From NCBI GenBank assembly GCA_965261055.1, contig OZ253440.1:1364001-1428000 (forward strand): a stretch of DNA of 64,000 bases. Reading direction: 5' to 3'. Below, in pieces: positions 1 through 64,000 of the stretch (positions within the stretch are counted from its first letter, which is position 1; each line of letters opens with the position of its first letter). The notes below the pieces were generated by a model that was not told the origin of the DNA, searched no databases, and saw nothing but the letters and a program-made list of their open reading frames with translations. A program made the translations under genes and the position numbers. The stretch is from G965261055 sp965261055 [NCBI: Fibrobacteria bacterium] (GTDB lineage Bacteria; Fibrobacterota; Fibrobacteria; UBA11236).

Positions 1-433
1 ATATAGAGCTAAAGATTTTAGACTCATGTTATCTGGACATTTTAAAGGCTCTGGATGACCATGATAAGAATTGGTGTAAAAATCGCCATTGTTTAAATTT
101 GGGCAATATTTTTTTCACACTGCGTTGTATTCACACTGCATCATAGATGTATTCCATAATTCAAAATGACGACCATATTTTTTTTCCAATTTTTTCATTT
201 GGATTTTGCATATTTAAAGCTTCTTTTTACTTTTGAAAATCTGGAAATTCTCGTAAGACTTCGTCTAATATTTTATCTGTGAACAAATATTTAAAGACAA
301 TATTAGGAAAAGGTAATGCTACTGTATATTTTTGATTATACTTTAGACCTATTTGGTCAATTAGAGTATCTTTATTTGGAAAATAAGACAATGTGCTTTT
401 AAATGTAACGAAAAACAATGTAGTATTATTCAT
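1..433 (-). pseudogene. broken 2OG-Fe(II) oxygenase (prolyl hydroxylase-like), cut by the left edge
   Basis: On the minus strand, 433 to 227 encodes a 68-residue open stretch starting MNNTTLFF and containing YTVALPFPNIVFKYLF, which resembles the N-terminal 'PFPhivid.fl' start of 2OG-Fe(II) oxygenases. After the stop, about 95 to 1 in another frame reads SYHGHPEPLKCPDNMSLKSL, the typical C-terminal signature of the same family (iron-binding His, then 'HPEPL.CP...rkSLALYYY'). Only about 44 codons separate the two parts where the family usually has well over 100, and the intervening frames contain stops, so the middle (HxD motif) seems deleted and the gene dead. The reading runs off base 1. The start ATG overlaps the stop of the egtD-like scrap at 450-530 (TGAATG), which suggests it once followed egtD in an operon. 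Assignment rests on motif recall. Confidence 0.6.
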
Positions 434-449
434 TCACTATATTTTTCTT

Positions 450-530
450 TTTCTCTTTTTTTAAACAAAACTAAAGAATAGTATTTTTTAGAGTTGAAGA
501 AAGTTTATTCAATTTTAAGGTTTCTATCAG
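450..530 (-). pseudogene. duplicated 3' end of egtD (remnant)
   Basis: About 75 bases here match the last part of the intact egtD at about 8048-8127 almost base for base. Translated on the minus strand it gives LKIE, a stop, then TFFNSKKYYSLVLFKK, against LKIEQTFFDSKKYYSLVLFK in the real gene: a CAA to TAA change has put a stop in the copy. Beyond the match the copy continues to its own TGA, which overlaps the ATG of the broken 2OG oxygenase. Both copies lie in the same orientation about 7.6 kb apart and flank the Big_2 genes. Confidence 0.85.
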
Positions 531-885
531 GATCGCTTATTTGGTATGAATTTAATCTACATTTCCATTCGGTAGCAATTCCAACTTAAACTTTGTATCA
601 GTTAGGGTAATGTTTGTTTAATATTATATTACACCTTTCTAGTAAATTTACTTAAGTATAGATGATTTAAAACGTATCAGTGGTTTTTGAAAAATAAAAA
701 TAGGTCGTTACAGCAATGTTATAATTGATACAGTTTTAAATATTGTTACGAAAATCATGTAAAGACTATGCAGTTATAGTCTATGCTACTAATGATTAAA
801 GTAATGAGGAATGTAGTTTTTTTATTCTTATTATTTTTATTCTTATTATTCTTGTTGCCAAAGTTATAGAATATTGTTATATTTT
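531..885. other. gene-free AT-rich stretch
   Basis: No convincing reading frame, RNA or hairpin was seen. The right part (about 820-860) is a run of TTATTCTTATTATT-like simple sequence leading into the 8-base tandem repeat. It may contain the promoter of the Big_2 pair that follows, but no good -35/-10 pair could be picked. Confidence 0.5.
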
Positions 886-944
886 CCAGCACTCCAGCAC
901 TCCAGCACTCCAGCACTCCAGCACTCCAGCACTCCAGCACTCCA
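886..944 (+). repeat. 8-bp tandem repeat CCAGCACT, 7 copies
   Basis: Seven perfect head-to-tail copies of CCAGCACT (886-941) followed by a partial copy. The array ends 8 bases before the ATG of the frameshifted Big_2 gene at 953, so it lies in its leader or promoter. It is far more GC-rich than its surroundings. Slipped-strand changes in copy number are possible. Confidence 0.95.
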
Positions 945-952
945 AGACACTT

Positions 953-1514
953 ATGCTTAAATTATTTATATTTATATTTACAACGTTAACCATTTATAAT
1001 TGTGGCGATACAGTCGACCCATCAATTCCAGTAACTAGTGTGAGTGTTCATCCTCCTGAAGTAAGTTTAGTAGCGGGAAATATAGACACAGTAGAAGCGA
1101 CAGTAGAACCATCTGATGCGACAGATAAAACATTGACATGGTCAAGTAGTGATTCATTAATAGCGACAGTTGATAACGGTGTTATCACAGGAGAATCAGT
1201 GGGAGAAGTGAGAATAATAGTGACCTCTACAGTAGATGACTCTAAAGTAGATACAGTAACGCTCACAGTAACACCATCAAGTGTAATTGGTGTGAAGTGT
1301 TGATCATTCTACAGTAGCAATAGCAGTGGGAAATACAGACACATTCGTAGCCGAGGTATTACCAGCTAATGCTTCAGATAAAAGAGTGACATGGTCAAGT
1401 AGTGATCAAGCCATAGCGACAGTATCAGTATCATCTACTGGTATAGTAACAGGAGTATTAGTAGGGACAGTGGACATCATAGTCACAACAACAGATGGTA
1501 ATTTTAAAATTTGA
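953..1514 (+). pseudogene. frameshifted Big_2 (Ig-like) repeat lipoprotein
   Basis: Starts MLKLFIFIFTTLTIYNCGD, a short signal peptide with a cysteine in a weak lipobox, then a full Big_2 domain (about residues 27-110, with LTWSSSD and IATVDNGVITG). The frame stops at 1303, but a second Big_2 domain continues in the next frame from about 1300 to 1514 (VTWSSSDQAIATVSV). Comparison with sister repeats shows one extra A at about 1292-1295 (gtgtgAagtgttgat instead of gtgtgagtgttgat). The end (TTTDGNFKI, stop) also falls short of a normal repeat end. It is a truncated paralogue of the large gene at 1600, with the same kind of N-terminus, and is probably inactive unless the A is a sequencing error or a phase-variable site. 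Confidence 0.8.
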
Positions 1515-1560
1515 TTGAAAATAAACATTTTTGATAGTGGAATTTTCTAAACAACAAAAA

Positions 1561-1587
1561 AATAAACAATAAACAATAAACAATAAA
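1561..1587 (+). repeat. 7-bp tandem repeat AATAAAC, 3 copies plus partial
   Basis: AATAAAC repeated three times, followed by a diverged fourth copy, ending 12 bases before the ATG of the giant Big_2 gene. Like the 8-bp array before 953, it occupies the leader of a Big_2 gene. Confidence 0.85.
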
Positions 1588-1599
1588 AAGAAAATAACT

Positions 1600-4500
1600 A
1601 TGTATAAATTATTTATAATGACAATGACAATGATGATATGGAATTGTGGAGGTACTGTCACTACTTCAACAGCAGTAAGTGTAACGGGTGTGAGTATTGA
1701 TACTTCTGGAATAAGTTTAGAAGTAGGATCGACAGCAACAGTCTTAGCGACAGTAGAACCCGCTAATGCGACAAATAAAACAGTGGCTTGGTTAACAAGT
1801 GATGCTCAAGTAGCGACAGTTGATTCAAACGGTGTTATAACAGCAGAAGGAGAAGGCACAGCGGATATAACCGTAACGACAATCGACGGATTTCACACAG
1901 CGGAAGTAACCGTAACAGTAACAGCTGCACCAATCGGAACAGTAAGTGTAAGTAGTGTGAGTGTTGATAATTCTACAATAAGTATAGTAGATGGATTGAC
2001 CGCCACAATTCTAGCGACAGTAGCACCTGCTAATGCGACAGATAAATCGGTGACATGGTCAAGTTCTTCTACATCAGTAGCGACCGTTGATAACGGTGTG
2101 ATAACAGCAGCAGGAGCTGGAACAGCAACCATCACCGTAACGACAAGCGATGGATCTCACACAGCGGAAGTAACCGTAACAGTAACAGCTGCACCAATCG
2201 GAACAGTAAGTGTAAGTAGTGTGAGTGTTGATAATTCTACAATAAGTATAGTAGATGGATTGACCGCCACAATTCTAGCGACAGTAGCACCTGCTAATGC
2301 GACAGATAAATCGGTGACATGGTCAAGTTCTTCTACATCAGTAGCGACCGTTGATAACGGTGTGATAACAGCAGCAGGAGCTGGAACAGCAACCATCACC
2401 GTAACGACAAGCGATGGATCTCACACAGCGGAAGTAACCGTAACAGTAACAGCTGCACCAATCGGAACAGTAAGTGTAAGTAGTGTGAGTGTTGATAATT
2501 CTACAATAAGTATAGTAGACGGATCGACAGCAACAGTAACTGCGACAGTATTACCAAGTAATGCGACCGACAACTCGGTGACATGGTCAAGTTCTTCTAC
2601 ATCAGTAGCGACCGTTGATAACGGTGTGATAACAGCAGCAGGAGCTGGAACAGCAACCATCACTGTAACGACAACCGACGGACTTTACACAGCAACAGTA
2701 GCAGTAACAGTAACACCGATATTGGTAAGTGGTGTGAGTGTTGATTCTTCTGAAGTAACTTTAGTACATGGATCGGAGGCAACAGTAACGGCGACCGTAT
2801 TACCAACTAATGCGACAAATAAAACAGTGACATGGTTAAGTTCTCTTACATCAGTAGCGACAGTTAATTCAAACGGTGTTATAACAGCAGAAGGAGCTGG
2901 CACAGCAACAATCACAGTCACGACAGAAGATCAAGAGCAAACAGCGACAGTATCTGTGACAGTAATACCGATATTGGTAAATAATGTGATCGTTAGTGCT
3001 ACAGTAGGTATAGTAAACGGATTGACAAAAACAGTAACGGTGACAGTAGTACCAGATAATGCTGCCAACAAAGGATTGATGTGGTTAACAAGTGCTGATG
3101 CAATAGCGACCGTGGATCAAAATGGTGTAATAACAGCATTAGGAGTGGGCACAGCGAACATCACCGTAACGACAATTGACGGATCTAATATAACAAAGAC
3201 AATAGCCGTAACAGTCACAGCATCAGCAGTAAGTGTAACGGGTGTGACTGTTGGAAGTGCTACAGTAAGTATAGTAAACGGATCGACAGCAACAGTAACG
3301 GCGATAGTATCACCAGGTGAAGCGACAGATAACTCAGTGACATGGTTAAGTAGTGATGATCAAATAGCGACTGTGAATCCAAGTGGTGTGATAACAGCAG
3401 TAGGAGTGGGCACAGCGGACATCACCGTAACGACAACCGACGGATCTCACACAGCGACAGTATCTGTGACAGTAACACCGATATTGGTAAGTAGTGTTAG
3501 TGTTGGCAGTGCTACAATAAGTATAGTAGACGAATCGACAGCAACAGTAACGGCAACAGTATTACCAGCTAATGCTGCAAATAAAGTATTGACATGGTCA
3601 AGTAGTGATAATCAAATAGCGACTGTGAATCCAAGTGGTGTGATAACAGCAGTAGGAGTGGGAACAGCAACCATCACCGTAACGACAACCGACGGATCTC
3701 ACACAGCGACAGTATCTGTGACAGTAACACCGATATTGGTAAGTAGTGTTAGTGTTGGCAGTGCTACAATAAGTATAGTAGACGAATCGACAGCAACAGT
3801 AACGGCAACAGTATTACCAGCTAATGCTGCAAATAAAGTATTGACATGGTCAAGTAGTGATAATCAAATAGCGACTGTGAATCCAAGTGGTGTGATAACA
3901 GCAGTAGGAGTGGGAACAGCAACCATCACCGTAACGACAACCGACGGATCTCACACAGCGACAGTATCTGTGACAGTAACACCGATATTGGTAAGTAGTG
4001 TTAGTGTTGGCAGTGCTACAATAAGTATAGTAGACGAATCGACAGCAACAGTAACGGCAACAGTATTACCAGCTAATGCTACAAATAAAGTATTGACATG
4101 GTCAAGTAGTGATGATCAAATAGCGACTGTGAATCCAAGTGGTGTGATAACAGCAGTAGGAGTGGGAACAGCAACCATCACCGTAACGACAACCGACGGA
4201 TCTCACACAGCAACAGTAACCGTAACAGTAACACCGATATTGGTAAGTAGTGTGACTGTTAGTAGTGCTACAGTAGGTATAGTAAGCGGATCGACAGCAA
4301 CAGTAACGGCAACAGTATTACCAGCTAATGCTGCAAATAAAGTATTGACATGGTCAAGTAGTGATGATCAAATAGCGACTGTGAATCCAAGTGGTGTGAT
4401 AACAGCAGTAGGAGTAGGCACAGCAACTATCACTGTAACGACACAAGATGCATCTACTATAACAAAAACAATAGTCGTAACAGTCACAGCATCAGCAGTA

Positions 4501-7335
4501 AGTGTAACGGGTGTGAGTGTTGGTAGTGCTATAGTAAATTTAGAAGTAGGATCGAGAGAAACAGTAGTAGCGACAGTAGTACCAGCGACTGCGACAGATA
4601 AAACAGTCACTTGGACAAGTAGTGATGATCAAATAGCGACCGTGGATCCAAGTGGTGTGATAACAGCAGCAGGAGTAGGAACAGCGACCATCACAGTAAC
4701 GGCAGATGGAGGGCACACAGCAACAGTAGATGTAACAGTCACAGCATCAGCAGTAAGTGTAACGGGTGTGAGTGTTGGTAGTGCTATAGTAAATTTAGAA
4801 GTAGGATCGAGAGAAACAGTAGTAGCGACAGTAGTACCAGCGACTGCGACAGATAAAACAGTCACTTGGACAAGTGGTGATAATACAATAGCAACAGTTG
4901 ATTTAAATGGTGAAATAATAGCCGTAGGAGTGGGAAGAGCATACATCACGGTAACAAGTGGAGGGCAAACAGCACAAATACTCGTAATAGTAACAGCAGT
5001 AACTCCAACTAGTGTGAGTGTTGATAATTCTATAAGTATAATAGTGGGAATGTCAGAAACAGTAATGGCGACGGTATTACCAAATAATGTGGCAAACAAG
5101 ACTGTGACATGGTCAAGTTCTGATGAAGCCATAGCGACAGTTGATTCAAACGGTGTTATCACAGCATTAAAAATCGGAACAGCGACCATCACAGTAATGA
5201 CAGAAGACAGATGTCTACTGCTAGCAATTGGATGTAAAGCGACAATAGCTGTGACAGTAACAAGACCAGTAGTCAATGTGATTGGTGTGAGTATTGTTGG
5301 TAGTTCTACAATAGCTCTAGTAGACGGAACGATAGTACCCGTTGTAGCGACAGTATTACCAGTTGATGCGACAAACCCAGCATTGACATGGTCAAGTAGT
5401 GATAATGCAATAGCGACGGTATTCAAGGGTATTATTACAGGAGTATCAGTGGGAACAGCAACTCTCACCGTAACAACAGCAGACGGAGGGCAAACAGCTA
5501 CAGTAGCTGTGATAGTAACAGCTACACTAGTAAATCCAATGAGTATTAGTATTTCTGATAATACACTAAATCTAGCAGTGAGAGAAACATCACTAGTAGA
5601 AGTGATATTCTTACCAGCTGATGTGACAAGCTCAAGGAAGACATTATCATGGTCAAGTAGTGATGATGCAATAGCGACAGTGGATCAAAATGGTGTGATA
5701 ACAGCAATAGCAGTGGGAACAGCGAACATCATGGTAACGGACGGCTTTGCCACAGCGACAGTAGCAGTAACAGTAATACCGATATTGGTAAGTAGTGTTA
5801 GTGTTGGTAGTTCTACAGTAGGTATAGTAAACGGATCGACAGCAACAGTAACGGCGACGGTATTACCAACTGATGCGGCAAACAAAGGATTGACATGGTC
5901 AAGTAGTGATGATCAAATAGCGACTGTGAATCCAAGTGGTGTGATAACAGCAATAGCAGTGGGAACAGCGAACATTATAGTTACAACAACAGAGGGAGGA
6001 CATACAGCGACAGTAGCCGTAACAATCACAGCATCAGCAGTTAGTGTAAGCAGTGTGAGTGTTGGTAGCAATACAGTCAATTTAGCAGTGAGAGAGACAT
6101 CACTCGTTGTGGCGACAGTATTACCAATTGAAGCGACAAACCAAGCATTGATATGGTCAAGTAGTGATAATGCAAAAGCGACAGTTGATGTAAACGGTGT
6201 CATAACAGGAGTAGCAGTAGGAACAGTGACAATTACAGCAACAACAAGCGGAGGGCAAACAGCTACAGTAGCTGTCACAGTAATACCAGTAAGAGTAACT
6301 AGTGTGAGTGTTGGTAGTACTACAAGAAATTTAAGAAAGGGAGAGGTGCAAAGCGGTGATGCGACAGTATTACCATCTGATGCGGCAAACAAAGAATTGA
6401 TATGGTCAAGTAGTGATAATGCAATAGCGACAGTATCACTTACAGGTCTAATAAGAGGAGTGACAGCTGGAACAGCAACCATCACAGTAAGGACAGCAGA
6501 CCAAGGATACACAGCGACAATAAGTGTAATAGTAACAGCAGTAAGTGTAACGGGTGTGAGTGTTGATAATTCTATGGTAAGTGTAGTAGTGGGAACAACA
6601 AACACAGTTGAAGCAACAGTATTACCATCTGATGCGACTAACAAAGCATTGACATGGTCAAGTAGTGATAATGCAAAAGCGACAGTTGATGCAAACGGTG
6701 TTATAACAGGCATATCAGCAGGCACCGCAAATATCATCGTCACAACAGTAAATGGAAAACACACAGCGACAGTAGCTGTAACAGTAACAGCAACAGCAGT
6801 AAGTGTAAGTAGTGTGAATGTTTCTACTTCTACAGTAAGTCTATCCGTGGGCGAAACATCACCACCAGTCGTAGTGACGGTATTACCAATTGAAGCGACC
6901 AACAAAGCAGTGACATGGTCAAGTAGTGATAATGCAAAAGCGACAGTTGATGCAAACGGTGTCATAACAGGAGTAGCAGTAGGAATGGCGGACATCACAG
7001 TTACAACAGTAAATGGAAGACACACAGCGGAAGTAGCTGTAACAGTAGAAATAGCAGGAATAGTGCTTACTACCGCTGTGATTGTTAATATAAATACAAT
7101 AAGTCTAGCAGTGGGAGGTTTCTCATTTAATGCCATAGCGACAGTATACCCAGTAGGAGCGGCAGACCGAACAGTAACATGGTCAAGTTCTGATCCATTG
7201 GTAGTGTCGGTAATAACACCTACGACTGCTGCTGGTAGTGGTCTTGCAATAAAAGGGCTTAAAGCAGGAACAGCGACAATTACAGCAACAACAAGCGGAG
7301 GGCAAACAGCGGAAATAGCTGTAACAGTCCAGTAA
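1600..7335 (+). CDS. giant Big_2 (bacterial Ig-like) repeat surface protein
   Basis: A 1911-residue protein beginning MYKLFIMTMTMMIWNCGGTV, a short signal with a cysteine that could be a lipid-attachment site (the -1 residue, Asn, is unusual). The rest is about 22 Big_2 domains of 80-88 residues, each with a 'VSVGS.tv.i..G.t.tvtATVLPanAtnk.vTWSSSd..iATVd.nGvITa.gvGtatITVTT' pattern. No enzyme domain, no C-terminal anchor and no type IX sorting domain were seen; it ends AEIAVTVQ. Big_2 arrays occur in secreted adhesins and stalk-like surface proteins, so a structural or adhesive role is inferred. Several units are identical in DNA, showing recent expansion. Base composition is visibly more GC-rich than neighbouring genes and the codon pattern (ACA GTA rich) is strongly biased. 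Long open frames on the opposite strand are by-products of that bias. Confidence 0.9.
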   Translation: MYKLFIMTMTMMIWNCGGTVTTSTAVSVTGVSIDTSGISLEVGSTATVLATVEPANATNKTVAWLTSDAQVATVDSNGVITAEGEGTADITVTTIDGFHTAEVTVTVTAAPIGTVSVSSVSVDNSTISIVDGLTATILATVAPANATDKSVTWSSSSTSVATVDNGVITAAGAGTATITVTTSDGSHTAEVTVTVTAAPIGTVSVSSVSVDNSTISIVDGLTATILATVAPANATDKSVTWSSSSTSVATVDNGVITAAGAGTATITVTTSDGSHTAEVTVTVTAAPIGTVSVSSVSVDNSTISIVDGSTATVTATVLPSNATDNSVTWSSSSTSVATVDNGVITAAGAGTATITVTTTDGLYTATVAVTVTPILVSGVSVDSSEVTLVHGSEATVTATVLPTNATNKTVTWLSSLTSVATVNSNGVITAEGAGTATITVTTEDQEQTATVSVTVIPILVNNVIVSATVGIVNGLTKTVTVTVVPDNAANKGLMWLTSADAIATVDQNGVITALGVGTANITVTTIDGSNITKTIAVTVTASAVSVTGVTVGSATVSIVNGSTATVTAIVSPGEATDNSVTWLSSDDQIATVNPSGVITAVGVGTADITVTTTDGSHTATVSVTVTPILVSSVSVGSATISIVDESTATVTATVLPANAANKVLTWSSSDNQIATVNPSGVITAVGVGTATITVTTTDGSHTATVSVTVTPILVSSVSVGSATISIVDESTATVTATVLPANAANKVLTWSSSDNQIATVNPSGVITAVGVGTATITVTTTDGSHTATVSVTVTPILVSSVSVGSATISIVDESTATVTATVLPANATNKVLTWSSSDDQIATVNPSGVITAVGVGTATITVTTTDGSHTATVTVTVTPILVSSVTVSSATVGIVSGSTATVTATVLPANAANKVLTWSSSDDQIATVNPSGVITAVGVGTATITVTTQDASTITKTIVVTVTASAVSVTGVSVGSAIVNLEVGSRETVVATVVPATATDKTVTWTSSDDQIATVDPSGVITAAGVGTATITVTADGGHTATVDVTVTASAVSVTGVSVGSAIVNLEVGSRETVVATVVPATATDKTVTWTSGDNTIATVDLNGEIIAVGVGRAYITVTSGGQTAQILVIVTAVTPTSVSVDNSISIIVGMSETVMATVLPNNVANKTVTWSSSDEAIATVDSNGVITALKIGTATITVMTEDRCLLLAIGCKATIAVTVTRPVVNVIGVSIVGSSTIALVDGTIVPVVATVLPVDATNPALTWSSSDNAIATVFKGIITGVSVGTATLTVTTADGGQTATVAVIVTATLVNPMSISISDNTLNLAVRETSLVEVIFLPADVTSSRKTLSWSSSDDAIATVDQNGVITAIAVGTANIMVTDGFATATVAVTVIPILVSSVSVGSSTVGIVNGSTATVTATVLPTDAANKGLTWSSSDDQIATVNPSGVITAIAVGTANIIVTTTEGGHTATVAVTITASAVSVSSVSVGSNTVNLAVRETSLVVATVLPIEATNQALIWSSSDNAKATVDVNGVITGVAVGTVTITATTSGGQTATVAVTVIPVRVTSVSVGSTTRNLRKGEVQSGDATVLPSDAANKELIWSSSDNAIATVSLTGLIRGVTAGTATITVRTADQGYTATISVIVTAVSVTGVSVDNSMVSVVVGTTNTVEATVLPSDATNKALTWSSSDNAKATVDANGVITGISAGTANIIVTTVNGKHTATVAVTVTATAVSVSSVNVSTSTVSLSVGETSPPVVVTVLPIEATNKAVTWSSSDNAKATVDANGVITGVAVGMADITVTTVNGRHTAEVAVTVEIAGIVLTTAVIVNINTISLAVGGFSFNAIATVYPVGAADRTVTWSSSDPLVVSVITPTTAAGSGLAIKGLKAGTATITATTSGGQTAEIAVTVQ
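1942..2469 (+). repeat. two apparently identical 264-bp direct repeats (Big_2 units 2 and 3)
   Basis: Copies begin at 1942 and 2206; by reading they are identical throughout. A third copy starting at 2470 is identical at first, then diverges after about 50 bases. Each encodes one 88-residue Big_2 unit. The period is a multiple of three, so unequal exchange keeps the frame. Confidence 0.9.
3479..4234 (+). repeat. three near-identical 252-bp direct repeats (Big_2 units 8-10)
   Basis: Copies start at 3479, 3731 and 3983 with a period of exactly 252 bases (84 residues). Units 8 and 9 look identical, unit 10 differs by a few bases. They are a separate recent expansion from the 264-bp pair upstream. 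Confidence 0.9.
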
Positions 7336-7392
7336 GTTTTAGCGGTGCAATCACCGCAGTGAGAAGGAACACCCGCTATAAAACCATTGATT

Positions 7393-7611
7393 CTAAAAAA
7401 TTTCTACACTGTATTTTAAGAGTTCTTTATTGATTTTTTTGGAATCTGGTGTGACCTGATTGAACAATTTCCAAAATTTTGAACCGTGACTTTTACCTGT
7501 GTGTGTACTAATTCATGAACGATGACATGGTCAATTAAAAAACCAATTGTCAAAGGAACAACGGCCCCATTTCCCTTTAGATTTTTGAATGGTCATGGCA
7601 GATGAAGTACG
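7393..7611 (-). pseudogene. DUF45 / YgjP-like (M48-type) metallopeptidase remnant
   Basis: Reading the minus strand from about 7611 gives, across at least two frameshifts, SKGKWGRCSFDN, then IGFLIDHVIVHELVHT, then KSHGSKFWKLFNQVTPDSKK and a stop at 7393. These match the DUF45/YgjP order: 'kWGsCs', 'ldYvvvHELaH' (zinc-binding HExxH), 'HS..FW' with the third histidine, and the closing Pd.k..r..L helix. The three blocks are collinear but in different frames, so this is a decayed gene lacking its N-terminal half. It points the same way as egtD/egtB. Confidence 0.75.
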
Positions 7612-7629
7612 GTTTTTAAATGGTTTTAT

Positions 7630-7722
7630 TTAAATGTTGAAAACGAAACTGTGACAATATTTGCGACGCTATCACCAGCCACTGCGACCAACCAAGCAGT
7701 TTGCGTAGTGCCGATTTCAATT
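7630..7722 (+). pseudogene. stranded Big_2 repeat fragment
   Basis: The plus strand reads LNVENETVTIFATLSPATAT then NQAV, the first third of a Big_2 unit (compare 'EVGSRETVVATVVPATATDK' in units 12-13), after which the similarity fades. It lies about 300 bp past the stop of the giant gene, separated from it by the inverted DUF45 wreck, so it is probably a piece split off by rearrangement. Confidence 0.65.
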
Positions 7723-7965
7723 GTAGACTATCCCCTTTCTGTTGGTCATAAACAAAACCAAAGTTTGAAACGGTAGCATTCACCTGTAGGCTGGTACTCG
7801 TTTTAATATTGAATCCTTTTCGGTAACTTTTACACTAGTACAATGTACGCAAGTTATTTTACCCTTCCATCTTAGATTTTCTAGGAACTCAATACATTTT
7901 GCTTCTGTATCAAATACTTTTAAAAATTCAAAATATTGTTCTTTTTTCTGGTTTTGTGTTGTATT
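7700..7965 (-). mobile_element. IS1595-family transposase remnant (N-terminal zinc-ribbon part)
   Basis: Minus strand from 7965: FEFLKVFDTEAKCIEFLENL then RWKGKITCVHC, which fits the N-terminal zinc-ribbon domain of IS1595-type transposases ('F.dee.CieyL..lRWp.g..CPhCgs'). The frame stops at 7780-7782; one frame over, VNATVSNFGF resembles the following 'F.vTvgTiF' segment. The second zinc knuckle and all catalytic parts are missing. No terminal inverted repeats or target duplication were identified, so the element limits are unknown. Confidence 0.55.
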
Positions 7966-8034
7966 TATGCTAATTATAGTATTATTTTGAGAACTTATCT
8001 ATATAAGGCTATATTTTAGGATCTACTTGGTCAA

Positions 8035-8991
8035 TTAGAGTATTTTTTCCTCTTTTTTAAACAAAACTAAAGAATAGTATTTTTTAGAGTCGAAGAAAGT
8101 TTGTTCAATTTTAAGGTTTATATTAGAACACATATCTTTAATTTCTTTGGAGTTATATTTTTGAGAAGTTTCTGTATGAATGACCTCACCAGACTTAAAT
8201 TCAATATTTGTATTTTCAATACATACCATTTGTTCAATAAGACTAGTTAAAAAGCTAGATGCAGTTCCTGTTATAGGATCATAAATGGCATAATGATCAA
8301 ATTTCTCAATTTGAAAATTTGCATTGAGTTCTGTATTAATACGTTGGAGAAGATTTAAATTAAACCTTTTGGTTACTCCTTCTGAATCATTGTATGCGTT
8401 TAGAATAGTTTGCGGGTTCTTTTTTAAATCAAAGCCAACAAGGACAAAGTCATTAGGTTTGATCTGACTAGAAATTTGATTCAAAAAATGAGGAGCTTCT
8501 GTTTTGGAAAAATTTCCAATGTTACTTCCTAAACACAAAACAAGTTGTGTTTTTAGAAGGTTCTGAACATTTTTTAGTCCCGCTAAATATTCTCCCACTT
8601 CAGGTTTGATTTTAATTTGGGGAAGGTCTTGATTTATTTTTGTTTTGTTTTGTTGCAAAATATCTGGCGAAATATCAATAGGAATATAATCAATATTAGA
8701 GTGAGTTAGAAGGCACTGTTTTAAAAGATATTTTGTTTTTTTCCCATCACCAGCCCCTAATTCAATAATACTCAAATCTTTTTTTGGGAAAAGATTTAAA
8801 ATATTTTTGGATTCTTGTTTTAGAATATTAAGCTCGCAAGAGGTTAAATAATACTCATCTAGATTCATAATTTCTTGAAAAATTTGATCCCCAATAGCAT
8901 TATAAAAATATTGTGACGATATGGTTTTTGTGGTTTTCTTTGTTAGACCAAATAAGATGTCTTCTTTGAATGTTTTGTTTGTTTGTCCCAT
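8035..8991 (-). CDS. egtD: L-histidine N-alpha-methyltransferase EgtD
   Basis: 318 residues, normal for EgtD. It trimethylates the alpha-amino group of histidine with S-adenosylmethionine to give hercynine, the first step of ergothioneine synthesis, in the cytoplasm. Family features seen: the N-terminal 'YFYNAIGDQIFQEIMNLDEYY' region shared by EgtD proteins, SAM motif ELGAGDGKKTKYLL, and CLGSNIGNF in the middle. It starts one base after the egtB stop, so the two are translationally coupled. Its last residues (after FKKE) look like a scar: the stop codon comes from bases that match the inside of the neighbouring dead 2OG oxygenase gene at about 355-375, while the duplicate egtD end at 450-530 keeps a different, probably ancestral, 3' junction. 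The catalytic core is untouched, so it is likely functional. Confidence 0.93.
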   Translation of the reverse strand: MGQTNKTFKEDILFGLTKKTTKTISSQYFYNAIGDQIFQEIMNLDEYYLTSCELNILKQESKNILNLFPKKDLSIIELGAGDGKKTKYLLKQCLLTHSNIDYIPIDISPDILQQNKTKINQDLPQIKIKPEVGEYLAGLKNVQNLLKTQLVLCLGSNIGNFSKTEAPHFLNQISSQIKPNDFVLVGFDLKKNPQTILNAYNDSEGVTKRFNLNLLQRINTELNANFQIEKFDHYAIYDPITGTASSFLTSLIEQMVCIENTNIEFKSGEVIHTETSQKYNSKEIKDMCSNINLKIEQTFFDSKKYYSLVLFKKEEKIL

Positions 8992-8992
8992 A

Positions 8993-10162
8993 TTATTTAA
9001 CTAAACGAACTCCACTGAATTGCCATTGTGTATGAGGGTGAAAAAAATTTCGATAAGTTGGACGACTATGATTATGGGGAGTTGCAATGGATCCACCTCT
9101 AAGAACTATTTGATTAATCATAAACTTTCCATTATATTCTGCTAGAGATCCTTGCAAGCTTTGGTAATTTGGATAAGGTAAATAAGCACTATTTGTCCAT
9201 TCCCATCTTGTTCCAAAGTTAAATTTAGAATGAGAGGCTTCCCATTCAAACTCTGTTGGTAAACGCATTTTTCTCCATAAAGAGAAAGCGTGGGCTTCGT
9301 AAAATGAGACATGACAGAGAGGTGCATCCCAGTTAATTTCTTTAAATCCAGATAGTGTGTAATAAAACCAATTATCTTCGTGTTTCTCCCAATACAATGG
9401 AAATTTGATTTGATTTTTGGAAACCCACTTCCATCCTTCGTCTAACCATAGCTCATAGCGGTTGTAGCCTTGATCAAGGATAAACTTTAAATAATCTTCG
9501 TTTGTAACGAGCTCTGATTGAATAGAGAATTCTTCTAAAAAAACACGGTGTTGAGGTTGTTCATTGTCGTATCTAAAATTTTTAGATTTGGCTCCAATTT
9601 TGTAAGTACCTTCTTTTATGTGAAGCCAATTTTTGGATGAAGGCTGGGTAATATTTTCTTCAACAAGACAATAAGAGTTTTTATAAATAGGTTTAAGAGG
9701 GTTTAAGCCTAAGATTAACTTTAAATCTGTAAGGAGTAATTCTTGATGTTGTTGCTCGTGGTTTAAACTAATTTCAATTAATTTTTTAAGTTTAGAAGAG
9801 TTATTTTCGTTTAAAAGGTTGTGAATACAGTGATCAACATGTTTTCGGTAATCAAAAATTTCTGCTACTGTTGGTCGACTTAAATTCCCTCTGCTATTTT
9901 GCGAGACTCTTTCTCCTAAGGAATTATAGTAGCTATTAAATAGAAAGCTATACTGAGAATTAAAAGGTTTGTAATTAGGGACGAAATTTTTGAGTATGAT
10001 TTCTTCAAAAAACCAAGTTGTATGAGAAAGATGCCATTTTGGTGGGCTTGCAAAATCAGCAGGTTGACAGACACAGTCTTCAGTTTCTAAGGGTTCGCAA
10101 ATTTGGACTGTATAATTTCTAATCAAAGAGAATTTTTCAGTAATGTTTAAATAGTCTGACAT
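8993..10162 (-). CDS. egtB: ergothioneine sulfoxide synthase EgtB
   Basis: 389 residues from the ATG at 10162, which has an AAGGA site just upstream; a TTG 15 bases earlier is open but less likely. EgtB is a non-haem iron enzyme that joins hercynine to a thiol (cysteine or gamma-glutamylcysteine) with oxygen. Seen: a DinB-like N-terminal domain with HLSHTTWFFE and the iron-binding HEQQHQE motif (His-x3-His-x-Glu), then a formylglycine-enzyme-like C-terminal domain ending in VLRGGSIATPHNHSRPTYRN and FSGVRLVK. First gene of the egtB-egtD pair. No egtC or egtE is visible nearby, so the C-S lyase must be elsewhere or a cysteine-type route is used. Confidence 0.93.
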   Translation of the reverse strand: MSDYLNITEKFSLIRNYTVQICEPLETEDCVCQPADFASPPKWHLSHTTWFFEEIILKNFVPNYKPFNSQYSFLFNSYYNSLGERVSQNSRGNLSRPTVAEIFDYRKHVDHCIHNLLNENNSSKLKKLIEISLNHEQQHQELLLTDLKLILGLNPLKPIYKNSYCLVEENITQPSSKNWLHIKEGTYKIGAKSKNFRYDNEQPQHRVFLEEFSIQSELVTNEDYLKFILDQGYNRYELWLDEGWKWVSKNQIKFPLYWEKHEDNWFYYTLSGFKEINWDAPLCHVSFYEAHAFSLWRKMRLPTEFEWEASHSKFNFGTRWEWTNSAYLPYPNYQSLQGSLAEYNGKFMINQIVLRGGSIATPHNHSRPTYRNFFHPHTQWQFSGVRLVK

Positions 10163-10273
10163 AATCCTTGTGGTCAATAAAAAGACAAAACAGGGAATAT
10201 AAAATAATAGTAAGAGATATTAAAGAAAAGAATTTAGAAAAAGAAGTTCTCTAAAATCAGAGCTTTTAAAGGA

Positions 10274-10349
10274 TGGCTGCTTGAGTAGGGCTCGAACCTA
10301 CGACCGAGCGGTTAACAGCCGCTTGCTCTACCAACTGAGCTATCAAGCA
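10274..10349 (-). tRNA. tRNA-Asn (GTT)
   Basis: A 76-base cloverleaf on the minus strand: acceptor TGCTTGA pairs with TCAAGCA, D-arm GCTCAGTTGGTAGAGC, anticodon loop CTGTTAA with anticodon GTT, T-loop TTCGAGC, discriminator G and encoded CCA. A TATAAT (10356-10361 read on the minus strand) lies 6 bases upstream of the 5' end and is a likely -10 box. Confidence 0.97.
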
Positions 10350-10411
10350 TTAGTTATTATAAATTTAACTTTTTGAAAAAAAGTTTGCAAGGTACAAAAA
10401 TAATTTAAGTT

Positions 10412-11512
10412 TTAAACATTAAACAAAAAATGTATGATGTCACCATCTTGTACTAAATATTCTTTACCTTCTGTTCGAATCGCACCTTTAGAACGGGCTT
10501 CTTGCCATGAACCATGTGTTTTAAAGTCTTGGTAAGAAATTGTTTCGGCACGAATAAAACCTCTTGCGAAATCACTGTGAATAATACCTGCTGCTTGAGG
10601 TGCTTTTGTTCCTGTAGGAAATGTCCAAGCCCGTACCTCTTTTTCGCTAGCAGTAAAATAAGTATTAAGACTTAAAGCAGAATATCCTTTTTGAATTACT
10701 TGTTCAATACCAGATTTTTTTAAGCCTAAGTCTTGTAAAAAATCTTTTTTTTGAGTGTCGTCATCTAGTTTGGTAATTTCGGCTTCTATTTGCCCACTGA
10801 TTTTAAGAGTTTCACAACCTAGATCAGTCGCAAATTTTCGCAAATTTTTGACTTGTTCATGGTCTATGTTAATTTCATCTTCAGAAACATTAACGCAAAA
10901 AAACATAGGTTTTAAAGTGAGTAGTTGTAAATTCTGGATTAAAAAAATGTCTTCTTCAGATAAGTCTGTTTTGGAAGCAGGAAGCTCCTGATTTAATTTC
11001 TCTAAAATTTTTTCTTCTACAGGTAATCGTTTTTTTAAATCAGCATCTTTAGAGTTTTTAATTAATTTTTGATCCTTTTCTATTCTTGTTTGAAGAGTAT
11101 CTATATCTTTTAAAATAAGTTCTGTTAGGATAAGTTTAGCATCTCTAACTGCATCTAAAGTTTCTTCAACATGTGTCACATCAACATTTTCAAAACAACG
11201 GACAACATGCATAATTGCATTGGTGTCACGAATATGAGATAAAAATTGATTACCCAAACCATTACCTTCTGAAGCACCTTTTACTAAACCAGCAATATCT
11301 ACAAACTCTATGACTGCAGGGATAGAATTTTGAGTTTTGACTGCATTAACAAGGAATGTAAAGCGTTCATCAGGAACTTGTACAATTCCTACATTAGGGT
11401 CTTTGGTACAAAAAGGGAAATTAGCAGCTCTTGCTCCTGCATTTGTTAGAGCATTGAAAATAGTTGATTTCCCCACATTGGGTAAGCCGACGATACCACA
11501 TTTAAATCCCAT
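10412..11512 (-). CDS. ychF: redox-regulated ATPase YchF (OLA1-like)
   Basis: 366 residues starting MGFKCGIVGLPNVGKSTIFN at 11512, the usual YchF start; an in-frame TTG three codons earlier is less likely. YchF is an Obg-related P-loop protein that prefers ATP and binds ribosomes. G1 (GLPNVGKS) and G3 (DIAGLVKGASEGNGLGNQFL) are clear, and a C-terminal TGS-like domain ends in the typical 'GSWQEARSKGAIRTEGKEY..QDGDIIHFLFNV'. It stands alone on the minus strand, downstream of the divergent formate dehydrogenase and upstream of tRNA-Asn. Confidence 0.96.
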   Translation of the reverse strand: MGFKCGIVGLPNVGKSTIFNALTNAGARAANFPFCTKDPNVGIVQVPDERFTFLVNAVKTQNSIPAVIEFVDIAGLVKGASEGNGLGNQFLSHIRDTNAIMHVVRCFENVDVTHVEETLDAVRDAKLILTELILKDIDTLQTRIEKDQKLIKNSKDADLKKRLPVEEKILEKLNQELPASKTDLSEEDIFLIQNLQLLTLKPMFFCVNVSEDEINIDHEQVKNLRKFATDLGCETLKISGQIEAEITKLDDDTQKKDFLQDLGLKKSGIEQVIQKGYSALSLNTYFTASEKEVRAWTFPTGTKAPQAAGIIHSDFARGFIRAETISYQDFKTHGSWQEARSKGAIRTEGKEYLVQDGDIIHFLFNV

Positions 11513-11670
11513 GGAATGCAAAAGTACAAAAAAAAGGAATGTAAATCATTTTAGAAGTTTGAATGTACCAAGATATTTTGTTAAGAATAGACATATTTGG
11601 CTGGTTCGCTTGAAAATTTCGTTATTTAATATTAGTTTTTAGTTCTAAAATAATTTAACAAGAGGAAAAT

Positions 11671-12867
11671 ATGAAAATAGTATGTGTGTTATATGAAGAT
11701 CCAGTTGATGGTTTCCCTCCTAAATACGCTCGTGATGAAATTCCAAAATTAGAACGATATCCAGATGGACAAACTGTACCTAAAGCCGAAAGTATTGATT
11801 TTAAATACGGAGAGTTATTAGGAAGTGTATCTGGTGAATTAGGCTTACGTAAATTTTTAGAAGATCGAGGACATACTTTAGTTGTTATTTCTGACAAAGA
11901 TGGTGAAAATTCACAATTAGATAAAGAAATTACTGATGCTGATGTTGTTATCTCTCAACCATTTTGGCCAGCTTACATTACTGCAGAGCGCATTGCAAAA
12001 GCACCGAACCTTAAGATGGCAATTACTGCAGGTATTGGTTCGGATCATGTTGATTTAGATGCTGCTATGAAAAATAACATTACAGTAAGTGAAGTGACTT
12101 TTTGCAATAGCATTAGCGTTGTTGAGCATGTTGTAATGACTATCTTGATTTTGGTTCGTAATTACAATGATTCTCACAATTGGGTAACTAAAGGCGGTTG
12201 GAATATTGCTGACTGCGTTTCACGTTCTTATGATTTAGAAGGAATGAATGTTGGAACAGTTGCTGCTGGTCGTATTGGACTAGGTGTATTAAGACGGTTG
12301 CAGCCTTTTGATGTTAAACTTCATTATTTTGATCGACATCGTTTGTCAAAAGCAGTTGAAGAAGAATTAAACCTTACTTTTCATGATAGTGTAGAATCTA
12401 TGGTAAAGGTGTGTGATGTAGTTACAATTAACTGTCCGTTGCATTCAGAAACGGAAAATCTTGTTGATGAAGCTATGATTAGTAAAATGAAAAAAGGTGC
12501 TTACATTATCAATACGGCTCGTGGGAAAATTTGCGACCGTGATGCAATTGCGTCTGCTTTAGAAAGTGGTCAATTAGCTGGTTACGGTGGGGATGTTTGG
12601 TTTCCTCAGCCAGCACCAGCAGATCATCCTTGGAGATCTATGCTTAACAATGCGATGACTCCGCATATTTCTGGAACATCTCTTTCTGCTCAAGGTCGTT
12701 ATGCTGAGGGTGTGAGAGAAATTTTAGAATGTTGGTTTGATGGAAAGCCTATTCGAGATGAATATCTCATTGTTCATGGTGGAAAATTAGCTGGAGTTGG
12801 AGCTCATTCTTACAGTGGTGGTAATACAACTGGTGGTTCTGAAGAAGCAGTCAATTTTAAAAAGTAA
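11671..12867 (+). CDS. fdh: NAD-dependent formate dehydrogenase
   Basis: 398 residues, the size of the metal-free, single-subunit formate dehydrogenases of methylotrophs, plants and yeasts, which oxidise formate to CO2 with NAD+. Seen: the substrate-site PFWPAY, AGIGSDHVDLDAA, FCNSISVVEHVVM, dinucleotide-binding GTVAAGRIGLGVLRRL, an Asp in FDRHRL that selects NAD rather than NADP, catalytic Arg in NTARGKICDRDAI, Gln in WFPQPAPADHPWR and His in TPHISGTSLSAQ. All marker residues are present. An AGAGG ribosome site precedes the ATG, and a hairpin terminator follows, so it is a single-gene unit. No other C1 genes are adjacent; it may supply NADH from environmental formate or detoxify formate. Confidence 0.95.
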   Translation: MKIVCVLYEDPVDGFPPKYARDEIPKLERYPDGQTVPKAESIDFKYGELLGSVSGELGLRKFLEDRGHTLVVISDKDGENSQLDKEITDADVVISQPFWPAYITAERIAKAPNLKMAITAGIGSDHVDLDAAMKNNITVSEVTFCNSISVVEHVVMTILILVRNYNDSHNWVTKGGWNIADCVSRSYDLEGMNVGTVAAGRIGLGVLRRLQPFDVKLHYFDRHRLSKAVEEELNLTFHDSVESMVKVCDVVTINCPLHSETENLVDEAMISKMKKGAYIINTARGKICDRDAIASALESGQLAGYGGDVWFPQPAPADHPWRSMLNNAMTPHISGTSLSAQGRYAEGVREILECWFDGKPIRDEYLIVHGGKLAGVGAHSYSGGNTTGGSEEAVNFKK

Positions 12868-12884
12868 ATATTATTTTTAAAATG

Positions 12885-12915
12885 AAAAGCCTTCTGTAAA
12901 AAGAAGGTTTTTTTG
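12885..12915 (+). terminator. rho-independent terminator after fdh
   Basis: CCTTCT and AGAAGG form a 6-bp stem around GTAAAA, followed by a run of eight T. It lies 20 bases past the fdh stop. Confidence 0.8.
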
Positions 12916-12958
12916 TATTTAAAATATATTTCTGTCCATTAAATTTAATGTATTTTTG

Positions 12959-14704
12959 ATGATGATGCATAGCTCAGAATTAAATCTAAAAATATCTAAC
13001 CGTTGGATTGTCAGTAAAGTAATTGATTTACCGATTTTTGTTTTTCTGCCTGTTTTGATTCTTGCTGGTTATGCAATTATTTCACAATGGATTTCATTTG
13101 AGGTTTTATTTGTTTTAGTTTCTATTTCTGCAGGTGGACATCATGTCCCTGGCTTTATTCGTGCTTATACTGATCCTTTTTTTCTAAGTCAGTACCGTTA
13201 CAGATTAACGGTTATTCCACTTTGCTTACTTGTGACGGCAATTGTGTTATCTTATTATAATTTAGGTGTTCTTAGTTTTTTTGTGGTTGCTTGGAGTCTT
13301 TGGCATGGGTGTTTACAGAATTATGGTTTTTTAAGAATTTACGATTTTAAATCTGGAGTGGTATCCAATAAGTGGGCGAAATTGGATTTTTGGACATATA
13401 TCACTTGCTATTTAAGTATTTTATTTTTCTTTGGTATGCGTCAGACTAGCCTTATTGTTTCTTTTTATGAATATGGAGGGTGGATAATTCCAACGAAGTT
13501 GTATTGGTTTTTAAAGTGGTTACTGTGGTTAAGTGCAGGTATTACGCTTTGTATTTTTACCATTTCAAATATTTATAAGTGGTTGAAGGGGGAAATCGTA
13601 AGTATTCGGAAGCTGGTTTTTTTCTGTTCAAGTCTTATTTTTTGGTATTATTGTATGAAGTTAACTTCTCATATTGTATTAGGGTTAATTTTGGTTGAGA
13701 TATTTCACGATGTACAATATAATGTATTTGTGTGGTATTATAACAGAAAAAGAGTAAAAGAACAATTAAGTCAAAGTAAAATAGAACGCTTTTTATTTAA
13801 AAAATCTTGGCTTTCTTTGTTTATTTATGCTACGGTCATTTTTTTTTACGGATGTATTGGGTTAATAAACCCTCCAGATGAAATGAAGTTTTTAGAAATG
13901 CCTTTTGAATTTCATAAACATTGGTTGTTTAAGGTTTTTATTATTTCATCTCTTTTACATTTTTATGTTGATGGTTTTATTTGGAAGGTTCGCAATCAAA
14001 AAGTACAGATGGATTTAGGTGTCAAAGTATTGAAACCAGTAAAACAAAAAGTGATCCATAATAATTTCTTTCATAATTTTGCTTGGGGATGCTTTTTTGT
14101 AATTGTAATTTTGATGAGTTACTCTGAATATCAATACAGAGAATCAACATTACAGTATCAAAATAAAGTAAAAATAGATAGAAGTATATCTTTGTCTAAT
14201 TTGATTCCTAAAAGTTGGTTAGGTAATTTTTTAACTGCATCATTCTATGAAAAACACGGAAACTTGCAAAAAGCAATTACTTATTATCAAAGAGCTGTAG
14301 AATCGTATCCAGAAGAAATTTTGAATTATATTTATTTAGGTAATGCTTATACTTTAGCAAAGGAATACAATAACGCCACACGAGTTTATCAACAAGCGAA
14401 AGACATCGCTCCTAATGACCAGATTTTGCAAGAAGAGTTCAGTTACTCATTAATAAGAGAAGAAAAATATTCTTTAGCTATCAAAGAGTTTCAGATGTTA
14501 ATAAAAAACGATTCTTTAAACCCTAATTTTTGGAGGGATGCTGGTCAAATTTGGTATGTTTTAAATGATTTAGAAAAAGCAAAATATTTTTTAAAAAAAG
14601 CTCTTTCTTTAAAAGAAAGAATGCCTGAAGTAAAAAAGTTATTAGCTGAAATAGCGTTATATGAAGAAGAAATTGAAAAATCAAAACAATACCAAAGAAA
14701 GTAA
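12959..14704 (+). CDS. polytopic membrane protein with histidine motifs and C-terminal TPRs
   Basis: About 581 residues; the ATG could be any of three consecutive ones from 12959, with no clear ribosome site. The first about 400 residues hold roughly nine hydrophobic segments carrying conserved-looking histidine motifs near membrane faces: GGHHVPGFIRAYTD (about 60), WHGCLQNYGFLRIYD (about 117), EIFHDVQYNVFVWYYNRKR (about 250) and LLHFYVDGFIWKVRNQ (about 325). The last about 150 residues are three or four TPR units (YYQRAVESYPEEILNYIYLG and following). The spaced His/Asp pattern resembles metal-binding membrane enzymes such as membrane desaturases or hydroxylases, but I do not recognise the family and claim no function. 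It sits between fdh and the outer-membrane trio with its own gaps on both sides. Confidence 0.75.
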   Translation: MMMHSSELNLKISNRWIVSKVIDLPIFVFLPVLILAGYAIISQWISFEVLFVLVSISAGGHHVPGFIRAYTDPFFLSQYRYRLTVIPLCLLVTAIVLSYYNLGVLSFFVVAWSLWHGCLQNYGFLRIYDFKSGVVSNKWAKLDFWTYITCYLSILFFFGMRQTSLIVSFYEYGGWIIPTKLYWFLKWLLWLSAGITLCIFTISNIYKWLKGEIVSIRKLVFFCSSLIFWYYCMKLTSHIVLGLILVEIFHDVQYNVFVWYYNRKRVKEQLSQSKIERFLFKKSWLSLFIYATVIFFYGCIGLINPPDEMKFLEMPFEFHKHWLFKVFIISSLLHFYVDGFIWKVRNQKVQMDLGVKVLKPVKQKVIHNNFFHNFAWGCFFVIVILMSYSEYQYRESTLQYQNKVKIDRSISLSNLIPKSWLGNFLTASFYEKHGNLQKAITYYQRAVESYPEEILNYIYLGNAYTLAKEYNNATRVYQQAKDIAPNDQILQEEFSYSLIREEKYSLAIKEFQMLIKNDSLNPNFWRDAGQIWYVLNDLEKAKYFLKKALSLKERMPEVKKLLAEIALYEEEIEKSKQYQRK

Positions 14705-14728
14705 AATCCTGTAAATTTATGATTGGGA

Positions 14729-14757
14729 TTGACATCTTGATTTATATATTATATAAT
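14729..14757 (+). promoter_or_regulatory. consensus sigma-70 promoter for the outer-membrane trio
   Basis: Perfect TTGACA (14729-14734), 17-base spacer, perfect TATAAT (14752-14757). The start of transcription would be near 14764, about 24 bases before the ATG at 14788. Confidence 0.9.
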
Positions 14758-14787
14758 TTTGATTTTCTCCTAAACTAGGACAAGCTT

Positions 14788-16080
14788 ATGCAGTTTATAG
14801 CTATACTTATTTTAATGTTTTTAACAGTTTTTACTGTGGCTCAAGACGAAGATCCCGTAGAACAACAATCTCTTTCTATTGATGACTTTAAATTTAAAGC
14901 TTTTTTAGAGGTTGGTCGTTTTCAATTTACTAAAGATGATGACACTAGATTGACATCCAATCGACGTTATTATCATCGTTTAGGTGCTGTTTTGGATCTG
15001 GATAAGAAATTGAACTCTGTTATGTCGGTACATCTTGAAGGCCAATGGATTACTTGGAGAAATCAAGAGCAAGCTCCATCTCAGTTTCATATCACTTATA
15101 TTACACAAACAACATTACTTAAACAAGCTAACCTTAATTTTAATTGGGATAAAGTTGATTTTACTGTTGGTTTGATCAAATATAAGTACACGGCTTCCAA
15201 AAATTTGGGTGAATATCTTTACCGTTCGCACTCTTATCCGACGATTTTGTATACTTCTCAAGCTCTTAATATCTTAGATGATCCATCTGTAACTGTTTTA
15301 GGTGCTTCAGTAAATTGGTCATGGGCGAATGGTCGTATTAAGCATATTTTTAATGGATTTTTTGAACAGGAAACTTTCCCTATTTACGATTTTACTCCGT
15401 CATATCATCTCTATTATCAAGACGAGTATATAAAAATTGGTGGAGCTATTTCTTTGGATCGTTTTATACACTTTAGGGAGGCTGTGATTGATTCAAATCC
15501 TACTGTTCGAGATGCTCCAAACAACTTTGATTACGCAAAGTTTATAGATTCTACTGGAATAGATAATTTTTATTCAACGAAAATCTCATTCCAAATAGAT
15601 TTAAATTTAGGTAATATTTTAAACTTGTCTTATGTGAGTCGGAGTGCAGAGCAATTTTCACTGTATAGTGAGGTTGCAGTATTAGGTTTAGAAAATCACG
15701 AGCCTATTTATGCTAAACGCTCTGAGAGAACTCCTATTGTAGTGGGGTTTAATTTACCATTAAACAATTTATCCAAATTATCTTTGCCCAATATTAATTT
15801 TGAATTAGAGTATCTCAAAAATCCTTATCTTAGTCGTGCTTTATCAAAAGAACTTTCTTTTGTTCCAGAGGATCTAGGTGCTTATAGCAGAGATGATTAT
15901 AAGTGGAGTTTCTTCTTAATTCAGCCAATTCATTCACGCCTTAATCTTAAAATTAGATTAGCAAGCGATCATCTTCGAGTAAGAGTTCCTTTTAACAATC
16001 AAAGAGCCTTTGAAGGATTACCAGTGACGAATAAAACGATTGATTATCTTGCAGTTGTTCGTTTAGAATGGACAAACTAA
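14788..16080 (+). CDS. outer-membrane beta-barrel-like protein, trio member 1
   Basis: 430 residues with a signal peptide (MQFIAILILMFLTVFTVAQ) and then alternating aromatic/polar strands typical of a porin-like barrel, ending in an aromatic-rich strand (YLAVVRLEWTN). It shares with the next two genes the block KNLGEYLYRSHSYPTILYTS (about residue 140), a 'FDVSPSY' type strand, an 'ERTPI.VGFN.P' block, a 'FE.EYLKNP' block and a C-terminal 'DDYKWS...ASDHLRV' region. The three genes are therefore tandem paralogues. The family is not recognised; location in the outer membrane is inferred. First gene behind a consensus promoter. Confidence 0.75.
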   Translation: MQFIAILILMFLTVFTVAQDEDPVEQQSLSIDDFKFKAFLEVGRFQFTKDDDTRLTSNRRYYHRLGAVLDLDKKLNSVMSVHLEGQWITWRNQEQAPSQFHITYITQTTLLKQANLNFNWDKVDFTVGLIKYKYTASKNLGEYLYRSHSYPTILYTSQALNILDDPSVTVLGASVNWSWANGRIKHIFNGFFEQETFPIYDFTPSYHLYYQDEYIKIGGAISLDRFIHFREAVIDSNPTVRDAPNNFDYAKFIDSTGIDNFYSTKISFQIDLNLGNILNLSYVSRSAEQFSLYSEVAVLGLENHEPIYAKRSERTPIVVGFNLPLNNLSKLSLPNINFELEYLKNPYLSRALSKELSFVPEDLGAYSRDDYKWSFFLIQPIHSRLNLKIRLASDHLRVRVPFNNQRAFEGLPVTNKTIDYLAVVRLEWTN

Positions 16081-16094
16081 AAGGAAAAAATATT

Positions 16095-17741
16095 ATGAAA
16101 AATTACATTAATTTTATTCAGATTTTACTTGCGGTTTTTGTTGTATCAGTAAGTGCTAATGATAAAACACTGAATGCTGGTGCTTTTATTGAATTTGGAT
16201 CCATTGTCAACGGAGAGAATTTCCAAGAAGAAGGAGTAGTAGAATCTATTGATAATCAAATTTTGCAGCGTTCTTTAGTTTATTTTGCATTTCAAGGTAA
16301 ATTAACACCAAAAACAACTGTTAATTTAAATTTTGCACTGTTACTTTTTCGCACAATTGCTGGTGAGAATGAAGAAGATGCTTTTGATCGTTTCAATTTA
16401 AGTGGTGCTGGAATAGGTGCTAGTGGTTTGCTACACCATTTTTCAGATAATTTAGAGATTGAGATAGGTCTTTTAGAGTATAAGTATACTAAATCTAGGA
16501 ATTTAGGAGAATATCTTCTAAAATCTGAAGCATATCCAACCGTGATAAGAACTGGAGGGCTAACGATTTTGAATTTTTCTCATTACAGAGCTTTAGGTGT
16601 ACGTTTAAGTTGGAATTTGTTGAATGGCTTTGTGACGAATGATTTTTTATTTTTTAGCTCTTATGATCAAGTACCAGTTTTTGATGTCAGTCCATCTTGG
16701 ATTGGTTCTATAAACCCTAATCCAGGAATTAAAATAGGAGTTGGAATTTCTTTACACCGCCTTATTGCTGCAAACAATGATATTACGAATCCTACATATG
16801 ACCCTTTGACGAAAAGCGGAGGTGGTACGAATATTTTTGATAATTTAAAAGTGAAACGGTTAGTACAATCGCAAGTATCAATTAGTTATGTCACTCAAAA
16901 TGTACTAGGTATTCCTGAGAATCAAAATGGAACATATTTTTATGAAGGTGATTTGGATTCAGCTACAATATTTGCTGATTTAAGAGTTTTGGATGCTTCA
17001 GCAAATTCTTTAGTTATAGACAGAACATCACTTAAAGAAACAGATAATTTAAAAGAAAATTTTTCTGGTAGCTTGGCTGAATTATTTGGAGAAGAAGTTT
17101 GTGAAAATGGATTACAGTCTAGTTTAACATGTAAACCTTATTATGCTGTGGTTAATGGAGGAGAAGTGATACGTTCTTTAAATAGTAATGGTAAATTTGA
17201 AGAAAATGTTTTGGAGTATAATGATAGGTTTAATTTAACTTTTAAGGCTACAAAAATTGTAGGCTTCTTTCATTTAAATTTAAATTACTTATTAGGCTTC
17301 CCGTTAGAGAAAACAGGCGTCTTTTCTATCCATGGAGAAGCTGCTTTATTAGGCGTCAAAAATTTTGAAGGTATTTATGATAATCGAATTGAACGAACAC
17401 CAATAACAGTTGGTTTTGATGTACCTACTTTTGAAATTTTAGATATTCTATCTTTTGAAGTAGAGTATTTAAGAAACAGTCAATTAGATAGTGAACGTGA
17501 AATTTTAAAAGGTTTACCTTTACCTACACTTCAGGATTTGGTTACACCTAATACTAAAAGAGATAATTGGAAGTGGACTTTGTATATGAAGCGAAAGATT
17601 TATCACAATATAGATGGTTTTTTACAAGTGTCTAATGATCATCTTCGTGTACCAGAGCGTAAAGTGACTCCGACCTATATTCCAATTACGAATAATCCAA
17701 CACACTGGTACTGGGTTGCTCGTTTAAATTGGTCTATCTAA
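16095..17741 (+). CDS. outer-membrane beta-barrel-like protein, trio member 2
   Basis: 548 residues from the ATG at 16095, which has AAGGA at 16081-16085; a longer frame back to 16068 overlaps the previous gene and is less likely. Signal peptide MKNYINFIQILLAVFVVSVS. It carries the trio blocks RNLGEYLLKSEAYPTVIRTG, FDVSPSW, IERTPITVGFDVPTFEILD, VEYLRNSQL and SNDHLRVPE, and ends YWVARLNWSI. It is about 120 residues longer than its sisters because of an insertion in the middle (about residues 280-370), which contains two cysteines (EEVCENGLQSSLTCKP) and may be an external loop. Confidence 0.75.
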   Translation: MKNYINFIQILLAVFVVSVSANDKTLNAGAFIEFGSIVNGENFQEEGVVESIDNQILQRSLVYFAFQGKLTPKTTVNLNFALLLFRTIAGENEEDAFDRFNLSGAGIGASGLLHHFSDNLEIEIGLLEYKYTKSRNLGEYLLKSEAYPTVIRTGGLTILNFSHYRALGVRLSWNLLNGFVTNDFLFFSSYDQVPVFDVSPSWIGSINPNPGIKIGVGISLHRLIAANNDITNPTYDPLTKSGGGTNIFDNLKVKRLVQSQVSISYVTQNVLGIPENQNGTYFYEGDLDSATIFADLRVLDASANSLVIDRTSLKETDNLKENFSGSLAELFGEEVCENGLQSSLTCKPYYAVVNGGEVIRSLNSNGKFEENVLEYNDRFNLTFKATKIVGFFHLNLNYLLGFPLEKTGVFSIHGEAALLGVKNFEGIYDNRIERTPITVGFDVPTFEILDILSFEVEYLRNSQLDSEREILKGLPLPTLQDLVTPNTKRDNWKWTLYMKRKIYHNIDGFLQVSNDHLRVPERKVTPTYIPITNNPTHWYWVARLNWSI

Positions 17742-17761
17742 TAAGTTTCTAAGAGGTATTT

Positions 17762-19030
17762 ATGTATAAAGTAATCAGATATAGTTTTTTTATTTTAGGA
17801 TTGACTCAAATGTCATTTGCGATTGACAATAGCTTTACTACAGGATTTTTTACAGATTGGGGTAGAATAGAGAGTGGTATTGGTCAAAATGAAGGCGGAT
17901 TTTTTGGGTCAGGCAAATCTTTAGATAAGCTTATTTTACAAAGAACAGGAGCATTTGTAAGTTATAACGAAAGTTTTTCTGACGGTTTCGGTATAAATGT
18001 GACTTTAGGAGCATTATTCTGGAAATCTTATAACGAATTGGGAGGAGGTTTGTTGCCAGGGGGAGCATATTTCTTACATTCTGGTCTAGGAGTAAGTTCT
18101 ATTTCCTTTACGCAGCAATTTACATCCAATTTGAACTTATCTTTTGGTCTTCTCAATTATAAATACAATAGTCAAGCGAAAAATTTAGGAGAATATTTAT
18201 TAACTTCAGACGCTTACCCAACTGTTATTAGAACTGGAGGCTGGTCATGGCTTAACGCAGCCTCTTATGATGCTCCTGGAGTTATTGTACAATGGAATTG
18301 GTTCAAAGATATCTTAAAACATGATTTTTTACTTTTAGCTGAGTATCAAAATGTTCCGTTTTTTGATATTTCTCCCTCGTATGTTTTAACTCTAAATTTA
18401 AAAATAATACAGGCTGGCATAGGTTATTCTTATGATCGACTATTTCGTGAAATAGATCATAGTACTCCTTTAAACGATCCAGTATATATTTATGATACAA
18501 ACGCGGTAGGCATAGTGGATTCTTTGGAGTTAACCTTTCAGGCTCAAAAAATAGTTTCATTTGTGCATGTAAATATTGCTGAAATGTTGAAGTGGGATGA
18601 AATTAAAACAGGTCCTTTGGGGATTTATGGGGAATTGGCTCTTCTTGGGTTCCGTAACTTTTTTGATTACTATGAAAGTATTAAGGATCGATTACCTATA
18701 ATGGCTGGGATTAATATCCCTACCTTTGGTGTTTTGGATTTACTTTCTGTGGAATTTGAATATTTAAAAAATCCCAATTTAAATAGTATCCAGAAACCAG
18801 TACAGTCAGCTCGTCCACTTAAGCAAGTTATACCAACGAAATACACACGAGATGACTGGCAGTGGAGTATTTATGCCAAGAAGAGTGTTTTAAATGGTGT
18901 GGAGTTGTTGTTGCAAGTAGCTAATGATCATCAAAGGCTATCAGATAATTTGGGTAGATCCACAGAATTACCTATTACTTTAACAGCTAAAGATTGGTAT
19001 TGGCTTTTTCGTTTTCAGTGGGTCATATAG
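17762..19030 (+). CDS. outer-membrane beta-barrel-like protein, trio member 3
   Basis: 422 residues with signal peptide MYKVIRYSFFILGLTQMSFA and AGAGG ahead of the ATG. Shares KNLGEYLLTSDAYPTVIRTG, FFDISPSYVLTLN, DRLPIMAGINIPTFGVLDLL, FEYLKNPNL and VANDHQRLSD with the two genes before it, closest to member 2. Ends YWLFRFQWVI, an aromatic-terminated last strand. Only 20 bases separate it from member 2, so the trio is one operon. Confidence 0.75.
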   Translation: MYKVIRYSFFILGLTQMSFAIDNSFTTGFFTDWGRIESGIGQNEGGFFGSGKSLDKLILQRTGAFVSYNESFSDGFGINVTLGALFWKSYNELGGGLLPGGAYFLHSGLGVSSISFTQQFTSNLNLSFGLLNYKYNSQAKNLGEYLLTSDAYPTVIRTGGWSWLNAASYDAPGVIVQWNWFKDILKHDFLLLAEYQNVPFFDISPSYVLTLNLKIIQAGIGYSYDRLFREIDHSTPLNDPVYIYDTNAVGIVDSLELTFQAQKIVSFVHVNIAEMLKWDEIKTGPLGIYGELALLGFRNFFDYYESIKDRLPIMAGINIPTFGVLDLLSVEFEYLKNPNLNSIQKPVQSARPLKQVIPTKYTRDDWQWSIYAKKSVLNGVELLLQVANDHQRLSDNLGRSTELPITLTAKDWYWLFRFQWVI

Positions 19031-19097
19031 CTCTCAGTGAGTTATATCGTGCTTTAGAGTGACCAAAAAATTTTATTGACAGATTAAAACATATTTA

Positions 19098-19158
19098 ATT
19101 CGTATTTTTACGAATGAAGCTTAAAACACGATCTAAAGTGAGAACTAATTTTGAATAG
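19098..19158 (+). promoter_or_regulatory. inverted repeat and upstream element shared with trpD leader
   Basis: A 7-bp hairpin (ATTCGTA/TACGAAT, loop TTTT, 19098-19115) is followed by GAAGCTT...GAGAACTAATTTT (19116-19158). The second part matches the 49 bases directly before trpD at most positions. No T-run follows the hairpin, so it is more likely an operator or relic than a terminator. Confidence 0.5.
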
Positions 19159-19250
19159 AGTAAGAATTCTATTGTATTATTTAATTAAATAATTAAAAAT
19201 TAAAATTGGTTAGACTCTTTCGCTTTCATATAATTTTTTTTAAAATTTAT

Positions 19251-19279
19251 TTGACAAATAATGATTAAGTATTTAAATT
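19251..19279 (+). promoter_or_regulatory. promoter of the ThuA-like gene
   Basis: TTGACA (19251-19256), 17-base spacer, TAAATT (19274-19279). Expected transcript start about 19286, just before AAGGAGG at 19293-19299. This arrangement argues that translation starts at 19306 rather than at the ATG at 19261, which would lie upstream of the transcript start. Confidence 0.7.
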
Positions 19280-19305
19280 CTTATATTGATCTAAGGAGGT
19301 TTATG

Positions 19306-20793
19306 ATGAAGGAACATATATTTAAGTTTGAGTACAGTATAAAGATTTCAATAGTATTTGTCTGTTTATTTGTGTATACAGCAGTATTTGGTGCACGACC
19401 TACTTTCTCATCCGATATTGAAGGAATAGCAATTACGGATACAATTAATAAGTATCCAGCAGCTCGTCGCCATGTTAGAATGGTGGAAGTTCTTGGAGTG
19501 CCAAGAGCCGTTTCATATGTAAGTAAACTTAAAAAAATGATTGAATTAAATTTTTCGCATGGTAATGGACATTTGGAGGGTAAAAACATTATTACTAATT
19601 ATTGGGATGTACTAAACACGGATCGTTATTACGGAGAGAATGGTGTTCCAGCTTTTGCTGTGACTCGTAAAATACGGGACGATGGTACTGCTGCGGCTAG
19701 GACAGGTGATGTTACTGCAGCTGATATTACGGGTAAGAATTTAATTATAAGTAACAATATTAGTTCTACACATCAATTGCCATCATCAATAAGAATGGCG
19801 ATTGAAAATGCAGTCAAGAATGAAGGACTTGGTTACTTGGGCTTTCATGGATCAGGTGATAATGCAGGTACATCGTGGAATTTTTACGCAACTAAGCTTC
19901 AACCTACAGGTTATAACGGTCATGGTGATAGACATGCTGATGCACCTATTTATCCAGCACTGGCTAGTATAAAGCATGTGGTTTTGGAGGATGTGTTTAG
20001 ACTAGGAACACCTGGACTTGTTAGTGTTTCGGTCAAGGACATTGACGCTGATGGACTGCCTGTTGATAGATCGGATGTTCTTGCCCGTGAGGTACGACAG
20101 GAATGGTACAGGTATCCTAGGAATGTGGAAGAAACTGTTACAGATACAGATATTCAAGTGCTTTTAAAATATGATGCAAGAGCTATTCCAGTTGGCACTC
20201 TAGCTTTAGGTTTTCAATTTGCTAATGGTAATCCGTTCAATTGGGTTTTAACCATTGGAAATGGTCGAGCATCTTATTTGCCACCTGGTCATACTTATCA
20301 AGATGACTTGATAGATCCTATGAGAGGAAGAGATGGGACAGTGCCTACGAATGATTATATGCGTTACATAGGTCAATTAATATTCTTTTTATCCAACTAT
20401 GATACTGAAGGTTTTTGTTCTACCATGAATGATTGTTCGAATTTAAAGCTTGTTACAGAAGAAGGCCTCTTTGTTTATGGGGATGATGATAGAGAATTAG
20501 TTTGCAATTCTAATACTTGTCTAAATGTAGTTTCGTCAACTCTGGCTCCAGTTGCTTTGAGTCAAACCTTAAGATTTAATAGCTCTAATTTAGCCGTTGA
20601 AATTGGAGAAGGACAAAATTATCAAATAAAAATTTATAATGCTTCAGGTCAGATTGTAGACCAATTGAATGGTTCTTCTACAAATACATTTAATTATACA
20701 CCTACAAAAGCTTTATCAAATGGTGTGTACTTTTTGAGTGTGGCTTTAAATGGGCAGAAAGCACAAGTTAAACGCTACGCAGTATTGAATTAA
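19306..20793 (+). CDS. secreted ThuA-like protein with type IX sorting domain
   Basis: 495 residues from 19306, chosen for a near-perfect AAGGAGG six bases upstream. An N-terminal signal (KISIVFVCLFVYTAVFGA) is followed by a ThuA-like glutamine-amidotransferase-fold domain: KNLIISNNIS, GLGYLGFHGSGDNAGTSWNF, a tyrosine/tryptophan block VRQEWYRYPRN and GNGRASYLPPGH, then a region close to YMRYIGQLIFFLSNY. After a four-cysteine linker, the last about 75 residues (IKIYNASGQIVDQLNG ... LSNGVYFLSVALNGQKAQVK) are a type A C-terminal sorting domain of the type IX secretion system. ThuA domains are linked to sugar metabolism; the substrate here is unknown. Single-gene unit with its own promoter and terminator. 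Confidence 0.85.
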   Translation: MKEHIFKFEYSIKISIVFVCLFVYTAVFGARPTFSSDIEGIAITDTINKYPAARRHVRMVEVLGVPRAVSYVSKLKKMIELNFSHGNGHLEGKNIITNYWDVLNTDRYYGENGVPAFAVTRKIRDDGTAAARTGDVTAADITGKNLIISNNISSTHQLPSSIRMAIENAVKNEGLGYLGFHGSGDNAGTSWNFYATKLQPTGYNGHGDRHADAPIYPALASIKHVVLEDVFRLGTPGLVSVSVKDIDADGLPVDRSDVLAREVRQEWYRYPRNVEETVTDTDIQVLLKYDARAIPVGTLALGFQFANGNPFNWVLTIGNGRASYLPPGHTYQDDLIDPMRGRDGTVPTNDYMRYIGQLIFFLSNYDTEGFCSTMNDCSNLKLVTEEGLFVYGDDDRELVCNSNTCLNVVSSTLAPVALSQTLRFNSSNLAVEIGEGQNYQIKIYNASGQIVDQLNGSSTNTFNYTPTKALSNGVYFLSVALNGQKAQVKRYAVLN

Positions 20794-20815
20794 ATCAATT
20801 TTTTTATTTATACAA

Positions 20816-20854
20816 AAAAGTTTTTCTTGCTTTTGCAAGAAAAACTTTTCTTAT
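20816..20854 (+). terminator. strong terminator after the ThuA-like gene
   Basis: A perfect 15-bp stem (20816-20830 with 20835-20849, loop TTTT) made of AAAAGTTTTTCTTGC and its complement, followed by CTTATT. The A-rich 5' arm makes it potentially bidirectional. Confidence 0.9.
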
Positions 20855-20881
20855 TAGTCTAATTAGTTTAATTTTTTAAGC

Positions 20882-20930
20882 GAAGCTTTAAAATACGACT
20901 GAAATTAGAACTAATTTTTAAATTTAATAG
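20882..20930 (+). promoter_or_regulatory. trpD leader element with ATTAG-AA-CTAAT palindrome
   Basis: GAAGCTT...TTAGAACTAATTTTTAAATTTAATAG ends just before the trpD ATG and resembles 19116-19158. It contains the inverted repeat ATTAG AA CTAAT (20904-20915). Possible operator; the second copy keeps only half of the palindrome. Confidence 0.45.
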
Positions 20931-20931
20931 T

Positions 20932-21957
20932 ATGAATGTCAGTTATACTTCTGTTTTAGACAAACTTTTCAAGTTTGAAAACCTTTCGTTAAAAGAGTTA
21001 AGTTTTGTTTTTGGGAGAATGATGAATGGGGAAATGTCTTCCACTCAAATTACAGCTCTTTTAGTTGCTCTTCGTATGAAAGGAGAAACAAGTCAAGAGC
21101 TTATTTCTATCGTTAAAGTACTAAAATCAAAAATGGTAGAAGTTTCTTTTGACTCAGAAATACCTTATCTTATTGATACTTGTGGAACAGGAGGTGATCA
21201 AGCCAACTACTTTAATATTAGTACAGCTTCAGCATTGGTTTGTGCCGCGAGTGGAGCTTTTGTAGCAAAGCATGGAAATAAAGGTATAAGTAGTTCTTGT
21301 GGCAGTGCTAATGTTTTGGAGGCTTTAGGTATTTCTTTGGACATACCTATTGATAAAATGAAAAAGAGTATAGAAGTTTGTAAAATTGGTTTTTTATATG
21401 CGGTGAACCATCATCCAGCAATGCAATCGGTAGCAAAAGTAAGGCAAGAGTTGGAGCAAAAAACGATTTTTAATTTGTTAGGCCCATTAATTAATCCAGC
21501 TAGAGTTAAAAGACAAATTATAGGTGTGTTTGATAAGGATCTACTACCTTTATATGCAGATGTAATATGTCATTTAGAGATGGAAAAAGTAATTATTTTG
21601 CATGGTCACGGAGGTGTTGATGAGATTTCTTTAACAGGACCAACTCAATATGTTGAAATCACCAATGGAGAGCAAACAAAGAAGACTTTTGATCCAGTAC
21701 AATACGGGTTTAAATTATGTTCTTCAGAGGATCTACAAGGTGGGACAGTTATAAAGAATGTCGAAATTATACGAGATATTATTCAAGGTAAAAAAGGATT
21801 TAAACAAGATATTGTTGTCTTGAATGCTGGTTTTGGCTTATATGTTTCAGGATTGGTTGAAACTCTTGAAGAAGGTTTTGAGTTGGCTCTTCAATCTATA
21901 GAATTTGGTAAAGTTCAAGATAAATTGGATTCTTGGATTTCTTTTTTAAAAAATTAG
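20932..21957 (+). CDS. trpD: anthranilate phosphoribosyltransferase TrpD
   Basis: 341 residues, standard size. Transfers phosphoribose from PRPP to anthranilate in tryptophan synthesis. Motifs: DTCGTGGDQANYFNISTAS (PRPP loop), KHGNKGISSSCGSANVLEAL (anthranilate/PRPP site), HHPAMQSVAKVRQELEQKTI and FNLLGPLINPA. It is followed 14 bases later by trpC. Other trp genes are not in the window. Confidence 0.96.
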   Translation: MNVSYTSVLDKLFKFENLSLKELSFVFGRMMNGEMSSTQITALLVALRMKGETSQELISIVKVLKSKMVEVSFDSEIPYLIDTCGTGGDQANYFNISTASALVCAASGAFVAKHGNKGISSSCGSANVLEALGISLDIPIDKMKKSIEVCKIGFLYAVNHHPAMQSVAKVRQELEQKTIFNLLGPLINPARVKRQIIGVFDKDLLPLYADVICHLEMEKVIILHGHGGVDEISLTGPTQYVEITNGEQTKKTFDPVQYGFKLCSSEDLQGGTVIKNVEIIRDIIQGKKGFKQDIVVLNAGFGLYVSGLVETLEEGFELALQSIEFGKVQDKLDSWISFLKN

Positions 21958-21971
21958 TATTACTAACCAGT

Positions 21972-22757
21972 ATGAGTGTATTAAATAAAATTATAGAAGC
22001 TAGAAAAATTACATTAGCCAAAGCGAAGCAAAAATTAAATTTAAACCAGCTTTTGGAACGAATACAGTCTTGTTCCTCACACCTTAATTTTGAAAAGGAA
22101 CTAAAAAAAAGTAAAAAAATTCAGTTAATTGCTGAGGTTAAAAAAGCTTCTCCTTCCAAAGGTGTGATTCAAAAAAATTTTAATCCTTTAGAAATCGCAA
22201 AAGCGTATCAAGAAGGTGGAGCGAGTGCTATTTCTGTTTTAACAGAAACTGAATTTTTTTTAGGTTCGGACTCTTATTTGCAAGAAATATCAACAGAAGT
22301 TAATTTACCAACTTTGCGTAAAGATTTTATTATTGACCCTTATCAAGTATTAGAAGCAAAAGCGTTGGGAGCAAGTGCGTATTTACTGATTGTAGATTGT
22401 TTAGAATACAATCAATTAAAAGAACTTCTGGATTCAGGTATAGAACAAGGTCTAACGGCTTTGATAGAAGTCCATAGAAAATTAGAAATAGAGATTGCTC
22501 TTAAAGCGGGAGCACGAGTTTTAGGTATTAATAATCGAAATTTGAGATCTTTTGAGACATCTTTAGATGTAACAAAAAATCTGTTACCGTATATTCCTAA
22601 AGATAGAGTAGTCATTTCTGAGTCTGGGATAAAAACACACCAAGACTTATTATTTTTAGAAAGTTTAGGAGTAGATGCTGTTTTAGTTGGAGAAACTTTA
22701 GTTAAAAGTGGAAACCCACTAGAAGCGACTCAAAAGCTATTGTCCAAATTTTTATGA
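21972..22757 (+). CDS. trpC: indole-3-glycerol-phosphate synthase TrpC
   Basis: 261 residues from the ATG at 21972 (MSVLNKIIEARKITLAKAK); an upstream in-frame ATG lies inside trpD and is less likely. Closes the indole ring from carboxyphenylaminodeoxyribulose phosphate. Seen: LIAEVKKASPSKG (catalytic Lys), GASAISVLTETEFFLGS, LPTLRKDFIIDPYQV (catalytic Lys), GINNRNLRSFETSL, VISESGI and VDAVLVGETLV. It is a stand-alone TIM barrel, not fused to TrpF. Confidence 0.96.
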   Translation: MSVLNKIIEARKITLAKAKQKLNLNQLLERIQSCSSHLNFEKELKKSKKIQLIAEVKKASPSKGVIQKNFNPLEIAKAYQEGGASAISVLTETEFFLGSDSYLQEISTEVNLPTLRKDFIIDPYQVLEAKALGASAYLLIVDCLEYNQLKELLDSGIEQGLTALIEVHRKLEIEIALKAGARVLGINNRNLRSFETSLDVTKNLLPYIPKDRVVISESGIKTHQDLLFLESLGVDAVLVGETLVKSGNPLEATQKLLSKFL

Positions 22758-22824
22758 TTAAGGCAATAAAAAACTTTATCTATAGCTATAAATGAGGATG
22801 TAAATATTCAAAAATAAAATACGA

Positions 22825-23667
22825 TTAACTAATATTTTTCTTGATAAAGTCAAAACCCATTTTATAGATATCTTCGGCTGGAGAGTAATCTCTCCAAACA
22901 TTGATGTAATCTGCAAAATCAGGGTTGTTTCTAGAAAAAGCTTCTATCACAAGCCAACCATCGTAACCAATGTCTTTAATTGCTTGAAAGTTTTCATCCC
23001 ATTGAATGGTTCCTAGACCAGGTATACCACGATTATTTTCGCTAATATGGATGTGCTTGATATTATTAGTACCATGTAACTTAATTGCTTCGCCAGGACT
23101 ATATTCTTCTATTCCAGAATGATGTGTGTCATAATGATAAGCTATAAAGTTATGATTTATTTGATCCAATAGTTTTTTAATTTGTTTTGAAGTATTTAAA
23201 AACGCACTTTCAAAACGATTTAAAACCTCAAGAGCAATATAAACTTGATTTTTTTCAGCGTATGAAGCTATTTCTTGATAAACCTTAGTTGCATTGTCAA
23301 AGTTAGATTGAGTAGGACCACCACCCAAAAAGTTTTTATATGCTGAATGACTTGGTCCTCCCAAAACAGGTGAGCCCATAATATTGGCTATATCAATGGC
23401 TTTTTGGAGTTTATCAACAGCAGCCGCTTGTATTTTTGAATCAGAGCTAATTGGATTTGTTGCTTCGTCTGCACCAATAATAACTGTACACTCCAACCCG
23501 AATGAATCAAGTCTTGATTTTAAGTTTTGATAATATTTGAAATTATCAACTTGGTCAATAAATATTTCGACACCATCGTAACCTGTTTCTTTAAGTTTTT
23601 CTAAAATTGGATTATGTTTATCGGTAATGATAACATCCCACAGAAGCAAATTAAAGCCAATTTTCAT
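22825..23667 (-). CDS. sugar 3-epimerase-like TIM barrel (tagatose/psicose epimerase family)
   Basis: 280 residues of the xylose-isomerase-like TIM-barrel superfamily. The metal-ligand set of D-tagatose/D-psicose 3-epimerases is visible: Glu in ALEVLNRFES, Asp in YHYDTHHSGIEE, His in HIHISENNRGIPGLGTIQW and Glu in WLVIEAFSR. The SENxRGxPGxG block is typical of the 3-epimerase branch, which interconverts keto-sugars. Substrate unknown. It runs toward trpC (67 bases apart) and lies just downstream of rpsT on the same strand. Confidence 0.85.
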   Translation of the reverse strand: MKIGFNLLLWDVIITDKHNPILEKLKETGYDGVEIFIDQVDNFKYYQNLKSRLDSFGLECTVIIGADEATNPISSDSKIQAAAVDKLQKAIDIANIMGSPVLGGPSHSAYKNFLGGGPTQSNFDNATKVYQEIASYAEKNQVYIALEVLNRFESAFLNTSKQIKKLLDQINHNFIAYHYDTHHSGIEEYSPGEAIKLHGTNNIKHIHISENNRGIPGLGTIQWDENFQAIKDIGYDGWLVIEAFSRNNPDFADYINVWRDYSPAEDIYKMGFDFIKKNIS

Positions 23668-23679
23668 AATAAGTAAGAG

Positions 23680-23943
23680 CTATGTAGTTTTAGATGCTAA
23701 AATTTTATGCCCTTTCGCTTTGAAGCGAGCAACCTTATTAGAGGTAAAGCCACCTTGAGACTTATGAGAAGCTTTATCAAGAAGAGAGAAAAAATTAGCA
23801 AGAACTGTCTTTGCTTCATCTTGTTTTTTAGTTGCTTGTAATTTGTGAAGAGAGGTAACAATAGTAGATCTTACATGACGATTTCGAATACGGCTTTTTT
23901 CAGCAGTGATAAGGCGTTTCTTGTTTGATTTATGTTGTGGCAT
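23680..23943 (-). CDS. rpsT: 30S ribosomal protein S20
   Basis: 87 residues, basic, starting MPQHKSNKKRLITAEKSRIR and carrying the S20 pattern RHVRSTIVTSLHKL ... LLDKASHKSQGGFTSNKVAR. Binds 16S rRNA early in small-subunit assembly. A TTGACA/TTACAT promoter lies upstream on the same strand. Confidence 0.96.
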   Translation of the reverse strand: MPQHKSNKKRLITAEKSRIRNRHVRSTIVTSLHKLQATKKQDEAKTVLANFFSLLDKASHKSQGGFTSNKVARFKAKGHKILASKTT

Positions 23944-23977
23944 ATTTTGTGCATGTTTAATTTAATTTGATCTAGAA

Positions 23978-24006
23978 ATGTAATCAAATATTTAATATCC
24001 TGTCAA
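23978..24006 (-). promoter_or_regulatory. promoter of rpsT
   Basis: On the minus strand: TTGACA (24006-24001), 17-base spacer, TTACAT (23983-23978). It lies about 35 bases before the rpsT ATG. Confidence 0.65.
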
Positions 24007-24053
24007 TTAAAAAAGGAACCTTATTAATTTAGCTTATTTTTACATTTTGTACT

Positions 24054-25094
24054 GTGAAATCTGGTTTAGCATATTTTGGAGTTAAAGATCCTGAGTTAGT
24101 CAAACAACAAATGACTCAGTTTATTGATGATGGATATACACATATTTGTTTTCCTTATTCTGAAGATGATTTTACATATCATCGGCAAGTTTTACGAAAA
24201 ATTATTAATCAAACAGTTGAGCAAGGTTTAAAAGTATATGTTACTCCTTATGGCATTGGGAATGTATTTAAAGGGAAGGCTCTTTCCAGTTATGCTTTGA
24301 GAAACCCACAAGAGTCTCAAATTAACAACCTAGGTGAAATTGAAGATGCTGTTTGCTTTAACCAATCTAACTTTAGAAGCTATGTTCGTAATTGGATTGA
24401 AGAAGTAACTGATTTAAATATTGAGACTGTGTTATGGAGTATTCCTTATTTTTCAAACTCAAAATCTCCTGATCAATGGTCTTGTAGTTGTACTGTTTGT
24501 CACAAATTATTTAGAAAGATTTATCCCCATATGATTTCGACTAGTTTAACTGATAATGTAAAAAATTTTAGAGAAAATGCTATCTTTGATTTCGTATCTG
24601 AAATAACGGGGTTAGTGAGAACAAAACATAAGCGTAATGCACTTGCTGTTAATTTCAGACAATTTGAGGAAATTAAGCAGAATCCTGATCTAAGTTTTTT
24701 AAAAAAATTAATGGAATTACCAATGTTAGATGAGATCAGTTTCCAGCCTTATTGGGAACCTAATACTCGACCAATTGAAATTGCTAAGCGTTACCATTCT
24801 TATAGTCGTTATTTATTAGATTTTGCTAAGGAATATCAAAAAGAAGCTCAAATTTGGATTAAAAACTTTGAAATAAAAAAAGATAATGAAAATACAGTAT
24901 CAGAGGCAACGCACGCTTCTTATAATGAAGGTGTTCGGAATATTTTTGCATGGTCGGCTTTCGGATCACGTGCTTCGGATGAATCCAGTGACTGTCCAGA
25001 AAAAGTTTTTAATATACAAACAAATGCCTTAGCAGATTGCTTAGAAAAAGATGTTTTAAACGAAATGATTGAAACCATGAGGTCAAAAGATTAA
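24054..25094 (+). CDS. TIM-barrel glycoside-hydrolase-like protein of unknown function
   Basis: 346 residues from a GTG at 24054 with no clear ribosome site. The N-terminal half looks like the start of a TIM barrel (GYTHICFPYSEDDFTYH, GLKVYVTPYGIGNVF, then NFRSYVRNWIEEV). A C-x-C-x2-C cluster (WSCSCTVCHKLFRKIYP, about residues 140-156) resembles a small metal site. The second half contains LAVNFRQFEE, MLDEISFQPYWEP and IFAWSAFGSRASD. This layout resembles proteins described as glycosyl-hydrolase-like, but I cannot name a family or substrate. It overlaps no gene and is followed one base later by a GT9 gene, so a role in surface sugars is possible. Confidence 0.7.
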   Translation: MKSGLAYFGVKDPELVKQQMTQFIDDGYTHICFPYSEDDFTYHRQVLRKIINQTVEQGLKVYVTPYGIGNVFKGKALSSYALRNPQESQINNLGEIEDAVCFNQSNFRSYVRNWIEEVTDLNIETVLWSIPYFSNSKSPDQWSCSCTVCHKLFRKIYPHMISTSLTDNVKNFRENAIFDFVSEITGLVRTKHKRNALAVNFRQFEEIKQNPDLSFLKKLMELPMLDEISFQPYWEPNTRPIEIAKRYHSYSRYLLDFAKEYQKEAQIWIKNFEIKKDNENTVSEATHASYNEGVRNIFAWSAFGSRASDESSDCPEKVFNIQTNALADCLEKDVLNEMIETMRSKD

Positions 25095-25095
25095 A

Positions 25096-26166
25096 ATGGC
25101 AAACAAAATTTTGATTGTTTGCCCTATTGGGATTGGCAACTTTTTAATGCTTACACCAGCAATTCAAAGGTTGTTTTTAAATAACAGTTATGATTTAGAC
25201 ATATTTTGTTTAAAATATCCGATTGTGGAAATGGCAGAATCTAGTCAATGGTTTTCGAATGTTTATTTTTGGGATCCCGATCAACATGGAAAATGGATGG
25301 GTATTAAAACTTTAAAAAAAATTCGTCAAACGCATTATCAAGCTATTTTGAGGTTTTTTCCTACATATCATTGGAAGTATAGTTTTTTTTCTTTTTTCTT
25401 GAACAAAAAAAATGAATATGGGTTTGTATTCAAAGAGAAGAAAGTTTCTTCTTACAAGCTTTTGTATAAATTTGGGATGCATGATGTAGATCAAAATCAT
25501 CGTTTAATAGATTTTTTTCTAAATGAGAGGAATCAAAAATGGTATCCACTTAAATTTTTTCAAACATCAAAATTGAATGTTAAACATAAAGTTGTGTTTC
25601 CAACTAGTTCTTATTTTGTCTGTCATATTGGTTGTAGTTCTGCAAGAGGAATGATTCAAAAAAGATTACCTATAGAAAAATGGGTTAAAATTATTGAAAA
25701 CTTATATCAAAAATATAAGCTAATTTGTGTTCCAATAGGTGGTCCAGATGAAAAAGAAATGATGCAATCTTTATTGCATCAAAGTAAACATGGTAGGGTG
25801 GTTTTGATGCCTACAAAGTCTTTAAGTGATTTGAACGACATTGTAGAAAGTTCTCTTTTTTTTATGGGGAATGACTCTGGCTTAATGCATCTTTGTGTTG
25901 CTTTACAAAAAAGAGTGATTGCTTTTTTTGGTCCTTCCGATGAAAATAGAGTACACCCTTATTACCTAAATGAAGCAGAATGGTTGGTACAAACAATACA
26001 CGAACATTTGGTTCTTAGAAACCAGAGTGTTAAATTAAATTACAAAAAGATAAATTTAAAATTACCTTATAATAATTCAGGTGGGCTTTCGGAAGTTTCT
26101 ATAGAGTGGGCATTAACTCAAATTCATGATTTTTTGCAGTTAAAATTTCCTGATTTAAAATGTTAA
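25096..26166 (+). CDS. glycosyltransferase family 9 (heptosyltransferase-like)
   Basis: 356 residues. N-terminal ILIVCPIGIGNFLMLTPAIQ and C-terminal FFMGNDSGLMHLCVALQKRV plus IAFFGPSDENRVHPY are the acceptor- and donor-side marks of ADP-heptose:LPS heptosyltransferases (GT9, GT-B fold). VCHIGCSSARGMIQKRLPIE is the donor-domain start. Cytoplasmic, adding a sugar to lipopolysaccharide core or another glycan. A gmhB-like phosphatase at 33396 fits an ADP- or GDP-heptose pathway. Transcribed with the gene before it (1-base gap). Confidence 0.88.
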   Translation: MANKILIVCPIGIGNFLMLTPAIQRLFLNNSYDLDIFCLKYPIVEMAESSQWFSNVYFWDPDQHGKWMGIKTLKKIRQTHYQAILRFFPTYHWKYSFFSFFLNKKNEYGFVFKEKKVSSYKLLYKFGMHDVDQNHRLIDFFLNERNQKWYPLKFFQTSKLNVKHKVVFPTSSYFVCHIGCSSARGMIQKRLPIEKWVKIIENLYQKYKLICVPIGGPDEKEMMQSLLHQSKHGRVVLMPTKSLSDLNDIVESSLFFMGNDSGLMHLCVALQKRVIAFFGPSDENRVHPYYLNEAEWLVQTIHEHLVLRNQSVKLNYKKINLKLPYNNSGGLSEVSIEWALTQIHDFLQLKFPDLKC

Positions 26167-26537
26167 GATTATTTTCCTCTTTATATTTTATAGGTTATAA
26201 GCATTTCTTTTAGAATCTATATTAGATTTTATTAGTAATAATAGTTTTGATACTTTTTGGGTCAAGTGAAAACTCCGTTTTTTTTAAAGCTCATTTTAGA
26301 CAAAGAGTTTTAAAAACTTTCGGATTTAAAGGATTTTTTTTTGGTAGCTATTATGCAGAGTTCCATTTTTAATTTCTTTTGTGGATCGTTTATGTCTTGA
26401 GTTTGTAACTAGAAATTAAGCTTTTTAATGTTAATTTCAGATAGGTACATATAAAATTTTTTTAAAGCAAAGAGAGTTTAGTTGCTAACGACAAAATAAT
26501 TTTAGATAATGTTTGGAATTGTTATTTAAAACAGTTT
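26167..26537. other. intergenic stretch with a possible decayed frame
   Basis: No intact gene. On the plus strand about 26270-26390 a 40-codon open piece reads ENSVFFKAHFRQRVLKTFGF then KGFFFGSYYAEFHF and a stop. This looks protein-like and could be a remnant, perhaps of a glycosyltransferase tail, but support is weak. No hairpin or RNA was recognised. Confidence 0.3.
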
Positions 26538-26843
26538 TTATAAACTAGGAATATTCATTCCACCAGTGATTCCGCCCATTTTGTCTTCAGAAGTTTGATC
26601 TGCTTTCTGTTTTGCATTTTGAAATGCTGCCGTAATTAAGTCTTCTAACGCTTCAATATCTTCAGGATTAACAACTTCTGGTTTAAGATTGATTTTTTGT
26701 AAATCATGTTGACCATTAATTTCAACTGTTACAAGGTTTCCGCCAGCTTCTCCAATGAAGATAGTATTTTTTAATTCTTCCTGTGTTTTATTCATTTGAG
26801 ATTGTAGCTTTTGAGCTTGTTTCATCATTTTTTGTATATTCAT
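26538..26843 (-). CDS. ybaB: nucleoid-associated protein YbaB/EbfC
   Basis: 101 residues, starting MNIQKMMKQAQKLQSQMNKT, with GGNLVTVEINGQHDLQKINL and the C-terminal GGMNIP. Forms DNA-binding dimers. It begins directly after the dnaX stop (no gap), the common dnaX-ybaB order; recR, which often follows, is not here. Confidence 0.94.
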   Translation of the reverse strand: MNIQKMMKQAQKLQSQMNKTQEELKNTIFIGEAGGNLVTVEINGQHDLQKINLKPEVVNPEDIEALEDLITAAFQNAKQKADQTSEDKMGGITGGMNIPSL

Positions 26844-28226
26844 TTAATCCTCTGTATTTGAAGTTTGAGTTTTAAAAATATTTTCAAGATAATCAACTCC
26901 TGGTATGTTTTTTTTATTTGAATTATCTAGAACTTTCTCTTTTTTCTCTAAGGTAGAATTTTCTGTTATAGTCTCTGATGGTGGTAGTTCTTTTTTATTA
27001 TTTAGAGATCGTGAGTCCAATGGTAGAGCTATATTTGAGTTATCGCTTTCTTTATTTAAAGTTTCTTCTGAAAATTTATTCTTAAAACTTTTTAAAAGCT
27101 TATTAAAATCTTCAATATGTGTGAGGTTACATAGTTTGAAAAGTCCTATTTCCACAGAGAGTTGAGGGTGAGTTACTATTTTTAATTCTGAAAGAATATC
27201 TGAAAGACCCTTGCTGTAACGTAACAAATCTGTATCACTGACTGTGTTGCCTAAAGTATTGAAGTGAGTAAATTTTTCTTTTGATAAACTTAGAAAAGAA
27301 GGTTTCATTTCAGTCTGTTTTGAAAACAATACATTGCGGAAAAAGTAACCAAGACCAGACAAAAGTTCATGAGGCTGTATCCCTAATTCGAAACAGTCTT
27401 GTGTGACTTCAAAGCAAGTTGCGATATCATTTTTAGTTAAGCTTAAAAAAAGTTTTTCAAAAATACTATCGACAGGAATCCCTAAAACGCTCTGAACGGT
27501 AGAAATTTGTAAGATCTCATCTCCAAAAGTAATAACTTGATCCAAGTAGCTAAGAGCATCTCTCATACTACCATCTGCTTTTTGGGAGACTAAGTCTAAA
27601 GAACCTTCTTGAAAGCTTAAGTTTTCTTGTTGCATTATGTAACTTAATCTTTTGATAATTTTCTCTTGAGAAATAGGTTTAAAATCAAACCTTTGAATAC
27701 GTGATAAAATAGTTTGAGGAATTTTCCTTATTTCGGTTGTTGCAAATATAAAAACAACATGACTAGGAGGCTCTTCTAGCGTTTTAAGTAAGGCGTTAAA
27801 TGCTTCTTTTGTTAGCATATGAACTTCGTCAATAATATAAACTTTATATTTTAATTTCATTGGACTATAACTAATTTGTTCGCGAAGATCTCGAATATCG
27901 TTAATTCCTCGATTCGAAGCTCCATCAATCTCGATAACATCCATGGATGATCCGTTAATTATTTCTTTGCATATTTCACAAGAGCCACATGCGTCTCCAG
28001 CTTCAATGTTTGGACAGTTGAGAGCTTTTGCTAGGATGCGAGCTGCAGTTGTCTTACCAACTCCGTGAGTCCCTGTAAATAAATAACCGTGAGCAATTTT
28101 TTTTGTGTGGACACTATTTTTTAAAATTTTAGTTACATGTTCTTGACCAATCATATCTTTGAATTGATAAGGTCTCCATTTTCGAGCAAGGATAACATAG
28201 CTTGGATCTTGTTTATTTACAATCAT
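26844..28226 (-). CDS. dnaX: DNA polymerase III subunit gamma/tau
   Basis: 460 residues. Clamp-loader ATPase of the replicative polymerase. Seen: WRPYQFKDMIGQEHV, Walker A GTHGVGKTT (residues 52-60), a four-cysteine zinc module (Cys 71, 80, 83, 86), DEVHMLTKEAFNALLKTLEE (Walker B) and the Ser-Arg-x-Gln sensor TILSRIQRFDF. The region after about residue 370 is short, hydrophilic and low in complexity, so this is closer to a gamma-only form; no clear tau domains IV-V are visible. Confidence 0.95.
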   Translation of the reverse strand: MIVNKQDPSYVILARKWRPYQFKDMIGQEHVTKILKNSVHTKKIAHGYLFTGTHGVGKTTAARILAKALNCPNIEAGDACGSCEICKEIINGSSMDVIEIDGASNRGINDIRDLREQISYSPMKLKYKVYIIDEVHMLTKEAFNALLKTLEEPPSHVVFIFATTEIRKIPQTILSRIQRFDFKPISQEKIIKRLSYIMQQENLSFQEGSLDLVSQKADGSMRDALSYLDQVITFGDEILQISTVQSVLGIPVDSIFEKLFLSLTKNDIATCFEVTQDCFELGIQPHELLSGLGYFFRNVLFSKQTEMKPSFLSLSKEKFTHFNTLGNTVSDTDLLRYSKGLSDILSELKIVTHPQLSVEIGLFKLCNLTHIEDFNKLLKSFKNKFSEETLNKESDNSNIALPLDSRSLNNKKELPPSETITENSTLEKKEKVLDNSNKKNIPGVDYLENIFKTQTSNTED

Positions 28227-28275
28227 ATGAGAAATTTATTAAATTTATAACAGACACCTCAACATTTTATTTTAT

Positions 28276-29325
28276 ATGTATTATAAACTTTTTTTAGTAA
28301 GCTTTTTAGTCTTATTTCAAATGCTTTGGGCTCATCCTAACGGAACCTCTTTTTTGCAGGTTGATCAAGAAGCAAGTCTGTTATCTGTTTATCTAAGTGT
28401 TAATAAAAACGATGTGCTTGAAGCTATTGGTCTTCAAAAAAAACAAGAAGACACTTTGCAGCAAGTGGGTGCTTATGCTAGTCAAAGGCTACAGCTTTCA
28501 TTGAATGATAATTTGTCTTATATTGACTGGGATAGCATTTTTTTAGATACAGGAAAAATTTATAGCCTGTATGGAACATTGCCTTTTGCTGACTCTATAG
28601 TCCTAGTCGTGAATCCTTCGTTTTTTGTAGAGTTGGATATTGTTTCTATTTGTCATATGATAATAAAACGTAACGATACTTTGCTTTATGAGGATTATTA
28701 TACAGATCAAGAGGAGGCTCGTTTCGAATTGTTTCATCCTTCCCATTTTTATTTAAAAAGTAAGAAAGAAAAAAGAGCTTCTTGGTTGTCTTTTGTTTGG
28801 ATTGGCTTTAAACATATTCTTCCTTTTGGTTTAGACCATATTCTTTTTGTGATAGGTTTGTTTTTGTTTTCTCGTCGTTGGAGAGTTTTATCCATGCAGA
28901 CACTTACCTTTACTGTTGCCCATTCTATAGCATTAGCATTAGTTTTATTGAATTTTTTATCGCTATCTTCTAATATTGTCGAACCGTTGATTGCTTTATC
29001 TATTGTTTTTATTGTATTTGAAAATTTATGCTTAAAAACGCAAATGAAATATCGCCTCATTGTAGTGTTCTTGTTTGGACTATTACATGGAATGGGATTT
29101 GCATTCGTATTAGAAAATTTAAGAGTAGATTCTAGTTTATTTTTGATGTCATTAATATCATTTAATGTTGGTTTAGAATTAGGGCAAATTGTGATTGTTT
29201 TATCAATGCTTTTATTAACTTATAGTATCTATAAAAAATCATATTATCATAAGGTTATATTGGTTCCTTTAAATTTAATTATTGGATCGATGGGGCTCTA
29301 TTGGCTTATAGATCGTTTAGTATAA
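28276..29325 (+). CDS. HupE/UreJ-family membrane protein
   Basis: 349 residues. Signal peptide ending LWAHPNG, an extracytoplasmic N-terminal domain to about residue 165, then six or seven membrane helices. FVWIGFKHILPFGLDHILFV, TLTFTVAHSIALALVLL, FGLLHGMGFAFVLENL and FNVGLELGQIVIV are the HupE/UreJ_2 marks, including histidines that may bind a metal. Relatives are proposed nickel or cobalt permease accessories; some are simply membrane proteins of unknown role. No urease or hydrogenase genes are adjacent, so the metal is not known. Divergent from dnaX, upstream of thyA. Confidence 0.85.
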   Translation: MYYKLFLVSFLVLFQMLWAHPNGTSFLQVDQEASLLSVYLSVNKNDVLEAIGLQKKQEDTLQQVGAYASQRLQLSLNDNLSYIDWDSIFLDTGKIYSLYGTLPFADSIVLVVNPSFFVELDIVSICHMIIKRNDTLLYEDYYTDQEEARFELFHPSHFYLKSKKEKRASWLSFVWIGFKHILPFGLDHILFVIGLFLFSRRWRVLSMQTLTFTVAHSIALALVLLNFLSLSSNIVEPLIALSIVFIVFENLCLKTQMKYRLIVVFLFGLLHGMGFAFVLENLRVDSSLFLMSLISFNVGLELGQIVIVLSMLLLTYSIYKKSYYHKVILVPLNLIIGSMGLYWLIDRLV

Positions 29326-29343
29326 TTTTTTGGGAGTATATAA

Positions 29344-30132
29344 TTGAAACAGTATTTAGAACTGGTTAAAAATATTTTAGATAGCGGTGAAAAAAAACAG
29401 GATCGAACTGGAACAGGCACAATCTCTATTTTTGGAACTCAAACTAAGTATGATTTACGAGAGGGTTTTCCTTTACTAACCACAAAAAAAACATTTTTTA
29501 ATGCTTGTCTAAGAGAGCTACTTTGGTTTTTAAAAGGGTCAACAAACATTAATGATGATTTAACAGAGCATACGCCAATTTGGGATGCATGGGCAGATGA
29601 AGCAGGTGACTTAGGTCCTATTTATGGATTTCAATGGAGAAATTGGCAGACTACTGATGGTAAATCTATTGATCAAATTAAAAATGTAGTTGAGGAAATT
29701 AAAGCAAACCCAGATTCTCGTAGGTTAATTGTAAGTGCGTGGAATGTCGCGGATCTTTCTAGAATGGCTTTACCACCCTGTCATTTGCTTTTTCAATTTT
29801 ATGTTGTTAACGGTCGTTTAGATTGTCAGCTTTACCAACGCTCAGCTGATATTGCATTGGGAGTTCCTTTTAATATTGCGAGTTATTCTCTATTAATGAT
29901 GATGGTTGCTAATGAATGTGGTTTAATTCCAGGAATCTTAACGCATACTTTAGGTGATGCTCATATTTATACCAATCATATAAAAGGATTGAAAGAACAA
30001 CTCACTAGAGAGCCGAAGTCATTACCTCAGGTTGTAATTCAAAATAAAAAAATGCAAGATGTAATTTTTGAAGATTTTGAACTTCAAAATTATGAACCTC
30101 ATCCTTTCATTCGTTTTGAAGTTTCTGTTTAG
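29344..30132 (+). CDS. thyA: thymidylate synthase ThyA
   Basis: 262 residues, the short E. coli-like form. Methylates dUMP with methylene-tetrahydrofolate. Seen: [38 protein letters not shown], catalytic Cys in [33 protein letters not shown] and [10 protein letters not shown]. Start is a TTG at 29344 with GGGAG nearby; no better ATG exists in frame. Followed after 12 bases by dihydrofolate reductase, which recycles the folate product. Confidence 0.96.
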
Positions 30133-30144
30133 GGTTAGTCTATT

Positions 30145-30729
30145 TTGATTTTTTTTGATGTTATTGTTGCCAAAGATAGCGTTGGTGGGATTGGAAGGAA
30201 CCAACAGTTAGTTTGGTCTTTAAAATCAGATATGATGTTTTTTAAGGAATTGACCTCAACTCAAACACCATTAAAAGTATTTACAAAATTTGATTTTCAA
30301 TGGAAAGAAAAATACTTAGGAAACACCAAAGGAAAAATAAAACAAAATGCTGTTATTATGGGTAGAAATACTTGGGAGTCTTTACCTGCCTTTGTTAAGC
30401 CACTACCAAGACGATTTAATATCGTGTTATCTAGAAAAGTTAGTGTTGTTAAAAAAGTAAAAATGGCAAAAGATTTGGAAGAGGCTTTGAGTCAGAGTAA
30501 AAATTATTCTTTTCGTTACATTATTGGTGGATCAAAGGTCTATCAAAAAGCCTTACAACATTCTTTTTGTCGATACATCTTTGTAACAGAACTCAAAGAT
30601 TCATTTGATTGTGACACTTTTTTTCCAAGTATTGAAAGAGGATATAAGTTAGTTTCTAGCTCACCTTGGAATATTGAAAATGAGATAGAATATCGTTTTA
30701 CTTGTTATCGGTCTTTGTTAAATTATTAA
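30145..30729 (+). CDS. folA: dihydrofolate reductase
   Basis: 194 residues, somewhat longer than the common bacterial 160. Reduces dihydrofolate made by ThyA. Seen: IVAKDSVGGIGRNQQLVWSL, a catalytic Asp in SDMMFFKEL, VIMGRNTWESLP, PRRFNIVLSRKV and YIIGGSKVYQKAL. An insertion of about 30 residues (LTSTQTPLKVFTKFDFQWK and on) sits before the MGRNTWES block. Start appears to be TTG. Coupled to thyA. Confidence 0.92.
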   Translation: MIFFDVIVAKDSVGGIGRNQQLVWSLKSDMMFFKELTSTQTPLKVFTKFDFQWKEKYLGNTKGKIKQNAVIMGRNTWESLPAFVKPLPRRFNIVLSRKVSVVKKVKMAKDLEEALSQSKNYSFRYIIGGSKVYQKALQHSFCRYIFVTELKDSFDCDTFFPSIERGYKLVSSSPWNIENEIEYRFTCYRSLLNY

Positions 30730-30750
30730 AGCAATTTTTAAAAATAAGAC

Positions 30751-31836
30751 CTACAAAAATTTTTTTAGAGATGGTTTATTTTTAATTTCTTCTATTATTT
30801 TTTTAATTTCTTTTTCTTTTTTTTTGTGAATCACTAAAGTAACACCATCATGTTGTATGACGATTAAATCTTTAACACCATAAGTTGCAACTAAACCGTT
30901 ATCAGTAAAAATTAAAGAATCACTTGTATCAAGTTGTACGGAGTCACCAATAATGGTATTGTTGTCAGAATTTTTTTGATGCAGTCTTTCTAAGGCAAGC
31001 CAAGATCCCATGTCATCCCAGCTGTATTGAGGAATAACCACTTCAATATTTGAAGCCTTTTCCATAATACCATAATCAATGGATTCTGAATCTAAATAAG
31101 GATATAAATCTTGAAGTTGTTCTTTGAAGTTTGAATTTTTTATGGATAATTTTGCGTTTTCAAAAGCAGTATAAATATTTGGTAGATGATTTTTGAATAA
31201 AAACCAAAGATAGTCAATTCTCCATACAAACATTCCGCTATTCCAAAAAAATTTTTTAGAGTTCAAATAATTTTGAGCTTGTTTTTGATTTGGCTTTTCA
31301 TGAAATTGTTTTACAGGAAAATGATCAAGTGTATTTTTTTCTTTTTTATCCAGGAGAACTTCTATATATCCGTAACCTGTGTCTGGTCGAGTTGGAGTAA
31401 TTCCAAAAGTGACAATTTTTTTGCCTGCTTTAGCAATTTGCGTAGCAGCTTGAATGGATTTAATGAATTCTTCTTTAGGCTTAATCGCATGATCAGCTGT
31501 TAAAACAACCATGACTCCTTCAGGATCAATTTCATGGATAAGTCTGGATGCCAGTGCAATTGCTGCAACTGTATTTTTGTTTTCAGGCTCACCAACTAAA
31601 ACAACATTATCAAAACATTTTTTATTTAATAAAATTTCAATAGGTTTCTCAATATGTTGGCTAGCTATAATGTGAATGGGAGTTTTTAATTTTAGATCTC
31701 CAACTAAATCAAGTATGTCTTCTAACATTGTTTGATCACTAACAAGTTTAAGCAGTTGTTTGGGGTGTTTTTGGTTACTGTAAGGCCAAAATCGTTCGCC
31801 TTTCCCACCTGCCATAATTACTGGAAATATATTCAT
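30751..31836 (-). CDS. manC: mannose-1-phosphate guanylyltransferase
   Basis: 361 residues, the single-domain form without an isomerase tail. Makes GDP-mannose from mannose-1-phosphate and GTP for surface glycans. Seen: VIMAGGKGERFWPYSNQKHP KQ signature start, VVLTADHAIKPKEEF, FHEKPNQKQAQNYL, FFWNSGMFVWRID and IDYGIMEKASNIEVVIPQYS followed by WDDMGSW. Runs toward folA with a 21-base gap. Confidence 0.94.
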   Translation of the reverse strand: MNIFPVIMAGGKGERFWPYSNQKHPKQLLKLVSDQTMLEDILDLVGDLKLKTPIHIIASQHIEKPIEILLNKKCFDNVVLVGEPENKNTVAAIALASRLIHEIDPEGVMVVLTADHAIKPKEEFIKSIQAATQIAKAGKKIVTFGITPTRPDTGYGYIEVLLDKKEKNTLDHFPVKQFHEKPNQKQAQNYLNSKKFFWNSGMFVWRIDYLWFLFKNHLPNIYTAFENAKLSIKNSNFKEQLQDLYPYLDSESIDYGIMEKASNIEVVIPQYSWDDMGSWLALERLHQKNSDNNTIIGDSVQLDTSDSLIFTDNGLVATYGVKDLIVIQHDGVTLVIHKKKEKEIKKIIEEIKNKPSLKKFL

Positions 31837-31895
31837 AGTTAAGTCTCTATTGAATAAGCTAAAATTACTACTTTTAGATATATAGAATCTACATC

Positions 31896-32726
31896 ATGAA
31901 CATTCAAATAGAAAACAAAGCTGACTTACATATACACTCTACTCATTCTGATGGGAGTTGGAGTGTTAAGCAATTAATATCAGCCTATGCAAAGCTTAAT
32001 TTTAAAGCTATTTCAATTACAGATCACGATAATCTAGATGCCTTTACAGAGGGTCATCTTTATGCAAAAGAAAAAGGATTAGAATTGATACTTGGAGTTG
32101 AGATTAGTACTTATGAACAAGGAAGAGCAATTCATATCTTAGGTTATTATGTAGATTCTCAAAATCAAAAATTGAAAGATGTTCTAAAAACACTACAAGA
32201 ATCTAGATCAACTCTAATGAAAGAGATGGTTTCGGAACTTCAAAAAATAGGTTTAGATATTCCCTTAAATTTAGTCTTAGAAGAGGCTCAAGGTTCTAGC
32301 TTAGGTCGCCCTCATTTAGCCAAAGTATTGGTGAAATTGAACTATGTTAAAAATACAACAGAAGCTTTTGAGAAATATCTAACACAGCCTGTTATTTTAA
32401 ATATTCCTCGTTATCGTTTGACTCCAGAGGAAGGAATAAAATTAATTCATCAAGCTGGAGGTGTTGCTGTGTTAGCTCATCCGCATCGTAACAATACAGA
32501 TGAGATAATACCTAGATTGGCTGATTTTGGTTTAGATGGAATAGAGGTTTTTATCAAAGCAGGAAGGAATACAAAAGCTGTTCGGAAAAAATACAAGAAG
32601 CTTGCGGATAAATTAGGTTTGTTATATAGTGGAGGTAGTGATTTTCATGGAAATTATGGATCCTTTGTTGGAGAGGTTGAATTACCTTACGAATGTGTAG
32701 AAAAATTGAAAGCAAAGGCATCTTAG
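31896..32726 (+). CDS. PHP-domain phosphoesterase (RNase AM / YciV-like)
   Basis: 276 residues. Metal-site motifs of the PHP family are present: KADLHIHSTHSDGSW, ISITDHDNLDAF, VEISTYEQGRAIHILGYYVD, VAVLAHPHRNN and SGGSDFHGNYG. Close to the YciV/TrpH branch, which trims nucleotides (5'-3' exonuclease and 3',5'-bisphosphate hydrolysis). Followed by a cvpA-like gene 9 bases later. Confidence 0.92.
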   Translation: MNIQIENKADLHIHSTHSDGSWSVKQLISAYAKLNFKAISITDHDNLDAFTEGHLYAKEKGLELILGVEISTYEQGRAIHILGYYVDSQNQKLKDVLKTLQESRSTLMKEMVSELQKIGLDIPLNLVLEEAQGSSLGRPHLAKVLVKLNYVKNTTEAFEKYLTQPVILNIPRYRLTPEEGIKLIHQAGGVAVLAHPHRNNTDEIIPRLADFGLDGIEVFIKAGRNTKAVRKKYKKLADKLGLLYSGGSDFHGNYGSFVGEVELPYECVEKLKAKAS

Positions 32727-32735
32727 TTTTTTGAT

Positions 32736-33395
32736 ATGAACTGGCTAGATATTTTACTTTGCGTATTTTCTGGACTCTTTCTTTGGAGAGGTTTGCAAGT
32801 TGGATTTATTAAGGCGGCTTTATTTTATACATCATTATTATGTGGTTTCATCGGGAGTCTTTTTTTAGAGCCTTCCATGAATCATAAATGGCAAGAATGG
32901 GGGATTCTGATCCCAATCGAATGGGTTTCAATTGCCTCATGGATTTTTCTTTTTATTGTTATTACCATGTGTGCACATGGTGTTGGTTTGGGTATTCGTT
33001 TAATTCTCAAGCCAATATTAGCTGGATCTATAGATCGATTTTTAGGACTCATACTAGGTATTGTAAAAACAGTGGGTTTTGTAATTTTAATTTGTTGGTC
33101 TTTATCGAAGCTTTCAAAAGAAATGCAAACAATCTTTCCTTTAGAAACAAGTGTGATTTATGAATGCGTTAAAATTGCTTTTCCTTTTGTGGAAACGACT
33201 TGGAATCATTACAAAGGAACGCCTTTTGAAATGAAGAATATGTCAAATTTATTTAAAAGAGATGAACCGAAAGAGATGAACGAAAACTCTAAAAAGAAAC
33301 AGAAGACGAAGTCTCTTGAAGAAGAGTTTATAAAAAACTACCCAGAGGCAGGTGGATCCAATTGGGATTTTCCAGAAGGAAAAACTGATTTTTAA
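32736..33395 (+). CDS. cvpA: CvpA-family membrane protein
   Basis: 219 residues with four hydrophobic segments in the first 150 (MNWLDILLCVFSGLFLWRGL at the start), the CvpA arrangement, and a charged cytoplasmic tail ending SNWDFPEGKTDF. CvpA proteins are linked to colicin V export and envelope homeostasis in enterobacteria. Operon partner of the PHP gene. Its stop abuts the 3' end of the opposing gmhB. Confidence 0.82.
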   Translation: MNWLDILLCVFSGLFLWRGLQVGFIKAALFYTSLLCGFIGSLFLEPSMNHKWQEWGILIPIEWVSIASWIFLFIVITMCAHGVGLGIRLILKPILAGSIDRFLGLILGIVKTVGFVILICWSLSKLSKEMQTIFPLETSVIYECVKIAFPFVETTWNHYKGTPFEMKNMSNLFKRDEPKEMNENSKKKQKTKSLEEEFIKNYPEAGGSNWDFPEGKTDF

Positions 33396-33947
33396 TTATA
33401 AAGATTTTGCGAATTCTAATAGATTAGAATAAGATTGTACTTGTTTTAAACTCATTAATAAAGGCTTTTTCCCAGTTTGAATTCCAATGGGTGTTACGCC
33501 AGATCTCCACCCACTTTCAATATCAGTCCAAGTATCACCGACCATATAACTCTCTCTCAAATAAATATGATGTTTTTTTGCTAATGTTTGAATCATTAGA
33601 GGAGATGGTTTTCGGCATTTTTGATGTTGTTGATAAGGTTTTATGATACCTTCTTTTAGATACGGACAATAGATGGTTTCTGTAATATAAATACCTTTTT
33701 GCAAGAGTTTTTGATGAATGTGATTTTGTAGTTTTAAATATTTTTTTTTAGAAAAGATCCCTCGAGAAATTCCAGATTGATTGGTAACAATGAAAAGTTT
33801 AAAGTCTCGTTTTTGAAAAAGAAGTAAAGCTTCCAATACATTTGGAATAAATTCAAAATTTTGTATTTCTGAGACATATTCCTTATCAATATTTAGTGTT
33901 CCATCTCGATCTAGAAAAATTGCTTTTTGTATTTTAAAACAAACCAT
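33396..33947 (-). CDS. gmhB: HAD-IIIA phosphatase, GmhB-like
   Basis: 183 residues. Motif I FLDRDGTLNIDKEYV, motif II VTNQSGISRGIF, motif III Lys in KCRKPSPLM and motif IV VGDTWTDIESGWRSG are those of heptose-bisphosphate / histidinol-phosphate phosphatases. The zinc loop is degenerate: CPYLKEG and HQKCRKP keep two cysteines where the family has Cys-x-His and Cys-x-Cys. It overlaps the 3' end of ubiD by 14 bases. A role in making an activated heptose would fit the GT9 gene at 25096. Confidence 0.85.
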   Translation of the reverse strand: MVCFKIQKAIFLDRDGTLNIDKEYVSEIQNFEFIPNVLEALLLFQKRDFKLFIVTNQSGISRGIFSKKKYLKLQNHIHQKLLQKGIYITETIYCPYLKEGIIKPYQQHQKCRKPSPLMIQTLAKKHHIYLRESYMVGDTWTDIESGWRSGVTPIGIQTGKKPLLMSLKQVQSYSNLLEFAKSL

Positions 33948-35763
33948 GTAAAGGTTTTCCTTTGACTGCTAAGCTTTCAATTTTTTTAACAATTTTTGGA
34001 TCTTCTTCTAATATAGGCGCGTGATGTTTCTTTATGCGAGAATCAATGACTAGAGAACCTTTACATCCCCAATGTTTATTTTCTGTAAATGCGTGTAATC
34101 CATCAATATCTTGAGCGGGATCAGAACGAGTAAATGTAACCCAAATAAACTGTTCTAAAGATTGGCTAGCAAAAGCACTATTATCAACGAGAACAATTAA
34201 TGGATGTTGATTGTTTGTTTGCTTTTCGAAGTTAGAACAAAAAGTCCTTAAACTTCCAACTCCTTTTATTTTGTGTGGAGGTGCTTGGATTACCATTACT
34301 CCTGGGATAACTATTTTGGCTTCTTTAAAATGATTAGGAAGGGTTAGGTTTTTATGGATTTTTTCGGAAAGTTTTCGCTTAATTTTGCCAACTCCAGCAA
34401 TGACAACTTTAGAACCTTTGTTGATACTTGATCCTGTGTAATCTAAGGTATCCATTGTTGTTCGGGTTTGAAAATGCAAATCATTTTCAAAATTCACTCT
34501 TTCCAAAATGTGAGTAAAGAATTGTTTTAGATTACGTACATTTAAATTAGGGTTGTCTTGATACGCACTAATTAAAAGATATTTAGTTAAAGAGCATTGT
34601 CCAAAACCTAATAAAGCATTGGCTGCTGTTAAGGTTTCCATAGGTGTTTTCTCTTTTAGATAAGGGGTGTATCTTTCTTGACCAATAGCTAATAAAAGAG
34701 GATGAACGCCAGCAACATCAACGGCATGAAGTGCTTTCACACCTCCTGGAATTTCTGTTTCTACTAATGAGCCTGTAAGTTCATGTATAAAATCACCAAA
34801 AGCAGTATCCTCTTGAGGAGGACGACCTACAACAGTAAAAGGATAAATGGCATCCTGTTTTGCATAAACAGAGTGTATCTTTAGAAAAGGAAAAGGGTGT
34901 TCAAGGCTATAATAACCTAAATGGTCTCCAAAAGGACCTTCTGGTAAAACTGCATTGGGGTCAATGGTTCCTGTAATGCAAAAGTCAGCATTTAGGTTAA
35001 GTAAAAAACCTTCGGAATCATAACCATACGCAAATCGGCGACGCGTTAATAATCCTGAAAAAATAAGTTCAGGTAGTTTTTCTGGTAGAGGCATGACTGC
35101 AGAAACAGAATAACCTGGATGACCGCCTATAAAGATACTGATTTTTAAAAGTTCTTTTAGGTTTTGAGCCTCAGTATGATGTATTCCTATACCGCGGTGA
35201 ATTTGATAATGTAAACCTATTTCTTTATTCTTTTTGTACTGGTTCCCTGCAAGTTGGATTCGATACATTCCTAGATTAGAATTCTTCCATCCAGGATTAA
35301 GAGGACTTTCGCTATAGACCTGAGGTAGAGTTACAAAAGGGCCACCATCTTTAGGCCAAGATTTAATGAAAGGTAGGTCTGAGATAGAAATCTTTGTAAA
35401 TAGGTTTTCACTAGGAGGCATTTTGCGGGGTAGTAAAGACGGTAAAAGAGGTAGAATTTTGAGAGACTTTAAAGGAGATTTGAAACTTGCGAGAGGATTT
35501 GATTTTAGTGAAAGTAAAAATTGGAGATCTTCTTTGTGCGGAAATAAAAGATTCATTCTTTCTTTAGAACCAAAAATGTTAGATGCACATGAGAAATTAG
35601 AGCCTTTTACATTCTTAAACCAAAGTGCAGGTCCTTGGTTTTCAAAAACGCGTCTGTGTATATACGGTATCTCTAAATTAGGGTCTAGAAAAGTTGAGAG
35701 ACTAACGAGTTCTTTTTTATGCTCTAAATATTCTAAAGTATGTTTTAAAGTAGATTGTTTCAT
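33934..35763 (-). CDS. ubiD: UbiD-family decarboxylase (menaquinone-type)
   Basis: 609 residues, the long form found in futalosine-pathway organisms. UbiD enzymes use prenylated FMN made by UbiX to decarboxylate aromatic acids. Seen: GMYRIQLAGNQ, GIGIHHTEAQNLKE, VSAVMPLPEKLPELIFSGLL, PEGPFGDHLGYYS, VVGRPPQEDTAFGDFIHELT and PGGVKALHAVDVAGVHPLLL, i.e. the prFMN/metal residues and the catalytic Glu region. ubiX, ubiA and ubiE lie at 47608-49725. Confidence 0.93.
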   Translation of the reverse strand: MKQSTLKHTLEYLEHKKELVSLSTFLDPNLEIPYIHRRVFENQGPALWFKNVKGSNFSCASNIFGSKERMNLLFPHKEDLQFLLSLKSNPLASFKSPLKSLKILPLLPSLLPRKMPPSENLFTKISISDLPFIKSWPKDGGPFVTLPQVYSESPLNPGWKNSNLGMYRIQLAGNQYKKNKEIGLHYQIHRGIGIHHTEAQNLKELLKISIFIGGHPGYSVSAVMPLPEKLPELIFSGLLTRRRFAYGYDSEGFLLNLNADFCITGTIDPNAVLPEGPFGDHLGYYSLEHPFPFLKIHSVYAKQDAIYPFTVVGRPPQEDTAFGDFIHELTGSLVETEIPGGVKALHAVDVAGVHPLLLAIGQERYTPYLKEKTPMETLTAANALLGFGQCSLTKYLLISAYQDNPNLNVRNLKQFFTHILERVNFENDLHFQTRTTMDTLDYTGSSINKGSKVVIAGVGKIKRKLSEKIHKNLTLPNHFKEAKIVIPGVMVIQAPPHKIKGVGSLRTFCSNFEKQTNNQHPLIVLVDNSAFASQSLEQFIWVTFTRSDPAQDIDGLHAFTENKHWGCKGSLVIDSRIKKHHAPILEEDPKIVKKIESLAVKGKPLHGLF

Positions 35764-35949
35764 AATGATTAAAAGATAAAAAAGATTGATCTAAGATGGT
35801 TAATGTTTTGTTTAGAATAGATTAAAAGGGCTTTCGTAAATTTTGTTGACTTTGAATTCAAATATTTTTGATGATTCATCATGGCATAAGTATCAGGTGA
35901 TGTGATAATTTAATTCAATCTTTGGAATAAAAATTTTACTTTTAGTATT

Positions 35950-36696
35950 ATGTCTATCTATGCTTTGTCTGACCCTCATCTTTCTTTTTCTGTTCCAGAT
36001 AAAAAAATGAATCGCTTTGGTGACTCTTGGGTGAATCATCCGACTACAATTAAAAAAAAATGGTTGGAAAAAATTACAGAGAAAGATATTGTTGTTGTTC
36101 CTGGTGATGTTTCATGGGCAACAAAGCTTCAAGATGCCTTAGTTGATCTTGCTTGGTTTGAGGCGTTGCCAGGAAGAAAAGTTTTTTTGCGTGGCAATCA
36201 TGATATGTGGTGGCCATCTTTGAAAAAATTACATGATTTGCCTTTTTCGTCTTTGTTTTTTTTGCATTATAATGCGTTACAAATTGATGATTTTTGTTTT
36301 TTTGGTTCTAGGTTGTGGGATACATCTGAATACACGAATATCAGTAAAGTTAAATGGAAAGATTTTCCTCCGTTACCTTTATCAGACGAAGAAATTGAAG
36401 TTCAAGATAAAATTTATAATAAAGAAATCTTAAGATTAACGCAATCTATCGAGAATTTACAGGCTTTTAAACATTTACAATCTGTAGGACTGTGCCATTA
36501 TCCACCCTTAGGTGCTGACATGAAAGAATCTAGGGCGAGCCAATTATTTGAGTCAACAAATACAGAACATGTTATTTTCGGTCACTTGCACAGTGTAGTG
36601 GAAGGAGTGCATTATGGTAAGCGAGAGCATGTGGAATATCATTTAACAGCTTGTGATTACATTAATTTTGATCCTAAAGAGATTTATAAATTTTAA
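35950..36696 (+). CDS. calcineurin-like metallophosphoesterase
   Basis: 248 residues. Metal-binding motifs: SDPHLSF (D-x-H), VPGDVSWATKL (GD), LRGNHDMWW (GNHD), a His in GLCHYPPLG and GHLHSVVEG (GHxH). Of the small cytosolic branch with 'GD.SWA' and 'GNHD.WW'. Substrate not predictable. A short inverted repeat (TGATGATTCATCA, about 35870) lies upstream. Confidence 0.9.
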   Translation: MSIYALSDPHLSFSVPDKKMNRFGDSWVNHPTTIKKKWLEKITEKDIVVVPGDVSWATKLQDALVDLAWFEALPGRKVFLRGNHDMWWPSLKKLHDLPFSSLFFLHYNALQIDDFCFFGSRLWDTSEYTNISKVKWKDFPPLPLSDEEIEVQDKIYNKEILRLTQSIENLQAFKHLQSVGLCHYPPLGADMKESRASQLFESTNTEHVIFGHLHSVVEGVHYGKREHVEYHLTACDYINFDPKEIYKF

Positions 36697-36699
36697 ATT

Positions 36700-37557
36700 A
36701 TGATTTTTGATAACATAAAACAAGGATATCAAAGTCACTCTCGTCTTTTTAAAAATTATACTTTTATTTACCCAGTTCTCTCTCGTCGTGCTGGTGGAAT
36801 TTCTATTGGTATTAATTTAAACTTAGATAAAAATTGCAATTTTGATTGTCCATATTGTCAAGTTGTGCGTACAGAAAAAATACCACCTAAAACGATTGAT
36901 TTATCTATAATAGAAATAGAGCTAAAAGATATCATGCTTCTTTTTGATTCAGAAGGTGTTTGTCAATTGACTCAATTTGAAAAAATACCAGCCTGCGAGA
37001 AAAAACTAAAAGATATCTCTTTGAGTGGTGATGGTGAACCAACAATGGTTCCTGAATTTTCAAAGGTATGTCAAATTGTTCGAGAGATACAGAAGAATAG
37101 TTTGCTACCTTTTGAGTTACACTTGATTACTAATAGTACTTTAATACATAAGAAAACTGTTTTAGAAGGTATTGGTTTTTTGATGGAAGAAAAAGGTGGA
37201 ATTTGGGCTAAGCTTGATGCTGGAACACAGTCTTGGTTTGAGAAAGTCAATGATTCTCTAATTACACTAGAACAAATTGAAAAAAATCTTATAGCTTGTG
37301 CTAAAAAATTTCCAATTATTTTACAGACACTTTTTTTTGAGATAGATAAAGAAAAACCTCAAGATCATGAAATATTAGAATATTGTAAGCGAGTCAAGAG
37401 GATTCAATCAAAAACTCAAAATTTAAAATTAATTCAAATACACAGTTTGAGTCGAATTCCATCTCAAAGTTCTGCTGTTAGACTTTCTAAATATCTTTTA
37501 CAAGAGTATGCTAGACAAATACAAGATCAAACGCAAATTAAAACACAGGTCTTTTGA
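36700..37557 (+). CDS. radical SAM protein
   Basis: 285 residues. The iron-sulfur motif is NCNFDCPYC (Cys-x3-Cys-x2-Cys, about residue 45), followed by DISLSGDGEPTMVPEF, the SAM-binding stretch after strand 2, and HLITNSTLIHK. It lacks extra C-terminal cluster domains. The sequence resembles the group of radical SAM proteins with 'SGDGEPT', of unknown exact function. Starts 3 bases after the phosphoesterase and is followed 6 bases later by thiL, so the three are cotranscribed. Confidence 0.87.
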   Translation: MIFDNIKQGYQSHSRLFKNYTFIYPVLSRRAGGISIGINLNLDKNCNFDCPYCQVVRTEKIPPKTIDLSIIEIELKDIMLLFDSEGVCQLTQFEKIPACEKKLKDISLSGDGEPTMVPEFSKVCQIVREIQKNSLLPFELHLITNSTLIHKKTVLEGIGFLMEEKGGIWAKLDAGTQSWFEKVNDSLITLEQIEKNLIACAKKFPIILQTLFFEIDKEKPQDHEILEYCKRVKRIQSKTQNLKLIQIHSLSRIPSQSSAVRLSKYLLQEYARQIQDQTQIKTQVF

Positions 37558-37563
37558 TTTAAA

Positions 37564-38535
37564 ATGTTTTTTTCAAATAATGTTGAGTTTCAAAATTTAA
37601 AAACTTTTCTTTCAAGTTTTGAGTTGTCTAGAGATGCTCGAGGAATAGGTGATGACGCTTCCCTAATGAATATGGGAAATGAGCTTTGGGCAATTTCTAG
37701 TGATGTTAGTGTAGAGGGTGTTCATCATTCTTTTGGATGGAGTTCTTTAGAGCAAGCTTTAAGTAAATCTATTATCTCTAATTTATCTGATATTCACGCT
37801 ATGGGTGGAAGGTGTTGCCATTTGTTTTTTAATTTGGGAGCGAATAAAAATTGGGTTCAAAATGATTTTGATATATTAGGTAAAACACTAAAAAAAATGT
37901 CGTTAAAGTATAACTTTTCTTTAGAAGGTGGAGATTTTACTCGTGTAAAGCAAGCAAGTTTTTTTTCTTTTACTGCAATGGGAAAAATAGAAAACTCTCC
38001 TTTATTAAGGTCGAATGCAAAACAAAAACAAAAAATTTATTTAACAGGAAAACTTGGAGAGAGTGTAACTGGATTAGATTATTTGAAAAATAACCTAACA
38101 CAAAACAAGTTTTCAAATGTCTCTAATGAGATTAAAAAATGTATTCAAACACATTTAAATCCAAGTCCTAATTTCAAGATAGGAATTGCTTTAAGTAGAC
38201 TTTCAAAAGATGTTGCAGCCATTGATTTAAGTGATGGACTATCTAGCGAACTTTGGCATTTAGCAGAAAGTTCTAAAGTTAAACTGGTGGTAGATCAAAA
38301 AAAACTCCCTGTAGATGATACATTACTGTCAATGCATCAGAATTTAGATTTTGCATTGCATGGAGGAGAGGAATATTGCTTGCTTTTTACAGCAAACTTA
38401 ACTGTAGAAGAATTTAAAACTCTCAATCAAGTCACAACTTGCTTTTGTATAGGAGAAGTGTTACAGGGTCAAGGAGTTTTCTTGAAAAATAAGGAAATAG
38501 TAGAGCCTCTGTTATCTCAAGGTTGGGGTAGTTGA
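37564..38535 (+). CDS. thiL: thiamine-monophosphate kinase ThiL
   Basis: 323 residues. Converts thiamine phosphate to thiamine diphosphate. Seen: GIGDDASLM, ISSDVSVEGVHHSFGW, ISNLSDIHAMGG, FSLEGGDFTR, KIYLTGKLGESVTGLDYL, AAIDLSDGLSSELWHLAESS and ALHGGEEYCLLFT. All metal-binding aspartates of the family appear kept. Last gene of a three-gene unit. Confidence 0.93.
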   Translation: MFFSNNVEFQNLKTFLSSFELSRDARGIGDDASLMNMGNELWAISSDVSVEGVHHSFGWSSLEQALSKSIISNLSDIHAMGGRCCHLFFNLGANKNWVQNDFDILGKTLKKMSLKYNFSLEGGDFTRVKQASFFSFTAMGKIENSPLLRSNAKQKQKIYLTGKLGESVTGLDYLKNNLTQNKFSNVSNEIKKCIQTHLNPSPNFKIGIALSRLSKDVAAIDLSDGLSSELWHLAESSKVKLVVDQKKLPVDDTLLSMHQNLDFALHGGEEYCLLFTANLTVEEFKTLNQVTTCFCIGEVLQGQGVFLKNKEIVEPLLSQGWGS

Positions 38536-38777
38536 TTTTAGTGTGATGAGTTGTTGAATTAACTTTGGCATATTAAAATTATAATACAAAAATAAATTAT
38601 TATCCTTATTAATTTACACAGGCTTATTCTGTTGCTAGAAACGATAAACATCGTTGAGATTCAGAATTAAAATAAGATTAGTTTATATCAGACTTTGCTC
38701 CTGAAAATTCTAAATATAGGTGAAAAGATGAATAAAATTAAACTCAAAAAGAGAGAGTTAGAATTACTAAAAGCTCT

Positions 38778-39860
38778 TTATTCGTTAGATCCGTCTAGCT
38801 CTTTTAATCTTTCTGAGGTGTCTTGAATTTTAAGAGCATCAATGATTTCTTGAACATTTCCTTTCATGAATGCATCTAAAGAGTAAAGAGTGACATTGAT
38901 CCGATGATCGGTAACCCTTCCTTGAGGAAAATTATAGGTGCGAATTTTAGCGGAACGATCGCCTGTTCCAACTTGTACTTTGCGTTGTTGCGAACGCTCT
39001 TTTTCTTTACTTGCAATTTCTAAATCAAGTAAGCGAGAGCGAAGAACCTTCATGGCTTTTTCTTTATTTTTAAGCTGTGATTTTTCGTCTTGGCAGGTGA
39101 CAACTAGCCCTGTTGGTTCGTGTGTAATACGCACTGCTGAATCGGTTGTGTTTACACTTTGTCCACCGTTACCAGAAGCACGATAAACATCTATTCTAAG
39201 GTCATTTTCAGAAATTTGAATATCAATTTCTTCAGCCTCAGGCATAATTGCAACTGTAGCTGCAGAAGTGTGTACTCTTCCTTGAGATTCGGTATTTGGT
39301 ACTCGTTGTACACGGTGAACGCCACTTTCGTATTTGAGTGTTCCGTAACACTCTTCACCTTGAATTTCACAAACTACTTCTTTAAATCCGCCAGAAGTTC
39401 CTTCGGTACAGCTAACAACTTTGGTTTTCCAACCAATAGAATCAAAGTAATAAGAATACATACGAAAAAGGTCGCCGACAAATAAGCTGGCTTCATCTCC
39501 GCCTGTACCTGCTCTGATCTCAATTAGGGCATTTTTAAAGTCGTTTACATCTTTAGGAATTAAAGCAACTTTGAATTCATCTTCTAATTCAGTTAATCGA
39601 TTTCTTAAGGGAGGTAATTCATCGTTAGCAGCTTGTTGCATTTCACGGTCATCACTTTGGAACGCTTCTTGCCATTCTTGAATTTCACTTGTGAGCTCTA
39701 AATAGTTGTTTGCTTTAACAATCAAGACTTCAAGAGTTTTGCGTTCCCGACCCAATGTTTTGAGTTTTTGAATATTGGAAGAAATTTGGGGGTCAGAAAG
39801 TTTAGTTTCTAAATCTTTAAATTTGGTAATAACATTGTGAGCTTGTTCTGTCAAGTTCAT
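38778..39860 (-). CDS. prfA: peptide chain release factor 1
   Basis: 360 residues. Reads UAA/UAG at the ribosome. The GGQ loop ([20 protein letters not shown]) and the RF1 anticodon-like region ([20 protein letters not shown]; PxT-type recognition) are present, and the end [20 protein letters not shown] is typical. The gene follows rpmE on the same strand, a common order. Confidence 0.96.
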
Positions 39861-39920
39861 AGATTTAACCTATTATAAATGAAATAGTTGGAGTTGCTTG
39901 CAAGTGAAATAGCTTTAAAA

Positions 39921-40205
39921 CTATTTAGAAGGAGTTGTATCTGCTTTGCGTTTAGCTCCAACAATTTTAGAAAATTTTTTATTGAATACTTCAATACGAC
40001 CTGCAGTGTCAATCAACATTTTTTCGCCAGTATAAAAAGGATGTGATACAGAACTAACCTCAACTTTGATATGAGGATAAGTGTTACCATCCTCCCATTT
40101 AATAGTTCCTTTACTAGAAATTGTAGAAGGAATTATAAATCTATGACCTGTAGAAATGTCTTCGAAAACGACTGGCTCGTATTTTGGATGGATGTCTTTT
40201 TTCAT
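39921..40205 (-). CDS. rpmE: 50S ribosomal protein L31 type B
   Basis: 94 residues from [20 protein letters not shown] at 40205; an upstream frame is an artefact. It lacks the CxxC zinc pair of type A L31, carries the type-B blocks [20 protein letters not shown] and a C-terminal basic tail. Zinc-free L31 is usual where zinc may be scarce, or as the only form in many FCB bacteria. Confidence 0.95.
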
Positions 40206-40303
40206 GATAAATTGTATAAATATTAAACTAAAAGGGAATGATAGCAAATACAGGCTTTATTTTCAATAAAATGATGTCGCTACCTTTATTACAGTTTAAT
40301 TAT

Positions 40304-41788
40304 TTACGGTTGATGTTGTTTTTTGTTTAAATCTATTACTTCTTTGACTGGATTGAAGGCTTGTTGGTTTATCTCTACTAAAATTGTATTCCATTTTGCC
40401 ATACCACCGTTCCAAAGACCAGGCCATTCCAAAACTTTAAAAGATTGCCCTGTTAAGCTTCTTTGAGTGATTAAGTAGCTGTCGTTATCTTGATATTGTA
40501 GAAGATCAAATTTTTGATGGTGATGATCGACAGTGTTTCCTGCGATAAAGACAGGGTTAAAATGTGTTGAGCTATTAAAGATGCTTTTTTGTTTTGGATT
40601 GTGTAAGTCAATTTGACTTTCCTCTATTATTTGAATAGAAGGGTTCCTATTGCCTTGTTTCACCCAAAAAGGACCACCTCCAGCTTTTCCTGTATTTTTA
40701 ACAACCCCACAAACTCTTAGAGGGTGATTGAAGAAAGAAGTAAGAAAATCTTTTTTAGACTGAAAGGAATTACAATAAGTCCTTTCCTTAAATAAAAAGT
40801 AAGAAGAGTAAATTTGTGCTAAATCAGAAATAGCTTGTTTTTGTTGTGTTTCCGATGGCTGTTCACTTTGTAACAGAGCTTTAAATATTTGTTTTTGAAG
40901 AGAAATTAATAAACCTAAAATCATGCGTCTTTCTAACAAACTATGTTCCTGATGATTTTCGTGGCAAATATTATCAATATTTTTAATGAAGAACAAATCT
41001 GATTTGAGAGCATTTAAATTGTGTAAAAGACTGCCATGTCCTCCAGGTCTTAATAATAATTCTTGATTGGAATTTAAAACCCAATCATTATTTTCGTCTT
41101 GGACTAATGTATCAGTTTGAGGAAGTTGCGTTGAAAGTGAAAATTGGTAAGAATGACAATGCTTCTGACCTTGTTTTAAAATTTTTTGGATGGTGCTTAA
41201 ATGTGATTCTGAGACAGTAAAGTGAATGTGAGTATTGGCTTGAGAGATGCTAATAGCTTCTGAAATTTGTTCTTCTAAAGGTGTTTGAGTGCCTGTTGTA
41301 TAAGTATGGAAGTCAACTAAAGCTTTAGGTAGGTTTCCAAAATTGAGTCCTTGAGGAAGTAAGATAAACTCTAAAATCTTTTTTGCATCTAAGGTTTTTC
41401 CTAGGGTTTTGATAATTTTAGGATAAAAAGGTAGGTAAGGTAGGTTATTTAGAAATTCTTGAGTTTTCTTTTGTGTGTGAGAAGATTTTGGATCTGTATT
41501 CAATGCATTGAGTAGATCAAATTCTTTTTTAAACATACGACTAGCAGCTCCAGATGCAGGAATGAAATGTGTAAGATTTTTTTTAGGTTCGTTTTGAAAG
41601 ATATCAATCCATGCCTGCTTTTCTTGAGGAGAAAATGTCAGAATACCATCTTGTTTTTGACAAGGACGGTTAAGTTTTGCGTAGGAAGAACCTTTTTTGA
41701 ACAAAGAAAGCTGTAATTTTGCTTGATGCAAAGAAATACCCTGTGCTTTAAGTTGTTCTTGTTGTTTTTCTGAAAAGATAGAGGACAT
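40304..41788 (-). CDS. DUF4301 family protein
   Basis: 494 residues. The N-terminal FIPASGAASRMFKKEFDLLN is the DUF4301 nucleotidyltransferase-like start (compare the 'GxxxR.fK' of sugar nucleotidyltransferases), with LLRPGGHGSLLHNLN and KNTGKAGGGPFWVKQGN later. DUF4301 is known chiefly from Bacteroidota and relatives; the function is not established. It stands alone. Confidence 0.82.
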   Translation of the reverse strand: MSSIFSEKQQEQLKAQGISLHQAKLQLSLFKKGSSYAKLNRPCQKQDGILTFSPQEKQAWIDIFQNEPKKNLTHFIPASGAASRMFKKEFDLLNALNTDPKSSHTQKKTQEFLNNLPYLPFYPKIIKTLGKTLDAKKILEFILLPQGLNFGNLPKALVDFHTYTTGTQTPLEEQISEAISISQANTHIHFTVSESHLSTIQKILKQGQKHCHSYQFSLSTQLPQTDTLVQDENNDWVLNSNQELLLRPGGHGSLLHNLNALKSDLFFIKNIDNICHENHQEHSLLERRMILGLLISLQKQIFKALLQSEQPSETQQKQAISDLAQIYSSYFLFKERTYCNSFQSKKDFLTSFFNHPLRVCGVVKNTGKAGGGPFWVKQGNRNPSIQIIEESQIDLHNPKQKSIFNSSTHFNPVFIAGNTVDHHHQKFDLLQYQDNDSYLITQRSLTGQSFKVLEWPGLWNGGMAKWNTILVEINQQAFNPVKEVIDLNKKQHQP

Positions 41789-42032
41789 AAAAATATTGTT
41801 TAAGGAAGTTTTTCAAAATTCATAACACAACTAAATAAAATAAGTAATAAAACGGCTGAAAACAAGAGAAGTTGGTGTCAAAAGGTTAGAGGAGAGTATT
41901 TAAAGAGCTCAATCATCTTCAAATTGTGATTTAAAGATTTAAAAGCACAAAAAATGATTTTGATTGTATGATTTGTTGAAATTGAAATAAAAAAAAACTA
42001 CCTTTTCCTTCAACTTAGAGGATAATTATGAT

Positions 42033-42176
42033 ATGAAAAGAACTTTTCAACCGAGTAATCGTAAAAAAGTAAATAAACATGGTTTTAGAGCCCGCATGGC
42101 TACCAAAAGTGGTCGAGCTATATTGTCTCGTCGTCGCTCTAAAGGACGAGTAAGATTAGCTTTAAGTGCGTCTTAA
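42033..42176 (+). CDS. rpmH: 50S ribosomal protein L34
   Basis: 47 residues: [20 protein letters not shown] to the end is unmistakable L34 (KRTFQPS.rkr...HGFR.RM.t..GR..l..RR.KGR). AGAGG precedes it by about 10 bases. First gene of the rpmH-rnpA-yidD-yidC block, which in many bacteria borders the replication origin; dnaA is not in this window and no DnaA-box cluster was seen upstream. Confidence 0.97.
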
Positions 42177-42206
42177 ACTTTTTACATGATTTAAAGTATT
42201 GTTAAA

Positions 42207-42575
42207 ATGCAATATCAAGCTTTGAACAAAAAAGTGATGTATCATCGCCTTTTTAGAAAAGGCTCTATTGTACAGGATCAGCAAACTGATCTAAATTCTT
42301 TACCATTGTTGTTGCGCATTGTAGCATCTCCTAGTCAAGATGATATAAGAATTGGTTTTTTGATTTGTAAAAAAACAGGCAAAGCATTTTTTAGAAATAA
42401 ATTAAGACGCATTTTAAAAGCTTGTGTACAAGAACAATTTAATTTTATACCACCTTCATCGTGGATTTTATTTGATGTTTCACCCAAGCCATTACAGATT
42501 TCTTTAAAACAATTTCGTTTTCAAGCTCAATGCCTTTTGCGACAATTACCAGAAAACATGTCTGTAATATGTTAA
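42207..42575 (+). CDS. rnpA: ribonuclease P protein component
   Basis: 122 residues. Protein subunit of RNase P, which matures tRNA 5' ends. The RNA-binding 'RNR.KR..R' block reads FFRNKLRRILKACVQEQF, and the N-terminal LFRKGSIVQ is typical. Divergent overall but the position between rpmH and yidD settles the call. It overlaps yidD by 7 bases. Confidence 0.9.
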   Translation: MQYQALNKKVMYHRLFRKGSIVQDQQTDLNSLPLLLRIVASPSQDDIRIGFLICKKTGKAFFRNKLRRILKACVQEQFNFIPPSSWILFDVSPKPLQISLKQFRFQAQCLLRQLPENMSVIC

Positions 42576-42814
42576 ATCGTTTATGTATTTTATTGATAGG
42601 TTTTTACCAAACAACACATGGTTTGTTTTTTTGGGGATCGTGTCGTTTTTACCCAACATGTTCTTGTTATGGGAAACAAGCATTTCAAACTTTTTATTTT
42701 TGGAGAGCTTTTTATTTAACTTCATTTAGAATTTTAAGGTGCCATCCTTTTTGTAAAGGTGGTTTTGACTATTTACCAGAAGTATCTGCTCAACAATCTA
42801 GTTCATCTCAATAA
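42569..42814 (+). CDS. yidD: membrane protein insertion efficiency factor YidD
   Basis: 81 residues from the ATG at 42569 that overlaps the rnpA stop (ATGTTAA). Seen: LIGFYQTTHGLFFWGSCRFY then PTCSCYGKQAF and RILRCHPFCKGGFDYLPE, the YidD cysteine pattern. A longer frame from 42530 lies inside rnpA and is rejected. Confidence 0.94.
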   Translation: MLNRLCILLIGFYQTTHGLFFWGSCRFYPTCSCYGKQAFQTFYFWRAFYLTSFRILRCHPFCKGGFDYLPEVSAQQSSSSQ

Positions 42815-42838
42815 ATAAACAAACTTTTTAAGGAAATT

Positions 42839-44527
42839 ATGAATAACAACAGACTTCTATTTTTTGTATCTATGACACTCATATTTTTTATATGGATGTA
42901 TTTAGGTTCACAACGAGAACAGCCAGAATTACATCAGAAAAAAGATTTGACTGTTGAGCAGCAAGTGAATCAAGAAACACAAATTTCTAAGATCAAGCTT
43001 GATGTAAAGAAAGAAAAACAAGTTGAAAAGAGTTCTGAACAATTAAAAAGAATCATAACAGTCACCACTCAAACAATGATTGTTGAATTTAATGAAAGTA
43101 CAGGTGAAGTGTATCGTGTGGTTTTAGACAGTTTATTTAAAAATGATACAAATCATTATACAATTCTAGATAATACAAATGGGCATCATTTATCTCTTTC
43201 TGTAGAAAATCAAAGTTTAAGAGATTTAGAGTGGACAGCCTCGGTGCAACAAAAGCACTATTTTTTAACAAACAATCCTTTGACTTTAGTTTTTACCACA
43301 ACTTTGAAAAATAAAGTTGAATTTAAGCGTTTCTATACATTATATCCAAAAGGGTATTTAATACAACACAAATTCAAAACAAATGCCAGCATAGATGGTT
43401 TTGCCTCTATTGATTGGACTGGTGGAATTAATAAGACTGAGGAAAATTCGGAACAAGGTGGTTTAGGAGCAGTTAGCTATGACGAATTTGTTTATTCTAA
43501 TGGAGAATTAGTCTCTAGAGAGAAACTTGATAAACCAACATCTTTTAATGAAGAAGAAGGTTCTGTAAAATGGGTTGGTATTCGACAAAAATATGTTGTT
43601 GCTTTAATTAATTTTAATAGTCAGCAAGATTATAAAATTAGAGTGAGACCTTTAGTTTCCCAGATTAAAAATGAATTTAATGAGATAACGGAAAAAGCAA
43701 GTTCGTATGAAGTAGTACTTCGGAATAAAAATTTTGTGCCATCGTCTTTTACTTTCGATCTTTTAGTTTTGCCTTTACAGTACAATCAGATTAAAGCTTA
43801 CGACCAAGGGTATGAGAAAATTTTGTTTTTAGGGTATGAATGGTTCTTGCGTGCAGATCTTTGGTATGTTAAATTAGCTGGATTGGTTTTGAACTTGTTA
43901 AATTGGTTTTACTCCATCATTCCAAATTACGGTATTGCGATTATTTGTTTAACATTGTTAATCCGTTGTTTGCTTTTACCATTTACAATTATGCAAACGA
44001 AGTCAATGAGTAAATTGCAAGAGCATGCTCCAATGATTAAAAAAATTCGTCAAGATAATAAGAATAATCCACAAAAGGCTCAGAAAGAAATCATGGCTTA
44101 TTATAAAATGAAAAATGTAAATCCTGTTGCTGGAATGTTGGGTTGTTTACCGCTGATTTTCCAATTTCCTGTTTTTATTGCACTATTCCATGTGTTAAGC
44201 AGAGCTGTTGAATTAAAAGGAGTTCCTTTCTTATTTTGGATTACAGATTTATCACAACCGGATGTTGTTGTACCTAGTTTAGTCATTCCTTATATCTTCC
44301 CAACGGGATTAACAATTCTACCATTTTTGATGGCGTTTACAATGTTTCTTCAAACAAAATTAACAATGACCGATCCTAATCAGAAAATGTTGGTTTGGAT
44401 GATGCCTTTATTGATGTTTGTTTTTTCAGCGTCATTCCCTTCTGGTCTTGTATTGTATTGGACTGTTTCTAATGTTTTTACAATTGTACAAACCAAGTTA
44501 ATTAAGAAGAAGTCTAAAGTAGCATAG
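42839..44527 (+). CDS. yidC: membrane protein insertase YidC
   Basis: 562 residues, Gram-negative long form: an N-terminal membrane anchor, a periplasmic beta domain (to about residue 340), then the five-helix insertase core (NYGIAIICLTLLIRCLLLPF, AGMLGCLPLIFQFPVFIALF, FPSGLVLYWTVSNVFTIVQT). AAGGA precedes the ATG. Inserts proteins into the inner membrane with or without SecYEG. Confidence 0.96.
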   Translation: MNNNRLLFFVSMTLIFFIWMYLGSQREQPELHQKKDLTVEQQVNQETQISKIKLDVKKEKQVEKSSEQLKRIITVTTQTMIVEFNESTGEVYRVVLDSLFKNDTNHYTILDNTNGHHLSLSVENQSLRDLEWTASVQQKHYFLTNNPLTLVFTTTLKNKVEFKRFYTLYPKGYLIQHKFKTNASIDGFASIDWTGGINKTEENSEQGGLGAVSYDEFVYSNGELVSREKLDKPTSFNEEEGSVKWVGIRQKYVVALINFNSQQDYKIRVRPLVSQIKNEFNEITEKASSYEVVLRNKNFVPSSFTFDLLVLPLQYNQIKAYDQGYEKILFLGYEWFLRADLWYVKLAGLVLNLLNWFYSIIPNYGIAIICLTLLIRCLLLPFTIMQTKSMSKLQEHAPMIKKIRQDNKNNPQKAQKEIMAYYKMKNVNPVAGMLGCLPLIFQFPVFIALFHVLSRAVELKGVPFLFWITDLSQPDVVVPSLVIPYIFPTGLTILPFLMAFTMFLQTKLTMTDPNQKMLVWMMPLLMFVFSASFPSGLVLYWTVSNVFTIVQTKLIKKKSKVA

Positions 44528-44533
44528 ATAGTT

Positions 44534-45331
44534 ATGAACAATCTTAGGGCATTACTTGAGATACAGAATTTAAAAACCTTTTTTAAAATTAAAAAAGGTT
44601 TTTTTAATGGTGACTCTGAAATTGTTAAGGCTATTGATGGTGTTAATTTAACGGTATATGAAGGTGATGTTGTTGGTATTGTTGGAGAGTCTGGAGCAGG
44701 GAAAAGTACATTGGCTCATACAATTATGGGTTTATATCCAGAGTATTCAGGAAAAATTTTATTTGATGGGGAGCTTGTTGAAACAAAACAAGATTTTAAA
44801 AAGTTTCGTCAAGATGTACAGTTGATTTTCCAAGATTTTTTAGGAGCTTTGAACCCTAGATTTACTGTTTATCAAACAATTCTTGAGCCACTAAAGTTAA
44901 GAAAAATTCTAAAACAGCACTTAAAAGAAGAAGTGTATGTATTGCTAGAAAAAGTTGGATTATCAAATCAAATAGAGAATCGTTATCCTCATTCTTTAAG
45001 TGGTGGTCAAAAACAAAGAATACAAATCGCTCGTAGTCTTGCTCTTAACCCAAAGCTACTAATTTGCGATGAAATTACTTCTGCTTTGGATGTCTCTATA
45101 CAGACTCAGATTATAAATCTGTTATTAGAGCTTAAACAGAAGTATCAGATTTCTTTTTTAGTTATTACTCACGATTTAAGTTTAGTCCGTTATTTCTCGA
45201 ATCGTGTAGTCGTGATGCATCAAGGGAAAGTGGTTGAAGTTGGAAATACAGAACAAGTTTTGTTTTCCCCAAAACATTCTTATACTCAAAAATTAGTGAA
45301 CTCTATACCAATAATAGATATGGAATTTTAG
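44534..45331 (+). CDS. ABC transporter ATP-binding protein (Opp/Dpp F-like)
   Basis: 265 residues. Walker A GESGAGKSTLAHTIMGLYPE, Q-loop QLIFQDFLGALNPRFTV, signature LSGGQKQRIQIARSLALNPK, Walker B LLICDEITSALDVS and H-loop ITHDLS. The 'QDP/D...ALNPR.TV' segment and length resemble the F subunit of oligopeptide/dipeptide importers, though the usual C-terminal extension is short. It begins 6 bases after yidC, with no permease or binding-protein gene nearby, so its partners must be encoded elsewhere. Confidence 0.9.
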   Translation: MNNLRALLEIQNLKTFFKIKKGFFNGDSEIVKAIDGVNLTVYEGDVVGIVGESGAGKSTLAHTIMGLYPEYSGKILFDGELVETKQDFKKFRQDVQLIFQDFLGALNPRFTVYQTILEPLKLRKILKQHLKEEVYVLLEKVGLSNQIENRYPHSLSGGQKQRIQIARSLALNPKLLICDEITSALDVSIQTQIINLLLELKQKYQISFLVITHDLSLVRYFSNRVVVMHQGKVVEVGNTEQVLFSPKHSYTQKLVNSIPIIDMEF

Positions 45332-45469
45332 TGGATTAAAAATCATTTAAATGCATTTTATATTTCAAAAATTGGAGTTGTTGGTTTTAAAGCTTCTTCT
45401 ATGGCATCAATAAGGTTTTTAAAACAAATATCTATTGCAATGAAAATTAAAATAAGTACCTTTTAGAGT

Positions 45470-46444
45470 ATGCAGTTTATATTATACACTATCGTAGTTC
45501 TGTTTATTCTTCTGGTAAGTTGTAATCAAACTATGGATAATTCTGAAAAATTAGAAGATCTTTCATCTAGTCTTGATTTGAACTTTCCTCATTGTTTTTA
45601 TGATGCGTTACTTTTTTGTTATTCAGTGAGTGGAAATACATTAACTCCAATTAGTTCTATCTCTGAGTCTAAAGGTATTCTTAGGAATGATACTGCAAAA
45701 CACCGACTCATGTGGGAAAGACTGACAAACTTGATTCCTTTAGAATTAAGAGAAAATAATTTAGAAATCATTGCGTTTGACGGAACTGTAGAATCTACTA
45801 TATTAGGTGCAGTTATCTCGAAAAGTTCTACTGAATGGAATAAATGGACTATGTTTTTAAGTATAGAAGGAGCATTTTCTATAAACGGAGTATTTACTGA
45901 CGACATTTTAGATTACAGTGGATCTTTCACACATACGGTCATTCATGAGTTTGCGCATATTTTTACTTTGCAAACAGGACAGATCGAATCGTTAACTAGA
46001 GAAAGTTGTGATATGTCACGGTTTTATTTGATACCAGAAGAAGCATGTGCCAATACTAATTCTTATATAAATCAAAATTTCCAAAGGTTTTGGAGATCTT
46101 TTTATTCTAAACATCAAGAGTACGCCGTATTAGATAATCCAACAAAGTTTGAAGGATTATTTTCTGAGAATCGATCTTCGTTTGTTACTCGCTATGCTTT
46201 TACTAATCCTGTTGAGGATATTGCGGAAGTATTCACTTTTTTCATTCGTTATCAATCACTACCTTCAAATTTTTTAAACGGTGGAGAAAAAATAGCACTA
46301 TTATATGAAAATCCTAGTTTAGTTGATTTAAGAAATAAAATAAGAAAAAACATAGGCACAAAAGGTTTAGAAAAAACTCTTTCTATTGAGAAAATCAGAA
46401 GTTCTTTTACAGATCACCATCGATCTTGTGTTCGTTTAAAATAA
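45470..46444 (+). CDS. putative zinc metallopeptidase lipoprotein (HExxH)
   Basis: 324 residues. Signal with a good lipobox (LFILLVSCNQT, Cys 18), so probably lipid-anchored. The zinc motif is VIHEFAHIFTLQTGQ (HEFAH, about residue 160), and a downstream NPVEDIAEVFTFFIRY supplies an acidic 'ED.AE' element that could give the third ligand, as in gluzincin-type enzymes. I do not recognise a named family. No neighbours suggest a substrate. Confidence 0.75.
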   Translation: MQFILYTIVVLFILLVSCNQTMDNSEKLEDLSSSLDLNFPHCFYDALLFCYSVSGNTLTPISSISESKGILRNDTAKHRLMWERLTNLIPLELRENNLEIIAFDGTVESTILGAVISKSSTEWNKWTMFLSIEGAFSINGVFTDDILDYSGSFTHTVIHEFAHIFTLQTGQIESLTRESCDMSRFYLIPEEACANTNSYINQNFQRFWRSFYSKHQEYAVLDNPTKFEGLFSENRSSFVTRYAFTNPVEDIAEVFTFFIRYQSLPSNFLNGGEKIALLYENPSLVDLRNKIRKNIGTKGLEKTLSIEKIRSSFTDHHRSCVRLK

Positions 46445-46498
46445 TTTTAAACATAAAAATGGTTTTATTGTTGAAACAATTTATAAGGAATCTTGATC

Positions 46499-47357
46499 AT
46501 GATTGACTACACAGTTTTATTACTTCAAATATTGAAGGAGAATTTGAAAAACAACCTTTCAATATTTCAAAGTATTTGAACTAAGGCTATCTTTACCTAA
46601 AGAATTGAATATTAAATCTGTTTACGAAGATTATAAACAAGAATTATTAAAAAAGAAGAAATTAACTCTTCATAGTAAAATTGAAGAAGCATTTAGTAAA
46701 CAAGTTTTACATTAAAATAATGGTTGAACTAGATGAAAAAACTGAAACTTGTAAGAGCTGGCTAGAACAAAAGCTTGAAAAGGGCTGTAAAAATCTTAAT
46801 GATTATAAATTAAGACAATAAGAAGTGATTAAAGGAATACAAAAAAATTGAAAGTCATATGTAAGATGTAGTAAATGTGGAGTTAGCTGAAGCATTTAAT
46901 AGAGAAACTAAAAAATTAAAAAGTAATCTATTAAGTTGGGAAATAATTTTGTTTATGTTGTATGTATATTGTTTGTAATGAGTATATCTTCTATTATAAA
47001 ATTTTTTATTGGATCGTCTGTAAATTTTAATTGGTTAAATATGTCAAAAACTTTAACAATGACTTTGCTTTTAACATGGCTTGCTGTATTTTTGGGTAGA
47101 AGACGTAGTGAAGCAAATAGACTTTACCATGAGTACTTAAATAAAGAAGTAGTTGCAAATTCATCTAGTAGCTATAAAAACGGATCGAAGAATTAGTGGA
47201 AGGAGATGCTGAATTGTTAACTTCTTTGTTACGCAATACCATTGAAATTATTGCTAAAAATCCGTCAGAAAAACTGGATAAAAAACACAGCACTAATTTT
47301 CCAATTAACGAAATGAAGGGTTTGAACTTTGATAGAATTAACCCATTAAAGAAATAA
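46499..47357 (+). pseudogene. multiply frameshifted coiled-coil/membrane protein gene
   Basis: An ATG at 46499 with AAGGA upstream opens a chain of frames that join into one plausible protein of about 285 residues: MIDYTVLLLQ, then IEGEFEKQPFNISKYL, ELRLSLPKELNIKSVYEDYK, a coiled coil LTLHSKIEEAFSKQVLH, MVELDEKTETCKSWLEQKLE, VELAEAFNRETKKLKSNLLS, a membrane pair (GNNFVYVVCILFVMS; TMTLLLTWLAVFLGRRRS), NRLYHEYLNKEVVA, and finally EELVEGDAELLTSLLRNTIE to NPLKK and stop at 47357. At least five frame changes and several stops separate them. The largest intact piece is 46936-47196. Not a known family; dead unless the assembly is poor here. Confidence 0.6.
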
Positions 47358-47477
47358 CTCAAAATGATTCAAATTCAGAAATGATTTGTTCAAACTAGAA
47401 CATTCCAGCTTGCATTTTCTTACAAAATAAATACACTTGATAAAAAAGTATAACAAAAATATGAAAAAAGAATAGAG

Positions 47478-47567
47478 CTAATATCCAATCGCTACTGAAG
47501 CAATTGCCATAAAGCATAAGTTAGAGGCAAAAGCATAATATTTACAGAATTGTCTTTTATCTTTCAT
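47478..47567 (-). pseudogene. AtpZ/AtpI-like fragment
   Basis: Minus strand MKDKRQFCKYYAFASNLCFM then AIASVAIGY and a TAG. This resembles the start of AtpZ-type F0F1-ATPase accessory proteins ('ryagl.s.lG..ma.si.iGy.lG..LD'). The expected second membrane segment is missing; after the stop the frame continues hydrophobic but unlike the family. Probably a truncated relic. Weak. Confidence 0.35.
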
Positions 47568-47607
47568 ATCAAAATTGAAGAGTATAAATTGTTTTTAGTC
47601 TAAAAAA

Positions 47608-48456
47608 TTAGAAAGTTAAAAAAATAGAGCCAATAACTCCTGTCAACACCAGAAGACTAATAAAAGCATTGGCTAAGAAAAAGAGTTGATTTAAGCTATC
47701 CAATGAACGGTTAGTACTGTAAAAATGAATGTAAATTAAAGTCACCAAGATAAAAGTAAGACAAACGAAATAAGGAATTGTTGGTAGAGTGTAGATTCCT
47801 AAAAATAGCAGTAAACAAAAAGTAATTAAGTGACAAACTTGTGCTAGAACTAAAGCTTTTTTGATTCCTAATTTAGTCACAATAGAATGCAAATTGTTTT
47901 TTCTATCAAATTTATAATCTGCAGTTGCATAGATCGTATCGAATCCAGTCACCCAAAAAAGAAGAGACGTTCCTAATAGAACAGAAGTCATGGATGCATT
48001 TCCAGTTGTTGCGATACAGGTTGCAACGGGTGAGATTCCTAAAGACAATCCTAAAAAAAATTGAGAAAAATAAGAAAAGCGTTTAAAATAAGAATAGCTA
48101 CAGACAACACACAGTATTGGAAATGAAAGTATAAAACACAAAGGGTTTAGATTGTAGGCAACAAAAATAAACAAAGATATATTGGTGAATATAAAAATAA
48201 TAACATGTGAAGGTTTTAATATGCCTTTAGGAATATGTCTGTTTTTAGTACGAGGATTTTTAGCATCAATTTTAGCATCTACCAATCGGTTAAACGCCAT
48301 TGCACTATTTCGACAAAAAGTGATGGCAAGAATAATTGCTATCAGTAATGGTAATGATGGAAAACCATTAGAGGCTAAAAATAGACTAGCTAAAGCAAAT
48401 GGTAAAGCAAAAATAGTGTGTGAGAGGCGAACCAATCCTACAAATTTGAGAATCAT
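47608..48456 (-). CDS. ubiA: UbiA-family prenyltransferase (menaquinone type, MqnP-like)
   Basis: 282 residues from the ATG at 48456, which overlaps the ubiX stop (ATGA) and has GGAG upstream. Eight or so membrane helices with both prenyl-diphosphate aspartate motifs: NRLVDAKIDAKNPRTKNRHI and ATADYKFDRKNNLHSIVT. Attaches a polyprenyl chain to an aromatic acid. Its linkage to ubiX and ubiE, and ubiD at 33934, fits the 1,4-dihydroxy-6-naphthoate (futalosine) route; it could in principle serve as the UbiA of the ebo locus (eboC), but gene linkage argues against that. Confidence 0.9.
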   Translation of the reverse strand: MILKFVGLVRLSHTIFALPFALASLFLASNGFPSLPLLIAIILAITFCRNSAMAFNRLVDAKIDAKNPRTKNRHIPKGILKPSHVIIFIFTNISLFIFVAYNLNPLCFILSFPILCVVCSYSYFKRFSYFSQFFLGLSLGISPVATCIATTGNASMTSVLLGTSLLFWVTGFDTIYATADYKFDRKNNLHSIVTKLGIKKALVLAQVCHLITFCLLLFLGIYTLPTIPYFVCLTFILVTLIYIHFYSTNRSLDSLNQLFFLANAFISLLVLTGVIGSIFLTF

Positions 48457-49016
48457 TCTGATCTCCAAGGTTTACAAATAGAATGGTTTATTTGAAGATG
48501 GTCTAAGATACGAGAAACAATTGTATCAATGAGATCGTAAATATTTTTAGGGTGCTGGTAAAAGTGAGGAGACGGTGGAAGAATAATTGCACCGGTATCG
48601 TGAACTTTAAGCATGTTTTCTAAATGTGTACGGTGTAGAGGTGTTTCCCTAGGAACAATAATTAAAGTGCGTTTTTCTTTAAGTTGCACATCGGCTGTGC
48701 GGCAAAGAAGTCCACTACCGATACCATGAGCAATTTTGCCTAAAGTTCCCATTGAACAAGGTAGAATAACCATTGCGTTTATAGATACGGAACCAGAAGC
48801 AATCGGTGCAAATAAATCTTGATCGGAAAAGTTTTCAAAACAGGCTTTTAGGATAGGGTCGTAACAGTTTTCAAATTTAGTGACCTTTCGACCTGTTTCT
48901 GTAAAAATTACGCTCACATGATGATTTAATTCTGTTAGCACTTCAGCTAGTCGTTGAGCATAAATTCCTCCAGATGCTCCTGTAATTCCCAAAACAATAT
49001 GTTTTTGAGTTTGCAT
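48453..49016 (-). CDS. ubiX: flavin prenyltransferase UbiX
   Basis: 187 residues. VLGITGASGGIYAQRLAEVL, FAPIASGSVSINAMVILPCS MGTLGKIAHGIG-type core, and LIIVPRETPLHRTHLENML are standard UbiX. Makes prenylated FMN, the cofactor UbiD needs. Coupled to ubiE (1-base gap) and ubiA (4-base overlap). Confidence 0.96.
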   Translation of the reverse strand: MQTQKHIVLGITGASGGIYAQRLAEVLTELNHHVSVIFTETGRKVTKFENCYDPILKACFENFSDQDLFAPIASGSVSINAMVILPCSMGTLGKIAHGIGSGLLCRTADVQLKEKRTLIIVPRETPLHRTHLENMLKVHDTGAIILPPSPHFYQHPKNIYDLIDTIVSRILDHLQINHSICKPWRSE

Positions 49017-49017
49017 A

Positions 49018-49725
49018 TTATTTTTTTTGTGTTAGCACAATGTCAGATGTGCTAGCATCGCAAGCCCATGTCCACGATTGATTAAAAGATTCAAGACATT
49101 TTTTTTGATATTCTTGAACGGAATAAAATTGACAGATAGATTGAATAAGGTATTGGTAAGCCTCTTTCTGTTTAGCCAACAATGCACCTAATACAGGAAC
49201 AAATAACGGTGCTAAAACTTTGTAAAATAAAGTTGGGATTATTTTTACAGGGCGGAAAAATTCCAATGTCATAAAAAAACCTTTAGGTTTTATGACACGA
49301 GCAATTTCGGAAATGGCAATGGTTAAATTGTCTAAATTTCTCATTCCGTAGCCACACATGACAATATCAAAGGAATTGTCGGTAAAAGGTAATTGAAGAG
49401 CATCACATTGCAAAGGAAAGGTTGAAATATCCTTTTTTTGAGCATGAGATAGCATAGGAAAAGAGAAATCACCTAAAACACTCAGTTTTATATGAGGATA
49501 GGATTTGTGGAGACTTTGAATAAGATCTCCAGTTCCTCCACATAAATCTAAAACCTTAATCTTTTGATTAGGTGAAGCCAAAAATTGAGTGCTTTTCATT
49601 GTTTTAAGCATTTTTTGAATGGCTTTTTTACGCCAAGCAAGGTCACGACCAGCACTCATAAAGTGATTTAAAAAATCATACCGACGAGCGACTTGATCAA
49701 ACATTTTTTGAATTTTTTTAGACAT
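49018..49725 (-). CDS. ubiE: menaquinone/ubiquinone C-methyltransferase
   Basis: 235 residues from the ATG at 49725 (a TTG three codons earlier is possible). Motifs: MFDQVARRYDFLNHFMSAGR, VLDLCGGTGDLIQSLHKSYP (SAM site), FDIVMCGYGMRNL and PKGFFMTLEFFRPV. Methylates demethylmenaquinone, last step of quinone synthesis. First gene of ubiE-ubiX-ubiA. Confidence 0.94.
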   Translation of the reverse strand: MSKKIQKMFDQVARRYDFLNHFMSAGRDLAWRKKAIQKMLKTMKSTQFLASPNQKIKVLDLCGGTGDLIQSLHKSYPHIKLSVLGDFSFPMLSHAQKKDISTFPLQCDALQLPFTDNSFDIVMCGYGMRNLDNLTIAISEIARVIKPKGFFMTLEFFRPVKIIPTLFYKVLAPLFVPVLGALLAKQKEAYQYLIQSICQFYSVQEYQKKCLESFNQSWTWACDASTSDIVLTQKK

Positions 49726-49790
49726 AGGGTTCAAATATAAACTTTAATTTATCCTTAAGTAAATTAAAATAAGCTGACTTTTAAAATGAT

Positions 49791-49819
49791 TTGACAATCT
49801 ATTTAATTACGGCTAAATT
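49791..49819 (+). promoter_or_regulatory. promoter of tRNA-Phe
   Basis: TTGACA (49791-49796), 17-base spacer, TAAATT (49814-49819), 11 bases before the mature tRNA. Same -35/-10 pair and spacing as the ThuA-like gene's promoter. Confidence 0.75.
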
Positions 49820-49830
49820 TGTCTGCGTGT

Positions 49831-49906
49831 GCCGCTTTAGCTCAGTCGGTAGAGCAAAGGACTGAAAATCCTTGTGTCCGCAGTTCAATTCTGCGAGGCG
49901 GCACCA
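49831..49906 (+). tRNA. tRNA-Phe (GAA)
   Basis: 76 bases: acceptor GCCGCTT with AGGCGGC (two G-U type pairs), D-arm GCTCAGTCGGTAGAGC, anticodon stem AAGGA/TCCTT with loop CTGAAAA (anticodon GAA), T-arm CGCAG TTCAATT CTGCG, discriminator A and encoded CCA. Confidence 0.97.
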
Positions 49907-50022
49907 ACTTCTTACTCTCTTTTTTATATCGCTATTCTGATGGTAAATCAACAAGATCCGCACTATTTAACTTTTTTTAATTTTTGAAAAACTTGGCACC
50001 GTTTTAGTCTGCTATTTTTACT

Positions 50023-51402
50023 CTAACTTTTTTTAACGGGTATTGATTTGTTTTTAAAATCAGTTATAGACTTGGGTACAAGTAAGAATTGACCAGCTAC
50101 GATTAAATTAGAGGTTAGTTTGTTAGCTTCAATGATTACAGAAACTGGCACTTTGTATTTTTGTGCAATATGACCTAAGGTTTCTCCCACTTTAATTTTA
50201 TGCCGTCTCCAATTGGTGAATAAACTTTTGTCTGTATTTGAGTAATCTTGTAGAAAAGCTTCTTTTGTGCCGAGAGGAATTTTTAGATGATAGCTTTTTA
50301 AGTTTGGTGGAGTTGTCCATCTTTTAAGTTCTGGATTGAGTCTTTTTATTTCGGTATAATTAGATCCAGTACTATTTGAAATAAATTTTAAGTCCATAGG
50401 ATGAAAAATAGTAACTGTATCGTGAACACCAAAAATTTGAGGAAGCTCTCTAGTAGGATAAAAACCATATTTTTCAGGATTGTTTCCGATAATCATTGCG
50501 GCTAAAATGCGAGCAACATAATTTTGAGTTTCTTTGGGTAACTTCATCTCCCAATAATTATTAGTATGTTTTCTTATTTGTGAACGCACTCGACCTTCTC
50601 CTGCGTTATAGGCAGCTAGTGTTAAATCCCAAGATTTAAATTGTTTGTATAGATAAGTTAAATAAGATAAAGCTGCTTTAGTTGCTTTTACTGGATCTCT
50701 ACGTTCATCAAACCACCAATTTGATTTCAAATCAAAAATGCGAGCGGTTGCTCTAATCAATTGCCATAGACCAGCTGCATGTGCAGAAGAGTAAGCTTTT
50801 ATATTTAATCCACTCTCTACCATTGCAACATAAATTAAATCTCTAGGTAGGTTCTCTTTTTTGAGTTGATTTTCAATAAAACTTTGATAGTAGTAGAATC
50901 GACTCAACCACACTGTGAAGTTTTTTCTTTCGTGTGTTAGAAAGCGAGTCATATGTTGAATGACTTTTGGAGGGATTGGCTTGGGTATAGGCAGTGTATA
51001 ACTTTGTAATTGGTCTTTTTCTAATACTTTGGAAATCCACTTTGTTGTAGTTTTGGAGTCAAGAGTAATGTTATCTTCTCTAAGTCTTTTTATTTCAAGA
51101 CTGAATAAATCATCGTACATTTTGTGAGTACGATTACGATACAATTCAATCTGTTGTTGTTTTTGATCGGAAATAGATTCAATATTTTTCTCTAGCCAGT
51201 CTAAATCGTAAAATACAATATCTAAATAAAGAGAACTTTTTTTGATGTGATTTGAGTCTAAAGAATTTTTAGCTTTATCTAGGTTGTTTTCAATGTGTTG
51301 AAAATCATGGTATTCTTGAGCTTTCTTGTTATAGGAACAAAATTGCAGTAAAAAAAATAAAAGTATATAGAGTACGATGTAAACTGATCGAGGATAAATC
51401 AT
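50023..51402 (-). CDS. mltD: MltD-like lytic transglycosylase with LysM
   Basis: 459 residues. Hydrophobic N-terminus with LLQFCSYN, a possible lipid-attachment cysteine. SLT domain at about residues 180-330: YVAMVESGLNIKAYSSAHAA (catalytic Glu in VESG), GLWQLIRATARIFDL, AYNAGEGRV and NYVARILAA. One LysM near the C-terminus (HKIKVGETLGHIAQKYKVPV) binds murein; a degenerate LysM may precede it. Cuts peptidoglycan to 1,6-anhydro ends in the periplasm. Its ATG overlaps the stop of the small acidic protein. Confidence 0.92.
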   Translation of the reverse strand: MIYPRSVYIVLYILLFFLLQFCSYNKKAQEYHDFQHIENNLDKAKNSLDSNHIKKSSLYLDIVFYDLDWLEKNIESISDQKQQQIELYRNRTHKMYDDLFSLEIKRLREDNITLDSKTTTKWISKVLEKDQLQSYTLPIPKPIPPKVIQHMTRFLTHERKNFTVWLSRFYYYQSFIENQLKKENLPRDLIYVAMVESGLNIKAYSSAHAAGLWQLIRATARIFDLKSNWWFDERRDPVKATKAALSYLTYLYKQFKSWDLTLAAYNAGEGRVRSQIRKHTNNYWEMKLPKETQNYVARILAAMIIGNNPEKYGFYPTRELPQIFGVHDTVTIFHPMDLKFISNSTGSNYTEIKRLNPELKRWTTPPNLKSYHLKIPLGTKEAFLQDYSNTDKSLFTNWRRHKIKVGETLGHIAQKYKVPVSVIIEANKLTSNLIVAGQFLLVPKSITDFKNKSIPVKKS

Positions 51403-51572
51403 TCTTCAAATTCTAAATCTTCAGCGTAATCATTCCACAAATCATCGCTAAAGCTAGGGTCATCTAGATTGATTTCTTCACTTATGTCATCGTTTTTTGC
51501 GTCTTCTTCGGTAAGAAAGTCTAGGTTTTCAAGATCCTCAAATTCGTCTTTTTGCTTTTTTTTATTGGTCAT
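51399..51572 (-). CDS. 57-residue acidic protein, unknown
   Basis: Starts MTNKKKQKDEFEDLENLDFL and ends YAEDLEFEE: a short basic head, then about 40% Asp/Glu with no cysteine and no membrane segment. The stop shares ATGA with the mltD start, and only 3 bases separate its ATG from the previous gene's stop, so it is in an operon and translated by coupling. Composition resembles small cytosolic acidic proteins; no family recognised. Confidence 0.7.
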   Translation of the reverse strand: MTNKKKQKDEFEDLENLDFLTEEDAKNDDISEEINLDDPSFSDDLWNDYAEDLEFEE

Positions 51573-51575
51573 AAT

Positions 51576-51980
51576 TTAATTTTGAAAATGTTGTTGGGTG
51601 TTTTTATTTGATTGCTTAAGGATGTTAAACTGCTCTTCGTTTAAAAGTGATAAAATAAAAGAGAATTGTTGAAACTTTAAATATTCCAGATTCCTCTCTG
51701 CTTGATTCAGCTTAGAGTAAAGTTTATTGAGTTTAGAGGTATTGACTGGGAATTTTTTTAATTCTTCTAGAAGAGTATTTTTTAGAGTTAACAGATTCTG
51801 AGTTAAGGTCCCTTTTTTTAGTAGTTGCTTAGCTTGGTAGTTTAAAATGTCAGCTTTTTGTTGATATGAAAATTGCTCTATAATAAGCTCTAAATTAGGT
51901 ATAAAAAGAGGCTGTTCTTTGGTTGCAAAAGAGAGAGAAAAGAATGAAAAAAGAAAGAATATATAAATAAATTTGAGCAT
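51576..51980 (-). CDS. Spy/CpxP-like small periplasmic protein (tentative)
   Basis: 134 residues with a clear signal peptide (MLKFIYIFFLFSFFSLSFA, cut before TKEQP). The mature part is nearly all helix, with long stretches of Gln, Leu and Lys and a LSLLNEEQFNILKQ motif near the end reminiscent of the LTxxQ motif of Spy/CpxP chaperones. It is only similar in style, so the family is uncertain. Lies between degT and the small acidic gene on the same strand. Confidence 0.6.
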   Translation of the reverse strand: MLKFIYIFFLFSFFSLSFATKEQPLFIPNLELIIEQFSYQQKADILNYQAKQLLKKGTLTQNLLTLKNTLLEELKKFPVNTSKLNKLYSKLNQAERNLEYLKFQQFSFILSLLNEEQFNILKQSNKNTQQHFQN

Positions 51981-52045
51981 ATGGACTGTATTGGTTACAG
52001 AGTAAATTTTTTTAAGATCAATATCAAGTAAAAAATTATAATAAC

Positions 52046-53161
52046 TTAAAATTTGTTTGTTAAAATATCAATAATGAGTTGCTGGTCATTTTTTGAGAGA
52101 CTAGGATATAATGGTAAGTTTATAATTTGATTAGAGATACGGTTTGCAACTGGAAATTGATTTTTTTTGTAGCCTAATTGTAAAAAAATGGGTTGGTCTG
52201 AAAGTAAGGGGGAATAGTAATTTTGAAAAGGAATTTTTTGTTTTCTTAATTTTTGCTCTAAAAGGCTTTTATTTTCTATAAGAATAGAAAAAACAGAAAA
52301 AGAAGACTCTACAAAATTAGGACAAACGCTTAAAAGTTTAGGAGATAGTTTTTGTTGATATTGCTCTGCTATTTTTTTGCGATGTTTTTGATTTGCAGAA
52401 AATTCTTTCCATTTTACTAATAAAATAGCGGCTTGAATGGTGTCCATTCGAGAATTTAACCCTAAAGAAGTGTATCCCCTAGATTCTATGCCATGCTGAG
52501 TAAGAGAGCGTATTTTTTCTTCTTGTTTTGTTGTTTTACAAAAAACGGCACCTCCTTGACCATATGCTCCTAACGACTTTGTAGGATAAAAACTAGTTGT
52601 AGAAATATCAGCGAGAGATCCAGATGGTTTTCCTCTTAAGGACGCTCCAATACTTTGAGCAGCATCTTCAATCACAAAAAGGTTTTTTTTCTTCGCCCAA
52701 TGGTTAATTTGGTCATAGTCACAGGGAATTCCAAACAAATTAATAGCAAGAATTCCAGAGATACGACCGTTAAAAGAAATACAATTTTGCTTTTGTTGAT
52801 AGTATTTGTATCCTATATCTAGTGTATTTACATCTAAATTGAATGTTTTAGAATCTATATCACAAAAAAGAGGAACGGCACCTACACGACAAATGGCTTC
52901 TGCAGTAGCGATAAATGAATAGCAGGAGGTAAGTACTCCGTCACCTTTTTGAGTACCCATTACTTTAAGTGCTAAAACTAAAGCATCTGTTCCACTATGA
53001 CAAGCAACAGCCTTAACATTGAGGTACGAAGACATTTTTTTTTCAAATTCTGTGACTTCAGGACCGTTGACAAACTGTTGATGATTAAAAACCGTAGAGA
53101 TACTATCAAAGATTTCTTCTTTTATGCTTAGCCATTGATGTGATAAATCAAACCATTTCAC
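52046..53161 (-). CDS. DegT/DnrJ/EryC1-family PLP aminotransferase
   Basis: 371 residues from a GTG whose GTGA overlaps the pabAB stop. Marks of the sugar-aminotransferase family: FVNGPEVTEFEKKMSSYLNV, CHSGTDALVLALKVMG, VIEDAAQSIGASLRG (PLP-phenol Asp), SFYPTKSLGAYGQGGAVFCK (PLP-binding Lys) and LGLNSRMDTIQAAILLVK. The pattern is closest in memory to WbpE/WlbC-type enzymes that aminate keto-sugar nucleotides; members of the same fold aminate cyclitols such as scyllo-inosose. The neighbouring eboD-like cyclase makes the cyclitol option worth testing. Substrate cannot be decided from sequence. Confidence 0.9.
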   Translation of the reverse strand: MKWFDLSHQWLSIKEEIFDSISTVFNHQQFVNGPEVTEFEKKMSSYLNVKAVACHSGTDALVLALKVMGTQKGDGVLTSCYSFIATAEAICRVGAVPLFCDIDSKTFNLDVNTLDIGYKYYQQKQNCISFNGRISGILAINLFGIPCDYDQINHWAKKKNLFVIEDAAQSIGASLRGKPSGSLADISTTSFYPTKSLGAYGQGGAVFCKTTKQEEKIRSLTQHGIESRGYTSLGLNSRMDTIQAAILLVKWKEFSANQKHRKKIAEQYQQKLSPKLLSVCPNFVESSFSVFSILIENKSLLEQKLRKQKIPFQNYYSPLLSDQPIFLQLGYKKNQFPVANRISNQIINLPLYPSLSKNDQQLIIDILTNKF

Positions 53162-55236
53162 TTTTCTTTCTCTGTTAAATTTTTGGATAAGATATTTAAA
53201 AGAGGCAATGCTTTAAACCACATCTCGCGATATTCTGTTTCTAAATCGGATTCTATGGTAATTGCTCCTCCAGCTCCAAATGTAACTTGGTTTGAATTTA
53301 TCCATAGTGAACGAATTGCAACATTGAAGCATAAACTGTTATCTCCGCCAATATATCCAATATTTCCTGTATAATGGTTGCGTTTATGTGGCTCTAAGTT
53401 TTGAATAAATTGAGTGGCTCTTGTTTTAGGTGCTCCTGTAATTGAACCCGATGGATATAGTGCGTTAAAAATGTCAGATAGTGTTGTTTTGCCTTCTATT
53501 TCTCCAGAGATACATGAAGAAAGTTGCAAAACATTAGACCATTGAGTTAATGACTTTAGAGATTGTGTTTTGATGGAATCAGGAGTGCAAATTTTAGATA
53601 AATCATTTCTAAATAAATCTGTAATCATTAAAAGTTCAGAGCTTTCTTTATCAGATTGAAAAAATTTTTTCTTTTGATTTTCTATAACAGTTTCTGTTTC
53701 AATTTGTCTAGAACCTTTCATCGGTCTTGTTAGAATATGACCTTGTGGAGAAATTTGAAAAAAGAGTTCAGGAGAAACACTTATTAAAGAACCTTCTGGT
53801 GTTTTTAAATAGGCAGAATAAGGGGCTGGAATCAAGTCTCGCAAGTTTTTATATAAAGAAACCGTATCTATGTTTTTATAAGGATAGATAAATTGATTGG
53901 TGAGGCACATTTCATAAATTTGTCCCTCCTTTAGATAATTCTTTATTTTTAGAAATTGTGCTGTGTATTGTTTTTTGGATAGGGATTTTAAAAGTGAAGG
54001 ATGGTTTTCCCAAAAAGATTGGTTTCTTTTTTGTATAAATTGACCATCCATGTTAGGTTTATTTATAGCAGAATTTTCTTTAAGTGTTGTTTCTAAAATT
54101 TTAGCTAAATCATTATGAGGTGAAGAATAAATAAAAAAGCGTTTTTCTTGATGATCCCAAACAAAAAAATTAGTCGCTTCTAGCCATAGTGATTTTTGTT
54201 CTCTATCTAGTGTTTTTACATTGGATGCGTAATCGAAGAAACCAACAAGACCGTTTTGGATAGGAAATTGATTGTTTAAATTTGTTTTAGACTTTTGTTG
54301 ATATGTTTGTAAAAAATCCAAGATGGAAGAAAATTCTAAAATTTCTTTTTTCCAAGAATTAGATTTTTGTTTTTTAAAAAAAGAACCTTTATCTAAACTC
54401 CAGATACGCTCCGAAACTCCCATGTAGCTAAATCTTTCTTGTTGTGAAACATCTGTTGTCTTTAATTGATCTCTATTTGAATCTAACCAAAAACAATAAG
54501 GCTTTGTAATAAGGTTTTTCCACAGAAGGATAGGGATTTCTAACCAAGGGTGTTCTTGGACTTGAGAGTTTGTGATGATTTCATTTAAATTTAAATCAGG
54601 AGATGTTTGATTTTTTTTTTTGGTTGCAAGAGGAATAAATTTGTGTGTTAAATTATGTATCTCGAAGAAATTTTGAATGATCTTTTTTCCGTTGACTGTA
54701 CCAATAGATTCTGGATGGAATTGCAACCCATAGAAAGGTTTGTCCGTTAATGAGATTGCCATAATTTTAGAGTCTTCTTGACTTGTTGCCAAAATATTAA
54801 CAGTAGAAGGAACGCAAGAGTTATCTAAAACTAGGGAATGATAACGAACGGCTTTGAATGGGTTTGGTAGGTCTTTAAATAATGCTTTTTGATTGTGAAT
54901 GATTTTAGAGTACTTTCCATGGAAGGTATTAGAAGATTTTTTAATCTTCATTTTTTCTGAAAATCCAATGCCTTGCATTCCTAAACAAATGCCTAAAATA
55001 GGAATGTTTTTAGATTGTTCTAGAAGTTTTGAACAGTATCCAAAATCAGATTTTTTTTCAACTGTACCTGGTCCTGGTGACAGAATAATTGTGTCAAAAC
55101 TTTCCCATTCATTGGTTTCTAGCCAAGGGTTACTGTTAACAACAACAGTAGGTTCATAACCTGTAACATTCCAGATTAAATTTTTTAATAAATAAGAGTA
55201 AGAATCATAGTTATCAATTAATAATACTTTAATCAT
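53158..55236 (-). CDS. pabAB: fused aminodeoxychorismate synthase (PabA-PabB)
   Basis: 692 residues. Residues 1-200 are a class I glutamine amidotransferase (IDNYDSYSYLLKNL, LSPGPGT, catalytic Cys in ILGICLGMQGIGF, His/Glu in GLQFHPESIGT). Residues about 380-690 are a chorismate-binding domain (KQYTAQFLKIKNYLKEGQIY, EMCLTNQFIYP, SVSPELFF, TRPMKGSRQ, PSGSITGAPKTRA, IGYIGGDNSLCFNVAIRS). The Lys in RPMKGS is the PabB catalytic lysine; anthranilate synthase has Ala there (PIAGT). It therefore makes 4-amino-4-deoxychorismate for folate, or for secondary metabolites. No lyase (pabC) is adjacent. The start is 42 bases below the epimerase gene. Confidence 0.92.
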   Translation of the reverse strand: MIKVLLIDNYDSYSYLLKNLIWNVTGYEPTVVVNSNPWLETNEWESFDTIILSPGPGTVEKKSDFGYCSKLLEQSKNIPILGICLGMQGIGFSEKMKIKKSSNTFHGKYSKIIHNQKALFKDLPNPFKAVRYHSLVLDNSCVPSTVNILATSQEDSKIMAISLTDKPFYGLQFHPESIGTVNGKKIIQNFFEIHNLTHKFIPLATKKKNQTSPDLNLNEIITNSQVQEHPWLEIPILLWKNLITKPYCFWLDSNRDQLKTTDVSQQERFSYMGVSERIWSLDKGSFFKKQKSNSWKKEILEFSSILDFLQTYQQKSKTNLNNQFPIQNGLVGFFDYASNVKTLDREQKSLWLEATNFFVWDHQEKRFFIYSSPHNDLAKILETTLKENSAINKPNMDGQFIQKRNQSFWENHPSLLKSLSKKQYTAQFLKIKNYLKEGQIYEMCLTNQFIYPYKNIDTVSLYKNLRDLIPAPYSAYLKTPEGSLISVSPELFFQISPQGHILTRPMKGSRQIETETVIENQKKKFFQSDKESSELLMITDLFRNDLSKICTPDSIKTQSLKSLTQWSNVLQLSSCISGEIEGKTTLSDIFNALYPSGSITGAPKTRATQFIQNLEPHKRNHYTGNIGYIGGDNSLCFNVAIRSLWINSNQVTFGAGGAITIESDLETEYREMWFKALPLLNILSKNLTEKEK

Positions 55237-55278
55237 AATATTTCTGTGTCACTAAAATTTTGCACTAAGAATTAAATA

Positions 55279-56082
55279 TTAGATGAATGTTTTAAAAAAA
55301 ATTTCAGAAGATTTTATTGCTTTTTGATATTCTTGATTAAAAGGATATAAGTCAGGAGTGTAGTCTCCTTGATAGCACATTTGGGATAATTGATTTTGAA
55401 TTTTGTCAAAGGGAATGTTTCCTTCTCCAAATAGCAAATGTTTATGAGTCCGATCTTGAATATCCTCAAGGTGTAGGTTGTAAATATAAGGAGCTAATTT
55501 ATTGAGCATCTCTGAAATATTTTCCCCTAAAACATGACTGTGTCCTATATCAAAATTGGCACCAATTTTACCTTGAAATTTTTGGCATAATTCTAAAAGT
55601 TGCGAGCTAGAATGAATAATATGTTCGGGTTCTTGTTCCACTCCTAATTGAACGGATCCTTGATAATTAGAAAAAAGCCATTCAAAAAAGTCATAATACA
55701 GGTTGATTTGATTTTGTAGCGGTATATTGGAGTTGACAATTCCCGATGTGATTGTTAGATGGGGAGCATTTAGTAATTCTGCGATTTTGAGGCATTGTAA
55801 AATTATGTTCCATTTGATTTCTCTTTGTGTTTTATTTTCTTCGCAAATACTTGGGTAATATATTTGTTTGTTAAGTAAAAGGAGGTGCCCCAAATGGATA
55901 TTGCGAATAGTTAAATCATTCTCTTGAAAGATATGTAAAGTTTGTTTCCAAAAATCGGAACTTTGATTTAAAAATTCTGGTAAAATGACGAGTTCAATAC
56001 CTGTAAAGATAGAGGGCTTTATGATTTTACAAAGTTCTTTAAAAGGACGATTGGGTAGTGACCCTGTGCTATAACATAACAT
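55279..56082 (-). CDS. xylose-isomerase-like TIM barrel (sugar epimerase-like)
   Basis: 267 residues. Superfamily features: a Glu in QLGVEQEPEH, Asp/His in IGANFDIGHSHVLG, NLHLEDIQDRTHKHLLFGEG and GNIPFDKIQNQL. The last metal Glu of the family is replaced by Asp or lost (YTPDLYPF). It overlaps the 3' end of the eboD-like gene by 14 bases, so the two are surely cotranslated and probably act on the same metabolite. Not the same as eboE, which is longer and lies on the other strand. Confidence 0.82.
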   Translation of the reverse strand: MLCYSTGSLPNRPFKELCKIIKPSIFTGIELVILPEFLNQSSDFWKQTLHIFQENDLTIRNIHLGHLLLLNKQIYYPSICEENKTQREIKWNIILQCLKIAELLNAPHLTITSGIVNSNIPLQNQINLYYDFFEWLFSNYQGSVQLGVEQEPEHIIHSSSQLLELCQKFQGKIGANFDIGHSHVLGENISEMLNKLAPYIYNLHLEDIQDRTHKHLLFGEGNIPFDKIQNQLSQMCYQGDYTPDLYPFNQEYQKAIKSSEIFFKTFI

Positions 56083-57178
56083 GAAAAAAATCTCTTAAAA
56101 CTAATTTTAAATCCTCTAAGTTAACGCTAAATAGTAAGCTACCATTATTGAGGTAGGGTTTACCGAGTTGTTCAATAAAGATAAATTGAAAGTTGTTCGC
56201 TGTTTTTTTATTGTCTTTTAGGAGTGTTTCTAAAATTAAATCAAGATTTTGAAAAGATGGTATTTTCGGTTTTGGTAGTAAGTCTAATAATTCATTTTGT
56301 TTTTTTAATTCTGATTCAGGCATGATTTTTAAGTGGTAAGCTAGTTTTCCCGCAAATTTTAAACCAATCCAAACGGCTTCACCGTGTAACAATGCGTTGT
56401 GAGAGATATATTCTAAAGCGTGTCCTAGGGTATGACCGTATTCTAAAACTAAACCTTGCTGTTTTTCAGATGGATCAAGCTTTGCTATAATTTTCTTTTG
56501 TTCTAGGGAGTGCTCAATAATTAGATTTAAGATGTTTTTGTCTTGTTTTAAATGCTGTAAATTATCAATACACTTTTGATAATGTTTCTCACCTAAAATT
56601 AAAGCATTTTTGCAATATTCGGTTAGAGCTGAATTAATTTGTCTTTGAGGCTCTGTTGTAATAAAATCATAGTTGATAAATACAGCTTGAGGATGAGAAA
56701 AACAGCCCCATTTATTTTTACTTCCATGGAAGTTAATTGATTGCTTATTAGAAATAACAACATCAGATTGAGCCATTAGTGTTGTAGGGACATGTATAAA
56801 GCGAATGCCACGATATAATAAGGAAGCTACTAAACCGCCTAAATTAAGAATTCCACCTCCACCAAAATTCAAAATTAAAGAGCGTCTTGTGGCTTTAAGG
56901 TCTAAAATGCGTTGTCCTAATGCATTGAGGTTTTCAATATTTTTATTACTTTCTCCAGAAGGAACTGTTAGCCAATAGCTTGTTTTTTGAGGAGGTAAAT
57001 ATTTTTGGAGAGTGTTCTGGTGTAGTTTGATAATCTGAGAGTCAGATATAATAAAAAGTACATCAAAATCAAGCTTGTTCAGCCATAAGTACATATTCTT
57101 TAAGGATTTGATCCCTTTGTAAATAGGGGTTTCTCCTAATAGAGGAGATATAAAAAATTCAGTATTTGTCATTGGCAT
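56069..57178 (-). CDS. eboD: EboD-like sugar phosphate cyclase (dehydroquinate synthase family)
   Basis: 369 residues. The NAD/metal core of the family is present: LTVPSGESNKN, NFGGGGILNLGGLVASLLYRG, HVPTTLMAQSDVVISNKQ SIN, SALTEYCKNALI, YGHTLGHALE and LLHGEAVWIGL (zinc ligands Glu and two His). Asn replaces the Asp after GGG (GGGILN), and 'PTTLMAqSD...S.KQsiN' resembles 2-deoxy-scyllo-inosose-synthase- and EboD-type cyclases rather than true AroB. It should cyclise a sugar phosphate to a cyclitol; the product is unknown. It is divergent from eboE (44 bases between start codons). Confidence 0.82.
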   Translation of the reverse strand: MPMTNTEFFISPLLGETPIYKGIKSLKNMYLWLNKLDFDVLFIISDSQIIKLHQNTLQKYLPPQKTSYWLTVPSGESNKNIENLNALGQRILDLKATRRSLILNFGGGGILNLGGLVASLLYRGIRFIHVPTTLMAQSDVVISNKQSINFHGSKNKWGCFSHPQAVFINYDFITTEPQRQINSALTEYCKNALILGEKHYQKCIDNLQHLKQDKNILNLIIEHSLEQKKIIAKLDPSEKQQGLVLEYGHTLGHALEYISHNALLHGEAVWIGLKFAGKLAYHLKIMPESELKKQNELLDLLPKPKIPSFQNLDLILETLLKDNKKTANNFQFIFIEQLGKPYLNNGSLLFSVNLEDLKLVLRDFFHVML

Positions 57179-57222
57179 AATTTAAAGCAGGATTATTTAA
57201 CATTTTACTAAATTTTTAAGTG

Positions 57223-58437
57223 ATGTCCAATGTATTTAATTCTAAATGGACTTATAGTTCTAATGTATTTAATTTAACTTCCTTAAATGTTTGGAAGGAA
57301 AAGATGGTTTTTTTTGGGAAAGCGATCAAAGAACAGATTAATAAGCCACGGTTAGATTTAGGATTGTGGATAAGTGCTACAGTGTTAGAGGAAGTTTCTT
57401 CTAAAGAAAATTTATTAGAGATACTTAATCTTTTAAAAGTAAATGATTTGAATGCTTTTACTATGAATGGTTTTCCTTATGGTAATTTTCATCAAAAAAT
57501 TGTTAAGACAAATGTTTATTTACCTGACTGGAGTACGTTAGAAAGATTGACTTACACATTGGATTGTGCGAAGTTCTTAACAAAATTAACTAGATATTCT
57601 AAAGTGACAATTTCGACATTACCATTGGGTTGGTCTTTGTTTTGGAATGAATCTAAAATGGTACAAGCTGTTCAAAATTTATTTGAATTGATTGAAGAAT
57701 TAAAGAAAGTAGAAGATACAACAGGAGTTCAAATTCAAGTTTGTTTGGAGCCCGAGCCAGGCTGTGTTTTGGAACACACGAAACAAACAGTTGATTTTTG
57801 GAATCAAAAAATTCTTTCTTACGCTAAATTAAAAGGTTATTCTAACGAAGTTGTGTGTCGTTATTTAGGTGTTTGCTATGATACTTGTCATCAAAGTGTA
57901 CAATTTGAAAATGTAATTGAAAGTTTAAAATTATTTGTTGAAAATGGTATTTCAATTGGAAAAATACAAGTTTCAAATGCACTAGAGTTTCTTCCAGATA
58001 GGAATAAAGATACACTTTCTCAGAGAGAAGTTTTTGTTGAAGAAAAGTTTTTGCATCAAACGCGTAGCTTAGAAAAAACAGGAGTTGTTAGAAGTTATGA
58101 TGATTTAGATTTAGCTTTAAAGGATAAAGAAATTAATTGGAGTACTCCTTGGAGAACACATTATCATTTGCCTTTATTTTTGGAAGAAACTTTAGACCAA
58201 AATATGCGCTCATCACAAAGTATTTTTAAAACAACAATACAGGATACACTAGATGCTGTTAAGTATGCTTTAGATCTTAAATTGTGTGAACATTTTGAAA
58301 TAGAAACATACACTTGGTCTACTTTACCTGCAGAGTGGTGTCCTACCAATGATTTCAGTCTTGCTCAGAATATTTCTAAGGAATGGTTATGGATGGAAAA
58401 TAAGGTAAAAGAATTTTCAATAATGGGTAAAATTTGA
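57223..58437 (+). CDS. eboE: EboE-like TIM barrel
   Basis: 404 residues from the ATG at 57223; a GTG one codon earlier is possible. The sequence SLNVWKEKMVFFGKAIKEQI, LDLGLWISA, AFTMNGFPYGNFHQKIVKTN, VYLPDWSTLERLTYT and ISTLPLGWSLFW follows the EboE pattern ('LNGFPYG.FH...VKe.VYlPDW'). A second half with VCLEPEPGCVLEH, GVCYDTCHQSVQF and HFEIETYTW supplies likely metal ligands (Glu, Asp/His, Glu). EboE is part of the ebo operon, whose role in cyanobacteria is tied to moving scytonemin precursors; the chemical step is unknown. Coupled to eboF by a 4-base overlap. Confidence 0.87.
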   Translation: MSNVFNSKWTYSSNVFNLTSLNVWKEKMVFFGKAIKEQINKPRLDLGLWISATVLEEVSSKENLLEILNLLKVNDLNAFTMNGFPYGNFHQKIVKTNVYLPDWSTLERLTYTLDCAKFLTKLTRYSKVTISTLPLGWSLFWNESKMVQAVQNLFELIEELKKVEDTTGVQIQVCLEPEPGCVLEHTKQTVDFWNQKILSYAKLKGYSNEVVCRYLGVCYDTCHQSVQFENVIESLKLFVENGISIGKIQVSNALEFLPDRNKDTLSQREVFVEEKFLHQTRSLEKTGVVRSYDDLDLALKDKEINWSTPWRTHYHLPLFLEETLDQNMRSSQSIFKTTIQDTLDAVKYALDLKLCEHFEIETYTWSTLPAEWCPTNDFSLAQNISKEWLWMENKVKEFSIMGKI

Positions 58438-59819
58438 AAAGATTAGCTGTTTTAAATGTTGTTGGATTAACTGAAAGTTTAATAAGTAATATAACCCCTC
58501 ATTTGAAATCTTGTTTCAATAATTACAAAACAAGTTATTTGAAAGAACAATTTCCAGCAGTTACTTGTACCAGTCAGGTTTGTATGCTAACAGGAAAAAA
58601 TCCTTCAGATCATGGGATTGTAGCGAATGGTTGGTATTTTAAAGAATTGGCGGAAATAGGTTTTTGGAAACAAAATAATAATTTGATAGATTCTCCAAAG
58701 ATTTGGGATGTTCTCAAAAAACAAAATAATAGCTTTACTTGTGCCCAACTTTTTTGGTGGTACAATATGTATGCTGATGTTGATTACAGCATTACACCTC
58801 GCCCCCATTATCCAGCGGATGGTCGTAAAATTTTTGATATTTATACACAACCAAGCTCACTTAAAGAAGGTGTTGTAGAAGATATTGGGGAATTTCCATT
58901 TTTTAATTTTTGGGGACCAAAATCTGGAATAGAGTCTTCAGACTGGATTTCTAAAAGTGCTAAATATGTATTTGAAAAACATCAGCCAAATTTAAATCTT
59001 GTGTATCTTCCTCATCTTGATTACAGTTTACAACAATTGGGACCAAATCATCCTGATGTTCAAAATGAACTCAAAAAAATAGATGTTGTTGTTGGTGACT
59101 TAATCTCTTTCTATAAAGATAGGGACACAGAGGTTATGATTGTTTCTGAATATGGAATTACAGAAGTGAACCAAGTTTTACATCCAAATCGAGTTTTAAG
59201 AAAAGTAGGATATCTTCAAGTTCAAAAGAGTCTTTCTTGGGAGTTGTTAGACTGTGGAGCTAGTGAAGCTTTTGCAGTTAGTGATCATCAAATTTGTCAT
59301 ATTTATGTTAAAGACAAACGAAAAATCCCTGAAATAGTCTGTTTGTTTGAGAAACAAGAGGGACATTTAAATATTCTATTTGGAGAAGCTATTAAAGAGA
59401 ATAACCTTAATCATGATCGTAGTGGTGATATCATTTTAATGTCTAAACCCAACTTTTGGTATTCTTATTATTACTGGCTAGATGATCGGTTTGCACCTGA
59501 TTTTTCTCGCTGTATTGATATTCATCGGAAATCAGGTTATGATCCTTGTGAATTATTTATTGATCCTAAACTTTTGTTCCCCAAATTAAAAATGATTAAA
59601 ACCCTAATTAAGAAATTTTTAGGCTTTCGTTATTATATGGATATCATTCCTTTAGATACAAGTCTTATTAAAGGGAGTCACGGAACACCTGTAGAGGATC
59701 GGCAAGCGGGTCCTTTGATGATGTGCTCTTATAAGAAAATGGAAGCACAAATCAAAACATTACCGATTACGAGTGTTTATCAAATAATTTTGAATTATTT
59801 TCAAGATATAGATGATTAG
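58434..59819 (+). CDS. eboF: EboF-like alkaline-phosphatase-superfamily protein
   Basis: 461 residues from a TTG that overlaps the eboE stop (TTGA). Nucleotide-pyrophosphatase/phosphodiesterase superfamily: the metal/nucleophile region EQFPAVTCTSQVCMLTGKNP SDHG has Thr/Ser after FPAVTC, with LPHLDYSLQQLGPNHP and a final SHGTPVEDRQAG supplying Asp/His ligands. VLNVVGL at the start replaces the usual 'D.l' start, and VSEYGI stands where 'SDHG' is typical, so some ligands are changed. Gene order eboE-eboF matches known ebo operons. Its 3' end overlaps rsgA (opposite strand) by 4 bases. Confidence 0.85.
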   Translation: MKRLAVLNVVGLTESLISNITPHLKSCFNNYKTSYLKEQFPAVTCTSQVCMLTGKNPSDHGIVANGWYFKELAEIGFWKQNNNLIDSPKIWDVLKKQNNSFTCAQLFWWYNMYADVDYSITPRPHYPADGRKIFDIYTQPSSLKEGVVEDIGEFPFFNFWGPKSGIESSDWISKSAKYVFEKHQPNLNLVYLPHLDYSLQQLGPNHPDVQNELKKIDVVVGDLISFYKDRDTEVMIVSEYGITEVNQVLHPNRVLRKVGYLQVQKSLSWELLDCGASEAFAVSDHQICHIYVKDKRKIPEIVCLFEKQEGHLNILFGEAIKENNLNHDRSGDIILMSKPNFWYSYYYWLDDRFAPDFSRCIDIHRKSGYDPCELFIDPKLLFPKLKMIKTLIKKFLGFRYYMDIIPLDTSLIKGSHGTPVEDRQAGPLMMCSYKKMEAQIKTLPITSVYQIILNYFQDIDD

Positions 59820-60853
59820 AAAGCGATTATGGATTCCTCTCGTTTTTTTTCTCTTAATATTTTAAGATAAGATTGATAGCGAAATTCTGGGATTTTTTTT
59901 TGTACAACAGCTTCCTTAATTGCACAATTTTTTTCTTTGTCATGCAAACAATTTCTAAACTGACATTGATTAATAAAAGAATCCCATCCAAAAAAGTGAA
60001 CAGGAATGTCATTTAATTTTAGATCCCATGCACTAAGTCCACGAATTCCTGGAGAGTCTATTAAATAGCCATTATCTTTTTCAAAAAAATAAAGTTTGGA
60101 TGAAATGGTTGTGTGTCGTCCTTTTTTATCAGATTGACTGACCTCTTGGATTTTAATTTGATTTTGAGGGAAAAAGTGTTGAATAAGGCTTGATTTACCA
60201 ACTCCTGATGGACCTGTTAAAAGACTTTTTTTGGAAGAAATTTTATGAGAGAAGGTCTCTAAACCTTGTTTCGTTTTACACGAAAATTGATATAAAGGTA
60301 AGCCTTGTTCTAGAAAGTATTTTAGATGATTTAAGCTTTCTTCGTTATCTGTTTGCAAATCTTGTTTGTTGATACCTATAATAAATGGAATTTTTAGATA
60401 AGCAAGTCTTAACAAATAGCGATCTAATAAATGAATATTGAACACAGGATCTTTCAAGGAGAAAAGGATGATGACTTGATCAATATTAGAAGCTAGGACA
60501 AGTTTTTTGTTTTTTCGATCTTGAGGTCCAGGTCGATAAAATACACTTTTGCGAGGGCTAATTTTAGTGATAAAGCCTATTTTAGATTGTGTTTCTGAAA
60601 ATAAAACTTGATCTCCAACAGTGATTTGATTGTAATCTTTAAGATGGATATTTGAATGTAAATAACAATTAAAGTAGTCTTGTTTTGTAGGAGAAAAGAT
60701 GCGGTAGGTTCGGCGGTGAACCTCAAAGACAATTCCTTCTTGTTGATTCTTTAAATCCAAACCTAATTTTTTAGAGTAATACTGGTTTTCTTTCGCTTCA
60801 CGAGACCAACGAGCTAAGCTAGGCGTATTTTCTTCTGTATCAAAATTATTCAT
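59816..60853 (-). CDS. rsgA: ribosome small subunit GTPase RsgA
   Basis: 345 residues. Circularly permuted GTPase: OB-fold first, then G4 (GINKQDL), G1 (LTGPSGVGKSSLIQHFFP), G3 (DSPGIRGL), and a C-terminal zinc knuckle CQFRNCLHDKEKNC (Cys-x4-Cys-x-His-x5-Cys). Assists late 30S maturation. Downstream of it, going the other way, is eboF. Confidence 0.95.
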   Translation of the reverse strand: MNNFDTEENTPSLARWSREAKENQYYSKKLGLDLKNQQEGIVFEVHRRTYRIFSPTKQDYFNCYLHSNIHLKDYNQITVGDQVLFSETQSKIGFITKISPRKSVFYRPGPQDRKNKKLVLASNIDQVIILFSLKDPVFNIHLLDRYLLRLAYLKIPFIIGINKQDLQTDNEESLNHLKYFLEQGLPLYQFSCKTKQGLETFSHKISSKKSLLTGPSGVGKSSLIQHFFPQNQIKIQEVSQSDKKGRHTTISSKLYFFEKDNGYLIDSPGIRGLSAWDLKLNDIPVHFFGWDSFINQCQFRNCLHDKEKNCAIKEAVVQKKIPEFRYQSYLKILREKKREESIIAF

Positions 60854-60860
60854 GATCGTA

Positions 60861-61775
60861 TTAAAATTTAAAAGACAGACTCAAGGAATGAGCAACGCTT
60901 AGTGAATTATGAATTTGGGTAGAATAATCAAAGTTAAAAGATGAAAACTGAAGACCAGAACCTAGAGAACTTTTTGTACTTGTGTTTAAAATAGATTTTC
61001 CAAATCTAAATGAAAACCATTCATAAAGATTTAAACTAATTCCTACTGGAAATGAGATTTTTTGATCTGTTGAGGTTTGAATATCAAATAGTAAATCTGT
61101 ATTAAATTTTGAGGACCATATATAACTGTAAAAGATACCAACTTGCAAAGTTGTTGGAGAGAAGATATCATTTTGAGGAGATATCACGAATAAATCAGCA
61201 TTGGTAATGCTCCCTCCAATAAACAATGTTTGTAGTATTTGATATCGAAAACCTAAATCTAAAATAAAAGTGTGGTAGAAAAATCTTTCAATATTATTTA
61301 AAACATAACTTAGACTTATTCCTGAATGTAATTTTTGAGTCCATTTGTATCCATAGCCTGATTGAATTTTGAGAGCATAGGCTTGATATGAAGTAACCGA
61401 TTCTCCAAAATCATCAAAGCCTTCAATAGGGTAAAATCCTAAAGAACGAATACTACTAAAAAAAGATTTTTTTTGATGATTGAGAGAAAAAGCAAGATTT
61501 GTAACTTGGGCTTTAAATTCAGTAGAAGGATAGGTTTGACTAAAACCAATTTGTGAGTGTGTGTCCAAGCTAATAACAGGGTTCAAATCAATAGAAGAAA
61601 AAATTAGACTTCTGGGATGTGCTACGCCAGAACCAGACCAGGCTATAGTTTGTGGGCTTAAATCTAGTTTTAGGATTTGGAAACTGCTAGACCCTTTTCT
61701 CTGATTGAAAGGTAATGTGAGTGCAAAAGTAATTTGGACACAAAAGTAAAGAAAAAGAAGTATCTTTGAGTGCAC
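60861..61775 (-). CDS. porQ: PorQ/PorV-like outer-membrane protein
   Basis: 304 residues from a GTG right after the lolA-like stop. Signal peptide to about residue 19, then GSSSFQILKLDLSPQTIAWS and a series of amphipathic strands ending in SLSLSFKF with a C-terminal Phe. The opening 'F..L.L....a..a.G' layout is that of PorQ/PorV/UPF0164 barrels, which in type IX secretion help anchor cargo. The presence of a type IX sorting domain at 19306 supports this. Not certain, since sequence similarity in this group is low. Confidence 0.65.
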   Translation of the reverse strand: MHSKILLFLYFCVQITFALTLPFNQRKGSSSFQILKLDLSPQTIAWSGSGVAHPRSLIFSSIDLNPVISLDTHSQIGFSQTYPSTEFKAQVTNLAFSLNHQKKSFFSSIRSLGFYPIEGFDDFGESVTSYQAYALKIQSGYGYKWTQKLHSGISLSYVLNNIERFFYHTFILDLGFRYQILQTLFIGGSITNADLFVISPQNDIFSPTTLQVGIFYSYIWSSKFNTDLLFDIQTSTDQKISFPVGISLNLYEWFSFRFGKSILNTSTKSSLGSGLQFSSFNFDYSTQIHNSLSVAHSLSLSFKF

Positions 61776-62399
61776 TTACTTTCTTAAGTCAATGACTTCA
61801 ACACCTAGAGGTTTTTTAAAGTGTATTTGTTGTTTTATATTCCTTTGCACTTTTTTAAGTGTATAGGTTGTTTCATTGCCTGCAACATCAACGAGAATTA
61901 TCTTTCGTGGAACAAAGGATGAACTTACAAATAAAGAAGCTTTGGTGTAAAATTCTTCTTTGGGAATAAAGTTGATTTTGTATTGAGGATCTTTACGGTG
62001 TTCCGTATATTTGCGAACTTTTTTGACATCCCATTTTAACATTGTTTTCAGAATACTAAGGGGATTTAAAGAAGGGTCGTTACAACGGTTGTTAGAAACA
62101 GTAACTTGTTCATTTTGCTTAGAGTATTTCCAGAAAATACATTCCTTAAGAACTAACTCTACACTGGGAGTTTTTAATTGGAAGTCACCTCCTTCTACAT
62201 AGATAGAACCCTCGTAAATATTTGTTGATCTCAATAAAGAATGAAAAGAATGAACTTTGAATTGAGCATGAATAGATTCAGCTTTCAAATAATATTTTTT
62301 AACAGCATCAACAAGAGCATCTCCTGAAATAGCTTTAGGATTACTGAAGGAAGAAAAAATTAAGGTTAAAATTAAAATAATAATGTTGCTGTATCGCAT
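61776..62399 (-). CDS. lolA: LolA-like outer-membrane lipoprotein carrier
   Basis: 207 residues from the ATG at 62399, which has AAGGA upstream; an earlier in-frame start is less likely. Signal peptide MRYSNIIILILTLIFSSFS, then ALVDAVKKYYLKAESIHAQF (the LolA start), a middle strand region and NFIPKEEFYTKASLFVSSSF then VPRKIILVDVAGNETTYTL, the usual LolA end. Would carry lipoproteins across the periplasm. Its stop touches the porQ-like start. Confidence 0.85.
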   Translation of the reverse strand: MRYSNIIILILTLIFSSFSNPKAISGDALVDAVKKYYLKAESIHAQFKVHSFHSLLRSTNIYEGSIYVEGGDFQLKTPSVELVLKECIFWKYSKQNEQVTVSNNRCNDPSLNPLSILKTMLKWDVKKVRKYTEHRKDPQYKINFIPKEEFYTKASLFVSSSFVPRKIILVDVAGNETTYTLKKVQRNIKQQIHFKKPLGVEVIDLRK

Positions 62400-63260
62400 G
62401 TTTGTTTTCCTTTTTTTTGAATCCAATTTTTAAAGATCTGTGTTATTGAGTCGCTGTGTAAAATCCAAGTAGGTTCAGATTTTGAATGTTTACCATAGTT
62501 AAAATAAATAAATGCTGTCACTCTGTAATCACTACATTCCTTTTTTAGGAAATCTTTTATCCAAACTGCCTTTCTGGGGTCGTTAGCGATACCTATTTCT
62601 AAGATAAAAAGAGGTTTTTGGAGTTTATGCATGATTTGAATGAATTTTTTCGAAAATTTCTTCAATTTCTTCGTAATCTTGCTATTGGTGCCATTTGTCG
62701 AAATTATCTCCAAAATTATAGTCTTTTAATTCTAAAACATCCACTTTTCTCTTGCTAGGATAATAGACTAAAAATTCAGATTTAGAATTGTTATAAATAA
62801 CATTAGGTGAAAATATCCATTTTCTATTATGAGCATCTATTTTTTTACAGATAGTATGAATTTTTTCTCAAACCTTTTTTAAACAAATCTGGTTGTTTTC
62901 CTCACGACAACCAATTTCGATTCGTTTCAAATCCGAATTGATAAAAAAGATCTATACCGTCTTTTTTAGCAAATATAAACTATTCTGTATAATAGTGATC
63001 GAATTGACCATTTATAATGTTTTGAAAGTAAATTTTGGTTATAGACTTATTACTCCAAATAGTAAGTTCTTGACTTATAATACTTGTTGCACTATATTAT
63101 TAAAGTTTATAATTTCTTGAGAAAATGAATGTATAAGGGTCTCTAAAAAAATAAAACATGTTGTGGTGAGGCTCCTAAAGTTCTGATTTGTTTTTGCAAA
63201 TTTTGTTTGTATTGTGAAGGTGACGACTGATCAGCAAATTTGGCAAACTCTTCAAGTTAG
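62372..63260 (-). pseudogene. GH26-like glycoside hydrolase (mannanase-type) pseudogene
   Basis: Minus strand, collinear blocks in different frames: NGQFDHYYTE, then DGIDLFYQFGFETNRNWLS (compare 'lRfghEmNg.WypW', with the Glu kept), IHTICKKIDAHNRKWIFSPN, YYPSKRKVDVLELKDYNFGD (compare 'yyPGd.yVDwvgldgYn'), NFDKWHQ, an in-frame TAG at 62682-62684, QDYEEIEEIFEKI, and HKLQKPLFILEIGIANDPRK followed by VWIKDFLKKE and AFIYFNYGKHSKSEPTW (compare 'kPimi.EfG....kaaWi.d', with the nucleophile Glu kept). At least two frameshifts and several stops break it. Residual PVEN...LGASPQHVLFF at about 63190-63260 may be its N-terminal part. The 3' end overlaps the lolA-like start. Confidence 0.65.
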
Positions 63261-63403
63261 TTCTCAACTGGAATGCGTAAGAGTTAATACGAGTATGATC
63301 CAAAGTATTTTGTATTGCTTAAATATCATCTTTTTATGATATCAATTTCTTTTGTTATAGATAGAGGTATTTTTTTTTGTTAGTTTGTAGACGATAAAAA
63401 ACG

Positions 63404-64000
63404 ATGGAAACGCTTTATTACACTGTTGCTTTACTTAATATTGCCTTATATGGTAGAGCTTTTTTATTGCATAGTGATGTATTTTTTAAGGTGCAAAAAC
63501 CTTCCTTTGAGCATTATACTTATTATACTTTAGGGGTTGTTACTCATGTGTTATTGTTGTTTTTACTAGCCTTTATAAATAATCGTTGTCCGTTAGCCAA
63601 CTCTGGGGAAGCTCTCCTTTTCTTTTCTTTTTTGTTTTCTATTACTTATATGATTCCTTATTTTTTATTTCAAAGAAAAGAATTAGCTGTATTCTTTTTT
63701 TTACCAATCTTAATGCCATCTATTATTAGTTTAATTTTAATAGAACCAGTCTCAACAACACCTGCATTTTATGATAGTTATTTTTCTTTTCATATCATAG
63801 TTAGTTTAACGGCTTATTGCTGTTTGACTGTTTCTAGTTTATTTTCTTTGATGTATTTATGGTTTTTAAAAAAATTGAAAAACCGTGATTTTGGACTTAC
63901 TTTTCAAAGGTTTCCATCTTTAAATGAACAAGAACTATTTTCAGTCATTTGGCTTGTTTTAGGAGTTATTTTAATGTTTGTTGCTTCTTTTGTTGGTCGA
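63404..64000 (+). CDS. cytochrome c assembly protein, CcsA/HemX-like (cut by right edge)
   Basis: 199 residues before the window ends. Polytopic from the start (METLYYTVALLNIALYGRAF), with CPLANSGEALLFFSFLFSIT (compare the CcsA/HemX 'P..s..Eal..ls'), FHIIVSLTAYCCLTVSSLFS and LMYLWFLKKLKNRDFG, then FPSLNEQELFSVIWLVLG. This is the usual series of membrane helices of HemX/CcsA proteins, which handle haem for c-type cytochromes or help glutamyl-tRNA reductase. The conserved WWD motif, if present, would lie beyond the edge. Confidence 0.75.
   Translation, partial: METLYYTVALLNIALYGRAFLLHSDVFFKVQKPSFEHYTYYTLGVVTHVLLLFLLAFINNRCPLANSGEALLFFSFLFSITYMIPYFLFQRKELAVFFFLPILMPSIISLILIEPVSTTPAFYDSYFSFHIIVSLTAYCCLTVSSLFSLMYLWFLKKLKNRDFGLTFQRFPSLNEQELFSVIWLVLGVILMFVASFVGR

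What the first reader, a model, noticed from the sequence alone, without database searches (positions are those of the whole stretch)
55279..59819. Rearranged partial ebo locus with an extra epimerase and divergent promoters
eboD-like cyclase with an overlapping TIM-barrel gene faces eboE-eboF across a 44-base gap. Known ebo operons (as remembered: eboA-B-C-D-E-F in one direction, with a TatD-like and a UbiA-like protein) differ: here A and B are missing, C is not linked, and a second epimerase-like gene is fused by overlap to eboD. This may be a stripped or alternative form making a different cyclitol product.
Basis: partly seen in the sequence, partly recalled or inferred. Interest (0 to 1): 0.72.

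Follow-up and report, generated by a model that had tools for sequence, protein, structure and literature searches.

The report
Ebo locus with a swapped cyclase
A bacterial ebo locus, a gene set of unknown product, carries here a ring-forming enzyme of the kind that starts aminoglycoside antibiotics instead of its usual one, together with a matching sugar isomerase-like gene, which hints at what kind of molecule ebo makes and how to test it.

Summary
The anatomy is as described: a TIM-barrel gene and a cyclase on the minus strand face eboE-eboF across 44 bases. EboE passes its curated model; EboF is 42-45% identical to known EboF. The cyclase is not EboD: it fails the EboD and AroB models, forms a 100/100 clade with 2-deoxy-scyllo-inosose synthases (DOIS) and shares their active-site glutamate, so it probably cyclises glucose 6-phosphate.

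Ten of 167 Fibrobacterota genomes have the same cyclase, next to and divergent from eboE in all ten. Cyclase and TIM gene overlap by exactly 14 nt in the window and nine relatives. The ten also carry eboA-eboB on another contig and an eboC-like gene; none has classical EboD, all have a separate AroB-like gene. So in the relatives the set is split and EboD replaced, not stripped. The window's own genome is not held.

A related TIM gene accompanies ebo loci with inositol-phosphate synthase (21 of 21, mostly Actinobacteria) or the DOIS-like cyclase (10 of 11), against 1 weak hit in 23 EboD loci. I propose a hexose-phosphate (C6 cyclitol) variant of ebo. Chemistry is inferred, not shown.

The parts
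55279..56082 (-). TIM2: xylose-isomerase-like TIM barrel (PF01261), a second isomerase/epimerase-like gene beside EboE; overlaps the cyclase by 14 nt
   Evidence: PF01261 69.3 bits; AF2 model pLDDT 95.2, closest solved folds L-xylulose-5-phosphate 3-epimerase UlaE and ketose 3-epimerases (Z 30.2, rmsd 2.0, 258 aligned); orthologues beside the cyclase in 9 of 10 relatives, in the tenth the contig ends inside the cyclase
56069..57178 (-). DOIS-like sugar phosphate cyclase, in the place of EboD
   Evidence: best solved sequence relative 2-deoxy-scyllo-inosose synthase 2d2x 169.7 bits against 126.8 for the best DHQS; clade with DOIS 100/100; E in LEYGHT and DNK motif as in DOIS
57179..57222 (.). 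44-base gap between the divergent genes
   Evidence: sequence; no promoter signal above chance
57223..58437 (+). eboE (GTG at 57220 is an alternative start)
   Evidence: NF035939 TIM_EboE 350.2 bits, cut-off 250; 32-35% identity to three ebo-linked EboE
58434..59819 (+). eboF, type I phosphodiesterase/pyrophosphatase family, overlaps eboE by 4 nt
   Evidence: PF01663 206 bits; 42-45% identity to three ebo-linked EboF; 55-59% to the EboF of the ten Fibrobacterota relatives
53158..55236 (-). PabA-PabB fusion, same strand, 42 nt downstream of TIM2; probably not part of the module
   Evidence: PF00117 and PF00425; no tblastn hit of it in the 12-20 kb read around the module in the ten relatives
52046..53161 (-). 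DegT/DnrJ/EryC1/StrS aminotransferase at the end of the same run; probably not part of the module
   Evidence: PF01041; best solved relatives are a DegT-family enzyme 227 bits, Gln:scyllo-inositol transaminase 222 and WbpE 221, not decisive; no tblastn hit of it around the module in the ten relatives

Best explanation
This is the core of an ebo system in which the usual cyclase EboD has been replaced by a DOIS-type cyclase working with a second TIM-barrel enzyme. Shown by sequence: EboE and EboF are genuine; the cyclase is in the DOIS clade; in ten relatives the cyclase keeps the same divergent place beside eboE-eboF, and eboA-eboB and an eboC-like gene are present in the genome. Inferred: the cyclase turns glucose 6-phosphate (NAD+, divalent metal) into 2-deoxy-scyllo-inosose or a close C6 inosose; TIM2 isomerises or epimerises that inosose; EboE, EboB and EboF process it; EboC may attach it to a prenyl carrier; the product serves the still unknown ebo function (export of a scytonemin precursor to the periplasm in Nostoc). 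The 14-nt overlap suggests that cyclase and TIM2 are made together.
For: Cyclase: best PDB relative DOIS; clade of 10 Fibrobacterota cyclases (window plus nine) and 4 DOIS at 100/100, apart from 19 EboD, S7P cyclases and DHQS, kept at 100/99 with three planctomycete members added; glutamate of BtrC E243 in 14 of 14 of that clade and 0 of 39 other rows, DNK motif likewise. Fails EboD model NF004852 (155 against cut-off 333) and AroB model TIGR01357 (236.8 against 305). Genomes: 11 of 167 Fibrobacterota have EboE; 10 of these 11 have this cyclase (193-320 bits) and in the other 156 genomes the best hit is 150.5 bits; all 10 lie next to and divergent from EboE. Over-cut-off EboA in exactly the same 10 of 167, paired with EboB on another contig (EboB was searched in 11 genomes only). 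No classical EboD in any of the 10, against 350.7 bits in the eleventh EboE genome. TIM2 at E <= 1e-15 in 9 of the 10 and in none of the other 157. Overlap of exactly 14 nt in 10 of 10 loci read. Ebo-type TIM gene with Ino1 in 21 of 21 loci, with the DOIS-like cyclase in 10 of 11, with EboD 1 weak hit of 23; Ino1 elsewhere in both TIM-bearing gammaproteobacteria without a cyclase at the locus, in 0 of 7 EboD genomes. In 2 of 3 planctomycetes the related cyclase lies divergently beside a phosphoglucose isomerase gene.
Against: No activity was measured; the window cyclase is only about 30% identical to BtrC and its clade is its own, so the product may differ. In planctomycete G584 the cyclase-TIM2 pair stands without ebo genes within about 9 kb on either side, and in G628 and G697 the related cyclase has neither TIM2 nor ebo genes nearby, so TIM2 does not always go with it. 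Fold comparison alone does not choose between DOIS and DHQS (Z 38.8 against 39.5, tied). The window's genome is not held; eboA, eboB and eboC are not in the 64 kb. The EboC-like proteins stay under the model's cut-off, and that model also rings below cut-off in 9 of 14 control genomes. The TIM split is biased: the two haloarchaeal loci were found through their TIM gene and have no recognised EboE; some EboD loci have short flanks; an EboD locus (Ketogulonicigenium, L003) does carry another sugar phosphate isomerase gene that falls outside the ebo-linked TIM group; 1 of 5 EboE genomes with no cyclase found at the locus and no TIM also has Ino1. The Fibrobacterota genomes may be one lineage and 19 of 21 Ino1 loci are Actinobacteria, so the counts are not independent.
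Confidence: 0.64

Rival explanations
1. The cyclase-TIM2 pair is an independent inosose/aminocyclitol module (perhaps with the downstream DegT aminotransferase giving an aminocyclitol) that merely shares a divergent control region with eboE-eboF.
For: Pair found without ebo genes nearby in planctomycete G584; in the window a DegT aminotransferase lies two genes downstream, and DOIS normally works with a DegT aminotransferase (recalled; DegT genes are in the same stretch as two of the three DOIS loci fetched, L001 and L192, not L191). A DegT-family gene lies 3-5 kb from the eboC-like gene in 3 of 5 loci where that gene is unlinked (28-32% identity, family level only).
Against: Divergent adjacency in 10 of 10 relatives and exact co-occurrence with EboE and EboA in 167 genomes (one eleventh EboE genome has EboD instead); DegT and PabAB are not kept beside it in the relatives; related TIM genes sit in clusters with Ino1 and ebo genes in Actinobacteria and haloarchaea.
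Confidence: 0.19
2. The cyclase is a convergent stand-in that makes the same C7 cyclitol as EboD from sedoheptulose 7-phosphate, so the ebo product is unchanged.
For: Same slot in the gene set; the other Ebo proteins are kept in the relatives.
Against: DOIS-type residues, not the EboD or S7P-cyclase type; parallel use of Ino1, whose known substrate is glucose 6-phosphate (recalled), in ebo clusters elsewhere; phosphoglucose isomerase gene beside two related cyclases.
Confidence: 0.12
3. The cyclase is a true 3-dehydroquinate synthase and the layout is coincidence.
For: TIGR01357 aroB is its best NCBIfam match by score (236.8 bits).
Against: Below that model's cut-off of 305, as two DOIS also are (262.6 and 204.2); outside the DHQS rows in the trees; lacks the Asn of the DHQS LN-GHT motif; each of the ten relatives has a second, AroB-like cyclase in an open frame of 548-713 codons, and the three of these put in a tree fall with the DHQS side.
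Confidence: 0.03

Closest known systems
Classical ebo operon eboABCDEF (Bacteroidota, Cyanobacteria; PMC5133447, PMC6282210)
   Same: EboE and EboF present and adjacent; EboA, EboB and an EboC-like protein in the relatives' genomes
   Different: no EboD; DOIS-type cyclase plus extra TIM gene; divergent layout; eboA-eboB on another contig in relatives
2-deoxy-scyllo-inosose synthase (BtrC and aminoglycoside relatives)
   Same: one clade at 100/100, active-site Glu and DNK motif, conserved SPC residues kept
   Different: own Fibrobacterota subclade; linked to eboE-eboF; no aminoglycoside gene set seen around it
Actinobacterial ebo clusters and haloarchaeal ebo-like clusters with inositol-3-phosphate synthase (L004, L013 and others; L189, L206)
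   Same: no EboD at the locus, a C6 cyclitol synthase instead, and an ebo-type TIM gene
   Different: cyclase of the unrelated Ino1 family; genes in one cluster; no EboE recognised in the haloarchaeal ones
EboD (NF004852) and sedoheptulose 7-phosphate cyclases
   Same: sugar phosphate cyclase superfamily
   Different: separate branch (99/94); EboD has RPLDFGHW or RPLDYGHW where this has LEYGHT

Membership tests
EboE | passes curated model NF035939 (cut-off 250 bits) | tested here: met
   350.2 bits
EboF | type I phosphodiesterase family and close to ebo-linked EboF | tested here: met
   PF01663 206 bits; 42-45% identity to three EboF; no EboF-specific model was used
EboD | passes NF004852, the model that ebo-linked EboD pass (cut-off 333; NCBI names it 3-dehydroquinate synthase) | tested here: not met
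   155.4 bits; three ebo-linked EboD 526-544 bits
EboD | groups with EboD in a tree | tested here: not met
2-deoxy-scyllo-inosose synthase type | forms one clade with DOIS | tested here: met
   100/100 with BtrC and three DOIS from plasmids, two annotated as DOIS and one (L192) placed by me from its gene cluster; 100/99 in the larger set
2-deoxy-scyllo-inosose synthase type | active-site Glu (BtrC E243) and DNK motif | tested here: met
   14 of 14 in the clade, 0 of 39 outside; role of the residue is recalled
2-deoxy-scyllo-inosose synthase type | makes 2-deoxy-scyllo-inosose from glucose 6-phosphate | not testable with these tools
   needs an assay
AroB (3-dehydroquinate synthase) | passes TIGR01357 (cut-off 305) and has the DHQS residues | tested here: not met
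   236.8 bits; residues
Complete ebo gene set (EboA-F) | EboA, EboB, EboC in the same genome | tested here: inconclusive
   own genome not held; EboA and EboB not in the 64 kb; in the ten relatives EboA and EboB are present in 10 of 10, an EboC-like protein in 10 of 10 but under its model's cut-off
EboC (window UbiA gene 47608-48468) | passes NF035940 (cut-off 250) | tested here: not met
   23.9 bits; 271.5 on UbiA-other, 243.5 on MqnP

The most novel reading that the evidence does not exclude
The cyclase slot of ebo is interchangeable across bacteria and, in an ebo-like form, archaea (EboD, Ino1 or DOIS-type), and where it is Ino1 or DOIS-type a dedicated TIM isomerase comes with it. If the three routes feed the same later steps, the ebo product is built on a C6 inosose-like cyclitol, and EboD itself may use a hexose phosphate rather than the sedoheptulose 7-phosphate proposed so far.
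Probability: 0.3. Interest if true: 0.78.

Novelty: new variant of a known kind. Interest (0 to 1): 0.57.

Why it matters
The ebo genes are widespread (many bacteria, some algal plastids), are needed for scytonemin precursor export in Nostoc and were hit in mutants of a Pseudomonas that lost its protection from nematodes, and their product is unknown (PMC6282210 and PMC5133447, passages seen). The published guess for the cyclase EboD is a cyclitol from sedoheptulose 7-phosphate. A natural replacement of EboD by an enzyme type whose substrate is known, with a matching isomerase-like gene, turns 'what does ebo make' into a simple assay.

Tried and rejected
Considered and dropped: true AroB (trees, residues, separate AroB-like gene in relatives); window UbiA as EboC; PabAB and DegT as parts of the module (not found beside it in relatives); 'stripped' locus (eboA-eboB elsewhere in all ten relatives); divergent promoters (no signal above shuffles).

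Led nowhere: fold comparison of the cyclase (DOIS first by Foldseek E-value, but tied with DHQS by Z; model pLDDT 84.9 with 24 residues under 50); TIM2 fold (generic ketose/sugar-phosphate epimerase, no specific substrate; IolI only rank 31 by Foldseek); exact place of TIM2 among ebo-linked TIM proteins (one group of 33 rows at 95/93 with EboE, Actinobacteria, haloarchaea and gammaproteobacteria, inner order unresolved, long outgroup branches); papers on Art22, an isomerase that ranks high in the fold comparison (none), and a follow-up on aristeromycin (listing only, not used).

Rows dropped or thinned: L005, L006, L007 and L062 were left out because the same genomes are in it as L144/L145, L143, L141 and L146; L144 and L145 are two contigs of one genome and count as one among the 11 DOIS-like loci. 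Of 95 loci there, 34 had neither a recognised cyclase nor a TIM gene and 5 had a TIM gene but no cyclase at the locus (L008, L012, L067, L069, L188). The one TIM hit in an EboD locus is L074, 61 bits. G001's cyclase, split over two contigs, was left out of the trees. DHQS_Tlie and FibSPC_L092 were dropped before the second tree. For one search the actinobacterial TIM rows were thinned from 21 to 10 and the Ketogulonicigenium-type rows from 15 to 5.
Full report
Source. Its own genome is not held, so statements on the whole genome rest on relatives.

Anatomy. On the minus strand lie a sugar phosphate cyclase (56069-57178) and a TIM-barrel gene (55279-56082, here TIM2) that overlap by 14 nt; on the plus strand eboE (57223-58437) and eboF (58434-59819) overlap by 4 nt. 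The two divergent ATGs are 44 bases apart. EboE scores 350.2 bits on NF035939 (cut-off 250). EboF is 42-45% identical to EboF of three ebo clusters, of Bacteroidota, Alphaproteobacteria and Actinomycetota. Downstream of TIM2 on the same strand follow a PabA-PabB fusion and a DegT aminotransferase; downstream of eboF comes rsgA on the opposite strand, with no eboC between. EboA and EboB are not in the 64 kb.

The cyclase is not EboD. Three ebo-linked EboD pass NF004852 at 526-544 bits (cut-off 333); this cyclase scores 155. Its best solved relative is 2-deoxy-scyllo-inosose synthase BtrC (169.7 bits, next 126.8 for a DHQS), while for the Aureibacter EboD the order is reversed (DHQS 148.3, DOIS 94.5). 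In a tree of 53 cyclases the ten Fibrobacterota cyclases (window and nine relatives) form a clade at 100/100 and join four DOIS at 100/100; the 19 EboD lie with the sedoheptulose 7-phosphate cyclases at 100/97. At the position of BtrC Glu243 all 14 members of this clade have Glu (LEYGHT), and 0 of the 39 other rows do: DHQS have Asn, EboD and S7P cyclases Asp; the DNK motif splits the same way. The importance of Glu243 in BtrC is recalled. By fold alone DOIS and DHQS are tied.

Conservation. In 167 Fibrobacterota genomes EboE occurs in 11. Ten of the 11 have this cyclase (283-320 bits, or 193 plus a second piece where a contig ends); the best hit in any other genome is 150.5 bits. In all 10 the cyclase is divergent from and next to eboE. 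TIM2 is found at E <= 1e-15 in 9 of 167 genomes, all among the 10; in the tenth the contig ends inside the cyclase. The cyclase-TIM2 overlap is exactly 14 nt in the window and in the 9 relatives read, taking the conserved MLCYST start. EboA over cut-off is found in exactly these 10 of 167 (one more genome has a sub-threshold 23-bit hit), next to EboB (67-78% identical to the Aureibacter EboB) on a contig other than that of the cyclase in 10 of 10. An EboC-like UbiA protein is the best NF035940 match in each (121-141 bits, under the cut-off of 250): directly after eboF in 5, about 8 kb away in 1, elsewhere in 4. This is weaker evidence: the model rings below cut-off in 9 of 14 control genomes, but the cluster-linked EboC of Ketogulonicigenium itself scores only 79.5. 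None of the 10 has a classical EboD; their EboD-query hits are an AroB-like protein (110-151 bits) and this cyclase (67-91 bits), whereas G004, the eleventh EboE genome, has EboD at 350.7 bits and no EboA over cut-off. So in these relatives the ebo set is split, with EboD replaced.

Parallel replacements. In a Streptomyces plasmid and in 18 further actinobacterial loci the ebo cluster has inositol-3-phosphate synthase, mostly a UbiA gene, a TIM gene, eboA, eboB, eboE and eboF, and no EboD at the locus (eboA, eboC or eboF is not seen in a few). Haloarchaeal plasmids have TatD, TIM, UbiA, TIM, Ino1 and an EboF-like gene (Natronococcus, Halocatena), with no EboE recognised; Haladaptatus has the same without Ino1 at the locus. 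Pfam confirms Ino1 in both groups. The three best plasmid matches of TIM2 are the TIM genes after UbiA in these haloarchaeal clusters (24-27%, down to 2e-16). Counted over 95 loci (94 after merging two contigs of one genome): ebo-type TIM gene with Ino1 in 21 of 21 (19 actinobacterial, 2 haloarchaeal; the latter were found through the TIM gene), with the DOIS-like cyclase in 10 of 11 (the exception is the contig end), with EboD in 1 of 23 (61 bits); 5 loci had a TIM gene without cyclase and 34 had neither. Against a clean split: the EboD cluster of Ketogulonicigenium carries another sugar phosphate isomerase gene, which falls outside the ebo-linked TIM group, and some EboD loci are cut short by contig ends. 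The two gammaproteobacteria with TIM and no cyclase at the locus have Ino1 elsewhere in the genome; of the other 12 genomes in that search 0 of 7 with EboD and 1 of 5 with no cyclase found have it. These are few independent lineages.

Outside Fibrobacterota. Among 392 Planctomycetota genomes three have a cyclase at 222-248 bits and a fourth one at 157; among 387 genomes of the phylum of L042 (a Verrucomicrobia genome) the best is 159. In G584 the cyclase is followed by a TIM2 relative (35%, 173 bits) without ebo genes in the 20 kb read; in G628 and G697 it lies divergently beside a phosphoglucose isomerase gene, without TIM2 or ebo genes in the stretch read. These three join the clade. Adjacency to phosphoglucose isomerase in two genomes fits glucose 6-phosphate as substrate; the lack of TIM2 there shows that the pair is not obligatory.

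TIM2. The AF2 model is confident (pLDDT 95.2) and closest to L-xylulose-5-phosphate 3-epimerase and ketose 3-epimerases, so an isomerase or epimerase is likely; its substrate is not told by fold. In a tree of 48 TIM proteins the ebo-linked ones fall in one group (95/93) with EboE, but inner order and long outgroups make this weak.

Literature. In the held open-access library, searches with ebo terms listed no paper that by title or abstract start ties ebo to DOIS or inositol synthase; two searches listed only 20 of 66 and 20 of 302 papers. Of PMC5133447 I saw passages and part 1 of section 3.2: it defines eboA-F, places EboD near enzymes that use sedoheptulose 7-phosphate, reports planctomycetes with unclustered ebo genes and two of three without EboD, notes TIM-EboA hybrids in Actinobacteria, and its main text does not hold words that begin with inositol or Fibrobacter. 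Of PMC6282210, PMC9235831 and PMC4426668 I saw passages. Subscription papers are not covered.

Verdict. A new variant of the ebo system, well supported as gene content and phylogeny, inferred as chemistry.

Noticed in passing
window 1600-7335: 1911-aa protein with 21 matched Big_2 Ig-like stretches, encoded by a tandem array of 252-bp units over about 5 kb.
   Followed up: partly
window 8035-10177: Adjacent histidine-specific methyltransferase and FGE-sulfatase/DinB gene, as in the ergothioneine pair EgtD-EgtB (the pathway name is recalled).
   Followed up: partly
window 47608-49734 and 33934-35763: UbiA/MqnP-like, UbiX and UbiE genes in a row and a UbiD gene about 12 kb away, as in the futalosine menaquinone pathway (pathway recalled).
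   Followed up: partly
L218 8919-12434: Planctomycete with the cyclase-TIM2 pair but no ebo genes nearby, beside a Rieske/flavodoxin oxygenase and an AraC-type regulator.
   Followed up: partly
L190 461-9773: Roseomonas plasmid with Ino1, methyltransferase, Gfo/Idh, YcaO, TIM, glycosyltransferase and PIG-L genes; its TIM protein falls with the actinobacterial ebo TIM proteins.
   Followed up: no
L017, L026, L040 and other planctomycete loci: EboE without any other ebo gene recognised by the references used in the stretch held.
   Followed up: no
window 40304-41788: Protein covered nearly end to end by DUF4301 (493 bits), function unknown.
   Followed up: no
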